Shown one piece after another: positions 1 to 64,000 of a stretch of 64,000 bases of DNA; the stretch's first letter is position 1; each line of letters opens with the position of its first letter. The position numbers and the translations under genes are program-made. Source of the DNA: Chiridota heheva (lineage: Eukaryota > Echinodermata > Holothuroidea > Apodida > Chiridotidae). A model generated the notes under the pieces. It was not told where the DNA came from. It was given only the letters and a program-made list of their open reading frames with translations, and searched no databases. The stretch spans positions 625,001 to 689,000 of the forward strand of contig JAIGNY010001834.1 of the NCBI GenBank assembly GCA_020152595.1, read 5' to 3'.

Positions 1-390
1 AGTCCTCCGTCATACCAGGTTAATTGGGTAACGCTACATTTCCTTTCAATATCATCATTTAGCCATTTGTTGGGACACGAAGAAACTATTTGATAATATG
101 TTGGAAATTCCACGATGTTTGAGTTGATACATTGCATGTAAGGAATCAGCTTTTTTATAGAGGGCTCTACCTCCACAGATCTGTTGCAAATCGTGTTGTA
201 CTCAACAGCATCATAACAACAATCTTTGAAAATGACACAGTATGGATGACATGAGCAAAGTGAGGAGGTTTTCACGGGCTTGCTGCAGTTGATTGGGTAC
301 GAAGGATCCATGCATGAATAACGAAAATGGCAATACTCCAACAGTGTTGAATTTGTTGTCAAATTAATTTCTGGCACCTGTGCAGTTTTG
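1..390 (-). CDS. Exon 2 (partial) of a secreted or receptor protein with an SMB-like Cys motif
   Basis: An open reading frame runs on the minus strand from an acceptor (TTTCAG, ending at 391) to the window edge, about 130 codons without a stop. It is Cys-rich. The core CSCHPYCVIFKDCCYD fits the somatomedin-B pattern C-x-C-x3-C-x3-F-x-DCC-x-D. It is followed by NTIC, MQC, SSCPNKW and RKCSV. The spacing and the CPNKW-type motif recall the extracellular region of Methuselah-like/secretin-like GPCRs of marine invertebrates, which is a family-level inference. The exon starts in phase 2 and fits the phase-2 donor of the signal-peptide exon at 1014-1129. The rest of the gene, including any transmembrane domain, lies left of the window. 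It could instead be a secreted SMB-domain protein. Confidence 0.7.
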
Positions 391-1013
391 CTGAAATTGA
401 GTGTTTTGTGAAGTTTCTCTAAATAAGAAAAAACGATATATTGATCAAAATGAAGCAACAGGGTTGGAAATGGTTTGGTCAACGAATGGACATGACATAT
501 GCCAATGCAAGTAATATGGTATATACTACTCATATGATAAACTTGAAAGCAACTCATATTATGTTTTATAATTGCTGCATAGCAAAGTATAGGTTCGTGT
601 ATATCCGAGTCAAGGAACTTTTACTGCCATTAAGTTACCCTACCTCTATTTCGATGTCATTGTGCAAAACAAAATTAAGCTAATGCCAGACCTAATGAAA
701 AGTTCACGTTCTATACGATCTAAGATACAAAGTTATATCTCAAGGACAACATTTTACTTCTAACCAAAGTTACCAAAGATTGAAAAAACAAAAACGTTTG
801 CTTGATTCTAAGAAGGCTAGGTTTGCATATGAACATTGCAATACAGTAATGTAACCTAATTATATTTCACTAAAATTCAGTCAATTTTGTAAAACATATT
901 TAGACGACAATGGTAAGAAAGCTTAAATATTGAATACACTATACAATTACCACCCTGTAGAGTTTTTTTTAGGATTGATAATATTGTTGATTTTAAATGA
1001 CATTAATTTATAC

Positions 1014-1129
1014 GTACGTGTCTTGACGTTATCGACATTTTCTCCAGAAGCGTTACTCCTATAAGCTGTTTGGAAGCAGATAACAATAAACAAAGCAAAA
1101 CATGTAAGTTCTTGTAGTCTTAAAAACAT
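1014..1129 (-). CDS. Exon 1 with signal peptide, same gene as the exon at 1-390
   Basis: ATG at 1129 opens a peptide starting MFLRLQELTCFALFIVICF, a clear signal peptide: short basic n-region, ~12-residue hydrophobic core, then a polar stretch TAYRSNASG suited to cleavage. The frame runs to a donor CGTAC|GTATAA at 1014 (phase 2), which joins in frame to the phase-2 acceptor before 390 across a ~620-bp intron. A second donor, ACAC|GTACGT at 1018, is stronger in consensus but out of phase with that acceptor. After the donor the open frame continues only into AT-rich, low-complexity residues, as expected for intron. Confidence 0.65.
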
Positions 1130-2460
1130 TTTCGGTTAGCTGTTAATAACATAAGTGTTTACTAAATGGATAATTTCGCACTCAACGCGGAAAATAACAG
1201 CTGAGATATGACCGAAGTGATTCTCTGTTCAAGCCTTCAAGTGATTCTTTGATTGATCTTCTACGTTGTTAGTTTTCCAATTTTCCTCTGAGAATAACAA
1301 AATGTGTTTTAAATATAATTTCTTACAACTGCACATGTAGGTGTAAACACATGACGTTCAATAACAATGAATACATAGAAACAGACAGGTTTATTACACC
1401 ACTTCCATAGTAGGTCGAATGAGACCAGCGAATTGAAAGATAGCAATTACATATCCTTAGTAGGCAATTTAATTAGTATTTTGTAATATGCGTATTTCTC
1501 CTAGTCAATAATGATAACAACCATTTACAAGTATACAGTACGAATATTTCCACGAATATGGCAATTAAAGATAGTATTCCAATTCTATTTTGGGCTTCCG
1601 CTTGAAGTATTAGTTGTAATTCTTGGTAGTTATGATAATTTCCAACATTTGTGTAATCATCATTAGCTCGCAATCTTTTCAAAATATTACTCAAAAATAT
1701 ATTTCAAGATGATCCAGTTCGTATCTATGTCATTTTTTCCTGAACAACCAGAAGAAACCAAAACATAAATTTCTTTAAAATATTTGTTGAACTTATACCC
1801 TTTTCCTTAATAAATTCAAAGGCATATATTGTAAGCTCTTTGGAAAGTAGAAGCAGAAGCGAAAATAAGAGGTTAACTAGTCTTCAGGCAACGTGCAAAA
1901 TGAAGGAAAAGTTTGTATAATTTAGCTTATTGAAATTCAAGCAGAAGAACTCCTAATATAATTCTGGAAGCTTTGGACCACATGTAATGCAACCAAAGAG
2001 CTACCACACACCGTACACTTCTCTCTGCGGGAATACTCACCCGAGGGTCAAATGTCAGTGGCCTGTATGTTTTTCTTGTATCACTAATCTACAAGTATAT
2101 TTCCTCTTATCACTAAGAACTGCGAAAATAAATTTGAATTATAAACACATACAACTGTTTGAAACCGTCCTTTTGAAACCTGAAAACGAACACTATTGGA
2201 AAGAAATAAGTAAAGAGAGAGGAGGGATTCTTATTAAAATGTAATTGTGTTGGTGGGTATGTTCAAAAAAATATAAATAATTCGTTTCACGGAAATAGGA
2301 AATTTAAGAAAAATGACCTATACCGAGTTTTACTGAAATGTAATTGGGTGTGTGGATATTTTGAAGAAAATATAATAGGATTTGAGGATAAAGGAAATTG
2401 AGAAAAATATCAATACCGAGTTTCACAAAAACGTAATTTAGATATGTTTAAAGAATTTTA
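1130..2460. other. Presumed 5' flank/intergenic; no supported gene
   Basis: AT-rich sequence. A minus-strand open frame at 1473-1694 ends with a hydrophobic stretch (IGILSLIAIFVEIFVLYTC) resembling one membrane span. It has no homology I recognise, no convincing splice sites and compositional bias typical of chance, so I do not call it a gene. Nothing else stands out. Confidence 0.3.
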
Positions 2461-3056
2461 ATCAGTTCGGTTTTTACCACCGATCGGGGGACTCAATAAG
2501 TCCACGATCGGGAAACTCAAACATGCGTACTGAGCTTACAGTGATATATAGAAGCCGCCCTTTTTATTGTGGAGTTTCAGTCATAGACGCTTATCAGTCG
2601 TTTCATTGAAGATTTGTAACAAAGTTTGCTTTGTTTATGTTCAATTTCGCGAAAATAGAACAACTTTGTTACTATCACGCAGGTAGTTTTAAATATTTTT
2701 CACAAATTCCCAAGTTATTTCTCGTAATTTCATCAAACCTTTTTTAAAGCGTGACTGCCTAACCGTAACACATAATAAGAATTCATCACTTTTCTTTACA
2801 TTTTTCGAAAATCGCACGGTGAATTTCAAAAGTGCACGGTGAAAAGATAATTCATATGCCATGATTTCAAATCGTAAAGAAAAATTTGAGCCCTTTGCAG
2901 TGGTTGACTTCTTCGCGCTCGAAGCACTCTGATTCTTATGTTATTTCTCTACAAAATTTGAATTTGGATAGATGCATTGTGGGATACTTCTGAAAGGATT
3001 CCCTAATTGAGTGAATAAAACCAATTCTCCCGATCGGTGGTACGAACCGGACTGAT
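2461..3056. mobile_element. MITE-like element with 31-bp terminal inverted repeats
   Basis: The left end (2461-2491, starting ATCAGTTCGG) and the reverse complement of the right end (3026-3056, starting ATCAGTCCGG) match at 27 of 31 positions and share the core ACCACCGATCGGG. The 596-bp interior has no long open frame. Flanks are TTTTA on the left and AATTG on the right, so the target-site duplication is not clear and the superfamily cannot be assigned. A partial repeat of the terminal motif (CACGATCGGGAAACTCA) lies just inside the left end. Probably a non-autonomous DNA transposon. Confidence 0.65.
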
Positions 3057-4986
3057 AATTGGATTCACGGAAATAGGATGGGGAATTGAGGAAAATGATC
3101 TAAACATATAAAGGGCGAAATAAACAAATGCTAACAGGTACGTCGAAGAGATCGATGGAAAATATTATTAAAATACGCGCAGGTTGGTTGATTTGGATTG
3201 TATTTAGAGATGTCTACAGTTTTCAAACAACCGGTTGTGAAGCACTGGTTGGAGGCCCACCGGAAATCGACCAAATCAGTTACCAAAGATGTAATAGTCA
3301 TTTAGGTATCACGAAACTAATTCAATGTATTAATCCTTTGGGTCAATATGAGAACGGGCCCTAGTGACCCAGTGACATAAAAGTGACCTTTAAAAAGATT
3401 ACTATCTGCAATAGTCAAACAGTGTTATTTACAACCTTTTAACTTCTGGACTAAAAAGACAAAGACGAAAATTATTTTTGACGACAAAATTGATACTACC
3501 TTCATCAAAAAGGTATCAATTACTTAGTCTTTGTAAAACGCCACAAAAATTCCGGAAAATGCCCCTTTCTGGTATTAAAATGATCCCAAATGTAATGGTT
3601 TTCATAGGTTTCAATCATGGCTAATTAGGGAAGTAAGCGAGCGGAGTCAGTAAGCGGGAATTTCAGTGCATTCCTATCACGCGGGGAGGGCCATTAGCTG
3701 GCATGATCTTCTCGGGTAAAAGCAAAACAAAACGTTCACCAGTCAGTGTAATTGATCATTTATTCCTATTTTGCATGCAATATATATACAAATCAGTAAA
3801 AATGTATTCAAATACCCATAAATACCCATAAATATTTTCTTCCGTTTCTCAAGGGGAATTTGTTTTCACTCACATGGGTCAGGGCCGTTGAGTTTGCTTA
3901 GTTCTTGAAAGATACTTTAGGTTTCTAGACAGATCACTTTTATGCCTGCTCTATATATCATTTTAAACCGATTTTAGCCGAACGATTCATTCAGTACTTG
4001 ACCAATCAACTGCGACTGGAATTTTCTCTTTGTCACTAACCAATCAGCTGCAAATGCTGGAAACAAGCTTTGCAAAAAGAAGGCGCGCGCGTATTACCTT
4101 CATGTTTAACGCACGTATAAATAAGTGATGTTAGTGATTTTTGCTACTATGACTGTATGATGATTTTTAGTAAATTTTAAAGCGATTTAGGTAATGTTGC
4201 CTCTAAACGATAATGTACCTTGGAAACCATGCGCAGAGAATGCTTTTGTTGAGTTACTGGTGAGATTGCTTACTGTTTACAAAAATATCAACAGTAAACA
4301 TGAAGACAATACAATATAAGATACCAGGCGCTTTTAATTAGAGCGTTATGGGTGTGTTCACAACACATCTGTTTATTAAACAGTTAAACAAATTTTTCGC
4401 TACGCAAATGCCGGTTTCGTCAATCTCGTTTTTTTCTTCAAATATTTTCTTTGTCAAACATATAGAAATTGGGCGTCAACAATATTTTTGAGACACAACA
4501 TTCGAGATTAAAACATATACTGCCAGTTAATACATGAACGAAGGTTTTGATTGACAACAAAATTACTATTACAAAACAACACTGTGTAACAACTGTTTTT
4601 ATATTCAAGACATTCCGTTTACATATTACAGGCATGAAATAGAAACAGTTCTCAATCAATACATTTTCGGAAACAGACCAAAACAGAAATCAATCGCTAT
4701 AGCTATCATGTTTCTGAATAACATTTGTGTAAAGACAAAAACTACCCATCAACAAATGCCGAAAAAGGCGTTTATTTATTCATATTAGCATATGGATAGA
4801 CCTGGGCACTGAAAACTCTGGTGCAGTTTGGTGATAAAGGTAGTTTACAATGTTTTAAGGAATAGATCAAAACGATAGAAGCGTGCACTAATGGTAATTT
4901 GGGTCAAGTGAAGGTAAGTTGCGTATTTTAGCATCAATTTTTAATACCAAAAAAAATCATTCTTACGGTTATATAAAGTTGTACAA
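3057..4986. other. Non-coding; degenerate dispersed repeats
   Basis: No supportable coding exon. A stretch at ~4000-4260 (AACCAATCAGCTGC, then GCGCGCGCGTATTACC, then TTGCTACTATGA) recurs in degenerate form near 9820-9930, 50620-50700 and 59740-59860, so it looks like an old interspersed element. The rest is AT-rich with short direct repeats (AATACCCATAAATACCC near 3810). Confidence 0.4.
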
Positions 4987-4993
4987 ATGAGAC

Positions 4994-4994
4994 C

Positions 4995-5033
<39 letters not shown>

Positions 5034-5157
5034 CAGTAGCAGTAGCAGTAGCAGTAGCAGTAGCAGTAGCAGTAGCAGTAGCAGTAGCAGTAGCAGTAGC
5101 AGTAGCAGTAGCAGTAGCAGTAGCAGTAGCAGTAGCAGTAGCAGTAGCAGTAGCAGT

Positions 5158-5204
<47 letters not shown>

Positions 5205-5211
5205 TAGTAGT
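4994..5211. repeat. AGT/AGC microsatellite with hexanucleotide structure
   Basis: About 218 bp of AGY triplets: an AGT block, then a long alternating AGTAGC block (4 of every 6 bases identical, two-triplet phase), then an AGC block, then AGT again. It translates as poly-Ser on the plus strand and Tyr/Cys on the minus strand. Both are artefacts. It directly abuts the palindrome at 5215. Confidence 0.97.
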
Positions 5212-5214
5212 AAG

Positions 5215-5335
5215 AGGAGCCTATACAGGTAGTGCCCAATCAGGAGCCAGTATTCCTAATTTCTCATGAATATTCACGGGGTGCAAATTAGGTGGAATAT
5301 TGGCTCCTGATTGGTCACTACCTATATAGGCTCCT
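5215..5335. promoter_or_regulatory. 121-bp palindrome with CCAAT and TATA motifs on both arms
   Basis: The left arm (5215-5256) and right arm (5294-5335) are inverted repeats with about 39 of 42 positions matching. Pairing extends inward through CCTAATTT/AAATTAGG. Each arm, read outward, has TGATTGG (inverted CCAAT) and then a TATA-like box (CCTATATAGG right, CCTGTATAGG left) ~15 bp further out. The central loop holds CATGAATATTCA and GTGCAAATTA, which resemble octamer-type elements. This arrangement is that of divergent H2A/H2B-type promoters (established for metazoan histone clusters); applying it here is inference. It could simply be a palindromic MITE. Confidence 0.5.
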
Positions 5336-5411
5336 CGTGATTTACCACACGACCGAAGGTCGTCAAATCTATTGAAGGAAAGGGAATAAACACAATGTCT
5401 TAACTCAATTT

Positions 5412-5449
5412 TGTTCTTTCTTATATTTGTGGTGGCTCTTTTAAGAGCC
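5412..5449 (-). terminator. Histone-type 3' end: stem-loop plus HDE (copy A)
   Basis: On the minus strand, CAAAGGCTCTTAAAAGAGCC forms a 6-bp stem with a 4-nt loop (5434-5449). It is followed by ACCACA and, about 12 nt further on, a purine-rich AAGAAAGAAC (5412-5421). This is the metazoan replication-dependent histone mRNA 3' processing signal (SLBP stem-loop and U7-pairing downstream element). It starts 25 nt after the stop codon of the ORF at 5475-5825, as in real histone genes. Confidence 0.85.
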
Positions 5450-5474
5450 TTTGGGTTCTTGATCAATCGATCTG

Positions 5475-5825
5475 CTACCGCCCTCCTCCTGTGGCTCTCT
5501 GCTGTCCTTCCCCGATGGCTCCCTGGTGTTCACCCTTGTCGGTAACTTTCTTTGATTCTGCAGGGGTCTCGTGTTCTTTTGCCATCTTGAAAGCAGCAAC
5601 GTAAAAGGCCCATATGCCGCCCCAGCAGTTTGACACGTCTTGGTAAGCATGGACAATGGCTGTCGTGATTACATTGCCTTCTGCAGGATGAAACTCGTCT
5701 TTGAATGGTGTTAAACAATTGCATCTGTTTTCGAGGTGTTCTGTAACTTTATCGTAGTCGATATGTCCAGAGCTCCATTTTCTCAAAAGTTCAAACATTA
5801 CTTTGGCTAAGACTTCCCACCCCAT
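5475..5825 (-). CDS. Bcl-2-family-like ORF ending in a histone-type 3' UTR
   Basis: A 116-residue ORF from ATG at 5825. In-frame codons continue upstream, but they lie in the shared leader and a GA microsatellite, so 5825 is the preferred start. The segment VSNCWGGIWAFYVAAFKMA resembles a Bcl-2 BH1 helix pair (family pattern NWGRIVAFF.F...), preceded by amphipathic helices and an F-containing helix at the right distance. It is shorter than cellular Bcl-2 proteins, has no C-terminal membrane anchor, and ends in a polar Gly/Arg tail. I see no convincing BH3. The 3' UTR is a bare histone stem-loop and the 5' leader is shared with the ORF at 7572-8032. Bcl-2-like proteins regulate apoptosis and occur in hosts and DNA viruses; the assignment is tentative. 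Confidence 0.45.
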   Translation of the reverse strand: MGWEVLAKVMFELLRKWSSGHIDYDKVTEHLENRCNCLTPFKDEFHPAEGNVITTAIVHAYQDVSNCWGGIWAFYVAAFKMAKEHETPAESKKVTDKGEHQGAIGEGQQRATGGGR

Positions 5826-5876
5826 GTTGAGGATGTGTTCGCTCTGAAACTCAAAATGAAAAGAACGAGAGAGAGA

Positions 5877-6130
5877 GAGAGAGTTGAACACACAATTACA
5901 ATGACGGGGTCGTCGCCTGCGTAACACGGTTATGATTGTACAAATGCTATCACGAAACGCTTAATACGACCCGGACGAGAACACAGGTACGACGTACGAA
6001 CAGACACAACATCGACAACCAAGTCAATGTCCATGGCCTTTGATAACCAGTTGTGGTGCACTGGCGTGTCCACCCACCCCAGGATTAAACCCGGGGCCTC
6101 GTGGTCTGTAGACAGGTATGATCACCGCTA
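5877..6130 (-). promoter_or_regulatory. Shared ~253-bp 5' leader, copy A, with tRNA-like 5' end
   Basis: Nearly identical to 8079-8331 (roughly 90% by eye). Read on the minus strand it starts TAGCGGTGATCATACC and has the B-box-like GGGTTTAATCC (GGTTCAATCC in copy B) inside a CCCCGG/TGGGG arm, so its 5' ~80 nt resemble a tRNA or tRNA-derived SINE head. It runs on through a well conserved CGTACGTCGTACCTGTG segment to about 50 nt before the ORF start at 5825. Either a common leader exon of a gene family or two insertions of one SINE. Confidence 0.6.
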
Positions 6131-6164
6131 CACCACAGTAGGTAGATAAAAAGTCAAGTATGCT

Positions 6165-6192
6165 CTATTTATGCTTGTTGGTTTGACTAATC
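6165..6192 (-). promoter_or_regulatory. Candidate core promoter of the Bcl-2-like ORF
   Basis: Minus strand ATAAATAG (6165-6172) is a good TATA box, 35 bp upstream of the point (6130) where homology between the two leader copies begins, the distance expected for a start site. A degenerate CCAAT-like CTAATCAG lies at 6185-6192. Placement rests on the leader comparison. Confidence 0.4.
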
Positions 6193-6279
6193 AGAAGCCA
6201 GAAAAGTATGATGCCATTTTATTTGGAAGCGCTCTTTTGTTTTGATAAAATAAAAAATAATTTAAAAATAATAGTAAAT

Positions 6280-7275
6280 AGAAATGACATGGAAAGGTTT
6301 AAGTGCACCAATGTTTAAGACACCAGTTGGAGTGCGGCAAGGATGTCCTCTCTCGCCAACTATTTTCAACCTTTACACAGAGGCAATGATGCGTGAATGG
6401 ACTCGGGCAACTGAACATCTTGTACCTCCAGATGTTGAAGGCTTCACTACCAATGAACTACGATATGCAGATGATATTGCACTCCTGGCACTAAGTGCTA
6501 ACGATGCAGAAATCCAGCTACAGTCGCTTGGTGTCATTGCTTCGCAATATGGTCTCCAACTACACCCTGATAAAACTGAGTACATGGTAATACAGCCCAC
6601 ACTGGATAACCTTTCAATTTCATACAATGGTACTGCTATCAAACGTGTCACTTCATTCCGCTACCTTGGCTAAGTCTTGTCCTACAACACTGATGATTCT
6701 GCAGAAATACGAAGCCGCATTGCAATGGCAAAGCAGAGCATTAACCAAAGTAGTTACATAAAATCCACTCACATTGACTTAGAGGTGAAGATGCTTCTCA
6801 TTAAGTCCCTTGTCATGGCCAGACTTACATATGGTGCATTAAGCTGGGCAATGAAGAAAAATGACCTGGCAGCTCTTGATGCATTTGGTAGAACTATCTG
6901 GCGGCGCCTGCTTGGACTTACATGGTCTGACAAAATTTCCAATGACCACCTACAACATCTGATTGGAAATAGATGGCTTTTTTCATCTGACATAATCCTG
7001 GAGCAACAAGCTAAGTGGCATGGACATTGTGTACCTAAAGGCCTTGCCCCCATGATGTCAGGCCTTCCCTCTGGTACCAAAAGATATGCTGGGCGCCCTT
7101 GTGTCAGGTGGATGGATGGCCTGAAAAGTTGGAGTGGATTGTCTGCATCTGATCTGGCTACTGCAGGGTGGTCCAGAATTCTACTTCAAAAACTTCAGCC
7201 AGACACATCCTATTCAATGACCATGAGGAGTGCGTCAACGAGCCGCTAGGCTTATGGCGATTGATTGATTGAAAT
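6280..7275 (+). mobile_element. 5'-truncated non-LTR retrotransposon (RTE/BovB-like)
   Basis: Contains the 3' half of a reverse transcriptase ORF and a short 3' tail with GATT repeats (GATTGATTGATT at 7260). It is inserted between the leader of the minus-strand Bcl-2-like ORF and the 3' end of the charged ORF, in the opposite orientation to both. The 5' junction lies in an AT-rich stretch near 6244-6280. Clade assignment is by motif style only. Confidence 0.8.
6284..7249 (+). pseudogene. Reverse transcriptase C-terminal part, one in-frame stop
   Basis: The first segment (to 6670) carries the RT motif VGVRQGCPLSPTIFNLY and the catalytic box LRYADDIALLA, followed by GLQLHPDKTEYMVI of the next RT motif and FRYLG. 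A TAA at 6671-6673 interrupts the frame, which then resumes directly (VLSYNTDD). The rest covers the thumb/connector, with LLIKSLVMARLTYGALSWAM and WRRLLG, and a C-terminal GRPCVRWMDGLKSW typical of RTE-like elements. An intact element would add an upstream endonuclease domain, which is missing here. A single stop suggests fairly recent insertion. Confidence 0.85.
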
Positions 7276-7503
7276 AGAAAAATAATATTAAACAAAATAA
7301 TAAATACTTTTTTAGAATAAATAAATCAATCAATCAAATAATATTATAAAAAAAAAATTGAAAAAAAAATGAACAAGCATAAACGATAAGAACAAACATA
7401 CAATAAAACGATAAGAAAATTGACACATCAAACGATAAAACATGGACGTTACAAACCATTACAAAATATTAAAAACGTTGCGAAGGATGTCTTGAATCAT
7501 TTT

Positions 7504-7539
7504 CTCTTTCTTATACCTGTGGTGGCTCTAAAAAGAGCC
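7504..7539 (-). terminator. Histone-type 3' end: stem-loop plus HDE (copy B)
   Basis: Minus strand CAAAGGCTCTTTTTAGAGCC forms a perfect 6-bp stem with a 4-nt loop (7524-7539), followed by ACCACA and a downstream purine element AAGAAAGAG (7504-7512). It starts ~32 nt after the stop of the ORF at 7572. It matches the canonical histone signal more closely than copy A. The flanks (TTTGGGTT before, TATAAGAAAGA after) are shared with copy A. Confidence 0.88.
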
Positions 7540-7571
7540 TTTGGGTTTCTTTTTTCTTCTGGTAAGTCACA

Positions 7572-8032
7572 TCAGTATGGGATAGAAGGGGCACTTGCAG
7601 TACTGGTGTTGCGTCTGTGTCCGTACCGAACGGCTTGCCTCTGATTTTTTGGTCTTTGCTTGTTCTTTGGTCTTTGCATGTTCTTTGCTTCTTCTTTGGT
7701 CTTTTCTTGTTCTTCGTCCTCCTCCTCTAGTGCTGGCGGCCAGTCGTCAGCCACGATGAAGTCTTTGTCCGCTGCAGCTAGCACACGGACCCACTCGCCG
7801 TTAGACGAGCTCCTCGTCCTCCTCTATCTCTCTCTCTCTCTCTGTACCGTAGTCACTTTAAAGGACGGCTCGTCATCCTCGTTCCAATCGCTTGCAGAGT
7901 CTGTTGCTGAGCTCGGTGAGCTGGCTGTGTAACGTGCGATCATAGCGTCGAAGTCGAACTCTTCGCTTCTAGCCAGCCCTCTCTTTCCTCCATGTACACC
8001 TCTACCGTAACGTATTCGTATAGAGTAGCCAT
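7572..8032 (-). pseudogene. Charged ORF with shared leader and histone-type 3' end, frameshifted
   Basis: ATG at 8032 opens a 30-codon frame (MATLYEYVTVEVYMEE...) closed by TGA at 7940-7942. An overlapping frame carries an acidic Ser-rich stretch (YTASSPSSATDSASDWNEDD), and after a GA microsatellite (~7832-7846) a third frame carries a Glu/Lys/Arg-rich C-terminus (EEEDEEQEKTKEEAKN, then basic QRPKN repeats) to a stop at 7572. The product therefore appears broken by one small indel and by GA-repeat slippage, though splicing or programmed shifts are not excluded. No family recognised. Leader length (~300 nt) and stop-to-stem-loop distance match the Bcl-2-like unit, so the two genes look like modules of one kind with unrelated coding sequences. 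Confidence 0.5.
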
Positions 8033-8078
8033 GTTGTTTAGTTGTATGTAGATCTGAATGATCAAATGATTGAAAATT

Positions 8079-8331
8079 GAGAGAGTTGAACACACATTTA
8101 CAATGACGGGATCGTCGCCTGCGTATTCGGTTATGATAGTACAAATGCTATCACGATACGCTTAATACGACCCGGACGAGAACACAGGTACGACGTACGG
8201 ACAGACATAACATCGACAACCAAGTTAATGTCCACGGCCTTTGATAACCAGTTGTGGTGCACTGGCGTGTCTACCCACCCCAGGATTGAACCCGGGGCCT
8301 CGCGGTCTGTAGACAGGTATGATAACCGCTA
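8079..8331 (-). promoter_or_regulatory. Shared ~253-bp 5' leader, copy B
   Basis: Second copy of the module at 5877-6130, same strand and same position relative to the following ORF. Copy B keeps a better B-box (GGTTCAATCC). Homology stops abruptly at 8331 (CGCTA), as it does at 6130 in copy A, which fits a transcription start or an insertion boundary. Confidence 0.6.
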
Positions 8332-8355
8332 GATTGAAAATTATCAAAGTTAGTA

Positions 8356-8436
8356 CTTTTATTCTGTCTGCAAATAATACTCACCCTGCTATGATTGGTT
8401 AGACAGACACGTGGCTGTATACTTACCCCCAATTGG
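8356..8436 (-). promoter_or_regulatory. Candidate promoter of the charged ORF: TATA-like box, E-box, two CCAAT boxes
   Basis: On the minus strand, upstream of the leader: AATAAAAG (8356-8363), 25-32 bp from the leader start; AACCAAT at 8394-8400; CACGTG at 8408-8413; and AACCAAT at 8432-8438. Paired CCAAT boxes with a TATA-like element ~35 bp downstream are typical of histone-type cell-cycle promoters. Functional status is inferred. Confidence 0.4.
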
Positions 8437-8481
8437 TTCGTATCACGCCTGCCTGTTACAGACAGACACTTAACCTAGATA

Positions 8482-8664
8482 TCACGCTTGGCTGTCGTGC
8501 GGTAGTCGTCGAACTTCTACGGTAGCCTCTACGGTAGCCTCGAACTCTTTTTGAATGTCTTTAAATTCATTTTCCTCTTTTTTGAATATTTACACGAGGG
8601 TATTTACTTGCCCCAACCAACGAGGTGGAGTCAGACCACGAATTTGTACTCCTTCCGCCATCAT
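8482..8664 (-). pseudogene. Small minus-strand ORF with one in-frame stop
   Basis: Tandem ATGs at 8664 and 8661 start MAEGVQIRGLTPPRWLGQ. A TAA at 8590-8592 interrupts, and the same frame continues as a charged helix (KKEENEFKDIQKEFEATVE) to TGA at 8482. It lies 84 bp after the PC4-like ORF and ~150 bp before the next leader, giving a compact same-strand array. No family recognised. No histone stem-loop follows. Confidence 0.35.
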
Positions 8665-8747
8665 TATTTTTTCAAACTTTTTTTTCTTTCAATGCCAGAA
8701 AATAAGACGCAGCTTATATGGCATAATAATAATAATAACAAACATGT

Positions 8748-9282
8748 TTATGCAGAGGGTTCTTCTTTTTTGGGGGGTTTCTTGATGATGATGGGTGGTA
8801 TGTCCAGTTTTAAATTAACCTTGCCTCTTTTTGACAAGGTAGGAGGTGGCGACGACGACGGTGAACGGGGTCTTTTCTTTGCTTTTGAATGTTCTGCTTC
8901 CATCTGTTTGCACAATTCGTCCATGTTACTGGGATTTTTTTCCAAGATGGGTACTTTGACCAGCGCTTTCAAATGTTATATTGCAAATAGCCCTTCCACG
9001 CTCGCCAGTTTACACCATTGCTCCAGGTTAAGAAAAATCCCTTTTTCTCCGGGTATGACGGTTCATCGACGGGTGGTGTGTCCGTTCGGGTCGCTGATCG
9101 TTTGCATTGCGTAGTCGTAATGGCGTAAGTCCACGAGAATGTTTTCACCTTCTGCGGTAAAACTGATGTAAATTTGTTTTCCCAGAAGCAAACGTAACCT
9201 TTTTTGGGGGTGACAGACCGCTCATGTGACGGGCTCCGTTGACGTTAGACGTATGGTAAGGCAAGGCCCTTTCGGATACCAT
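8748..9282 (-). pseudogene. Decayed PC4/p15-like transcription coactivator domain ORF
   Basis: From ATG at 9282 the frame is lost at an A6 run near 9200. The next frame carries KQIYISFTAEGENILVDLR and, beyond an in-frame TGA, PGEKGIFLNLEQWCKL. Together these are the signature of the PC4 C-terminal ssDNA-binding domain (family pattern: ...VLIDIREY... PGKKGISL..EQW). A TAA follows, then the frame continues as a Lys/Pro/Ser-rich tail (KKRPRSPSSSPPP) to 8750. Three lesions indicate a pseudogene. Cellular PC4 has its basic/Ser region N-terminal; here it is C-terminal. PC4-like ORFs are also seen in DNA viruses and large transposons, which fits the compact array but is not proof. Confidence 0.6.
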
Positions 9283-10071
9283 GTTTTGATCTTGCAGAGA
9301 AGTGCAAGGGCGAGGCATAACAAGGTTGCAACACTAAACTTTCATCTTCACAAAAGAGGTTGGTAAGTCAAAAATATAATTTGACTGAACGAACTAGGCC
9401 TCCACTGCGTGCAAATAAAAGTATTCAACTCAGTTTCTACGACTTCGTTCTTAAGGCTAACCCGCAAATATTGCTACAATTGTACAATCCTAGTATATTA
9501 TGAGTTTATTTATAGCTTTCCGTAACTCACCACAGGTAGTTCCACAGCTATGCCCCCCCCCCCCCTCCCTCCTTCCCCATGCGAAAAGACCTGGCTACGG
9601 GCCTGAATTGAATCAAAAGAAAGTCAATTACTATTATAAATTTATTGGTGGGCATGGGATAGATTTAAACAATTTTGCTCATATCTTGCTTAAAAGAATC
9701 ACTTTAAAGAATCGTCGCCTTTTATTTCATCACAAAATCTGCATGAAATATAAAAATTGGTGCCGAATATTTAGAGATGCTTTAAAATAGTCAATTTTTT
9801 TGCCGATTTTATTAAAACCTTTGCTACTATGATAGTTAATGTATTTTTCACAGTTTAAATAGATTTTAAAGCAATTTAGCAATAATCTGATAATGTTGCC
9901 GCTCATGATGCGTTCATACCTTTAGGGTATATAGACACGTAAAACATTTTTCCTCTTATGATGGAGCATGACATTCTGAGCAGAAAAGTTTTCAAATGGC
10001 TCAAATAGAAATTATAGCTTTTGAATTATGCCAAATTAAATTTTGAAGATTTTCTTCAGCATGTGCAAAAG
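9283..10071. other. Non-coding, dispersed-repeat-like
   Basis: Contains a C10 tract (9552) and a segment at 9820-9930 (TTGCTACTATGATAG, AATAATCTGATAATGTTGCC) related to sequence near 4130-4220 and 50620-50700. The open frame at 9500-9790 has no recognisable domain. Confidence 0.35.
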
Positions 10072-10409
10072 TTATGAGTTATGGACAAAAACACAACTCA
10101 AAATTTACATGTAATCCTTTATATTTCTCTCCAAAATTTTAGACACCACATTTGATCAATTTACGTTTACTTCTAGACATAGGTCAGTTAGGCAAAAGCA
10201 AAATTTCGTTTTCTTTGGCAAAGGGTTAAAAAACAACAACTTATGAGTTATGGACAAAAACACAGCTCAAAATTTACAAGCAATCTTTTATATTTCTCTC
10301 CAAAATTTCAGACACCACATTTGATCAATTTGCGTTTACTTCTAGATATAGGTCAGTTAGGCAAAAGCAAAATTTCTTTTTGTTTGGGAAAGGGTTGAAA
10401 AACAATAAG
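10072..10409. repeat. 169-bp tandem duplication
   Basis: Two adjacent copies, 10072-10240 and 10241-10409, both beginning TTATGAGTTATGGACAAAAA and running through TTTGATCAATTT and GGTCAGTTAGGCAAAAGC. They differ at only about ten positions, so the duplication is young relative to its surroundings. Confidence 0.9.
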
Positions 10410-10639
10410 TTTACATAACAATAGCCATGGTGTTCTTGTTGTGATGTCACACAGTATTGCGAAGTATGCTGATTCGGTACCAAAATTTCAAAATGATCAA
10501 ACGATTTGCTATTTTGATTATTTTTAAGCCATTTTAGGCCATGTTTTCCCTACCTGTCCATTAATCCTTTCTGTTTGCTGACAAGTTTTAGAACAATTGC
10601 TATACAATTACAAGAGAAACCTGTGTAATTTGTAATGTA

Positions 10640-11650
10640 ACAGTATAAAATGAAGTTATATCTCTCATAGACGATAGACGACTTCATTTGAAAACGTTTA
10701 AAAACTATACGCTTTCTGAGCATTGTTTTCCTATTCAAGCATAATATAATCAAATATTGTTTTTCGAACTTTCCTTCTGATATAATAGTACATACTTTTA
10801 TTATCTGTGAATTCAAAAACAGCATCCAGCTGTCCAGGACGTAGAACGTATATTAACATAAAAGAAAATATTAAAGACAAAAGCGAATTATGCACAGAGT
10901 TGCACGACTCATAATACCTGAATACCAAGTTTTTCACAAACTGGAGGCATACATATATGTTGCAGACAGTCTGAGAGTGGCTCAGTACTGACTAGATGTG
11001 GCATAGTCATGGCCCTTGATATTTGTGTCACTTTATAAGCAGTAATCGACATGTTAGAGAGCAAAAAGGTATAATCAGAACAATTCACAAACAAATGTGA
11101 CGCTTTTAAAAATATATCTGTACACTCCCCAGCGAAAATTAACTTTTTTATGCTCGATATTTTGTACGCAAAAAGCGAAAAGAAAGCCAGTGATTGATTA
11201 ATGATTTAATATAAACCATTTTTATCGAGGGAATCAGGGGGAACGTTCCCTCCCCCATCCTTCGTGGCGCCAACAATCTTGTCGTCAAGGAACTGTAAGG
11301 GAAATATTTTCCTTCATGCCCCTCGTTTCCTCTAACCTACCTTATTATCACAACCTCCCCTTCCTCCCATATTATATTCACGATTGACTGTTCTTAATGT
11401 TTAGGTTATTAAAAGGAGAGTTTAAAACACAAAATGCCTCCAACATTGGAAAAGGGTGGGGTGAGAAGTTAATAGTTAAAAAGAAATAATCAAGAGTACG
11501 ACGCTAACAAACTCTTATAACTGTATAACAGTATAACGCTGAATTGTTCACACAGGTTTGTCCATTATTGTAGCGATATTGTATCCTTCTTTTATAAGCT
11601 TTTTTTGTATCTTTTGATACTTTCAAATGCAGTAAGTCTATTTCAGTTTG
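10640..11650. repeat. Interspersed repeat X, copy 1 (related to ~51350-52000)
   Basis: Colinear similarity to 51350-52000 by eye. Shared landmarks are ATAAAATGAAGT, ATCTGTGA, CAGCATC, GTAAAACGT-like, CCTTCATGCC, TTTCCTCTAA, ATTGAC.GTT, GGTTATT, CACACAGGTTTGTCC (CGCACATGTTTGTCC) and CAAATGCAGTAAG. No transposon coding sequence is visible and its termini are not defined. The minus-strand open frames within it are not conserved in copy 2. Confidence 0.55.
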
Positions 11651-11929
11651 TATTTGTATATGAAGTCTACTTAAAAAAGCGCTGAGAATCAGACTTGATG
11701 ACAAACATCATTGTAACAAATTGACTTCCCGACTGCATATGTGTTCAAGACAACTTAGTGAAATGACAAGTGAACTTGACATCTTATTGGTTCACAATAT
11801 GTAGACTTGTTGATCACAGGAAGTGATCATGATGACACAAATTATTTGAATAAGACATCTTAATACCAGAATTAAGTGTGGAACATGGGTTCATAAGTTG
11901 GCATGTAGGGATAATTATCTGGACATCTG

Positions 11930-12217
11930 GGTATGTTGGATGGCACTTTTAAGCCTCCGTAAATTGATGTTCTGAAAAAGTCAAGATTCAGACTGAGGGA
12001 GCAACCCTTTTATATTACAGAGGACTTGACGATGTTGGAATTAAAAGAGGTGGTCTAAGAATGTGAAGGCCCTCTATACCTATGGTCAGATGGTACAAAG
12101 CTTAAGTTTTCTGGTGGTTTTAGGAGGGATAGTCATGGGAAACCTTTTCGTTTTCAAGCTCCAGATGAACGAAATCAAAATACTACGCGGGTGCCAGCGA
12201 ATCTGGCATTTCGTTAA
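11930..12217 (+). pseudogene. LINE ORF1 C-terminal remnant
   Basis: A frame ending TAA at 12215-12217 reads through a few stops: RLREQPFYITEDLTMLE, then GPLYLWSDGTKLKF, then RRDSHGKPFRFQAPDERN. It sits ~440 bp before the endonuclease ATG, as expected for ORF1 of a two-ORF LINE. The start cannot be placed. Confidence 0.45.
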
Positions 12218-12658
12218 TGTACTTAGGATGCCGTCCCATTTCAGTGTTTCAAGTCATTATGGATTAGTTCTTAACAGCATTGTTGCTGTTTTGTTTTCAA
12301 CTAAACTGCTGTAAAAATTTTGATTTTTGTATATTTTTTATTTATTTGAATATCATATTATTTATTACTCTTGTTTTTTGTAAACTATTTATTTTTGCTG
12401 CATTGCGATCTTCATGCGGAGCCATAGCTTTGATGCAGCTTCTAGAAGGAGCCTGTATAGCCTTTTTGTTAATGTTTTTTTTCTTTTTTTAATTCTATTA
12501 TCTTCACACTCCACACGGTATTATGCAAATGTATCTATTGTATTGCATACAACACACATTCTTCCCAGTCTTATCCTACTACAATGTATTCGTATTGTAA
12601 GCATGTTCCTTATTTTATCGATCAATTGTAATTTACACTCGTTTTACCCTTATAGTAC

Positions 12659-13350
12659 ATGGCAGAGGTTTCTATTTGTTCTCTTAATGTCTGGGGTTTG
12701 AGGGATGTGAAAAAGCGGCGTACGATATTTTCATGTCTACATGGGAAACATGTTTTATTTGCTTCAAGAAATTCATAGTGAGTTTGGGCTTGAGCATGTT
12801 TGGAGTAATGAATGGGGAGTAAAGTTTTTTCTCCCATAGAGATAGTAATGCTCGCGGTGTTTGTATCCTGGTAAACCCATGCCTTAATTGCAGTGCTGAT
12901 ACGTTTATCTCAGACAATAATGGTCGGCTTCTTTGCCTGCAGATTAAGCTTAATGATTTAGAGTTTCTTTTGATTAACGTTTATGCTCCCAATATTGACA
13001 TTCCTTTTCCCCCGAATAATAGGTGTTCCACTTCTGACTACCGGGGTAACTACATCATTTGGGTGGGGATTTAAATACGGTTTTAGATATGTCAATGGAT
13101 AAAGAGGATGTTCGACCATCAACTAACTTTAAGGCACGGCAGGAGGTTTTTAACATAATGTCTGATTTGAACCTCGTTGATGTGTGGAGGGAAAGAAATC
13201 CCTTCTTAAAGCTGTATTCCTAGTTTTCAAATGTAACTAAATCCACGTACTGTCGTTTAGATATTTCTTATTTCTAGAAGCTTTTTACAATGTGTTATTG
13301 ATTCTTCCATTGTTCCAGTATTAAAACAGATCATAAGTTAATTACTTTAA
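12659..13350 (+). pseudogene. LINE ORF2 endonuclease domain, broken
   Basis: Begins MAEVSICSLNVWGLRD, the N-terminal strand of AP-type LINE endonucleases (catalytic Asn region SLNVWGL). Then come stretches in shifted frames including RDSNARGVCILVNP, NNGRLLCLQI and FLLINVYAPN (the YAPN motif), and later GGDLNTVLD (the GDFN motif). Several stops and frameshifts separate the blocks. Confidence 0.75.
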
Positions 13351-13699
13351 GTTTTGCCTCTTTCGATTGCAAACGAGGCACTGCAGAGGTTTTTGGAATT
13401 TTAATGTCTCTTTACTGAACGATGACTGTTACACAAAGACGATTACAGATTTGATTAAGTCAGCTATTAATGACATTTCTCATCTTAATCCTTTTCAACT
13501 TTGGAAATATTCTAAGTTTGTAATCCGTTATTTGTATTCATCTAAAATGGCCAAAGATCGTCGTCTGCTTGAGACAAAAATTTGAGGGATATTTGTACTG
13601 CCGAGGATAATTATCATCGTAATTCATGTGATGAATTGTATAGTAAGTTAAGTGAATGTAACAAAGCGTTAGAAAATTTGTATGAACAGAAACCATTGT

Positions 13700-15420
13700 C
13701 CGTTCAAAAGCTAGGTGGGTAAAGTATGGTGAAAAACGTTCGAAGTACATTTTGGATCTTGAAAGGCGCAATAAGAGTATGAATTGTATAAATAGCTTAT
13801 TAGATGAGTCTGGGAACATTATTACCGATAAGGATAAAATCCGGCTGCATATTCGCTCTTTTTATCAATCTCTTTACGCCTGCTCAAACGGTTGTAATCC
13901 GGATCCTTTCTTTGTAAATCTAGGTGATGAGTCTCGCCTTAGTGACGAGCAGATGCTCTGCTGTGAGGGCAAGCTCACCTTAGCTGAATGCATTAACTGT
14001 TTAAAGTCTTTTCATAGAAATAAGTCGCCTGGTTCGAATGGCTTTCTCTCATAATTTTATACGTTTTTATGGTTTGAGATAGGTAATCTAGTGTTGAATT
14101 CTCTTGATTATGCTTTCTCTCAGGGCCATCTTTCTCATGAGCAGAGTTGTGGTACTATTTCTCTTATACCCAAGGATGGCAAGGATACTTGTTTTCTTGG
14201 TAACTGGAGACCATTCTTCTTGCTCAATGTAGATTATGAAATAGGTGCGAAGTGTATCGCGTCCCGAATTAAACAATTTCGTAAGTATATAATAAACACT
14301 GATCAAACCGGTTTTTATAAAAGACCGTATATCGGTGAGAATATTCGCACGGTTTTCGACACAATTTCTTACTGTAATGAAAAATAGTTGGAGGGTTTTC
14401 TTTTATTCATTAATTTTGAAAAGGTGATCGACCGTCTTGACTGGTCTTTCCTTTCAAAAGCTCTTGCATAGTACTTCAACTTTGGGTTCAAATTTGCTAT
14501 GTTAACGCTTCTGCTTGAGTGATGAATAACGGTTACTCTACTGGTTTTTTAAAGTTCGCAAAGGTGTGCGTCAAGTTGCCAATTAAGTTCTTACCTTTTT
14601 GTTTTATGTGCGGAATTTGTTGCTATTGAGATAAGGGCGGAGAGTGCTATTTGGGGAATCAGCATCGGCAATAAGGAAATACAAACTGTGCAGTACGCTT
14701 ACGACACTTCTCTTTTTGTTGATGGTAGTGAAGAGACCTTGGTCACCGTTTTACGTGTATCAACGATTTTTATGAGTCATCTGGTTTAGAGTTAATCTAA
14801 ATAAATCTTACCATTTCCCACCAGGAACATCTTGTCATTCACTTCCAGACTATATTGACAATTTTGATTTCCCAATTAATACTGGCCCGATCAAATTGCT
14901 TGGTATTTTTTTTCACGCAGAGAGATGTGGACTTTTTTAGTCTTAAGTACCTGCCGAAATTCTCTAGACTTAAAGATAAGTTGAGGATGTGGTCCCAGCG
15001 GAATCTTTCTCCTCTTGGACAAATTACTATCATAAACGCTTTAGCTCTGTCCCAATTAATTAATGTTTAGTCGGTCTTGCCAAACTCACCGCGCGGGTCT
15101 TGCCAAATTGACCTCGTGGGTCTTGCCAAATCCACCTCGTGGGTCTTGCCAAATCCACCGCGTGGGTCTTGCCAAATCCACCTCGTGGGCCTTGCCAAAT
15201 CCACCGCGTGGATTTTGCCAAATCTACCTCGTGGGCCTTGCCAAATCCACCGCGTGGGTCTTGCCAAATCTACCTCGTGGGTCTTTCCAAATCCACCGCG
15301 TGGGTTTTATAAGGGGCTTGATGGTGTTTTGTATAAGTTTATCTGGAATGGAAGCCCGACAAAATAAAACGTCGTGTTTTTATTTAATTCAATTGAGTTT
15401 GGAGGTCTTAACATGGTAAA
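13700..15420 (+). pseudogene. LINE ORF2 reverse transcriptase, broken
   Basis: Blocks in order: LDLERRNKSMNCINSLLDE (pre-RT), LKSFHRNKSPGSNGF (RT motif 1), TISLIPKDGKD and LGNWRPFFLLNVDYEI (motif 2, LIPK...WRP.SLL), NTDQTGFYKRPYIGENIR (motif 3), LLFINFEKVIDRLDWSFL (motif 4, catalytic D), AEFVAIEIR..., VQYAYDTSLFVDG (YADD equivalent mutated to YAYD), RLKDKLRMWSQRNLSPLGQ, and after the minisatellite LYKFIWNGSP. This order and the SLLNVDYKI-type motif place it with L1/Tx1. At least ten disabling lesions. Confidence 0.85.
15074..15305 (+). repeat. 23-bp minisatellite grown inside the LINE RT coding sequence
   Basis: About ten copies of a 23-bp unit (TTGCCAAATCCACCKCGTGG plus GTC), alternating CCTCG and CCGCG variants. 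In related LINEs this site encodes VLPNPP.GFYK between LSQLINV and FIWNG. One unit encodes exactly LPNPPRG in frame with the following GFYKGLDGVLYKF, so the array is an expansion of the element's own codons. Because 23 is not a multiple of three, it also destroys the frame. Confidence 0.92.
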
Positions 15421-15639
15421 CATCCAATCTTTTTTTTTCTAATGCTTTAAAGATTGCATGAGTAAAACATTACTTGGTTAGCGATAATTCATCTTCTTCT
15501 TTATTTTTTTTTTTATATCTACCTCTCTTCGAAGGGAAAAAGTTTCCTTTTTAAGTGTAATAAAATGCCAGGTGATGTAAATATTAAGAATAAATTAATC
15601 AAAAGATGTCTGTCGGGCATGGGCTTATGTTAATTGTGA

Positions 15640-16380
15640 TTACCAGAGTTGTTTTTCAAACGAGATAATTTGGAATAATAGTCGTACCCGTATTTTCAAC
15701 AAACCCATTTTCATTTCTACCTTGCTGGCTAAAAAATGTGTTAGAGTTTGTGATTTGTTAGCCGTTGATGGTAGCTTTTTAAACTATGAACAATTTTGTC
15801 AAAAGTTTGATGTTTACTCTGTGCCTTTTACTGCGTATTATGGTATTTCTAGGGCGATTCCTAGAGAATGGATAAGCTCTCGTACAAATACGGATGTTGA
15901 TGCTATCACTCCGCCTGAATTATTACTTCTAAAACTTGATGGTGATATAAAGGTAACAAGATTTGTGTATAAGATTCTGATAAATCGTTTAACTCTAAAT
16001 CCAATCGCTTAGCGGAAATGGGTAATTGATTTTCAGGATAATGTTCTTAAATTAAAATTCTATTCACCATTCTTGTTATGTTTTTGTCATATATACCAAA
16101 GTGAGGTATTTCCAGTACAAATTCCTTAACCACTTCATTGTCACAAATTAGTATTTGTGTAAAGTGGTAATTCGTAACGATTTTCTGTGTAGCTTTCATC
16201 ATTCTGAAATTGAGACAATAATGCATCTCTTTTGGAGCTGCCATTTTACACATTCCTTCTGGGTGTGTTTGCAAAACTTCCTTGGTGTAGCCGTTTTGCC
16301 ACTTACATACGAGATTATTTGCTTCGGCGATATAAGTGATAGAGATAGTTATCTAAACTTTGTTAATTTTCAATGTTAAG
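15640..16380 (+). pseudogene. LINE ORF2 C-terminal region, broken
   Basis: LLAKKCVRVCDLLAVDGSF (15722-16012 frame) is the post-RT region of L1/Tx1 ORF2. Near 16190-16290 a frame reads ETIMHLFWSCHFTHSFWV, matching the C-x-H-LFW-C-x-W zinc-finger-like motif near the C-terminus of such ORF2 proteins. Frames are joined only by frameshifts. Confidence 0.7.
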
Positions 16381-16879
16381 CTTTTTAATTTTTTCTTGTA
16401 AATTTGATAAAAGTATTCTTGTTGTTAGGAACTTCCTTTCTAGGTTGAGTCACCTCTAAAGGGTCTAGAAGAATATTTATGTTAAAAACGATCGGTTAAC
16501 CACCTTTTTTGAGAAAGCTTGATTCATTTCCCAATTAAGAGATCTTTGTTTTAAGGTTTAAAATTTGTTTCTAATTTTTTTCTCCAGTTGATGTTGGTTG
16601 TTGCCTGAGGCTATTGATTTTTCAATACGTTAATCTATTTTATTCTTAAAGGTGGACTTTTTTAAAGATTTTTTAAACTTATCTCTTCCTTTTCCTGTTT
16701 TTCTGAGAAACTTATTTTTGCATATTTTGTCACATTGTAGATAGTGTTCCTGAATCTATTGTGATTTTCATCATGTTTCTGATATTGTAATAATACTACT
16801 GAAGGAGCACCGCTAGCCTTTCAGAGTACAAGGTTGTTTTTTGTTGGGGGTTTTCTTCTTTGTTAAACGCGGAAAATAA

Positions 16880-18231
16880 AAAGAAAAATTTTTCCTTTTA
16901 ATATCATAGTGTATGCAAAATGGGATCTATGTTTGCTTGCATACTTGAACAATCCTTGCGACAGCGTTTAACTGATATATTTTTATCTATATTTGAATAA
17001 TATCCAAAAGTGATATTTTTACCAATAAATATCGGCGGAGAAAAAAGGAACAAATTTAGTCGCACCAAAATATTTGCAAAACCATTTTTTATGAAATAAG
17101 ATTAAACATGATTGCTCTCGGCCTCTATCATGTAAAATGCGCATGTTTGATCACGAACGTTTTACAAGTGTCCTTCAAATTATTTACTAAAAAATGAGAA
17201 AAAAATATGCATTGCATTAAAAGAAATTTGTTTTTACCTTTATGAATCGTATACTTTTGAATTACAACGAACCATTATTCTTTTGTAGAGATCTGAATGA
17301 CTAAAGAATTGGAACGCAGCATGTTATGCAGTATGTAGGAAGAATTTTTACAACCAGATTTGTATTTCTGGAAAGGACAGTAAATTTTGTAGAATACGGG
17401 AACAATGACCGTATGTCTTCAATATAAACAGGCCTAACCTGTTTAGACAAGAAGAATCCAAATAACACATGTGAGCAACTCGTAATATCACAAATTGGAA
17501 AATTTATGGTGTTTTATCAAATTGTAAAAAAATGTCAGCTATCCATGTATCACTGCATCGGAAGAAAATCCTTGCAAAAATGATGGAAGCTTTTCAAGCT
17601 CGGACTAGAAATTTTGGCTTTGTATTATTTGCTCAAATGGTTATTGTTAAAGAAAACTTCAACTGTGTAATGCTTAAGTAATAAATTGGATCAATAGTAT
17701 TTGTAACTGTCTTTACAAGGATCTCATAGAAAACAAGTTTATCAAATTGTTCGTTTAGTGATTATGTATATTAGTTTTACATGAAAGAAGACAGTAAAAG
17801 GGAAATGGTGAAGAAAGTACTAAAAGATTCATTTTCCTTTAGGGAGGTTTTTATATTTGAAATACAAAACGACTGATTTCAGACTATAAGTGGGATCATA
17901 TCTTCACATTCTTCGCAAGTACGTGTTCAAGTTTACTGAGTAAGCATTGAAATGTGTTAGCATATCAATATAATAGAGTCTGCTAAAGCTACAGTGAATC
18001 AACATAAAAAACAGCTAGATTAGAATACCATTTAAAATCATTTTAAATCAGAAATAGTTTTCTTGAAAACGCGTTTACAGATATTTAAGAAGTGACGTAA
18101 TTTTAAAAGTAGACTTTCTACACCATTCATTTTTAAACAAACGTGTGTCACCTGAACGGAACAAGACATCAAAGTAGATTATTCCCAGCTAACACACAAC
18201 GTTATAACAACTTTTTTATAACGTTATTTAA
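16880..18231. other. Non-coding, AT-rich; degenerate repeat Y fragment near 17780-17905
   Basis: No gene seen. At 17780-17905 a diverged piece of repeat Y is visible (GGGAAATGGTGAAGAAAGTA ... CGACTGATTTCAGACTA). Confidence 0.4.
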
Positions 18232-18610
18232 AGAATTAGTTCAGTGGTCAAGCATGTCCATCTTATATAAAAGAGGACTACAAAAGAAACAAAATGGTGA
18301 AGAAAGCGTTCATAAATATTATTCCGTTATGGAGATATTCAAGTTTAAAACTCCGTCTTTTTTGTGTAAAATGACTGGTGTAGTAAGTCTACTACGGAAT
18401 GTTGGCGTCTTCATCCTCACATTCTTAACAATTGTCAATGTATTTAAAGAAAATGTATTTAATTTGCTTACTATTTAGATTATTTTCCTTCAACTTTCTT
18501 CAGGTGGAATATTATAAGTACCCTTCCTGAATTCAGCTTTAACTGTTTTGACATATCCAATGCTTTTTAAGCCAATCTAACTGATTTCAGTCGTTTCTAT
18601 ACAAATTATA
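18232..18610 (+). repeat. Interspersed repeat Y, copy at 18.2 kb
   Basis: Landmarks of family Y in order: TTAGTTCAGTGGTCAAGCAT, AAGAGGAC, AAACAAAATGGTGAAGAAAG, TTATTCCGTTA, GAGATATTCAAGTTTAAA. The later part (ACTTTCTTCAGGTGG, ACTGATTTCAGTCGTTTCTA) lies in reverse orientation, suggesting a rearranged or palindromic member. Other copies: 46855, 50745, 51130 (minus), 56523. Confidence 0.7.
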
Positions 18611-18765
18611 CCACACTTTAAACTTAGATATCCCCTGTGCTTGTGTGTTCACAGCTATGTATGTTCACAGCTCTGTTTGGACTTATTGTCCTCATATTCA
18701 CACATTAGATACATGTCTGACTTCTAGATTAATCATAACCTGCTAAGTTGATGCTGATAACCTAC

Positions 18766-19521
18766 TAGAAGAAGAAGAAGAAGAAGAAGAAGAAGAAGAA
18801 GAAGAAGAAGAAGAAGAAGAAGAAGAAGAAGAAGAAGAAGAAGAAGAAGAAGAAGAAGAAGAAGAAGAAGAAGAAGAAGAAGAAGAAGAAGAAGAAGAAG
18901 AAGAAGAAGAAGAAGAAGAAGAAGAAGAAGAAGAAGAAGAAGAAGAAGAAGAAGAAGAAGAAGAAGAAGAAGAAGAAGAAGAAGAAGAAGAAGAAGAAGA
19001 AGAAGAAGAAGAAGAAGAAGAAGAAGAAGAAGAAGAAGAAGAAGAAGAAGAAGAAGAAGAAGAAGAAGAAGAAGAAGAAGAAGAAGAAGAAGAAGAAGAA
19101 GAAGAAGAAGAAGAAGAAGAAGAAGAAGAAGAAGAAGAAGAAGAAGAAGAAGAAGAAGAAGAAGAAGAAGAAGAAGAAGAAGAAGAAGAAGAAGAAGAAG
19201 AAGAAGAAGAAGAAGAAGAAGAAGAAGAAGAAGAAGAAGAAGAAGAAGAAGAAGAAGAAGAAGAAGAAGAAAGAAGAAGAAGAAGAAGAAGAAGAAGAAG
19301 AAGAAGAAGAAGAAGAAGAAGAAGAAGAAGAAGAAGAAGAAGAAGAAGAAGAAGAAGGAAAAAAAAGAAAAGAAGAAGAAGAAGAAGAAGAAGAAGAAGA
19401 AAAGAAAAAAAGAAAAGAAGAAGAAGAAGAAGAAAAAGAAGAAGAAGAAGAAGAAGAAGAAGAAGAAGAAGAAGAAGAAGAAGAAGAAAAAAAAAAAAAA
19501 AAAAAAGGAGAAGGAGAAGAA
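18766..19521. repeat. ~750-bp GAA trinucleotide tract
   Basis: Near-pure GAA from 18766 to ~19357, then GAA blocks interrupted by A-rich pieces (GGAAAAAAAAG, A-runs at 19487-19506) to 19521. Over 200 triplets. Purine-only on the plus strand. The long poly-Leu and poly-Ser frames across it are artefacts. Confidence 0.98.
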
Positions 19522-20520
19522 GAAGAGCGCCACGCTGCTCAAGCCACATATTCTTCCCATTGCCGTAATTAGAGCGCCACACTGTACATAATAGTTGCTG
19601 CGCGTCGTAGTGTATTATTTGATATCAGTTTCGTTTCAAATAAAATGGTTTTGTCGGCTGAAAGTGAATGAAAAAGCTAATCCTCCGTCTTTCTTTTTAT
19701 GTGATATATTCTTCTTTATTTCATCCCCTCTTTGCCCCGATCCAGCAATATCATTACATTATCATTATTTTGATGATTGGTTTGCTTATATGGTTCAAAG
19801 CATATCTTTAAGTTGTTGCTACATTTTCATAGATCTTTAAAATAAAATATTTCTCACACAGAAAACACAAATGTAGTAGTTTTTGTATGCAATGTATTTC
19901 AAACAAGTACAATGTTTATTCGACATGAACTTAAAAACACATATGGGACCACATCAATCAAAATACAATACAATAATTTTCCACTGTTCGATCTTCTAGT
20001 TTACTTGATAAGCGGATGAACAAGCGAAACAATGAAACAATAGAGAATGAAAACATATGTTTTCTTTGTTTTCTTCCAATTGCTTCTTCACTGCGTTTTT
20101 ATCCTTTATTCTGAGGAATAAAAAATATTTTTCGTTAAAATAAAGGGCAAGGATATCAAAGGTGGAATGTAATTAAGACATTTCATACATATACTTCTGA
20201 ACCAATTTGTGAAGCTGGCTGCTTGAGATGCTGGGATGCATAATACATCATACAGTAATACCTCACTTAAATACATTTTATTTGACGAGTTGACAGTGAT
20301 GCCGTGACCTCATGCATTATATATCATGATTTTATTGGAATTTTTCGAATATATTGGTACTTCTAAGAAGTACTGAGAGGTGCTAAATCTGGTGAAAACA
20401 TCAGTATCATATATTTCTCGTCAAAACCTTACTTACTTTGTTCGATTGATCAGTTCTGTTGCACACTAGACTGCTAGAATCCAATGCTAATACTGTTAAA
20501 TTACTACAATCCTACAATTA

Positions 20521-20815
20521 GGGGAGGTGTGTAGCTCAGTTGGTTGAGCTTACGGCTGATACGGTCCCAGGTTCGAGTCCAACGGTGACTTAAACAGCGA
20601 TTGTGTACAGATATGCAGGACGATATACGCTGACATGGGGCGCAGAGGTTTGTCTTCCGCATCACACATTCTACCCACATTTCTTTGGGAAAAGTGGCCA
20701 ATGGTTAGGCGACCCTTTGGAGGGGACGTTAACGCACCTTTGAGAAAAATGGACAAGGGTTGGGTAACCCTCAGAGGGGACATTAAGCCGTCTGTCCCGG
20801 CGAAACTAACAACTC
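20521..20815 (+). mobile_element. tRNA-derived SINE, copy 1
   Basis: The head is tRNA-like: TAGCTCAGTTGGTTGAGC (A box) and GGTTCGAGTCC (B box) ~33 bp later. The body contains a 54-bp repeat starting GTGGCCAATGGTTGGG / CCTTTGAGAAAA, about two copies here. Same position in each 3-kb unit, so it was amplified with them. Not a functional tRNA: the anticodon arm is not foldable and there is no 3' acceptor half. Confidence 0.85.
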
Positions 20816-21367
20816 AGTGATAAACATTCATTGCTTTCATTGCTCAATATTATTTATTCCCTTTTATATTTTTACCTCGCCGTTTTTGAAATATAAGGGA
20901 AAATCAGAAAAAAAGCTCTTTTTTTTGGCGCGAAACAGTCATTAAAAAAAATCAAATATTTGTAACAGTATAATTTTGTCGTTGATACTGCAGATTATAA
21001 GGAATAAAATTACAAATCACAATATCTTACAATGATGGGCGTAGGAGGAGGGGGAGTCATTAGACTATTTTCGGGCAAAGGTGTTAAAGAAATTTGGGCA
21101 AAATACCAAACGACACTTTTGTAATGCAAAGGCTGAAAGGGGTATTTTATCGGTGCTTCCTTTTGTCACTTTTGCGCCTAGAAATTCAAGACTTTTGGGC
21201 AATTTCCCTTTGCCCCCTAAATAAATTTGAGCTCCTACGCCCATGCTTACAATAAATATAACAAACTATTCTCTCTCTCTCTCTCTCTCTTTCTAATAGT
21301 TTAACTATAAATTTAAACTCTTACGGTCACTTGCGCGATGGTTATGCAATGGCTTTTTAGAATTTAA

Positions 21368-21892
21368 AGAGGGAGGCTCGTCTCAGTAAAATACGGTAAA
21401 AATAGGGTATACTATATTTTGACGTCACTTCCGGTTGTGGAGGCAATATCCGATCCTCTGTCTGTTTGTACCACACAGTACAGCCCAGACACTAGCATGT
21501 ACGTTGTGAGTGCAGAATTACATACACAGCGCATTACGTTAGTGACGAGAAACTTATTTGTTTTTTTCAGAAAGCGAGAGTGAATTTTTGGTTTTATAAT
21601 ACTACAATGATAGTCACCAAATGAAAACTACTGAGAAAAAAGAAGAAGAAGATGAAAGCAAAAGTCAAAATAAACGATTCTACCGGGGCTCGAACTCACG
21701 ACATGATTTAAAAGAAAACGTTACTTGCGATCGCTACAACAGTCTGGGCCATCTCGTATGATAATTTTCAAGGCGTTTTAAATTACTATATACCTTGCAA
21801 TACAAGACAACGAATCGCGCAGCAAAATTTCAACCAATCAACAAATTTGAAAGGAATTCTAAATATTGAGCACATATGACGATATCGCCTCT
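21368..21892. mobile_element. 525-bp MITE with TTAA target duplication
   Basis: Flanked by TTAA at 21364-21367 and 21893-21896. The ends are AGAGGGAGGC and ATCGCCTCT (short inverted termini). The homologous site in unit 2 (25386-25400, GAATTTAAGGAAATATTTCG) is uninterrupted, so the boundaries are exact. TTAA duplication is typical of piggyBac-type elements. Inside on the minus strand is a tRNA-like segment (GTTGTAGCGATCGCAAGT with GAGTTCGAGCCCC). The right end recurs at ~56893-56990. Confidence 0.88.
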
Positions 21893-23526
21893 TTAAGCAA
21901 ATATTTTGATGAGTAGAAATTGTTCAATTGTGTTGCATATTTCTGTCAGACCAGCTGCAAACTAGAATGCTAATTAAAGTGTGGTTTGCGAATTGCTCTT
22001 AAATTGAATTTTAATATAAGATAGGTGTTACAGTTAAGTGATCAACTCACTCCAGGTAGAGCCTGACGCAGATCATCTATGGGAAAAGAGAATAATTTTC
22101 ATTATTGACAAACGACGACAATTCTTTCTCTATTTATTTCGAAGAAGGAAAGACGGCGCCAATTGATTGATGGCCCTTTATTTAGATTTAAATGTTACCT
22201 TACGGTCGCCTCCAAAATGGTTATGAAATGGTTTGTTAGAATCTTAGCAAATAATTCGATCAGTCAAAATCGTTCAATTGCATTGTATAACTCTGTGAGA
22301 CCTATTGCAAACTAGAATGCTAATTAGAGTGTGGTTTGTGAATTACTCTTAAAATGAATTTCTATGCAAGATATTTGTTATAGTTTGAAGTAATTAACTC
22401 ACCCCAAGGCCCAGGTAGGGCCTGGCGCGGATGAGGAAGCTATGAGGAGAGAGGGGAAAATACAATATTGACAAACGACGACAATTCTTTATCTATTCAT
22501 TTCGAAGAAGGAAAGACACAAAACACAAATGTAGTAGTTTTTGTGTGCAATGTATTTCAATTAAGTACAATGTATATTCGACATGATCTTAGAAACATAT
22601 ATGGGATCACATCATTAAAATTACAATACAACAATTTTTCACTGTCCGATCTTCTAGTTTACTTAATAAGCGGATGAACAATGGTGTCACAATATTATAA
22701 CAATCAACATTGCATAACTTAATATGATAAGGCTCAAAAATTCAAACTACAGGAAAATGGTCAATTTGAACCAATGTTGATGATCGGTTTGCTTAATTAT
22801 GGTTCAAAGCATATTTTCAAGTCGTTACTACATTTTCAAAGATCTTTAAAATAAAATATTTCTCACACAGAAAACACAAATGTGGTAGTTTTTGTATGCA
22901 ATGTATTTCAAACAAGTGCAGTGTATATTCAACATGAACTTAGAAACATGTATGGGACCACATCAATCAAAATACAACACAATAATTTTCCACTGTTCGA
23001 TCTTCTAGTTTACTTGATAAGCGGATGAACAAGCGAAACAATGAAACAATAGAGAATGAAAACATATGTTTTCTTTGTTTTCTTCCAATTGCTTCTTCAT
23101 AACGTTTTTATCCTTTATTCTGAGGAATAAAAAATATTTTTCGTTAAAATAAAGGGCAAGGATATCAAAGGTGGAATGTAATTAAGACATTTCATACATA
23201 TACTTCTGAACCAATTTGTGAAGCTGGCTGCTTGAGATGCTGGGATGCATAATACATCATACAGTAATACCTCACTTAAATACATTTTATTTGACGAGTT
23301 GACAGTGATGCCGTGACCTCATGCATTATATATCATGATTTTATTGGAATTTTTCGAATATATTGGTACTTCTAAGAAGTACTGAGAGGTGCTAAATCTG
23401 GTGAAAACATCAGTATCATATATTTCTCGTCAAAACCTTACTTACTTTGTTCGATTGATCAGTTCTGTTGCACACTAGACTGCTAGAATCCAATGCTAAT
23501 ACTGTTAAATTACTACAATCCTACAA

Positions 23527-24832
23527 TTAGGGGAGGTGTGTAGCTCAGTTGGTTGAGCTTACGGCTGATACGGTCCCAGGTTCGAGTCCAACGGTGACTT
23601 AAACAGCGATTTTTCACAGATATGCAGAACGATATACGCTGACATGAGGCGCAGAGGTTTGTCTTCCGCATCACACATTCTCCGACATTTCTTTGGAAAA
23701 AGTGGCCAATGGTTGAGCGACCCTCGGAGGGGACGGTAAGCCACCTTTGAGAAAAGTGGCCAATGGTTGGGTGTAGAGCTGTGACCGTTTAGCGTGTACA
23801 CGCTACACGCTTGCAAATCCTGTAAACGTTTACTAAATACTTCATTGCGAGTAATCGTTTTTCATAGTCAGTCGTTGAAAATCAATGTGTCATTCATGAT
23901 TCAAATCACACACACATTCGGCTGACAAAATTCCAATCAATGACTTTTTACAAACTGTAAACCCGATTAGCATAATCATTTTTAAATGTGCGAATCACAA
24001 ATGCGCAGTAATAATCACCAATGAATGGGGATATTATGCACTTTGATTTCGCCAAAATCTGAGTAGGCCTCATCTAATTTGTAAAATGCACCGCGAATGT
24101 GCAGCAGTACATAGTGAAACTAAAAAAAGAAAAAAACACTTGAAAAATACTTGAATCGTGACAATCAGTACATTTAAATGTAAATATTACCTGATGAGTC
24201 AAACAAATGTTGCAAGAAAGAAAAAATATTGAAAAATAAACAAACAGAAAAAGGTTTTAACAGAGCTGAAATTCTGCATGCGTCGCAAAGATGGCGGCCA
24301 CTTTTTTGAGAGGACTGATATTCTAGAACTTCCTGGTTTTGGTGGCGTAGTTTTGAAATGTTTTACGGCGCGGTATATCATAGGCTTAGTATGCAAGATT
24401 TTCATAGAAATTTTTTGAAAGCCGTAGCGAATAGATCAAAAAAGTTACGCGATGTTGAGTTTAAATGACATTGAAAGGAAGTTATCTGTTCTTTCTAAAC
24501 TGAATTTTCATGCATATTTACCATAAAAATGATGATTTATACAGTAGAAGTAAACTTTTGACGATTTGGAAAACAAAACTCAGCGTCTATTTGGGCAATG
24601 GAGTCAGCACTTTTGCTATACTGGTTGCGCGTTTTTTTTTTACTTTGCCTTGCAGTTTTGGAGCAATTTTGGTGTATTTCCGAAAATTACAGTATTAAAC
24701 GTGTGTACACGACACACGCTCGTTTTTTTTTTGCGTGTACACGTTTACTAAAATCCCTAAACTCAACTAGAGCTCTAGTTGGGTGACCCTCGGAGGGGAC
24801 GTAAAGCCGTCTGTTCCGGCGAAACTAACAAC
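23527..24832 (+). mobile_element. tRNA-derived SINE, copy 2, split by a hAT element
   Basis: Same head as copy 1 (TAGCTCAGTTGGTTGAGC, GGTTCGAGTCC). The body is interrupted at 23773 inside a 54-bp VNTR unit and resumes at 24778 (GTTGGGTGACCCTCGG). Confidence 0.85.
23774..24777. mobile_element. Non-autonomous hAT-type DNA transposon, 1,004 bp
   Basis: Exact 8-bp target-site duplication GTTGGGTG at 23766-23773 and 24778-24785. Termini TAGAGCTGTG and (reverse complement) TAGAGCTCTA fit the hAT TAGNG-type TIR. Subterminal motifs GCGTGTACACG and AACGTTTACTAAA occur in inverted orientation at both ends, as for hAT transposase binding sites. No transposase ORF. Units 1 and 3 have the empty site (GGTTGGGTAACCC and GGTTGGGTGACCC). 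Confidence 0.95.
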
Positions 24833-26670
24833 TCAGTGATACACATTCATTGCTTTCATTGCTCAATATTATCTATTCCCTTTTATATTTTCACCTCGCC
24901 CTTTTTGATATATGAGGGAAAATCAGAAAAAAGCTCGTTTTTTGGCGCGAAACAGTCATTTAAAAAAATCAAATATTTGTAAGAGTATAATTTTGTCGTT
25001 GTTACTGCAGATTATAAGGAATAAAATTACAAATCACAATATCTTACAATGATGGGCGTAGGAGGAGGGGGAGTCATTAGACTATTTTCGGGCAAAGGTG
25101 TTAAAGAAATTTGGGCAAAATACCAAACGACACTTTTGTAATGCAAAGGGGTATTGTATCGGTGCTTCCTTTTGTCAATTTTGCGCCTAGAAATTCAAGA
25201 CTTTTGGGCAATTTCCCTTTGCCCTTTAAATAAATTTAAGCTCCACGCGCATGCTTACAATAAATATAACAAACTTTTCTCTCTCTCTCTTTTTCTCCAT
25301 GGCTCTCTCTCTCTCTTTCTAATAGTTTTAAGTATAGATTTAAAGTTTACGGTCACTTGCGCAATGGTTATGCAATGGCTTGTTAGAATTTAAGGAAATA
25401 TTTCGATGAGTAAAAATTGTTCAATTGTATTGCATATTTCTGTCAGACCAGCTGCAAACTAGAATGCTAATTAAAGTGTGGTTTGTGAATTGCTCCTAAA
25501 CTGAATTTCAATACAAATTAGGCAGATAGGTGTTACAGTTAAGTGATCAACTTACCCCAGGTAGATCCTGGCGCATTTCATCTATGGGAAAAGAGAATAA
25601 TTTTCATTATTGACAAATGACGACAATTCTTTCTCTATTCATTTCGAAGAAGGAAAGGCGGCGCCAATTGATTGATGGCCCTTTATTTAGATTTAAATGT
25701 TATCTTACGGTCGCCTCCAAAATGGGTATGAAATGGTTCGTTAGAATCTTAGCAAATAATTCGATCCGTCAAAATCGTTCAATTGTATTGCATAATTATG
25801 TGAGACCTATTGCAGTATTGCAAACTAGAATGCGAGTGTGGTTTGTGATTACTCTTTAAATAAATTTCTATGCAAGATATTTGTTATAGTTTTAAGTGAT
25901 TAACTCACCCCATGGCCCAGCTAGGGCCTGGCGCGGATGAGGAATCTATGAGGAAAGAGGGGGAAATACATTATTGACAAACGACGACAATTCTTTCTCT
26001 ATTCATTTCGAAGAAAGAAAGACAAAAAACACAAATGTAGTGGTTTTTGTATGCAATGTATTTCAAACAAGTACAATGTTTATTCGACATGAACTTAGAA
26101 ACATACATGGGACCACATCTATCAAAATACAATACAATAATTTTCCACTGTTCGATCTTCTAGTTTACTTGATGAGCGGATGAACAAGCGAAACAATAGA
26201 GAATGAAAATATATGTTTTCTTTGTTTTCTTCCATCGCTTCTTCATAACGTTTTTATCCTTTATTCTGAGAAATAAAACATATTTTTTGTTAAAATAAAG
26301 GGCAAGGATATCAAAGGTGGAATGTAATTAAGACATTTCATACATATATTTCTAAACCAATTTGTGAAGCTGGCTGCTTTAGATGCTGGGATGCATAATA
26401 CATAATACCTCACTGCATACATTTTACTTGACCAGTTGACAGTTATTCCGTGACCCCGTGCATTATACATATCATGATTTTATTGGGATATTTCAAATAT
26501 ATTGGTACTTCTAAGAAGTACTGAGAGGTGCTAAATCTGGTGAAAACATCAGTATCATATATTTCTCGTCACAACCTTAGTTTCTTTGTTCAATTGATCA
26601 GTTCTGTTGCACACTAGACTGCTAGAATCCAATGCTAATACTGTTAAATTACTACAATCCTACAATTAGG

Positions 26671-27076
26671 GGAGGTGTGTAGCTCAGTTGGTTGAGCTTA
26701 CGGCTGAGATGCAGAAGGTCCCAAGTTCGAGTCCAACGGTGACTAAAACAGCGATTTTCCACAGATATGCAGAACGATATACGCTGACATGAGGCGCAGA
26801 GGTTTGCCTTCCGCATCACACATTCTCCCCACATTTCTTTGGGTAAAGTGGCCAATGGGTGGGTGACCCTCAAAGGGGATGTTAAGCCACCTTTGAAAAA
26901 AGTGGCCAATGGTTGGGTGACCCTCGGAGGGCACGTTAAGCCACCTTTGAGAAAAGTAGCCAATGGTTGGGCGACCCTCGGAGGGGATATTAAGCCACCT
27001 TTGAGGAAAGTGGACAATGGTTGGGTGACCCTCAAAGGGGACGTAAAGCCGTCTGTTCCGGCAAAACTAACAACTC
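26671..27076 (+). mobile_element. tRNA-derived SINE, copy 3, with ~5 VNTR units
   Basis: Head as in copies 1-2, with a small difference between A and B boxes (GAGATGCAGAAGGTCCCAAG). The 54-bp unit (18 codons) stays open, giving a repetitive PRVTQPLATFLKGGLT-like minus-strand frame that is an artefact. Confidence 0.85.
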
Positions 27077-27528
27077 AGTAATAAACATTCATTGCTTTCA
27101 TTGCTCAATATTGTTTATTCCCTTTTATATTTTCACCTCGCGGTTTTTAAAATATGACGGAAAATCAGAAAAGAAGCTTGTTTTTTTTGGCGCAAAAGAG
27201 TCATTTAAAAAAGTCAAATATTTGTAACAGTATATTTTTGTAATTGATACTGCAGATTATAAGGAATACAATCACAAATCACAATATCTTACAATGATGG
27301 GCGTAGGAGGAGGGAGTCATTAGACTATTTTGGGGCAGAGGTGTTAAAGAAATTTGGGCAAAATAACAAATGACACTTTTGTAATGCAAAGGTTGTATTT
27401 TATCGGTGCTTCCTTTTGCCAATTTTGTCCCTGAAAATTCGAGACTTTTGGGAAATTTTCCTTTTCCCCCTAACTAAATTTGAGCTCCCACGCTCATGCT
27501 TACAATAAATATAACAACCTATTTTGGT

Positions 27529-27531
<3 letters not shown>

Positions 27532-27594
<63 letters not shown>
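27532..27594. repeat. CT dinucleotide microsatellite
   Basis: Uninterrupted CT, ~31 copies. Shorter CT tracts sit at the equivalent place in unit 1 (21270) and unit 2 (25278, interrupted by CCATGG). Confidence 0.97.
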
Positions 27595-27597
<3 letters not shown>

Positions 27598-27599
27598 AA

Positions 27600-29600
27600 T
27601 AGTTTTAAGTACAGAAACTCTTTCAGTAAGCTGCGCGATGATTATGCAGTTATGCAACGGCTTGTTAGAATTTGAGCAAATATTTCGAGGAGTCAAAATC
27701 GTTCAATTGTATTGCATATTTCTGTCAGACCTGCTGCAAACTAGAATGCTAATCAAAGTGTGGTTTGCGATTTGCTCTTAAACTGAATTTCAATACAAGA
27801 TAGGTGTTATAGTTTTAAGTTATCAACTCACCCGATTTAGGGGCTTGCGCCGATCATGACTCTATGGGGAAACAGGGAAAATTTCATTATTGACGAGCGA
27901 TGACAATCCTTCTTTACTCATTTCGAAGAACAAAAGCCGAAGCCAGTTGATTAATGACTCTTTATCTAAATGTTATCTTACGGTCGCTTCCGCGATGGTT
28001 GTGTAATGGTTTGTTAATATTTGATCAAATATTTCGATGAGTCAAAATCGTTCAATTGTATTGCATATTTCTGTCAGACCTGTTGCAAACTAAAATACTA
28101 ATTTGAGTGTGGTTTGCGAAATGCTCTTTAACTGAATTTCTTTACAAAATATTTGTTATAGTTTTGAGTGATTAAGTCACCCCAGGTAGGGCCTGGCGCG
28201 GATCAGGACTCTATGGAGGGAATAGTGAAAATTACATTGTTGACAAACGACGACAACTCATTCTCTATTCATTTTAAAGAAGGAAAGCCGATGCCACTTG
28301 ATTAATGACACTTTATTTAGATTTAAATGTTATCATACGGTCGCCTCCGCGATGGTTGTGCAATGGCTTGTTGGAAACTTAGCATTACTTTTAAATAATG
28401 TACACGATAATGTATACGCTGTATCCGCTCAAACAATTCTCGCAATAAACTCCGTACGTACAGTGTATATATAATTCTACACTGTAAGTATGTACTGTGA
28501 GGACTGTATGTATGGCCTTGAGACGTTCGATTTAAAACCGAACATGCATTAACCTAACATCTTAGATTTGAAAGTTATCTTACGGTCGCCTCCGCTGTAG
28601 CTATGCTATGGCTTGTTAGAATATTAACAAATACTTTGACCAATCAAAATCGTTCATATATATTGCGAATTTCTGGCAGACTTGTTGCAATCTATTACGC
28701 TGGACGCTACTGTGAGTGTGGTTTGCGAATTTCTTGTAAAACTGAATTTCTTAACAATATACATTGTTATAGTTTGTTTAAGTAATCAACACATCCCAGG
28801 TAGGTCCTGGTGCTTCTCTATACTAATTTGGCTACGGGTCAGGGCTCTATGCGGAGAGGGGAGATTACATTATCGACGGAAAGACGACGACAATTTTTTC
28901 TTTATTCATTTCGAAGAAGGAGAGCCGATGCCAGTTGATTAATGATCCTTTATTTTACATTTAAATGTAAACTAGAGGTCACCTCCGCAATAGTTTTGGG
29001 TTTGGCTTCGTAGCCTGTGAGCAAGTATTTAGACCAATCAAAATCGTTCAATTGTATTACAAATTGATATCTACTTTAACACTAAACTTGGGGTAAGCAT
29101 GTGTGATGTTTAGATCAATGTAAATCGTTCAATTGTATTGCACATTTCTGTCCACGTATTTCTGTAACACAATTTCTAGTCTTAAAGTAAATTTTGATGC
29201 CGTGATGCACCATACCTAAGATATCTTAAATTCATTGGAATACTTTGAATACATTGGTATTTCGAAGAAGTTGAGATGGTAAATCTAGTGGAAACTTTAT
29301 TATCATATGTTTCTTGTTAAAATAGTTTATTTTTTCCGATTTACAGACCTTTTCACGCTAGAATGCTAATGAAAGTGTGGCTTACGAATTGCTCTTAAAC
29401 TGAATTTCTAAACAAGATATTTGTAATTATAGTTTTAAGTGACCATATCAACCCAGGTCTCTGTCGCTTCTCTGTCGCTTCTCTGTCGCTTCTCTGTGTA
29501 ATTTTGGCGGTGTATCTGTTCATTTCGAAGAAAAAATGCGATGCCAATTGATGAATGACCCTTTATTAATATTTGAATAATATCTAACTGTCATTTCCGC
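27600..29600 (+). repeat. ~360-bp satellite-like subrepeats
   Basis: Five or more diverging copies of a unit with landmarks TTACGGTCGCCTCCG, ATGGCTTGTTAGAA, TCGTTCAATTGTATTGC, AAACTAGAATGCTAAT, GAGTGTGGTTTGCGAATT, CACCCCAGGTAGGGCCTGG and GACGACAATTC. Copies start near 27630, 27980, 28330, 28580 and 28975. Further copies occur at the ends of units 1 and 2 (22200, 25350, 25705). Divergence rises to the right. A 12-bp tandem (CTCTGTCGCTT) is at 29458-29495. Confidence 0.8.
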
Positions 29601-29831
29601 AGCAAATATTTAAATAAATCAAAATCTTTCAATTGTATTTTGGTATTGTATATCCTTTCCATATCAACCCTATACTTAGCATGTGTGCAAATGTTTAGAT
29701 CTAAAGTTTTCAATCGTATTGCATATCTCTCTTTCACGTTAACAGAATACCTGGTCACAAAGCAAATCTTTATGCGGTGGTGCCCCATCACCATTCTTAT
29801 TTTGTCAGACAGGCAGGCATGTTCAACTCAC

Positions 29832-29913
29832 CCAAAATCCTGTACCAGCTAAAGTCAGAAATACGTTGGTAATAACCAGCAGCAGAACCAGTAGTTTCGA
29901 AGCCATCGTCTCA
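29832..29913 (-). CDS. Signal-peptide exon of an unidentified secreted protein
   Basis: Acceptor TTTTTTGCAG ends at 29914. A short 5' UTR (TGAGACG) leads to ATG at 29906. The frame encodes 25 residues, MASKLLVLLLVITNVFLTLA followed by GTGFW: a textbook signal peptide with the cleavage site near ...LA-G. It ends at a perfect donor TTTTGG|GTGAGT (phase 0). Small secreted peptides, including antimicrobial peptide precursors, often have this exon layout, but the mature region is not identified. The next exon should lie to the left, beyond or within the 360-bp repeats. A stop lies just past the donor if unspliced. Confidence 0.65.
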
Positions 29914-31020
29914 CTGCAAAAAATAAAAACAAGTTGAAAAATATGATAAATTTAAAATTCTTAATTTCCATATTGCTTTGCCAATAGGACACTTTAAAGC
30001 ACATCGACGTAAAACAAAACAATGTTGGCAAAATATTGCAGTTTATGTTGTATACAAGTTAGTCCAATGTCGTTTGACTAGTTTGCGGGTTTGTTGTTCA
30101 TTCTTGGGGAAAAGCCCACTTTCGAGAATCACTCAGATCCATAATATTTATAAGTTTGTTAAAAGACAGATGTTGTATTAACGCGGAAGTGAAAATACAA
30201 TACAATCTAACGTTGCTGTTTGTCGAAATATTTCCACACTCACAGACAAGCCAATCAATTACCGTATTTGAATGACGATACTTAATATGTGATTTATTGG
30301 TGACAACTCAAGCAATAATCTTAAGGCGATAATGTCATGGACACCGCCATTAAGCAACATTACCCATGATGCACGATATTTCCCACATATTGTTATTGAT
30401 TAACGGATTAGTCCACTGGTCAAATAATTTGATCTTATATGATAGAGAAATTCAAAAGAAAAATGGGGGAGGGGTAAAAGGGGTGGGGGGGGTGGGGGAT
30501 TTAACAAATCTAATTTCGCTAACTTGAATATATTCAGCTTACGTTCTGTATCATTTCTATTGAAATTAGAATTATAAATCATCACCTGAAGAAAAATTGA
30601 GAAGAAAATCAATAAAATAGTATTTCTAAAAAATCAAAACATTTTGTTTAATGCATTACAAATTGTTAAGAAAGGGAAAGTGAGATTGCAAACGTTGCAT
30701 AGTCAGATAGTATACTTTAAACACCAATCATTTCTACACTGAAAGGACATAACATTAAACGTGAATATCTTCTTAACGGAATAAGGTATTGAAGTAGTTT
30801 TTTACTAATTTGTTTATATTAAATTCCCCTTTTCAAATGATATATACTTGAACGACCCCTGAACTCATCCTTTGAACGATATTTATTCTTTGCTTTACTG
30901 AAATTTGGCTTCAAAGTACTGACGTCAATGCATTTTTGCCATGTGTCTTTATTATCTAGTTATTGATGGAAGATTTTTCACCACTATCATTCCTATCTAA
31001 ATTTTGAAAGGCAGTTTGCA
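29914..31020. other. Non-coding; degenerate repeat Y and a G-rich tract
   Basis: Diverged repeat Y pieces at ~30402-30620 (GGATTAGTCCACTGGTCAAA ... CACCTGAAGAAAAATTGAG) and on the minus strand near 30760. Plus strand 30463-30498 is G-rich with runs of 4-8 G separated by single Ts (quadruplex-prone). Confidence 0.4.
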
Positions 31021-31031
31021 TCATGAGACAT

Positions 31032-31510
31032 CTATTATTGTTGCAATGGAAATATTCACCATGCATAAGAAGCGAGGAAGACCCGACAACATAGAGAACA
31101 GTGGAAATGGAGAGTGTGGAGACAGGACATGAATGGAAGAACGAGTTACGACAACCGACCGGAAAGAATTGAGCAGCTCGGTAAAGGCCCTATGTGGCAC
31201 CACGTACGCGGAGGGTAAGCAACAGGTAAGATCAATATCTGACCTGTTGTATTTGATATCCGTTATTGTTGCTATGGAAAAAGTCACCATGCGTAAGAAG
31301 CGATGAAGCCCAAAACTACATATCGAGGCACAGTGAAAAAAAAAGAGAGTAGAGACATGATAGAGGATGTATGAACAGGAGCACAGGTTACGGCAGCCGA
31401 CAGGAAATGATAGAGAAGCTTGATTGAGGGGCTATGTGCCACCAGGCACGCGGGGATAAGCAGCAGGTAATATATTGCATCATTGGACATCCGTTATTGT
31501 TGCAATGGAA
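31032..31510. repeat. ~231-bp tandem repeat, two full copies plus start of a third
   Basis: Starts at 31032 (TATTGTTGCAATGGAAATA), 31263 (TATTGTTGCTATGGAAAAA) and 31493 (TATTGTTGCAATGGAAAGT). Shared internal landmarks: CACCATGC.TAAGAAGCGA, GAGGACATGA/AGAGGATGTA, GTTACG.CA.CCGAC and CACGCGG. Copies are ~75-80% similar by eye. Confidence 0.75.
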
Positions 31511-35800
<4,290 letters not shown>

Positions 35801-35805
35801 AAATT

Positions 35806-36230
35806 AGCTTGATTACAGTAACAGTTTATTGTATGGCATAAATGATCAACTCATCTTGCGATTGCAGCGTATTCAGAATGCCGCTGTTCGATTAGTTACT
35901 CGCACTAGCAGACTAGGAAACACGATCAGTCACACTACTCCTGTTTTCAGAGGACTTCATTGGCTTCTAGTCAAAGCACGTATTCAATTTAAAGCTTTAA
36001 CACTTGTGTATAAATTCTTAAATGGCGATGCCCCTTTGTTTTTTTCTGACATGATTTTTCGGGAGGGAGTTGTATCTCCTGGGGGATGAGCTTATTTCCG
36101 CACACGTCAGCATAAACGCCACTCGCTGTTATGTTTTATCCAAGGCAGCTTTAGTCAGAAAACACTTTGGTGCTCGTCCCTTCATGCTTCCGCCCCTTAT
36201 GCGTGAAATTTATTGCCGGTGTGTAAGTAA
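35806..36230 (+). mobile_element. 3' fragment of a CR1/L2-like LINE
   Basis: The frame from ~35806 reads DYSNSLLYGINDQLILRL, QRIQNAAVRLVTRTS, TPVFRGLHWLLVKARIQFK and ALTLVYKFLNGDAP. This is the conserved C-terminal RT region of CR1/L2-type elements (LDYCNSLLYG..., LQ.VQNAAARLV, LHWLPV..RI.FK, YK.LNG.AP). A frameshift near 36065 leads to SKAALVRKHFGARPFML (family: R....G.RAF...P..WN.LP). Truncated at both ends; a C17 tract follows at 36231. Confidence 0.88.
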
Positions 36231-37040
36231 TTCCCCCCCCCCCCCCTCCAGTAAATCTTGGACCCCAGGTCCAAATTTCCTGGGAAATTTGGGCCCTTCA
36301 GACAATTAAGTCGTAAGCCATTCAGTAAATTTGGTCCCCCTTTATAGTAAAAACGGTCCGCTAGGAAATTTGGGCCCCGGTCCTTCTTTCCTAAGAAATT
36401 TGGTCCCCCAGACCATAAAGCCGTAAACATCCAGTAAGTTGGGTCCTCCATCATAGAAAAAACAGTCCGCGCTCATCAATACAGGATGTAATTTCATAGG
36501 CTACAACTTTAATGACCAACGATGATGCGAGGTGTTTTGAAAACAAACAAAAAACAGATTTTCAAAGCTTCAGTTTTAATTGTCTACATTTGCTCGAGGT
36601 GAAAAAACCAAAGAAAGTTACATGAGAGTTGTGTCAGTATTGTCACACCTTAAAAATCCAGATTTGATCTTATGAGAGTTTGCTTAATTACGCAGCATGG
36701 GTTATCAAGTTTATATTGTGATTAGCATCCAGTGTTTGCAGCTGACGTCTTTGAGTAAGGGTGTGCCGAATTTTATCTATGGATTAATTTCTGTGACAAA
36801 AAAACCCCAACAACAACAGTACATTTGTTTGTGGTCAAATTCTCCAAGTACAGCGGTGCTGTATTCCGTACATAAACATTACAAATTTCGGCTTTAGGTT
36901 ATCGCTTTAGTACACAAAATGAACTGAAGGAACCGTACAGACACACTAAGTAAATCACCTAGTAAAATCAGCCCGGGGGGACCAAATTCACAAGACATTC
37001 CTTAGCAAATAAGGACCGGGGCCCAAATTTACAGGAAGCA
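36231..37040. repeat. C-tract and inverted ~100-bp GGTCC-rich repeats
   Basis: After a C-run (36231-36247), two tandem ~108-bp copies (landmarks AAATTTGG.CCCC, GGTCCGCTAGGAAA, CCGTAA.CATCCAGTAA) lie at 36250-36470. A related segment in reverse orientation (GGGGGACCAAATTC, GGACCGGGGCCCAAATTTAC) is at 36970-37040, giving inverted ends ~790 bp apart. Possibly an unclassified foldback element. Confidence 0.5.
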
Positions 37041-37770
37041 ATATTTACTATCGCACCGGCTGAGATTTGCTCATCACATTCGCTATCTTTATTTAAAATA
37101 TAACTTAAAAACTTACTTTTTTTGGCACTATTTGTTGTAATTATTAGCTTCTTTGTTGTTTTCTGTTTTCATTATTTTCTCTCATTTTACCATTTGTGCA
37201 GCGCTTTGGGATTGTATTGTCAATGGAAAGCGCTTTATGATTTAGGTTGTTCTCCTCCTCCACCTCTTCCTCAATTGAGTATGTGTCAATTAGAAATCAC
37301 TAGGGGCCAATGACTAAGCTTTGAGTAACTGATTTTTCTATACCGTTATATATGTCATAGAGGATGTACCATTCCCTGAAAATGTAGTGGTCCAATCATC
37401 TTAAATTTGAATTTCTTTTTGTGAAAACGTTTGCTGTTGAGTTTACCACTGCTAATAATGTCCCAACATTTCGGTCTTACCGTTTCCCGTATTTTAGCAA
37501 ATTGAATAGATTTGGTAGAATTTGCAATATATTTTGGACTATATATACCTAACCAACAGTGTAATTTTCGAGGGGTAAGATACCTATACTCTTGCATTGC
37601 AGGCAGTGGCGTGGTGGGTCATGTTTCACTGGGAACGCCATTTTGGCACCCCCCCCCTCCTCCTCCACAAAAAATAGTAATATTAAAAATAAAACGTTGG
37701 CAGGTTGGGCACATAGACTTTTTTTTTCTTTTTGCTCCGTTTATTTCATTGTTTACTTTAAACGTGTACA
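37041..37770. other. Non-coding
   Basis: T-rich and C-rich tracts (CCCCCCCCTCCTCCTCC at 37651). The segment ~37607-37660 (GTGGCGTGGTGGGTCATG, TTTCACTGGGAACGCC) resembles 39310-39370, probably ends of a dispersed repeat that brackets 37.6-39.37 kb. Confidence 0.35.
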
Positions 37771-38080
37771 TTGTACTTTCTGTTGCTAATAATTACAATC
37801 ATTGTCTTTACAAAGTCTTTTTTGCTATTTACATTCTATGCATATCTACATCGTCATCTACCATTGTCCCATCCTTCTTTCTGCATATTTACACATTGTT
37901 CACAAACACTTTCTGTTGCTAATATTTACAATCATTGTTTTTACAAAGTTTTTTTGAGCTATTTACATTCTACACATATCTACATTATCATCTACAATTG
38001 TGTCATCCATCTTGCTACAATGTTCGCGAAACAGTCATTGTTATGACAATGTCTTCTATGCTATGTACATTCTATGCACA
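37771..38080. repeat. ~138-bp tandem duplication
   Basis: CTTTCTGTTGCTAATAATTA at 37777 and CTTTCTGTTGCTAATATTTA at 37909 begin two similar copies that share CAATCATTG..TTTACAAAGT, GCTATTTACATTCTA and ATCTACAATTGTG-like ends. A third partial copy reaches ~38080 (TCTTCTATGCTATGTACATT). Confidence 0.7.
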
Positions 38081-38199
38081 TCCCGAGCGTCAACAATAGG
38101 TTGGGCACATAGACTGATAGATCTAAATTGGAGTATCATTGTTTAAGAAATAACTTACAGCCAATGCAGGGGCCAAGTCCTGGTTGAGGTCCAGAGAGC

Positions 38200-38690
38200 A
38201 AAAATTTCGGGGTAAATTTCCTACTAAATAAACAAAATATCCCGAAAACAAAATAAAATTCCCGAAAATTGAAGAAAACATAAAGAAAATTTACGCAACA
38301 TGAAGGAATTTTCCCGAAAATCGTAAATTTTATACAAATGAAGGAAATTTAAAGAAAATTTTTCGAAAAGGAATACATTTTCATAAAAATTGTAAGAAAA
38401 TTTCAGGAAAATGAAGAAAATTTCAAAAAAATTGAAGTTAATTTTAACAAAAATCCTAAATATTGAACTTAAAAATACATCCAAAATGAAAGAAATTTCC
38501 CGAAATTGAAAGAAAAATTCCCCAAATTTGAAGAAACTTTCTGCAAATTGAAGGAAATTTTACGAAAATTGAAGCAAATTTCCTAAAAATAAAGGATATT
38601 TTACGAAGATTTTCCCAAGTAAAGGAAATTTCCCGATAATTTAAGGATATTTAGCGAAACGTGAAGAAAACTTCCCTAAAAACGAAGGCA
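38200..38690. repeat. Degenerate A-rich ~20-bp repeat
   Basis: Irregular iterations of a consensus like AATTTCCCGAAAATTGAAGG across ~490 bp. Strong enough in pattern to be a decayed minisatellite; the minus-strand poly-Phe frame here is an artefact. Confidence 0.7.
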
Positions 38691-39370
38691 TGGTAGGGGC
38701 AAAGCCCTTCCCCGAAAGGCCTACGTTTCTCGTAGGCCTACATTTGTTTTGTTTTGAAATGTGTCAAATCTATGCATGTAGAGGTGTTAGGTGCGAAGCC
38801 TCCGCGGAAGCCGTTTACGTGATTTTGATAACAGAATATTTGATTAAAATGGTGTAAAATCTAGTAAGTCACCGGAAGCCCTGCATTTCTCGAAATTTTG
38901 ATAGCAGAAAATTGCCTATTATTGTCAAATTGAGTCAAATCCATTGTCAACGTCCTGATAGGCACCGGCCCCATGGGGGAAAAGCCCCAGAAAGCTGAGC
39001 GTTTTCACCGGCGTGATTTAGGTAGCAGAAAATTGCTTAAAATCGTGTCAATTCCACAGTGCACTAAAAATATTTAAAAGGAATATAGATTTTTAAACGA
39101 ATGTTCAAATGTAGGATCCCATTGACTATGTGTCTTTAGTCATGTTACAGTAGTTGCGGTCCAGGGATGATTTTAATGTTGTGTATGTAAGAATTACGCT
39201 TTGGGAGGAAACATTTGTTTGTAAATGATACACATTACAGAAATTGAGAATTAATACAGTTATATTCTCATGACAATTTTCGCGCCCCTATGAATATTGG
39301 GTGCCCTCTCAGAAAGTTTCACTGGGGAGACAGGTGCCCCTTGCACCCCCACCCTGCCAACACGCCACTG
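38690..39370. repeat. Dispersed repeat with GAAGCCTCCG motifs
   Basis: Motifs GGGGCAAAGCCCTTCC, GCGAAGCCTCCGCGGAAG, AACAGAATATT and GGGAAAAGCCCCAGAAAG recur in related form at 62820-63020 (ACGAAGCCTCCGGAAGC, GGCGAAGTTCCAGAAAGC), on the same strand. No coding sequence visible; class unknown. Confidence 0.45.
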
Positions 39371-41846
39371 ATTGCAAGACCGTAATCCCCTCATCCCCCT
39401 CTTTCAAATATAACTTCAAAATTAAAGTACGTTTGTAGGAAAAATGCGCCTTTGTCTTCCTCCATTTTGGATACCAACACACGCACTTTCTGGGTGAGAA
39501 TTACGGCCCATCTCACCATGAGACCTCCAATACACAAGCTACTCTTACAGGCTGTAGAAAAGGATTTCATTGATTTCTAAAAGGCTAAGTGGTATGGAAC
39601 TTTAGACAAAATTTTATTTAACAACTAGCCAGTTCCAATTACATATCTTTGAAGCAAAACAATTTAGAGGAAATTTAATGCACACACAACCTCAGTTCAA
39701 AAGATTGTTAGACCAAAAAGCTTCGAGGCATTACTGATGAGAAACTATTTTAAACTCATTTTTCTTAAACAAATGTATGACTTTTTTGTTAGGAATAGAA
39801 AACAATTTTTAAGAATGCAGTGATAAGAAAAGATATAAAGAAGTTTATTACAGATATATAATAAACAGATATTAAATCATACAAAAAGTTGAATAAATAG
39901 CATAGTTCTTAATTTTGGGCTTCATAACATGCAACTTAACGCTGTCGGTATGCCTCGCTCTTGCACTTCTTTGTTCATGATTGTTGTCGATAATATTTTA
40001 GCCAAATAATGTTGAAATTGTGATGAATACAGTCATATAATAAGAAATATATCTTAGTGTAACAAAATATACAAGTTAAAAATGAAAGAAAATCAGCCCA
40101 AATCCGACATTGCAAAACCTTATTCGCCTCTTCACAGCATGCTTACAATACACAAACAACAGGAAACCATCTGCGCACAATAGTACAGTCCATGCAGCTT
40201 GGGCGTGCGAAGATTACGTCAGAATTAAAATAAAGGGATACATAAGCGGACGCGAAATTTGTTCTCTCATCATGTTGGATCTTATATATATGGTAAATAC
40301 ATATATGTTAATTGTCAGGCAAATGCTTTCATTCATAAGTTACAAAGGTCAAAGCGGCGATAATTTTGTGATTTTGCTTGCGCTCCCATTGAAAAACAAG
40401 AAAAAACACTTTTTATAGTTTACAAAGTATTTAAATAAAAATGGTCTCAAACGATAGATAATGAATTCAAGTTCCCTATACCGTTTGAAATGGAACAAAA
40501 TATTCAGACTCTTTAGTTATAACATTTGAAGTGCAAATTATGTTTGAATTTTCAGAGCGTTTTGCACAGTTAAGGAGATTACCGCGGCAAGCGTATGAAC
40601 CAAACATTCCCGAACATAGTCTGATAGTGTTCCCCTTTTTAATTGTTAGGTAAAAATCTTTGCAAACGGATGTTAGGCAGAGACTGACTGACTGACTGTT
40701 ATGAGAACGTGATCACTGTCGTGCTTCTACTCATAAATTGTTTTACAATGTTTCCCATACAAATTAGCTAGAGTTGCTGGTGAAAAGTTTGCAAGTAATA
40801 ACAATTCACGGGGATATTACTTTCAAATATAATGCAAGCATGAAGATAGTTTGGAAGCATTACGCGAAATCACTCACTTAATCCGAATTGTGTATACGTC
40901 ATCTGAGCAAAAATATATCTTGTGCAATAGGTTGTAAGTTCTTCTCTTCAATGCAATTCCTAAATCGTTTGTTGTTTAATTGCCTATCATAATACTCTGA
41001 AGTGGTGCAGCAAATTCTGTTTAAAACTGTTTGATAAAATCATTTAAACATTTCTTCAAAATACACAAGCTACGCTTACAGGTTGTAGTAAATTGAACAT
41101 TTTACAGCATTTGAAATGTTAAAGACTTAGTGTTTATTTTTGACATCACATATATGTAAATGTTTTCAATCCTTGAATCTTCAACTGTTCAAGGCAAAGT
41201 CGGATTGGGGTGCTTTGGTGGCCGTGTTTTTTTGGTGCCATCAAATAGCTGGAGAAGGCCCAGGTAAAAAAGTAGAAAAAAGGGGAGCGGCAATGGGTGC
41301 TTTTTCGTTAAGACTTGCTACTAATATGTATGATAAAATATTCCTTTTTGCCCCTAGCTCCCCCAATCATGTTTCGCAACTTTTGCGCGCCCCTCCAATT
41401 AAAATCCACTCAGTGTCGCCAATGGTACAATGGCAAGTCCAAGACTGCCAAGAGGTTTAGAATTTCCATTATATCAACAATCAAAAATGAGTAGGGGAAT
41501 ACGGTATGATGATCGTCAGTACCCGGGGAGTTGCCGCTATCCATGCCAGTGGGTCTCTGTTGACTTGCTTCAGGATAGTATAGCCTACTGTCAATATGAA
41601 GTCTCTAGGGCTGTTTTATGGCTGATTTTCATATACTGTACGTCACAACTTTTGCATTTATTGAAAGTTTTCTCAAACTTTTTTTATGATTAAGTCGGAA
41701 ATTAAAGGTACTTGGGGTAATTTAAAGAATATTGCTTAGAACTTGAAAAGATTCTGGTAAATGAAACATCTCCACCTATATATTCATGAAATTGAATGTA
41801 ATGAGAGGCCTCCTTTCCTGCAGGCCATATTGTTCCTAGAACAAGT
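39371..41846. other. Non-coding; no supported gene
   Basis: The plus-strand frames at 40110-40418, 41140-41460 and 41430-41693 show no domain, codon bias or splice context I can defend. GACTGACTGACTG at 40686. The 41200-41410 segment has the GC-richer look of a dispersed repeat. Confidence 0.35.
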
Positions 41847-41990
41847 GTAGATAGTGTTAGATCCTACAACAGGTGTATAGGGGAGAGTTGGTAGATGGAG
41901 TTAGATCCTACAACACGTGTATAGGGGAGAGGTGGTAGATGGAGTTAGATCCTACAACACGTGTATAGGGGAGAGGTGGTAGATGGAGTT
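41847..41990. repeat. 44-bp minisatellite, ~3 copies
   Basis: Unit contains GTATAGGGGAGAGKTGGTAG and ATGGAGTTAGATCCTACAAC. The copies are nearly identical. Confidence 0.9.
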
Positions 41991-42061
41991 AGGATGGAAC
42001 ATTATACCAGTTCCCTCCGTCGGTGTCAACATTTATCCAAACAGTTAGATCTTACAAAACA

Positions 42062-42122
42062 CATGTATCTGCACATGCATCTGCACATGCTTCTGCACAT
42101 GCATCTGCACATGCATCTGCTA
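42062..42122. repeat. 12-bp repeat ATCTGCACATGC, ~5 copies
   Basis: Copies ATCTGCACATGC / TTCTGCACATGC in tandem. GATGAC-rich microsatellite sequence also occurs nearby at 42515-42600. Confidence 0.85.
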
Positions 42123-42599
42123 AACATGGCGCCGATTACCTATACTTGGAACTTTCTTTGGTTGTAAATAGGTGACTACCACATAATATAAATAGTGAAT
42201 ATTTGTGTTTAGCATGACGAAGCATATCTGGCAGTTAGGAAGGGAAATCAATGGTGAGACAATCAGGAAGCATGCATACGTGGAAGTGGTTGTGGCGAAA
42301 CTCAAAAAGTAATGACACCTGGGTATGACACTTTTGGTACCCATTTTGTATTTCGAAATTGTAGAGCAGCAGGCCTATTTCGAAATTGTAAAGCAGTAGG
42401 CTTATGTTGATACTTTTTGCCCTGTTTATACAGGGAAAGCACCTCATGTGCCCATGATCGATGAGGGTAAATAACCACAACCTCCCCAGTGCCAAAAGCC
42501 AAATCAGTTTAGAATAATAATGATGATGATAATGACGACGTTGAGGAAGATGACGATGACGATGACGATGACGACGACAACAGCAACAAAAGTAATAAT

Positions 42600-44160
42600 A
42601 AGCTAACAAAAAGCAAACTTTTAACTACCAAGCCAAGAAAATTACAAATTTTGAAAGGGATCGTAACTGGCGGGTTCAGGAGGATTTTCTGGGAGGGGAC
42701 AAACGTACTGAACAAGCAAAAAATGTTATCATGATATCAGGGCAACAAATGCAAATTATCACGTGGTCTAAACCTCATCAGAAAAACAATGTTCCTATAT
42801 TTTTATTCTCCATCGATGTCTTTAAAAAAAAAATGTAAATAAAATATTCTACAGTAAGGCAAACACATGGTAATAACTAATAAAGTGAAATAGTAGGAAA
42901 TTAATATAGTTATGCCTGTAGGTTTTGTTTTTGCAAAAGACGATATACTTTGATGTTTTGGAAAATATCATATAGATAGTTTTGTTACTTCCATGGTCGT
43001 ACGAGGCATCCGGGGAGTTTCCCCCCTCATTGGACCCTTATACCAGGGTTTCGTTCATGCCACCAAATATATTGCCCAAATTGTGTCAATTATCGTGTCA
43101 ATTATCATGGCAATTTTTTCCTCCGAGGCTGCTTTCCCTGTTTATAAGTGGTAACCCAAATCCCTTATCTGAGCACGATTTTAACATTAGAATTTATAAT
43201 TTTCTTTTGATCAATTCAATTGTTGAACTTTGTGTTTATTTTCAGCCATTTGGGGTATCAAAAACAAAAACATCTTCATCCCCTGGACGTCTACCAATGT
43301 AGCGGGCACATGCTATTACACAGTTCCACGTTTGGTACTTGGGTACTGTGCCACCAAATATCTGACAACGCCACTGCTATGGAGGAGGCTTTTCTTCCCA
43401 AGTATTTTATATTTGTGTGATTGTTGACAAATGTATATAGTTTATACACAAGTCCGGCAGATGCAAATTTTCTTCTGGCAAATTAGTCTTACACCCCCAG
43501 CACTGAAAATCAAAGGCAAGATAAGTGAACACTGTGATACTAGCAAACAATGGCAGGATTACGGGACATGGCAGAATCTACCCTCCCACTTTTCCCCTAT
43601 TTATATATTTTTGTACTTTATATTGTGCAAAAAAACACACTAGTTTTGTCTTAGTGACTTTTCCCCACCCTACATACACACACATAAAGCTAATGTGTTA
43701 ACAGATTTTCTGCACTCTACTCACAAGAGGGTGGTGGGGTACGACTGTTACAGAAGGGTCTAACTTAATTTTTTCTTACAGAGCGATACAATCAGAGTAC
43801 AGTACTTTTGAAACAAATATAGAATGAACTCAGCATGCCCAAGACAAAATAAATTCAGTTACTTTTTCAAAAACCTCTAATGGTACTCTTGCCCCCATAG
43901 TATGCCAGTAATCAACTTCAATTACTGTTAATGTATAAATGGCAAAAGTTACTCTCTAAATTGGATGATACTAATGTACAGTTATAACACAAACAAATCT
44001 ATAATTAAAATAACAGTGATCTTTTCATTTTATATAAGGTTATATACAATGTGAAATTATATACAATGTGAATGGTCCATAATTCACAAATAAAAAATAA
44101 AAAATGTACAACATTAGTTACAGTGCTGCTCTTACAACATGTACAAAACTAACACAGGAA
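42600..44160. other. Non-coding; no supported gene
   Basis: Short frames only, with a palindromic-like patch (AATTGTGTCAATTATCGTGT, then AATTATCATGG) at 43078-43113. Nothing else visible. Confidence 0.3.
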
Positions 44161-44164
44161 GTTT

Positions 44165-44995
44165 TTTGCCTCTAATAATAATATATACAAATCAGATTAT
44201 CACATTCTTATAGGTATTCGCACAGGTCTTCTAATAATATACACAAATCAGAATATCACCCTCTTACAGGTATTTATACAGGTCCTCTAATGATATACAC
44301 AAATCTCACATTCTTACAAGTATTCGCACAGGTCTTCTAATAATATATACAAATCTCACATTCTTACAAGTATTCGCACAGGTCTTCTAATAATATACAC
44401 AAATCTCACATTCTTACAAGTATTCGTACGGGTCTTCTAATAATATACACAAATCTCACATTCTTACAAGTATTCGTACGGGTCTTCTAATAATATATAC
44501 AAATCTCACATTCTTACAAGTATTCGTACGGGTCTTCTAATAATATATACAAATCAGAATATCACATTCTTACAGGTATTTGTACAGGTTTTCTAATAAC
44601 ATATACAAATCAGATTATCACATTCTTACAGGTATTCGTACAGGTCTTCTAATAATATATACAAATCAGATTATCACATTCTTACAGGTATTCAGTACAG
44701 GTCTTCTAATAATATATTCAAATCAGAATATCACCATTCTTACAAGTATCCATACAGGTCCTCTAATGATATACACAAATCAGAATATCACATTCTTACA
44801 AGTATTTGTACAGGTCTTCTAATAACATATACAAATCAGAATATCACCCTCTTACAGGTATCCATACAGGTCCTCTAATGCTATACACAAATCAGAATAT
44901 CACATTCTTAAAGGTATTCGTACAGGTCTTCTAATAATATATTCAAATCAGAATATCACATTCTTACAGGTATTCCTACAAGTCTTCTACTGGGT
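44165..44995 (-). repeat. 50/56-bp minisatellite abutting a LINE 3' end
   Basis: About 15 copies, plus-strand landmarks TTCTAATAATATATACAAAT, optional CAGAATAT, CACATTCTTACAGGTATTCG and TACAGGTC. Two length classes (56 bp, and 50 bp lacking AGAATAT-type sequence) are interspersed. On the minus strand the array starts four codons after the LINE stop codon at 44999, so it seems to be an amplified LINE 3' end. Confidence 0.92.
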
Positions 44996-44998
44996 TTG

Positions 44999-45215
44999 TT
45001 AGGTTGAAGCGGCTGTACCTATTTCTCTGTCTTTTTCATTTCTAGTTAGGGCTTTAAACTCTAATAACTTTAATTCAGCACAGTGATCATAATTCAGGCT
45101 GATATCTGACCAACTTGTATCTAATCTAGATTGAAATGACTAGATACTTGGTGCATTGACAACACTGGTTGGTAGGTGGTTCCAGATGCTCTGTAGAGTT
45201 CAATGATAAAAATAT
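44999..45215 (-). pseudogene. LINE ORF2 C-terminal fragment
   Basis: The minus-strand frame reads SIWNHLPTSVVNAPS, a TAG, then SFQSRLDTSWSD, NYDHCAELKLLEFKAL and a TAA at 44999. IWN.LP..VV.A.S...F...LD..W is the conserved C-terminus of CR1-like LINE ORF2 proteins. Only the last ~70 codons remain, with two stops. Confidence 0.8.
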
Positions 45216-45239
45216 TTTCCAACAATTAAAAAAAAAAAA

Positions 45240-45720
45240 ATTATCCTTTGAACCCTCCGACCCAACACCCTTGGTTTTCTAAAAATCAGGGGTAATCCAC
45301 ACCTTCTAACCCAAGAGCCTCTGCACAGTTTAATTGCAAGTAATCAGCTGTTGTTACACCATACACAGCAGGGAGGTAATCCACACATTCCAATCCAGAG
45401 CCTCTTCACATATCACTTGCTACCAGCCAGCTATTAATACACCATACACAACAGGGAGGTAATTTACACCTTCCAACCCAGAGCCTCTTTACAGTTCACT
45501 TGCTACCAACCAGCTATTGTTACACCATACACAATAGGTCATTCATCTGGGGCTGAAGCCACAAACCTCCTTTGAAGTGGAGTGGAACAAATTAGTCCTT
45601 GGCTGACCTTAAAAATAAATATGCATTATATGCATGGAGGAATTTGTGCAATGCCCACGAATGATTGATGGACCATTCCTCTCAATGAGAGTTATTTCAT
45701 CCTGTATAAAAATAAATATT
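45240..45720. repeat. ~95-bp tandem repeat, ~3 copies, plus flank duplicated at 46.9-47.2 kb
   Basis: Units share GGTAATCCACACCTTC, CCAACCCAGAGCCTCT, CACTTGCTACCA.CCAGCTA and ACACCATACACA. The following segment (CAATAGGTCATTCATCTGGG ... ATGAATGATTGATGGACCAT) is also present at 47030-47190, so the whole block was duplicated ~1.5 kb away. Confidence 0.75.
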
Positions 45721-46412
45721 ATATAAGGAGTCTTTAGTATAAAAATAAAATCTGATACTGAATTATTTTCAGACATAAAAAAATGGATAAACTTAATTAG
45801 GTAAAAATCCTAGTATAGCAGTTAATTGTCTATATAGAGTTTAATGAACAAAGTTTACTATGCATTACATGGATTATTACTTTTTTATTCTTGGAGTAAA
45901 ATTCCATCATGCCGAAAAGTTTCTCTTTAAGCCTACTCCCACCCGGCACCTGAGTTTATCCTGAAAACTCATTTATGGCAATTACAACCCCGACTTCCTA
46001 TTGTGTTTCCACTCCAAACAATGATTATTTATCTACCATTCCCATGCACACCACAATTAAGTAGCCCAAAGTTATTTGAGTGTGCTTAAGATTACAAAGC
46101 CGGTGCTGAGCAATCAGGGCACTTTTGTGGTTTAAATTACTCAACCGTCTTAGGTGTCTTGGTGGGAGACATTTGTTTGCCAACTGGTGAACAAAATACC
46201 TATGCCTGAGGTGATGTGTACATTAACTGTGAATGATTGACAGACCATTACAGACCAGCAATATCTAAGGAAAGATATTGCTTCATGATTATTAACACAC
46301 AAATTTAACAAGAATATTTTCAGTTACATTTAAACCAAATTGTATATCATTTTTAATACCGGAATAAAGTTGTCAAGACACATGTTTGCCAAAATAGTAC
46401 CACTATACTCGG
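45721..46412. other. Non-coding
   Basis: No gene or element recognised. Confidence 0.3.
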
Positions 46413-46565
46413 ATTTTACTGCAACTTCTGCATCATGTAAAAATATACAGTTTACTGCAACTTCTGCATCATGTAAAAAGATAAATTTTACTGCAACTTC
46501 TGCATCATGTAAAAAAATACATTTTACTACATCTTCTGCATCATTTAAAAAGACACATTTTAAAT
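46413..46565. repeat. 31-bp minisatellite, ~4 copies
   Basis: Unit TTTTACTGCAACTTCTGCAT plus CATGTAAAAA, increasingly diverged to the right. Confidence 0.9.
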
Positions 46566-46854
46566 TCTGGAAGGCATCTGTGGTAATATTTCATTCATAT
46601 CTTATTTCTTCAAATTTGCAATAAAACATCAAAGATTATCAGAACTTGAAAACATGTTGCAATTAACATCCAAGAGGTAATCATTAAATTCACATTAAAA
46701 GGTAGAAAACTTAGATTCACTAGAAAGAACTTTCATAAATACTTTTATTTTCAGTCACTGAAAACCACCTGATTTTTCTCCCACTAAAGTTTGAGTGAGA
46801 GTATGATGACCATGCTCAACTAATCCCATTCAATTTTTTTTGTGATGTCACAAA

Positions 46855-47210
46855 GGATTAGTTCAGTAGCCAAGCAAGTTATCTTATATGAAAAAGGCTT
46901 CAAAAGAAACAAATTGGTGAAGAAAGCCATACACAACACAGGGGTAATCTATACCTTCATAACTGGCAAGTGTCTTCATAGTCTATTCACAGTTCACTTG
47001 TTAGCAATCAGCTACTGTAACACTGTGCACAATAGGTCAATCATCTTGGGCTCAAGACACCTAACTGCTGTTCAGTGATGCGATTCAGATTAGTCCTTGG
47101 CAGAGCCTAAATAAAAAATATACATTATATATATATTTGGGAGAACTTTGTGCAAAACCCATGAATGATTGATGGACCATTCCTCGTAAGGAAGGTTATT
47201 TCATCATGGT
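46855..47210 (+). repeat. Repeat Y head fused to a copy of the 45.3-kb block
   Basis: 46855-46930 matches the first ~75 bp of repeat Y (GGATTAGTTCAGTAGCCAAG, AAACAAATTGGTGAAGAAAG). It then switches directly to sequence matching 45370-45690 (CCATACACAACACAGGGGTA ... GATTGATGGACCATTCCTC). Confidence 0.7.
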
Positions 47211-47224
47211 TAAAACAGGTCAAA

Positions 47225-47640
47225 AGCTGGGTAAATATGGACTGCCTAGCTGGGTAAACATGGGATCCTAGCTAGGTAAAATAAAGGCCCCTAGCTAGGT
47301 AAATACTGGCCCCTAGCTGAGCAAATAAATGCCCCTAGCTGGGTAAAAACAGGCCCCTAGCTGGGTAAAAACAGACCCCTAGCAGGACAAATAAAGGCTC
47401 CTAGCTTGGTAAATAAAGAACCCTAGCTCTGTAAATAAAGGCCCCTAACTGGGCAAATAAAGGCCCCTAGCTGGGAACATAATGGTCCCTAGCTGGGTAA
47501 ATAAAGACCCCTAGCTCTGTAAATAAAGGCCCCTAGCTAGGTAAAAACAGGCCCCTAGCTGAGCAAATAAATGCCCCTAGCTGGGTAAAAACAGGCCCCT
47601 AGCTGAGCAAATAAATGCCCCTAGCTGAAGCGAACTATGA
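47225..47640. repeat. 22-24-bp minisatellite, ~17 copies
   Basis: Unit like GCCCCTAGCTGGGTAAATAA with AGG or AACAG joints. Several unit variants (GGGTAAAAACAG, GAGCAAATAAAT, TCTGTAAATAAA) recur in blocks. Confidence 0.93.
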
Positions 47641-47714
47641 TCTGATGATAGACAATTAAATGAAAAAATTATAAAAAAGAAAATACTAAGGTTGCTCTGT
47701 AATACATCATACAT

Positions 47715-48035
47715 TTGTATGAGTGCATATTGATCACTGAATATTGAAATGAATTTGTATGAGTGCACATTGATCACTGAATACTGAAATGAATTTGTAT
47801 GAGTGCACATTGATCACTGAATACTGAAATGAATTTGTATGAGTGCACATTGATCACTGAATACTGAAATGAATGTGTATGAGTGCACACACATTGATCA
47901 CTGAATACTGAAATAAATTTGTATGAGTGTACATTAATCACTGAATATTGAAATGAATTTGTATGAGTGCACATTGATCACTAAATATTGAAATGAATTT
48001 GTATAAGTGCACATTGATCACTGAATATTGAAATG
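47715..48035. repeat. 40-bp minisatellite, ~8 copies
   Basis: Unit TTTGTATGAGTGCACATTGA plus TCACTGAATACTGAAATGAA. One copy has an ACAC insertion (47885). Confidence 0.95.
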
Positions 48036-48639
48036 CTTCAAAATTGAGAATTTTTGCTATTTTCATGGTTTTACTGAGTAGATTAAGCTAATGTTTTCTC
48101 TTTATATATTCATACACATTGGCTATCACAGCTATCAAGATTGTAATGTTGGTAATACAAGACTGACAGGCTGCAGACAACTTAGCATTAAAACAAACTT
48201 ATGTGGATCCAAATCTTCATCAAAACCTCAATTCCTGCTAGAATTCATAAAAGGACCAATACACCAAAACACTATACATTGAAATAAATAGGTTTTCCAT
48301 ACTCCTAATCATGGTTAATTTCATTATTACAGTTAGGGTATAAAAAGGCACTTTTCCCAATTTCAGATCAACCCCCATGGTAATACGTTTCACTGCCCTC
48401 ACTGCCATAAGGTATGAATTCACTCCGGGCCGCAGAGAGGATTGCGAGGCCCAGTGGCAAACTCAAAGTTGCGACCCCCGCATCACAAAAATTGTGAGGC
48501 CCCAAGGGCAAAATCAAAATTTCATATTGTTTCTATCTGGTTTTCGCCAACTCATGTACATTTTGGGCCTCCATAGCCCAGGAATACTTTCCACTACTGC
48601 CCCCTCCTCCTCCTCTGAATCTAGAGAGGGCTTATAGAG

Positions 48640-48875
48640 CCAGTGCTTAAACCCGGTTTCCATATCTGAAAGTACTTAAGTCTCCTGAATGGGACACCAG
48701 TCCATCACAAGTTAACTCCCCAGTTAAAACTGGTATTCATTTCACAGTTGAGTGAACTGGAACCAATGGTATAAAATGTCTTGCTCAATGACACAGCACA
48801 GCGCCCTGGCTGAGATTCCATCCTGGTACCTTTTGAGTATGAGACCCACTCCCTAACCACTGGGCTACTGCATGG
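48640..48875 (-). mobile_element. tRNA-derived SINE (different family)
   Basis: The minus strand begins CCATGCAGTAGCCCAGTGGT (A-box region TAGCCCAGTGGTTAGG). A B-box-like region GATGGAATCTC follows. The body has AGCGCTGTG-like and TCATTGAGCAAGACATTTTA, a phrase common in tRNA SINE bodies of marine animals, and ends with GACTGGTGTCCCATTCAGGA. It lies just 3' of the coiled-coil gene's stop codon. Confidence 0.7.
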
Positions 48876-48930
48876 ACTCCAAAATCACCCAACGATGTGG
48901 GTTTTCTCAATTTTCAAAGCATACACTGGA

Positions 48931-49041
48931 TCAGCTCGTAGGTGGCGGTGCACTTTTAGATCTCCTGACATCTTCAATTTCTGACCGATACCAGGCTTCA
49001 AACTCCTCTACTGACATGCCAACAACCTTTTCTCTGACAAA
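48931..49041 (-). CDS. Terminal coding exon of a coiled-coil-like host gene
   Basis: Acceptor TTTCTTTCCAG ends at 49042. The frame opens in phase 0 with FVREKVVGMSVEEFEAWYRS, then EIEDVRRSKSAPPPTS and TGA at 48931-48933. The phase-0 donor of the exon at 57200-57382 is the natural partner, giving an 8.2-kb intron. Acidic/basic helix then a Pro/Ser tail. I do not recognise the protein; the style fits ciliary or cytoskeletal coiled-coil proteins, but that is a guess. A further exon within the intron cannot be excluded. Confidence 0.72.
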   Translation of the reverse strand, partial: FVREKVVGMSVEEFEAWYRSEIEDVRRSKSAPPPTS

Positions 49042-49199
49042 CTGGAAAGAAAACAAAAGTACAATGTTCTTTAAAGTTCTGAAAATATAGAGCGGAATGT
49101 AACCTAATGCATACACAGGAGGGTAGGAGGGGGCACAGGGAGACTTCCATATGTGAAGTTTATATACATGTGTCACCCGAGCAGTTGCCTTTTTTCAGA

Positions 49200-49430
49200 A
49201 TTTTCGTAGTGCAGGTATCAAAATTTAATCTCTCATACTGCTGGTCTAAAACAAATCGCATATTTTCAGACTGCAGGTATCAAAAATCACTTATTCTAAT
49301 ACTGCAGGTATCAAAATTTATTTATTTTTGAATTGCAGGTATCAAAAAATGGTTTATTTTCATACTGCAAGTATCAAAACAATAAACTCTCATTCTGCAG
49401 TTACCAAAAAATTCTCATACTGCAGTCCAA
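49200..49430. repeat. ~35-40-bp repeat with CTGCAGGTATCAAAA
   Basis: Six or seven degenerate iterations of a unit with ATACTGCAGGTATCAAAA and a variable T-rich spacer. Confidence 0.8.
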
Positions 49431-49614
49431 TTTTGAAATTCTAGGGGCATATACCTACCACTTTAGTATGGAAGTGCCCCCCCCCCCCTCCCCTCTCCCC
49501 TACCCCCTTCCCGGTGCATATAGCTTATACTTAAATTTATGGAGTAATACAATTTTGAGCTGCTGGAACTTTAGAAGCTGTTTTGTCTTCCATGCAATGC
49601 TTAAGAAAAGTGAC

Positions 49615-49955
49615 TGTGGTGTGTGTAGGGAGCTGGGGTGGACTAATAGCATGTGTGTAGGGGGCTGGGATGGACTCATAGCATGTGTGTAGGAGGCTGG
49701 GGTGGACTAATAGCATGCATGTAGGGGGCTGGGGTGGACTAATAGCATGCGTTTAGGAAGCTGGGGTGGACTAATAACATGTATGTAGGGGGCTGGGATA
49801 GACTCATAGCATGTGTGTAGGGAGCTGGAGTGGACTAATAGCATGTGTGTAGGGAGCTGGAGTGGACTAATAGCATGTGTGTAGGGAGCTGGAGTAGACT
49901 CATAGCATGTGTGTAGGGGGCTAAGGTGGACGAATAGCATGCATGTAGGGGGCTT
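49615..49955. repeat. 32-bp minisatellite, ~10 copies
   Basis: Unit GGGCTGGGGTGGACTAATAG plus CATGTGTGTAGG, with few substitutions. Confidence 0.95.
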
Positions 49956-50317
49956 TTTTGATATTGAATTTGATAATTTGGCTTCTCAGTTGTTTTTGCA
50001 GATGTGTTTGCTGTAAAATATCCTATTTGACTTGATTCTGGGCTTTTCTCCTAGGCTTTGATGTAAAACAAGTAAACCTTTCCTGATGACGTTTGGACCA
50101 AGTGATATTTTGCAATTTTGCATATGTTTCCCTGAAATCATGATAATATTTTTTTGCTTCTCAGTACAATTTAACCCCCCCTCCCCCTCTCCTACCCATG
50201 AGAAGCCAGTGGCCGATCCCTTTCAAAATGTGACTTTAATATCATTATTAATCATTTTGCTTCACTATATTCTTTGACAGATCCTGTGGATAGCACAGTT
50301 GTAACCAAGTCATATTT

Positions 50318-50470
50318 TTGCAAGTCAAGTCACAAGTCACTTGTTGGCAAGTCAAGTGAAGTCACAAGGCATTTACTCGCAATTCAAGTCAAATCACAAG
50401 TCATTTTCCGCCAAGTCAAGTCAAGTCACGAGTCACAATTCGTCTGGTCAAGTCAAGTCACAAGTCAAAC
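50318..50470. repeat. AAGTCAAGTCAC minisatellite, copy 1
   Basis: Irregular repeats of CAAGTCAAGTCACAAGTCA with variable spacers (TTTGTTGGC, TTACTCGCAATT, TTTTCCGC). The same motif array recurs at 52165-52360. Confidence 0.88.
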
Positions 50471-50744
50471 TTTCAAACTAAAAGCATTGTGATTATCTGC
50501 TATGGCAGTATGGTGTAATATACTTGTATGACAGTTTACGGTTACAGAAGGAAATATCTAGATCATAAATTATATTTGAAGATCTATGAGCATGTAGCTA
50601 TTTATATTGGTTGAAAGAGTTTTGCTATTATGAGTTTTTTAATAGAATTTAAATCAATTTAGCTGTAATTTTGCTACTATGTGCCCATACCTTTAATCAC
50701 TTTTACCAGTGTACAGTTGAAGGTGATCTCTTATGTGGCCAGTC

Positions 50745-50945
50745 GTTCAAGGATTAGTCAGGGGTCAACCAAGTCCATCTTATATGAAAGAGGACTTCAA
50801 AAGAAACAAAATGGTAAAGAAAGCATTCAAAAATCTTATTCCGTTAAGGAGATATTCAAGTTTAAAGTTTGGTATCATTTCTGTAGAAACGACTGAAATC
50901 AGACTAGCTGTGATGTCATAGCCTCAGATTCCTCAGTCTTTATGT
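50745..50945 (+). repeat. Interspersed repeat Y, well-preserved copy
   Basis: Continuous from AAGGATTAGTCAGGGGTCAA through ACTTCAAAAGAAACAAAATG, GAGATATTCAAGTTTAAAGT and CGACTGAAATCAGACTAGCT to TGATGTCATAGCCTCAGATT. Forms an inverted pair with 51125-51315. Confidence 0.8.
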
Positions 50946-51124
50946 ATTCTATCACATTTTTTCCTGCAATTTTGTAAGTTAAAAACCATGGGATATGTCA
51001 AAAAGTAGTAAAACTGAATCTAGGGAGGGTATAAATAATATACCACCTGAAGAAAGTTTGAGGAAAAATGATTTAATAACTGAAAATAATAAATCAACTT
51101 TTTTTGAAATATATAAAGACTTTG

Positions 51125-51315
51125 AGGAATCTGAGCCCATGACCTCACAGCTAGTCTGATTTCAGTCGTTTCTACAGAAATAATACCAAACTTTAAACTT
51201 GAATGTCTTTTTAACGGAATAAGATTTTTGACCGCTTTCTTCAGTATGTTTTTTTTTTTGAAGTCCTCTTTCATATACGATGGGCATGCTTGACCACTGA
51301 ACTAGTCCTTTAATA
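51125..51315 (-). repeat. Interspersed repeat Y, inverted copy
   Basis: Reverse complement of the 50745-50945 copy at ~85-90% by eye. The sequence between them (ACCACCTGAAGAAAGTTTGA) is also part of Y, so this may be one palindromic element. Confidence 0.8.
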
Positions 51316-51349
51316 CGAGTGATACTCATAAGCCCCATCTTGCAAAATA

Positions 51350-52000
51350 TAAAAAAACATAAAATGAAGTCATATATTTCATAGACCCATTTTATTTCAA
51401 AAAGTTCATCAAGCATTCTTGCTTCAAATTTTCCTTTTCGTATATTATTAGATCCTTTTATGATCTGTGACTTTTACAACAGCATCTATGACGTAAAACG
51501 TTATTAACATGGAAAAAAGATTAAAGATTCGTGACACCACTGATTATATGATATACAAATTGTTGTATAAGTTTGTCAGCATCTTGTCGTTCGAAGACAG
51601 TAAGGGATGGATGAAGATTTATCTATGAGACATAAATTCCTTCATGCCTGATAGTAGCCTATAGTTTCCTCTAATCTACCTACTCCCCTTCCCCCACACT
51701 CCTTTCAAGATTGACCGTTGTTAGTGTTTGGGTTATTCAAAATGGAGGTTAAAACACAACGGCGTCCAACACTGGCAAGGGGTGGGTGAGAAGTTAAGAA
51801 TTAAGGAAATAACCAAGAGATATGATACTAAATAGCTCTTGTATAACATAATTCTTCGCACATGTTTGTCCAATATTGTAGCTAAATGTAGAGTGTACGC
51901 TCATTAAAGTATCAATTCTCTAATCTTTCATCTAGTTGTTTTCATATCATTCATGAAGATCCCTTTGCATCTTTGATACCTCAAATGCAGTAAGCCTATG
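51350..52000. repeat. Interspersed repeat X, copy 2
   Basis: Colinear with 10640-11650; see that entry. About 1 kb in copy 1, slightly shorter here. Confidence 0.55.
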
Positions 52001-52164
52001 TGTTTTTTGCATAAAACTTAATTGCATACAAATATTCTAATATTAAGTATGTGGGTCTAGTTTCTATTTATCATGTTGCGATAAGCAATAAATGAAAACA
52101 TCTACAATTTCATTCATTTCTTAAAAGTCACTTTTATATTTTTTGGGGTGAAAATGGTTAATGT

Positions 52165-52360
52165 CGACAAGTCAAATTTCTTCGAGTCAAGTCAAGTCAC
52201 AAGTTATTTGTTCGCAAGTCATTTTTTCGCAAGTCAAGTCAAGTCATTTGTTCGCAAGTCATTTTTTCGCAAGTCAAGTCACAAGTCATTTGTTCGCAAG
52301 TCAAGTCAAGTCACAAGTGAAAATATACATGACTCGAGTCCAAGTCAGCTACTCGAGTCA
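52165..52360. repeat. AAGTCAAGTCAC minisatellite, copy 2
   Basis: CAAGTCAAGTCACAAGTCAT units with TTGTTCGC or TTTTTTCGC spacers; the unit is ~27-32 bp. Confidence 0.9.
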
Positions 52361-52459
52361 ACAAGTCTGGTGGGTAGTAAGATTTCAATTGATTGGAATT
52401 TATACATTAACAAAAGACAGGACGTTGATTATGTATTACACAATGATAGAGATTGTAAA

Positions 52460-53065
52460 TGCCATTAAGCATCTGTAAAGCATCAGGTAATGAAGGCATT
52501 CCCAATGAGTTTCTTAAACATATATCAATTTATTTGGCTGATTACCTTATCAATTTTTTTATTCTTATATTTCCCCATTGAAATATCCTAAGGAATTGAA
52601 CACAGGTTGATTTGTCCCAATTACAAAAGGGAGATGTAAATTAGCCAGAAATTTTTAGGCCAATAAGTCTTCTTTCTTCAGTGAGCAACAATACTTTCTG
52701 CAAGGTTTTGAGAAATAGACTAAAACAATAGTCACTTGATGTTTTAAATCCTACACAGGAGGGCTTCTGAGAGGAATATTTAACCGTTGATAGTATTTTT
52801 GTTTTGAATTGTATTAGTTCGAGTACTTTAACAAGAAACGTTCTAAACAGTACACCACCTTCATTGATTCTTGTGTGGCATTTGAATCTATCAATAGAAG
52901 TGTCATGGTATTGGTGGTAAATATCTTAATATGATTGAAGCAATGTATGAGGACATTAATTGTAGAGTGCAATTAATTACTGGCTTGTTAGGGGAGTTTA
53001 AATGCATGAAAGGGTTGATACAAGGTAGTGTGATGTCGCCACTGTTATTTGAAAGGGTTGATACA
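52460..53065 (+). pseudogene. LINE reverse transcriptase fragment, broken
   Basis: Blocks in order: KASGNEGIPNEFLKHIS (RT motif KASG.DGI..E.LK), NWPE-like then RPISLLSSVS (RPISLL), KVLRNRLK, LNPTQEGF (QAGF), DINCRVQLITG-like, and GLIQGSVMSPLLF (motif Q-G-x-x-x-S-P-x-L-F). Several stops and frameshifts. The last motif is where the minisatellite begins. Confidence 0.85.
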
Positions 53066-55735
53066 AGGTAGTGTGATATTGCCACTGTTATTTGAAAGTT
53101 TGATACAAGGCAGTGTCATGTCACCACTGTTATTTGAAAGGTTGATACAAGGTAGTGTGATGTCGCCACTGTTATTTAAAAGGTTAAGATACAAGGTAGT
53201 GTGATGTTGCCACTGTTATTTGAAAGGTTGATACAAGGTAGTGTGATGTCACCACTGTTATTTTAAAGGTTGAGATACATGGTAGTGTGATGTTGCCACT
53301 GTTATTTGAAAGGTTGATACAAGGCAGTGTCATGTCACCACTGTTATTTGAAAGGTTGATACAAGGTAGTGTGGTGTCGCCACTGTTATTTGAAAGGTTG
53401 AGATACAAAGTAGTGTGATGTCGCCACTGTTATTTGAAAGGTTGATACAAGGTAGTGTGATGTCGCCACTGTTATTTGAAAGGTTGATATACAAAGTAGT
53501 GTAATGTCACCACTGTTTTTTTAAAGGTTGATACAAGGTAGTGTGATGTCGCCACTGTTATTTGAAAGGTTAAGATACAAGGCAGTGTGATGTTGCCACT
53601 GATATTTGAAAGGGTTGATACAAGGTAGTGTGATGTCGCCACTGTTATTTAAAAGGTTGATACAAGGTAGTGTGATGTCGCCACTGTTATTTGAAAGGTT
53701 GATATACAAAGTAGTGTGATATCGCCACTGTTATTTGAAAGGTTGATACAAGGTAGTGTGATGTTGCCACTATTATTTGAAAGGTTGATACAAGGTAGTG
53801 TGATGTCGCCACTGTTATTTGAAAGGTTGATATACAAAGTAGTGTGATGTCGCCACTGTTATTTGAAAGGTTGATACAAGGTAGTGTGATGTTGCCACTA
53901 TTATTTGAAAGGTTGATACAAGGTAGTGTGATGTCGCCACTGTTATTTGAAAGGTTGATATACAAAGTAGTGTGATGTCGCCACTGTCATTTGAAAGGTT
54001 GATACAAGGTAGTGTGATGTTGCCACTGATATTTGAAAGGTTGATACAAGGTAGTGTGGTGTCGCCACTGTTATTTGAAAGGTTGATATACAAAGTAGTG
54101 TGATGTCGCCACTGTCATTTGAAAGGTTGATACAAGGTAGCGTGATGTCGCCAATGTTATTTGAAAGGTTGATACAAGGTAGCGTGATGTCGCCACTGTT
54201 ATTTGAAAGGTTGATATACAAAGTAGTGTGATGTCGCCACTGTTATTTGAAAGGTTGATACAAGGTAGTGTGATGTTGCCACTGTTATTTGAAAGGTTGA
54301 TACAAGGTAGTGTGATGTTGCCACTGTCATTTAAAAGGTTGATACAAGGTAGTGTGGTGTCGCCACTATTATTTGAAAGGTTGATATACAAAGTAGTGTG
54401 ATGTCGCCACTGTCATTTGAAAGGTTGATACAAGGTAGCGTGATGTCGCCACTGTTATTTGAAAGGTTGATATACAAAGTAGTGTGATGTCGCCACTGTT
54501 ATTTGAAAGGTTGATACAAGGTAGTGTGATGTTGCCACTGTTATTTGAAAGGTTGGTACAAGGTAGTGTGATGTCACCACTGTTATTTGAAAGGTTGATA
54601 TACAAAGTAGTGTAATGTCACCACTGTTATTTGAAAGGTTGATACAAGGTAGTGTGATGTTGCCACTATTATTTGAAAGGTTGATACAAGGTAGTGTGAT
54701 GTTGCCACTGTTATTTGAAAGGTTGATATACAAAGTAGTGTGATGTCGCCACTGTCATTTGAAAGGTTGATACAAGGTAGTGTGATGTTGCCACTGATAT
54801 TTGAAAGGTTGATACAAGGTAGTGTGGTGTCGCCACTATTATTTGAAAGGTTGATATACAAAGTAGTGTGATGTCGCCACTGTCATTTGAAAGGTTGATA
54901 CAAGGTAGCGTGATGTCGCCACTGTTATTTGAAAGGTTGATATACAAAGTAGTGTGATGTCGCCACTGTTATTTGAAAGGTTGATACAAGGTAGTGTGAT
55001 GTTGCCACTGTTATTTGAAAGGTTGATACAAGGTAGTGTGATGTTGCCACTGTCATTTGAAAGGTTGATACAAGGTAGTGTGGTGTCGCCACTATTATTT
55101 GAAAGGTTGATATACAAAGTAGTGTGATGTCGCCACTGTCATTTGAAAGGTTGATACAAGGTAGCGTGATGTCGCCACTGTTATTTGAAAGGTTGATATA
55201 CAAAGTAGTGTGATGTCGCCACTGTTATTTGAAAGGTTGATACAAGGTAGTGTGATGTTGCCACTGTTATTTGAAAGGTTGATACAAGGTAGTGTGATGT
55301 CACCACTGTTATTTGAAAGGTTGATATACAAAGTAGTGTAATGTCACCACTGTTATTTGAAAGGTTGATACAAGGTAGTGTGATGTCGCCACTCTTATTT
55401 AAAAGGTTAAGATACAAGGCAGTGTGATGTTGCCACTGTTATTTGAAAGGATTGATACAAGGTAGTGTGATGTCGCCACTGTTATTTAAAAGGTTGATAC
55501 AAGGTAGTGTGATGTCACCACTCTTATTTGAAAGGTTGATATACAAAGTAGCGTAATGTCGCCACTGTTATTTGAAAGGTTGAGATACAAAGTAGTGTAA
55601 TGTCGCCACTGTTATTTGAAAGGTTGATATACAAAGTAGTGTAATGTCGCCACTGTTATTTGAAAGGTTGATATACAAAGTAGTGTAATGTCGCCACTGT
55701 TATTTGAAAGGTTAAGATACAAGGCAGTGTTTTTT
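52990..55735 (+). repeat. 42/44-bp minisatellite (~64 units) derived from an RT motif, with 128-bp higher-order repeat
   Basis: The first unit (GGGTTGATACAAGGTAGTGT, then GATGTCGCCACTGTTATTT) encodes the LINE motif GLIQGSVMSPLLF in frame with upstream RT codons. Monomers are 42 bp, or 44 bp where ACAAGG becomes ATACAAAG. From ~53690 they are ordered 44-42-42, giving a 128-bp period, with 86- and 170-bp variants. About 64 units. It lies in the last intron of the coiled-coil gene. The many ~92-codon minus-strand frames are artefacts of the period. Confidence 0.96.
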
Positions 55736-57199
55736 AAATTATTGTAACCTGGTAACGGTTATGTTTCTGAGTTTTTCCGCTTTACATATAGTTCAATCAG
55801 ATGGAAATTTTTCATAGACGTCGGCTCCCCCCTTTAAAATTTCTGGCTACATGCCTGTGCTGAACAATGCAATAGATGTGGACGTACGGACGGACGTACG
55901 GACGGACGTACGGACAGACAAACGGTTAAGATGCTATCATTCCCTCTTCACTAAATTTGTAAGGTGAGGGAATAATAAGCTTTTATGGTAAATATTAAGA
56001 GGGGATTAGCAGCAAGATCATTAGTTCAGTAGAGTACAAACAGTGTCTCAAGCTGTCTAGCTATGAAGTTCAGAAGCAGTTTCTACTGTGGAAGTAAAAT
56101 GTAGACAACTTTTCATGATTTTCTTTGTTTTGTTTGCATTCACAGCAACTGTTTGTGCGATGAAGTTTCATGGTTACTGTCTTGCCAGATGTAAACAGAA
56201 ACAGTAACGAAAATGTTGGCAGACATGCAGGTATTGTGTAGAATGTTGTCCCAAGTGCATTAACCTTCACTGCAAAACAACAGGATATCGCGGCTATACC
56301 ATGAAATATCATATTTCACAAGGTCAAATTTTCTCTTGTTGATGTTGTTATTCAAAACTTATATACAGTATGCCTTTGATAAAGGACGAGGTTTTGGATG
56401 TGGTCTCGTACCTAGGGGCATTGTAATATATATTTTTCAATTGTCCTCTATAGGTTTCATTCAATATCTTCATGTTAAAATTTCCTTGATATTCAAGCCA
56501 TTTTCAGGTATTAAACATATTAAAGGATTAGTTTAGTGGTCCATCTCATATGAAAGAGGAGTTTAAAAGATGCAAAATGGTGAAGAAAGCATACAAAAAT
56601 CTTATTCCATGAAGGAGATATTTAAGTTTATAGTTTGGTATCATTTATGTAGAAACAACTGAAATCATCTATGTATTATATCATATTTTGTCCTGCAGTT
56701 TAGTGACTAAAAAACCAATGGATATGTCAGGAACATAGTAAAACAGAATCCCGTAAGGTTAATTATAATTGACCACCTGAAGAAAGTTTGAGGGGAAAAT
56801 AATTCAGTGAAAAATAGTGAAAAAGTTAAATAGATTACATAACATGTGTTAATCTTCATCAAATTTTTAATAAATATATACCTAGAAATAAGTGCCAACG
56901 AATCGTGCAGCAATCGGATGAAATTTCAACCAATCAAATAATTTGAATGGAAATCTATATATTATGTTCATATGAAGATTTCTCCTCGATTTTGTTTACA
57001 AAGACTTCTCATAACTAATTGCACCTGATCAAGTGTATTTTTATATTTGTTGTCATTTCTGTATTCTTCTTTTTGTTTTTGTACGTAATTTACTTGTCTG
57101 TAAAGCACTTTTGAAAGTTTTTACAAGATTAGCGCTATGATACAAATTAATGTATTAATAACTAAGTACTTTGGTAACTATTACTGTATTAATAACTAC
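55736..57199. other. Intronic non-coding with repeat Y and MITE fragments
   Basis: GGACGGACGTAC palindromic iterations at 55878-55915. Repeat Y copy (plus) at 56523-56790 (GGATTAGTTTAGTGGTC ... CACCTGAAGAAAGTTTGAGG). Right end of the TTAA MITE family at ~56893-56990 (ACGAATCGTGCAGCA, TTTCAACCAATCAAATAATT). Confidence 0.6.
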
Positions 57200-57382
57200 C
57201 TCAATGGCTGCCCTAACATCAGGTGCACATAGTTCCCAGTGTTTTAGACCGGTCAGGACATTCAAGAACTTCTGAGGCGTTATCTTCCTACTTTCTATAT
57301 TTCCAAGACTTTGAAGTTTTTCTACCATGGCTGCACATTGCCTGTCTGCCATTATGTCTTCTGGTAAAAACCTCATTAATTC
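57200..57382 (-). CDS. Internal exon of the coiled-coil-like gene
   Basis: 61 codons, phase 0 at both ends: acceptor TTTCAG before 57382, donor GAG|GTAGTT at 57200. Begins ELMRFLPEDIMADRQCAAMV, then KITPQKFLNVLTGLKHWE, and ends APDVRAAIE. Predicted alpha-helical, no Cys pattern, no known catalytic motif. An alternative AG seven bases earlier would break the phase. Joins the 26-nt microexon upstream and the terminal exon at 48931-49041 downstream. Confidence 0.75.
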
Positions 57383-57554
57383 CTGAAACCTGAAAAGATG
57401 AATTGAGCAAAAACTAATGTTGCAAAAATCATATTTATTGTTATCAATTTTAAAACCAACTATTTTAAAAACCTACAAAGGAGCACAGGCAATATTAACC
57501 AAATTGTTTAAAAACATAATAGACTAGAATTTCAGCACTCTGTACAGTGCATAC

Positions 57555-57580
57555 CTCTGCCTGTTGCAATTCCAACATGC
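57555..57580 (-). CDS. 26-nt microexon of the coiled-coil-like gene
   Basis: Acceptor AAAATTATTCCAG and donor CAGAG|GTATGC bracket 26 nt encoding (S)MLELQQAE. It enters in phase 1 from the donor at 58396 and leaves in phase 0 for the exon at 57200-57382. Without it the flanking exons (phase 1 donor, phase 0 acceptor) cannot join in frame, which is the main argument that it is real. Confidence 0.6.
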
Positions 57581-58395
57581 CTGGAATAATTTTAGAGTTC
57601 ATCCGATCCCATACCCAATATAATCTACCTCAGAAATCATTGACCAACCAAGATTCATCCCCAAGTTTTGATCTGTAATGATCATTGCAATCTGAACACT
57701 TTAATGATTTCTTTCAAGGCCATATCATTTCATTGTTTTGAGTTCCTTTCAGTTAAGATTCACATTCCATCATTTTCCATTCATGGGAGAAAGCAATAGT
57801 TTTAATATGATTTAATTTTCTTTGAATCCAGAAAATTGATTGTTGGATTTTTTTCATGGCATGAATTCATTGTTCACTACATTCCATTGAAAATGTTCAA
57901 TTATGTCTTGATAGACCTTACCCTGAACATCCCCACCTTCAATTTCTGCCCTTCCTTGTATCAATACATCCCAAATTTAAATCACTTGTTCCTTAAGCAA
58001 TAATAAAACCACACATCAAATTACAGAAAAATGACAGGAAAACTCCCCCTAAAACGTCCCCACCCCTCCATTTGGGCCCTTCCCCGGTTCCAATATGTCT
58101 CAAATTGTAATCACTTTTCCTTGGGCAGTAAAATAACAAAACACACACACCAATTTTAATCAAAATCTAATAAATCTAAATCTAGAAATCTTCAAATTGA
58201 TCAAATATCCTCAACTGTTGATCAAAAATCCTCAATTTTCAAAAAACCCTTCAGTTTTGGACCAACATAAATAATGAGGTGAACATTTTAGAAAAATGTG
58301 ATTTTAGAGGCTTAAGCCCCCGAAAATATAAAAGCTACACACCTTGCACCCCCACCCCCATCCTTGATCCCACATCATCAATACACACCATTTAC

Positions 58396-58550
58396 TCTCA
58401 TCTTCCAGCTTTTTCTTCTTCCTCTTCTCTTCGGGTGTTTCTTCTGGATCCTTCCCAGCATCCCTTAGTAAACTCAGCTGCTCGCTGATGTGTCGGTTTC
58501 TAACACTGTTGATTGATTGAAATTTCTGTTCCACTCTCCACAACCTCTTT
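58396..58550 (-). CDS. Internal exon of the coiled-coil-like gene, highly charged
   Basis: 155 nt; acceptor TGTTCTTGCAG before 58550, donor GAGA|GTAAAT at 58396. Enters in phase 2, leaves in phase 1. Encodes RLWRVEQKFQSINSVRNRHI, EQLSLLRDAG and an E/K-rich run PEETPEEKRKKKKLEDE, a probable coiled coil or basic linker. The phase matches the exon at 60068-60205. Confidence 0.75.
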
Positions 58551-58664
58551 CTGCAAGAACACATTAAAAATGATATAATACAGGGCAAAAGACACACAGA
58601 AACATGATGAAATTACTAATCTTGTTCCATTCAGGAAAACCAAATTTCAAACATAATCAAATTA

Positions 58665-58805
58665 TAACATAACATAGCGTAACATAACATACCACAATTA
58701 AAGATAACATAACATAAAGTAAAATAAAATAACACAACATAATATAATACAACACAACATAACATAATATAATAAAATAACATAAAATACATGACCTAAC
58801 ATAAC
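58665..58805. repeat. ATAAC-type pentanucleotide repeat
   Basis: Degenerate AACAT/ATAAC iterations in the intron between coding exons. Confidence 0.9.
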
Positions 58806-58949
58806 AAGATAGCAGAATAAGAAGGGATAGGCAGCTCATAAAAATCTAAACTAGCATCACCATTACAAAAGAAAATACAGACAAACTTACTAGCATCACC
58901 ATTACAAAATAAAAATCACTGGAAAAACTTGAAGGTTTAGTTCAGCGGT

Positions 58950-60067
58950 CAAGCAAGTCAAATATATTTTTATGAAAATGAAAATCACTGGAATACTCCT
59001 TTGATACTTGGTGGCTTGAGTGCAATTGACTGAAATTTACATCTTAAGTATTAATTCCCTTACTTTTTCAATTACCTTTCTAAGTATGGAAATAGGCCAC
59101 ACCCACCACAGCAACACGGTAACTAGGTGAGGCAAACAAACTTCAAATTGCAATCACGCATTGACATTTAGATGTTTATGCAACAAGCTTTGATCCTTTT
59201 ATGGCACTTCTCTGGATCTTTGGAGATTTTAGCAAAAGCAATAAACAAAATTCCGTTTGCTAACCATTCTGGATAAAAAAATCGGATTTACAAAGCCCGT
59301 AGCAGGCCCGTGGGCACAATTTTTGTAACCATTTTGTCGTCAATCAGTCTTGTGTGTGCAGAAATTTGTTTTGTACAGTATATTGCATTAACTGCATGAG
59401 CGCTGCTACTAGCTATACTGTACCAGTAGCGTGAGGATTTTTTCCCCACGTAGTTATGCAGAATTTGTTGCTGGGCAAATTTGTGCAGTCATTAGGTTAA
59501 TAGACTGAACAGTTACATCTTGAATAATCCCTTACTTTTCTAATTAGGCAGAATAGAATAATATTTTTAAATGCTTTCTTGACAATTTTGTTCCTTTTAA
59601 TGCCCTTTTCATATAAGTTAAACTTGCTTGCCCACAGAACATATTCTTTAACATTTTGTTGGGAGTTGGGTTTCAATGCAGACCTTTTCAAATTGTTTTT
59701 AGCCAAACTTGATTTCTTTAGTTCTTCAACCAATCGTCTGATGGGGTTATTTTCCCTTTGTTTATACCCAACCAACCAGCTGCAGTTGTTTGAGGAAAAG
59801 TTGTAAGCGGCAATGCGTGAGCATTTTACCTTCAAGTATAATGCACGAGTGATTCGTGAGTTTGACAGCATTTTTTCATCCGCTTGGTACCATACCATGC
59901 ATGAATTATGCAGACAGCCATTATTCCCCAGTATTGGTCGATAAGTTCATTATGGACACGTGAAGTTTGGCCATGTGACATTATCTAAATTAGTTTTCCA
60001 GAAATTGCAGCTCCAGATTAGAAATGGTGTATGGACTGAACATTCACGTCTTGAACAATTCACTTAC
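58950..60067. other. Intronic non-coding with repeat Y fragments
   Basis: Repeat Y head at 58935-58975 (GTTTAGTTCAGCGGTCAAGC) and a reverse piece at 59560-59640 (AATGCTTTCTTGACAATTTT). The minus-strand frame at 59497-59898 is a composite over these and is not supported as coding. Confidence 0.45.
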
Positions 60068-60205
60068 TTTTCCAAGGCAGAAAGCATGTCATGCAACATC
60101 AGGTTATTATCTTCAGTGACATCAGCAAAAGAGTTACGAAGCCTGTCCGTCAGATCAACCAATTTCTTGCTAGGGAAGGTAGGCTTGAACGAACCAGCTT
60201 TAGCA
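60068..60205 (-). CDS. Internal exon of the coiled-coil-like gene
   Basis: 138 nt with phase 2 at both ends: acceptor TTTATGTGTAG before 60205, donor GAAAA|GTAAGT (perfect) at 60068. Encodes AKAGSFKPTFPSKKLVDLTD, RLRNSFADV and NNLMLHDMLSALEK, a helical segment. The most upstream exon I can chain with confidence; its upstream partner must end in phase 2 and is not identified. Confidence 0.78.
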
Positions 60206-60289
60206 CTACACATAAAATAAACAAAATGACAAATTGTTAAAACCGGCCAAATCTCATTTGAAGTTTTTACTTCTTTTGTTGGAGTTTTG

Positions 60290-60685
60290 GCACATCTATT
60301 TTCAGCACATCTATTTTTCAGCACATTTATTTTTCAACACATTTATTTTTCAGCACATCTATTTTTCGACACATCTATTTTTCAGCACATCTATTTTTCA
60401 GCACATCTATTTTTCTACACATCTATTTTTCAGCAAATCTATTTTTCAGCACATTTATTTTTCAGCACATTTATTTTTCGACACATCTATTTTTCAGCAC
60501 ATCTATTTTTCTACACATCAGCATCTATTTTTCAGCACATTTATTTTTCGACACATCTATTTTTCAGCACATCTATTTTTCAGCACATTTATTTTTCGAC
60601 ACATCTATTTTTCAGCACATCTGTTTTTCAGCACATTTATTTTTTGACACATCTATTTTTCAGCACATCTATTTTTTAGCACATA
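60290..60685. repeat. 16-bp minisatellite, ~24 copies
   Basis: Unit CAGCACATCTATTTTT with CGACACAT and ATTTATTTTT variants. The two long overlapping plus-strand frames (HLFFSTFIFQHIYF-like) are artefacts of the 16-bp period. Confidence 0.96.
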
Positions 60686-61076
60686 TAAAATTTAGATTGT
60701 TTAATTTGTTTAAGACTTAATTTCAGTCAGTGAAAATCATCAGACTGTTTGCTCCTGCTAAATTTGTATTGAGGTATAACAGAACTACTCCCTTTCAAAA
60801 AACATTGGAAGAAGTTAATAAATTAGTACAAGGAAATACAAAGGTTTTTGTCCTGCATGATGTCACAAACTTTGCATAAAATTTGCATACTTTATTCTAA
60901 CAAGGCCTTAAAATTGAAAACTGTCTAAAATGGTCAATTTGTAACCATTTTGATATTTTTATGGGTTATAGCATATCTAAGAAAAGCCAAACTTAAAATT
61001 GTTCACACCAATTTTTACAGTAATGATGATTTATATGAAAAAACACAGACAATAACAATTAGCAAGACAATTTAAA

Positions 61077-61290
61077 CAAGAAGATGGAGATTGATTGGGC
61101 ATGTGCTAAGGAGAGAGAATGATGATTATGCAAAAATTTCATTGTTGGGGCTCCAGAAGCAGGAAAAGAGGACAACTGACAACAATTCGGAGAAGGAGTT
61201 GAGAAAGAGAGGAAGGATCTTCGATGGAATAGTTGGAGGGAGGCGATAGAATTTGCCAGAGACAGGAAGAAGCTACTTCCATGAAGCCTC
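61077..61290 (+). pseudogene. LINE C-terminal fragment in the intron
   Basis: RRWRLIGHVLRRENDDYAK and, after frameshifts, SRKRGQLTTIRRR and WREAIEFARDRKKLLP then TGA. This is the conserved tail of RTE/CR1-like ORF2 (RRW.W.GHVLR..., K.RRGRPK.TWRR..., W.EA...A.DR..W). Opposite strand to the host gene. Confidence 0.8.
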
Positions 61291-61494
61291 AATCTCCACA
61301 GTCAGGAGAGGAGAGTGGTACAGTAAGGTAAGCATATTTTTTCCAATTAATCTCAAGTTGTACATAAGAAAGTAGGCAAAACAATAACTTATAACCATTG
61401 GATACATCATGCTAGCAGTAAACAGGGCTCGAAAAAGTAGCTATAATTTACCACTTTAAATCTGTGTGTGAGTTGAGTGGGGACTTATCCTGTT

Positions 61495-62330
61495 GTTTTT
61501 AGGTGTATGTACTTGCCTTTTGGGAGTAAGAAGCTTCTGATTGGTTGATTTCACCCATGTGCTGACCTGCTGGTCTGTGGACCTCTGCTGTTTACAATGA
61601 AGTATGTGTGGGTAGTAAGGGGTTTTCCCTGTCCCAGCACATTTTGTTAAGTGTATGTACTTGCCTTTTGGGGGTAAGAAGCTTCTGATTGGTTGATTTC
61701 ACCCATGTGCTGACCTGCTGGTCTGTGGACCTCTGCTGTTTACAGGGGTTTTCCCTGTCCCAGCACATTTTGTTAAGTGTATGTACTTGCCTTTTGGGGT
61801 AGAAGCTTCCGATTGGTTGAATTCACCCATGTGCTGACCTGCTGGTCTGTGGACCTCTGCTGTTTACAATGAAGTATGTGTGGGTAGTAAGGGGTTTTCC
61901 CTGTCTCAGCACATTTTGTTAAGTGTATGTACTTGCCTTTTGGGAGTAAGAAGCTTCCGATTGGTTGAATTCACCCATGTGCTGACCTGCTGGTCTGTGG
62001 ACCTCTGCTGTTTACAATGAAGTATGTGTGGGTAGTAAGGGGTTTTCCCTGTCCCAGCACATTTTGTTAAGTGTATGTACTTGCCTTTTGGGGGTAAGAA
62101 GCTCCTGATTGGTTGATTTCACCCATGTGCAGACCTGCTGGTCTGTGGACCTCTGCTGTTTACAATGAAGTATGTGTGGGTAGTAAGGGGTTTTTCCTGT
62201 CCCAGCACATTTTGTTAAGTGTATGTACTTGCCTTTTGGGGGTAAGAAGCTTCTGATTGGTTGATTTCACCCATGTGCTGACCTGCTGGTCTGAGGACCT
62301 CTGCTGTTTGTCGTTCTCCTCCAGCTGTGA
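61495..62330. repeat. 148-bp tandem array carrying a copy of an exon edge and splice donor
   Basis: Six starts of GTGTATGTACTTGCCTTTTG at 61503, 61651, 61777, 61923, 62071 and 62219. The third unit lacks ~22 bp. Each unit ends with the sequence whose minus strand is AACAGCAGAGGTCC, ACAGACCAGCAG|GTCAGC, i.e. the 3' end and donor of the candidate exon at 62283-62333. Confidence 0.93.
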
Positions 62331-62333
62331 TTT
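62283..62333 (-). CDS. Candidate 51-nt exon upstream in the coiled-coil-like gene
   Basis: A strong polypyrimidine acceptor TTTCTTTCTCCTGTAG precedes 62333, and donor CAG|GTCAGC follows 62283. In phase 0 it encodes KSQLEENDKQQRSSDQQ, a polar coiled-coil-like peptide. Its phase-0 end does not match the phase-2 start at 60205, so another exon must lie between, or this one is not part of the gene. Confidence 0.35.
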
Positions 62334-64000
62334 CTACAGGAGAAAGAAACAGCAAAAACTAGTTATTTCTTAAAATATCTACATTGATTATGAGATTTGT
62401 TGGCACGCCAAAAGCAAACGTTATGTTGTGCCCAAAAAGCAAAAATTAATGCACAGAAGGTGCATTCAAAAAGAGAATAACTGAAGAGGTGACGAAGAGT
62501 AGAATGATTGAGGAGGTCAGTAATAGAGGTAAAAGGTCCCTGGGGTAGAGGTCAGATGTAATCGATATAGCAAATGAAGGGGCTAAGCCAACAAGCAATA
62601 GACGTAAGTGATCTCAGAATCACCCTCCCATTGGAATCCCTCCCAAACAAGAGTAGAATCACACTCCCTTTCTCTGGGAGTAATAGATGTGACAGCACTG
62701 GTGTAGCCAGGATTTTTGTTAGGAGGGGGGGGGGTGGAGCAACCATGAGCGTTGGGACATATTTTTGATGGGGTGTAACCAAAATTATGTCGCCATAAGG
62801 CAACATTGCTTTGCGTAGTGCAAAGCCCTATGACGTGGTCTCCAGGGGCCTGCCTAAGGGCCCCTGGTGGGGTCAGGGAAAATCCCCAAAGGGGTCTAGG
62901 ATACGAAGCCTCCGGAAGCTCTGAGAAAATATGCATTTTAGAGATTTGTTTTTTTTAGAGATATGAAATGCGTTAAAATTGAAGCCAATCGCGTGGTGTG
63001 TTTTCAAAGGGCGAAGTTCCAGAAAGCTACAGGACATGAAGGGAATTAGACACTTTTTTTTTTTTTGGGGGGGTGGGAAGGAGGGGGTAACTGTCTATGT
63101 GATATGTGTCACAGTCTGAAGGTGTGCATTATATACAGTGCTAGCGAGAATGAATGTGTCATGCATTCCCACGTTTCACATTGTTCACGCCATCCATGGA
63201 GTACCACCGCGATTGGATTAACTATTGTTAAGAATGCGGGGAAATTGCGATCAATAAACCAGCTTAAGTTGTCCACTTTAAGTACATTTTATCCGTGGTT
63301 ACGAACCAGAAAAATCCGTTTAATGTTTCGCGGGGACAATAAGAACAATTCTTTTGTGATTGCGTTTAATCCTCGAGGTTTGCCGTGGCTTCAAGCACAC
63401 AAAATAATTACAAGGATGTTTAAAAGGAATTAAAGACTTAGGCCCTTTGTAAGTTCCAAAATCTCAACAGGTTTAAGAGACCAGCATCATAGACCCCTAG
63501 CCCGTATTAGGTGTGTGCAACTTCACATCTTTTATATCTACAAGCAATCAATATCTTTTTCCACAGGTTCATGAGTCCATGATAAACAAAGAAAACGAGA
63601 CAAATATTGCCTAGTTTTCTTTTTTCATTTGTAAAATAAAGAAGAAAAAACATTCGTTACGCTTTTTCTTATACCATTACCAGCCCATCCAACATTTACA
63701 ATCAAGCATTTGCTGAAAGTAAATAATTAAGAAATCCCCCCCAAAATAATTATTAATTCAATTTTATTTACTCAATGCCTTCCAAATCCTGATATATTTG
63801 ACTTCTTCTAATGTGTATTCCATATTAATATCACTTTTAAGTCGGGCTTAAAAAATACAAGAAGTATCGGCGTACCTGTAGACTTCCGATTTCCCTGCAC
63901 CGTCGCAGCGTAACTGTAGGCCTACAATATACATGTATGTACAAGCAACTTAACACTCGGTCCCAAAACCAAAGTCCATAGCTATCCAAATCCAATGTTA
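62334..64000. other. Non-coding; dispersed repeat at ~62700-63070
   Basis: GTGTAGCCAGGATTTTTGTT, a G-run, then GCGAAGTTCCAGAAAGC and CGAAGCCTCCGGAAGC relate this to 38690-39000. The plus-strand frame 63065-63433 ends KIITRMFKRN and has no recognised domain. From 63434 to 64000 I see nothing beyond AT-rich sequence. Confidence 0.35.

Follow-up and report, generated by a model that had tools for sequence, protein, structure and literature searches.

Features of the Locus

The window is the whole stretch of 64,000 nucleotides analysed here. The features discussed below are listed in window coordinates, with the strand on which each is read.

5214..5336, no strand: two CCAAT/TATA promoter-like arms in inverted orientation, 82% alike, located 3' of gene 1
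5408..5454, minus: histone-type 3' end of gene 1, with stem GGCUCU/AGAGCC, loop UAAA, an 11-nucleotide spacer, and purine element AAGAAAGA
5475..5825, minus: gene 1, 116 aa, open, last accessory gene of a Polinton/Maverick
5867..6146, minus: SINE copy 1, with 5' end TCTACCTACTGTGGTG and a CT tail, inserted close to where gene 1 would start
6165..6173, minus: gene 1 TATA box CATAAATAG
6278..7249, plus: unrelated LINE fragment with reverse transcriptase, between genes 1 and 2 (RVT_1, E 4e-17 for 6284-6673)
7499..7544, minus: histone-type 3' end of gene 2, with loop UUUU, an 11-nucleotide spacer, and purine element AAGAAAGAG
7572..8032, minus: gene 2 remnant, 461 nucleotides, disrupted by a change of frame and by a stop within a CT microsatellite
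8068..8078, minus: target site duplication (TSD) flanking SINE copy 2 on the downstream side as the gene is read, identical to 8332-8342
8079..8331, minus: SINE copy 2, with a shortened 5' end
8332..8342, minus: TSD flanking SINE copy 2 on the upstream side as the gene is read
8356..8363, minus: gene 2 TATA box AATAAAAG
8394..8398, minus: CCAAT box upstream of gene 2
8748..9333, minus: gene 3 remnant, a decayed Polinton gene spread over three frames

The original prediction described genes 1 and 2 as two unrelated ORFs. Gene 1 is open, but gene 2 is not intact. Read from the ATG (8032), the gene 2 frame is open for 30 residues; the remainder lies in another frame, which has the stop in the CT microsatellite. 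An open gene 2 relative of 158 aa is present at locus L086. The coding sequences are indeed unrelated, as blastn returned only chance matches of 9 to 12 nucleotides, and the gene 1 product does not match the open L086 protein.

Gene 1 has 642 first-look candidates in its own genome, of which 40 were scored and show 85-100% identity. A more diverged relative (L107) shares 56% amino-acid identity with gene 1 and keeps the stem-loop module. Four open copies, of which one lacks an ATG, give a dN/dS of 0.44-0.57, a mild value that applies to open copies only. The inverted promoter-like pair follows gene 1 in 9 of 10 copies, the window included, and the gene 1 TATA box recurs in L054, L072, L096, L097, L099, L100, and L101.

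Gene 1 has no match in the protein database or in viral_contigs, and its single-sequence fold is too poor for use (pLDDT 49). Membership in the Bcl-2 family was considered and rejected. The BH1-like score, the best of three comparisons, was reached by 32 of 2000 shuffles and is not significant, the profile ranked 25 of 2001, and there is no Pfam match. The gene 2 piece has no match in viral_contigs, and the gene 3 piece has none in the protein database.

Polinton/Maverick Identity

Gene content and order identify genes 1 and 2 as the last genes of an endogenous Polinton/Maverick. Upstream of the accessory genes, two other copies hold between them integrase, capsid, and PC4-domain genes, and the gene order recurs. 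The rve integrase is an ORF in L106 (PF00665, E 2.3e-12), which belongs to the copy that has L100 as its gene 1; no rve integrase ORF was seen in the shortened window copy. The capsid gene, taken as that of the double-jelly-roll major capsid protein, is a 445-aa ORF in L103 with 2755 homologues at E 1e-3, and some of the 120 listed are named capsid or major capsid protein. Sea cucumber, starfish, and coral are among the sources of these relatives. This ORF has no Pfam match, and nothing was confirmed in viral_contigs with either the capsid protein or the capsid alignment. L103 also contains a 151-aa ORF with a weak protease match below the cut-off (PF00770, E 0.0048). The open gene 3 relative, 309 aa long and likewise in L103, carries a PC4 domain (E 8.7e-25) and matches WW weakly. 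For the protein-primed DNA polymerase B of Polintons, a DNA_pol_B_2 match (E 1.1e-9) comes from L055, a different locus of the genome.

The element resembles Polintons/Mavericks of the animal adintovirus-like kind in its rve integrase and its F54H12.2-like capsid protein, and may do so in an adenain-like protease, to which the match is weak. It is also present in many copies in an animal genome, with small variable genes beside the core. It differs in that its accessory genes end like host histone genes, and no report of such ends on Polinton accessory genes was found in the literature searched. A nimavirus origin was also considered. The available part of PMC10871703 gives no link, and the Polinton genes settled the matter.

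Histone-Type 3' Ends

Both window genes carry a histone stem-loop and purine element, as predicted, and the stem begins 25 and 32 nucleotides past the stop. The 3' end of gene 2 scores 37.5 bits against Rfam RF00032 (E 2.3e-7), over the gathering score of 34, and that of gene 1 scores 29.1 bits (E 3.3e-4), under it. RF00032 was also found 3' of gene 1 in all nine other copies read, with E values up to 1.4e-3 and four above the gathering score; these nine were retrieved with a query that contained the stem-loop end. A stem-loop is also present downstream of the SINE in L086, and RF00032 was not reported 3' of gene 2 in L096 and L102.

Histone stem-loops follow the loop rule UNUN. The loops of the nine other gene 1 copies are UAUA (seven), UAUG (one), and UAAA (one, L094). 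The rule fits gene 2 and eight of the nine other gene 1 copies, but not L094 or gene 1 of the window.

The replication-dependent histone genes of the same genome, H4 (L109, L111) and H1 (L112), share with the element genes the same stem, flanking bases, 11-nucleotide spacer, and AAGAAAGAG element. The distance of 11 nucleotides from stem to AAGAAAGA is found in both window genes, L107, L110, H4, and H1. Histone genes also have TATA/CCAAT promoters and short UTRs, like the element genes. The element genes differ in that their proteins are not histones, in that they are dispersed in a transposon and not in histone repeats, and in their loops, which are UAUA, UAAA, UUUU, and UUUA versus UUUC in the host.

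The stem-loop module stands behind three unrelated accessory ORFs, namely gene 1, gene 2, and a third family (L054, L110, L108) that occupies the gene 1 position in L054. No stem-loop was found in the sequenced pieces examined that hold Polinton structural genes. The stem-loop pattern gave 13 matches in viral_contigs, which is about the chance number estimated for 16 fixed bases.

It is quite improbable that these stem-loops are nonworking relics, either captured histone 3' ends or the remains of an old histone locus. In favour of relics, the window copies are partly decayed, with a non-canonical loop in gene 1 and a broken gene 2. Against this, a tblastn search for core histones found no coding remnant in the window (best E 1.3), and the stem-loop and purine element are kept in the diverged L107 and behind unrelated ORFs. 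Conservation among recent gene 1 copies is no proof of function, because identity in the stem-loop (92%) is barely above that in the CDS (90%); the surrounding non-coding DNA is 78-87% identical. The sequence evidence supports a multi-copy, virus-like gene family that bears histone-type ends on non-histone genes, as had been predicted.

The accessory genes are small units in which no intron was seen, with a promoter of the TATA/CCAAT type and a 3' end resembling that of host histone genes. Their transcription would fall in S phase, and the SLBP/U7 machinery would cut the mRNAs and leave them without a poly(A) tail. The genes may in this way be expressed during host DNA replication, which would suit a DNA element. 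If true, such ends would tie an animal DNA transposon or virus to host DNA replication in a direct way that can be put to the test, and would extend SLBP/U7 use beyond the small set of non-histone users.

The Leader as a SINE of Probable tRNA Origin

The near-identical leaders of the original prediction were recovered, with 5877-6130 and 8079-8331 (both minus) being 94% identical over 254 nucleotides. The leader is a transposon, since gene 1 exists without it in L096, L097, and L100. These sites are empty of SINE copy 1, and the SINE is thus absent from 3 of 10 gene 1 copies. A perfect 11-nucleotide TSD flanks SINE copy 2, and no exact TSD of at least 6 nucleotides was found at SINE copy 1 (5867..6146). 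An exact TSD of at least 8 nucleotides is present at 52 of the 78 SINE loci read, and the copies are dispersed. A first-look search of the 1.1-Gb genome gave 1501 candidates, and a further first-look search gave 1017.

The SINE appears to be tRNA-derived. Its 5' end contains by-eye matches to the A and B boxes of tRNA promoters (TGGTGTAGCGG and GGTTCAATCCTGG), and a SINE in L054 matches the Rfam tRNA family with 28.4 bits, just under the cut-off of 29. ARAGORN found no tRNA within the window, and the SINE core has no match in viral_contigs.

A single designed cassette of leader, ORF, and stem-loop, belonging to a domesticated or viral gene family, is hardly credible, and for the leader it is already refuted. 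All three parts do occur in both window genes, and the SINE recurs just ahead of a stem-loop gene in L054, L086, L095, L099, L101, and L102. Gene 1 is leader-free in the three copies named above, however, TSDs and differing SINE 5' ends are found, and other SINE copies are mostly at unrelated sites. The stem-loop pattern was sought in 1-1.5 kb downstream of each SINE and was found at 0 of 68 other SINE loci (L086, read afterwards, has one). Elsewhere, then, the leader is largely a plain SINE without a stem-loop, but stem-loop genes exist independently of it. Of the exchangeable coding cassette, the unrelated ORFs before a common stem-loop module stand, while the leader is a secondarily inserted, abundant SINE.

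What looked like one cassette comprises two systems that are unrelated, the SINE and the Polinton accessory genes. The leader was misread as a module of the family, yet the virus-like gene family with histone-type ends stands. Taken together, the window very probably holds the decayed end of a Polinton/Maverick with histone-like accessory gene ends, and separately a TATA-linked SINE that is probably tRNA-derived.

SINE Insertion behind TATA Boxes

The predicted TATA-like box is present ahead of each leader on the minus strand (CATAAATAG at 6165-6173 and AATAAAAG at 8356-8363), and the gene 2 box begins 21 nucleotides before the TSD of SINE copy 2. Among 47 independent SINE loci, a TATA box (score of at least 5, start window −23 to −16) starts 16-23 nucleotides before the TSD in 25, with a mode of −21, versus a background of 1.87; none of 2000 random placements exceeded 7. 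The remaining 22 loci lack a TATA box at this threshold, and 14 lack one at a loose threshold. In a second SINE set, for which window and threshold were preset, TATA boxes are present at 6 of 16 loci versus a background of 0.47. The SINEs read are the best matches to two queries and not a random draw. In roughly half of the independent loci the TSD, about 12 base pairs long, begins about 21 base pairs past the TATA start and the SINE lies in sense; TSD starts are uncertain by 1-2 bases because of the CT tail. These counts indicate that the SINE tends toward sense insertion near the position at which transcription from a TATA promoter would begin. In the literature searched, no report of a TATA-targeting SINE like this one was found.

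Most of the SINE targets are putative promoters, and the target at L069 may lie within what we take to be an actin-like gene. TATA-bound TBP (the pre-initiation complex) may guide the endonuclease of a partner LINE, or the melted start site may do so. The chances are even that a TBP-guided SINE/partner LINE hits Pol II starts to nearly the base pair, regenerates its target, and stacks in promoters while the Polinton lineage ties its accessory genes to S phase.

Two other explanations bear on the TATA signal. Targeting may depend on the DNA motif only, with an endonuclease or RNP that reads a TATAAA-like sequence 21 base pairs off and no role for promoter or TBP. This is somewhat unlikely. TATA is the sole strong signal, since the initiator motif shows no enrichment at the TSDs of independent SINE loci and the CCAAT excess (10 of 47 loci) is merely suggestive, as one downstream bin holds 9; an ORF follows directly at few loci. 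A bound factor would, however, account for a motif that stands outside the nick at a fixed distance, and some targets directly precede ORFs, namely Polinton genes 1 and 2 and a 278-aa ORF in L055.

The box may otherwise be a Pol III feature, a TATA-like box at −31/−24 kept or selected for boosting Pol III transcription, which is improbable. In full-length copies the box occupies roughly −36 to −29 relative to the 5' end of the SINE, and TATA-like boxes affect transcription of mouse SINEs, according to the available part of PMC7279448. On the other side, the flanks vary among copies and are not moved by retroposition, and the SINE sample was picked by identity and not by activity.

Insertion behind a TATA box can be compared with known systems. 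Tf1 of fission yeast, an LTR retrotransposon with an integrase, prefers Pol II promoter regions and is not known to keep a fixed distance to TATA. In the available text of PMC5911963, the start-site-targeting retrotransposons described use Pol III genes. There, Dictyostelium TRE5-A (non-LTR) integrates at a set distance by Pol III genes, with its ORF1 protein contacting TFIIIB including TBP, and TFIIIB brings yeast Ty3 (LTR) to the starts of Pol III genes. The SINE resembles both in its integration at a set distance, and differs in being non-autonomous and in having a Pol II-type TATA in place of Pol III targets. A retroposon reading a Pol II TATA, if true, would allow promoter choice, TBP tethering, and start-site melting to be studied through integration. 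SINE insertion at the start, if true, would offer a natural route to a common 5' UTR on many genes.

Insertion leaves the TATA box and start region in place and would regenerate the target, so that SINEs can stack in tandem. Several element copies share one first SINE junction in their gene 1 promoters, with differing SINE 5' ends. The L051 and L077 targets are paralogous, may represent one duplicated insertion, and were left out as proof. The SINEs of L054 are nested.

The leader is a SINE

The window features that concern genes 1 to 3 and the leader (here called SINE copies 1 and 2) are listed below.

5214-5336: two inverted CCAAT/TATA promoter-like arms
5408-5454, minus strand: histone 3' stem-loop (RF00032) after gene 1; 29.1 bits, E 3.3e-4
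5475-5825, minus strand: gene 1 (ORF 1)
5867-6146, minus strand: SINE copy 1 (leader match 5877-6130)
7499-7544, minus strand: histone 3' stem-loop (RF00032) after gene 2; 37.5 bits
7572-8032, minus strand: gene 2 (ORF 2)
8068-8078 and 8332-8342: target-site duplication (TSD) of SINE copy 2
8079-8331, minus strand: SINE copy 2
8748-9333, minus strand: gene 3 remnant

The leaders of genes 1 and 2 are near-identical as first described (94% across 254 nucleotides). The original prediction took them for a regulatory module of a gene family, a reading that is withdrawn here: the leader is a multicopy SINE with A and B boxes, tRNA-like by eye, and a CT tail. A perfect 11-nucleotide TSD, GATTGAAAATT on the plus strand, lies on both sides of copy 2. 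The flanks of copy 1 contain no exact duplication of at least 6 nucleotides. In the genome that the window comes from (3744 contigs, 1.10 Gb in all), copy 1 has 1501 first-look candidates and copy 2 has 1017; the 40 scored for each are 95-100% and 97-100% identical, respectively. At one locus (L092, 1-5374), more than 20 full-length and 5'-truncated units form an array, with a near-identical short spacer between them; tandem duplication could be an alternative origin of this array.

Position of the SINE relative to TATA boxes

The SINE tends to sit behind TATA boxes. The sample of 78 loci comprises three sets. Set 1 (41 loci) holds the 40 scored copy-1 matches, window copy 1 among them, and also window copy 2. 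Sets 2 (29) and 3 (8) are copy-2 matches, two further copy-2 matches being already in the sample; set 3 was used in the pooled count only. An exact TSD of at least 8 nucleotides is present in 29 of the 41 set 1 loci, and 17 of these 29 have a TATA-matrix score of at least 5 starting at -23 to -16 before the TSD, an interval picked post hoc on this set (background 1.6 per 8-nucleotide bin, maximum 4 in any of 32 bins). With threshold and interval fixed beforehand, set 2 gave 6 of 16 TSD loci against 0.47 (bin maximum 2, 32 bins).

A TSD was found at 52 of the 78 pooled loci, 11-13 nucleotides long in 37. Three loci with another SINE as upstream flank were removed and two pairs were merged on flank similarity, leaving 47. 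TATA boxes start in the -23 to -16 interval in 25 of the 47 (background mean 1.87, maximum 4 over 45 bins); random placement never exceeded 7 in 2000 trials. The modal start is exactly -21 (17 loci), and base composition upstream of 45 TSD loci reads TATA(A/T)AA(G/A). A looser threshold gives 33 of 47 against a background of 4.6. Loci lacking the box, 22 of 47 at the set threshold and 14 of 47 at the loose one, count against TATA targeting. Measured from the SINE 5' end, with no TSD required, the box lies at -36 to -29 in 14/33 and 6/22 full-length copies, compared with 2/33 and 1/22 on the antisense strand. The comparison covers one SINE family, with other bins, random placement and the antisense strand as controls.

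No initiator motif is enriched at the TSD loci. CCAAT occurs at -80 to -40 in 10 of 47 loci versus 1-5 in other upstream bins; this excess is only suggestive because one downstream bin reaches 9.

Genes 1 to 3 and a Polinton/Maverick element

The original prediction of two ORFs holds for ORF 1 (116 open codons) but fails for ORF 2, which spans 461 nucleotides with a frame change and a stop. Neither the protein database nor Pfam returned a match to ORF 1, and its best PDB match is at chance level (E 1.1). Between TATA box and main ATG, SINE included, gene 1 has two upstream ATGs and gene 2 has three, all stop-terminated.

The genes, like the SINE, are multicopy. Gene 1 with its stem-loop region has 642 candidates in the genome, the 40 scored being 85-100% identical. 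The recurring order is gene 3, promoter 2, gene 2, stem-loop, promoter 1, gene 1, stem-loop and inverted promoter, found whole or largely so in five loci (L096, L097, L100, L101 and L102). Nine of ten copies, the window's among them, have inverted arms past gene 1, in variable number; these may be a divergent promoter or belong to the element's end.

Two element copies read upstream (L103, L106) and two downstream pieces (L104, L105) cover 25 kb in four separate pieces. L106 carries an rve integrase (2.3e-12) upstream of genes 3-2-1. L103 carries a capsid protein gene (2755 homologues, some named capsid protein), a weakly matching adenain-like protease (0.0048) and, just upstream of the stem-loop genes, two PC4 (p15) domain genes (4017-4505 and 4724-5653; 8.7e-25, and for gene 3 3.8e-9 with a weak WW match). 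The upstream integrase, PC4 and capsid genes identify window genes 3-2-1, by gene content, as the end of a Polinton/Maverick. No other gene of such an element was seen in the window. The SINE also precedes a 278-aa ORF at L055, a further Polinton-like locus (DNA polymerase B, 1.1e-9).

Probable repeated SINE insertions at one site

In gene 1 copies the SINE tail joins the same gene base, cgttctttt (aattctttt in L054), and the 5' junctions differ among L099, L101, L054, L102 and the window. Because the first junction is common and the second junctions differ, several copies of the SINE appear to have inserted independently at a single nick site; the common junction may reflect shared descent in some copies. 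L054 has two SINEs separated by the same TSD, and the SINE in L102 is of an older subfamily (92% identity to the L049 reference). L095 shares this 3' junction and has foreign DNA on its upstream side, and L072, compared at promoter level, has a gene 1-type promoter with two SINEs.

At L098, the TSD of an older-subfamily SINE begins 21 nucleotides past another TATA-like box, judged by eye. One target is present twice, as L029 and L036 (flanks 93%), with insertions approximately 12-15 nucleotides apart; the L036 duplication is only 6 nucleotides long and the 21-nucleotide spacing is not kept there.

Histone-type 3' ends

Histone stem-loops follow both genes, as predicted. Across the 64-kb window, a single Rfam family, RF00032, scores above its gathering threshold, through the match after gene 2; the match after gene 1 is second best by E-value. 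In 9/9 other copies of gene 1, RF00032 follows the gene, with E-values no higher than 1.4e-3 and 4 scores above gathering; all were retrieved with a query that included the stem-loop end. The same family follows gene 2 in L097, L100, L101 and L086; none was reported after gene 2 in L096 or L102, nor anywhere in L103-L106.

Genome-wide, scoring covered 75 of the 217,804 first-look candidates, with 71 above the cut-off; in 14 control genomes there were matches in 9 and none above cut-off. Six of the 75 were read: two are H4 (99% identity to typed H4), L112 is linker histone H1 (Pfam 1.2e-6), L107 is a diverged gene 1 (56% amino-acid identity across 77 residues), and L110 and L108 belong to the ORF family standing in for gene 1 in L054. 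L110 is 60% identical to the L054 ORF over 35 residues, and L108 matches L110 at 77% DNA identity across 243 nucleotides including the 3' end. The H4, H1 and Polinton ends have in common the stem, an 11-nucleotide spacer and AAGAAAGA, and the Polinton ends are host-like in sequence. Thus one stem-loop module stands behind three ORF families with no mutual blastp match. Of the proposed cassette with exchangeable ORFs, this end survives and the leader, being a SINE, drops out.

Stem-loops recur at approximately 1.43-kb spacing or multiples on contigs C1229 (1424-25390) and C3175 (462157-489080), probably as tandem linker-histone genes; the one read is L112. Contig C781 has three approximately 6 kb apart, and the one read is H4.

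Proposed mechanism

Polinton genes 1 and 2 would be transcribed from their TATA promoters and their transcripts cleaved by SLBP/U7 at the stem-loop ends, which may time accessory-gene expression to S phase. TBP or an open complex would guide SINE insertion. TBP guidance is plausible by analogy because, according to PMC5911963, the TRE5-A protein touches TFIIIB, TBP included, and Ty3 integration occurs at Pol III start sites. The TATA placement may also aid the SINE's own transcription, since PMC7279448 describes a TATA-like box at -31/-24 that affects SINE Pol III transcription. A literature search lying mostly outside subscription journals found no SINE or LINE that targets TATA boxes at Pol II start sites, and no histone stem-loop in Polintons.

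Other repeats in the window

A decayed LINE lies at 14055-14789, with adjoining ORFs that weakly match reverse transcriptase (RVT_1, E 2.7e-4 and 0.057). Segments of approximately 0.6-1 kb are repeated within 7 kb at 19767-26942 (90-96% identity). A satellite array at 53007-55730 has a period of approximately 43 bp, deduced from self-match spacing.
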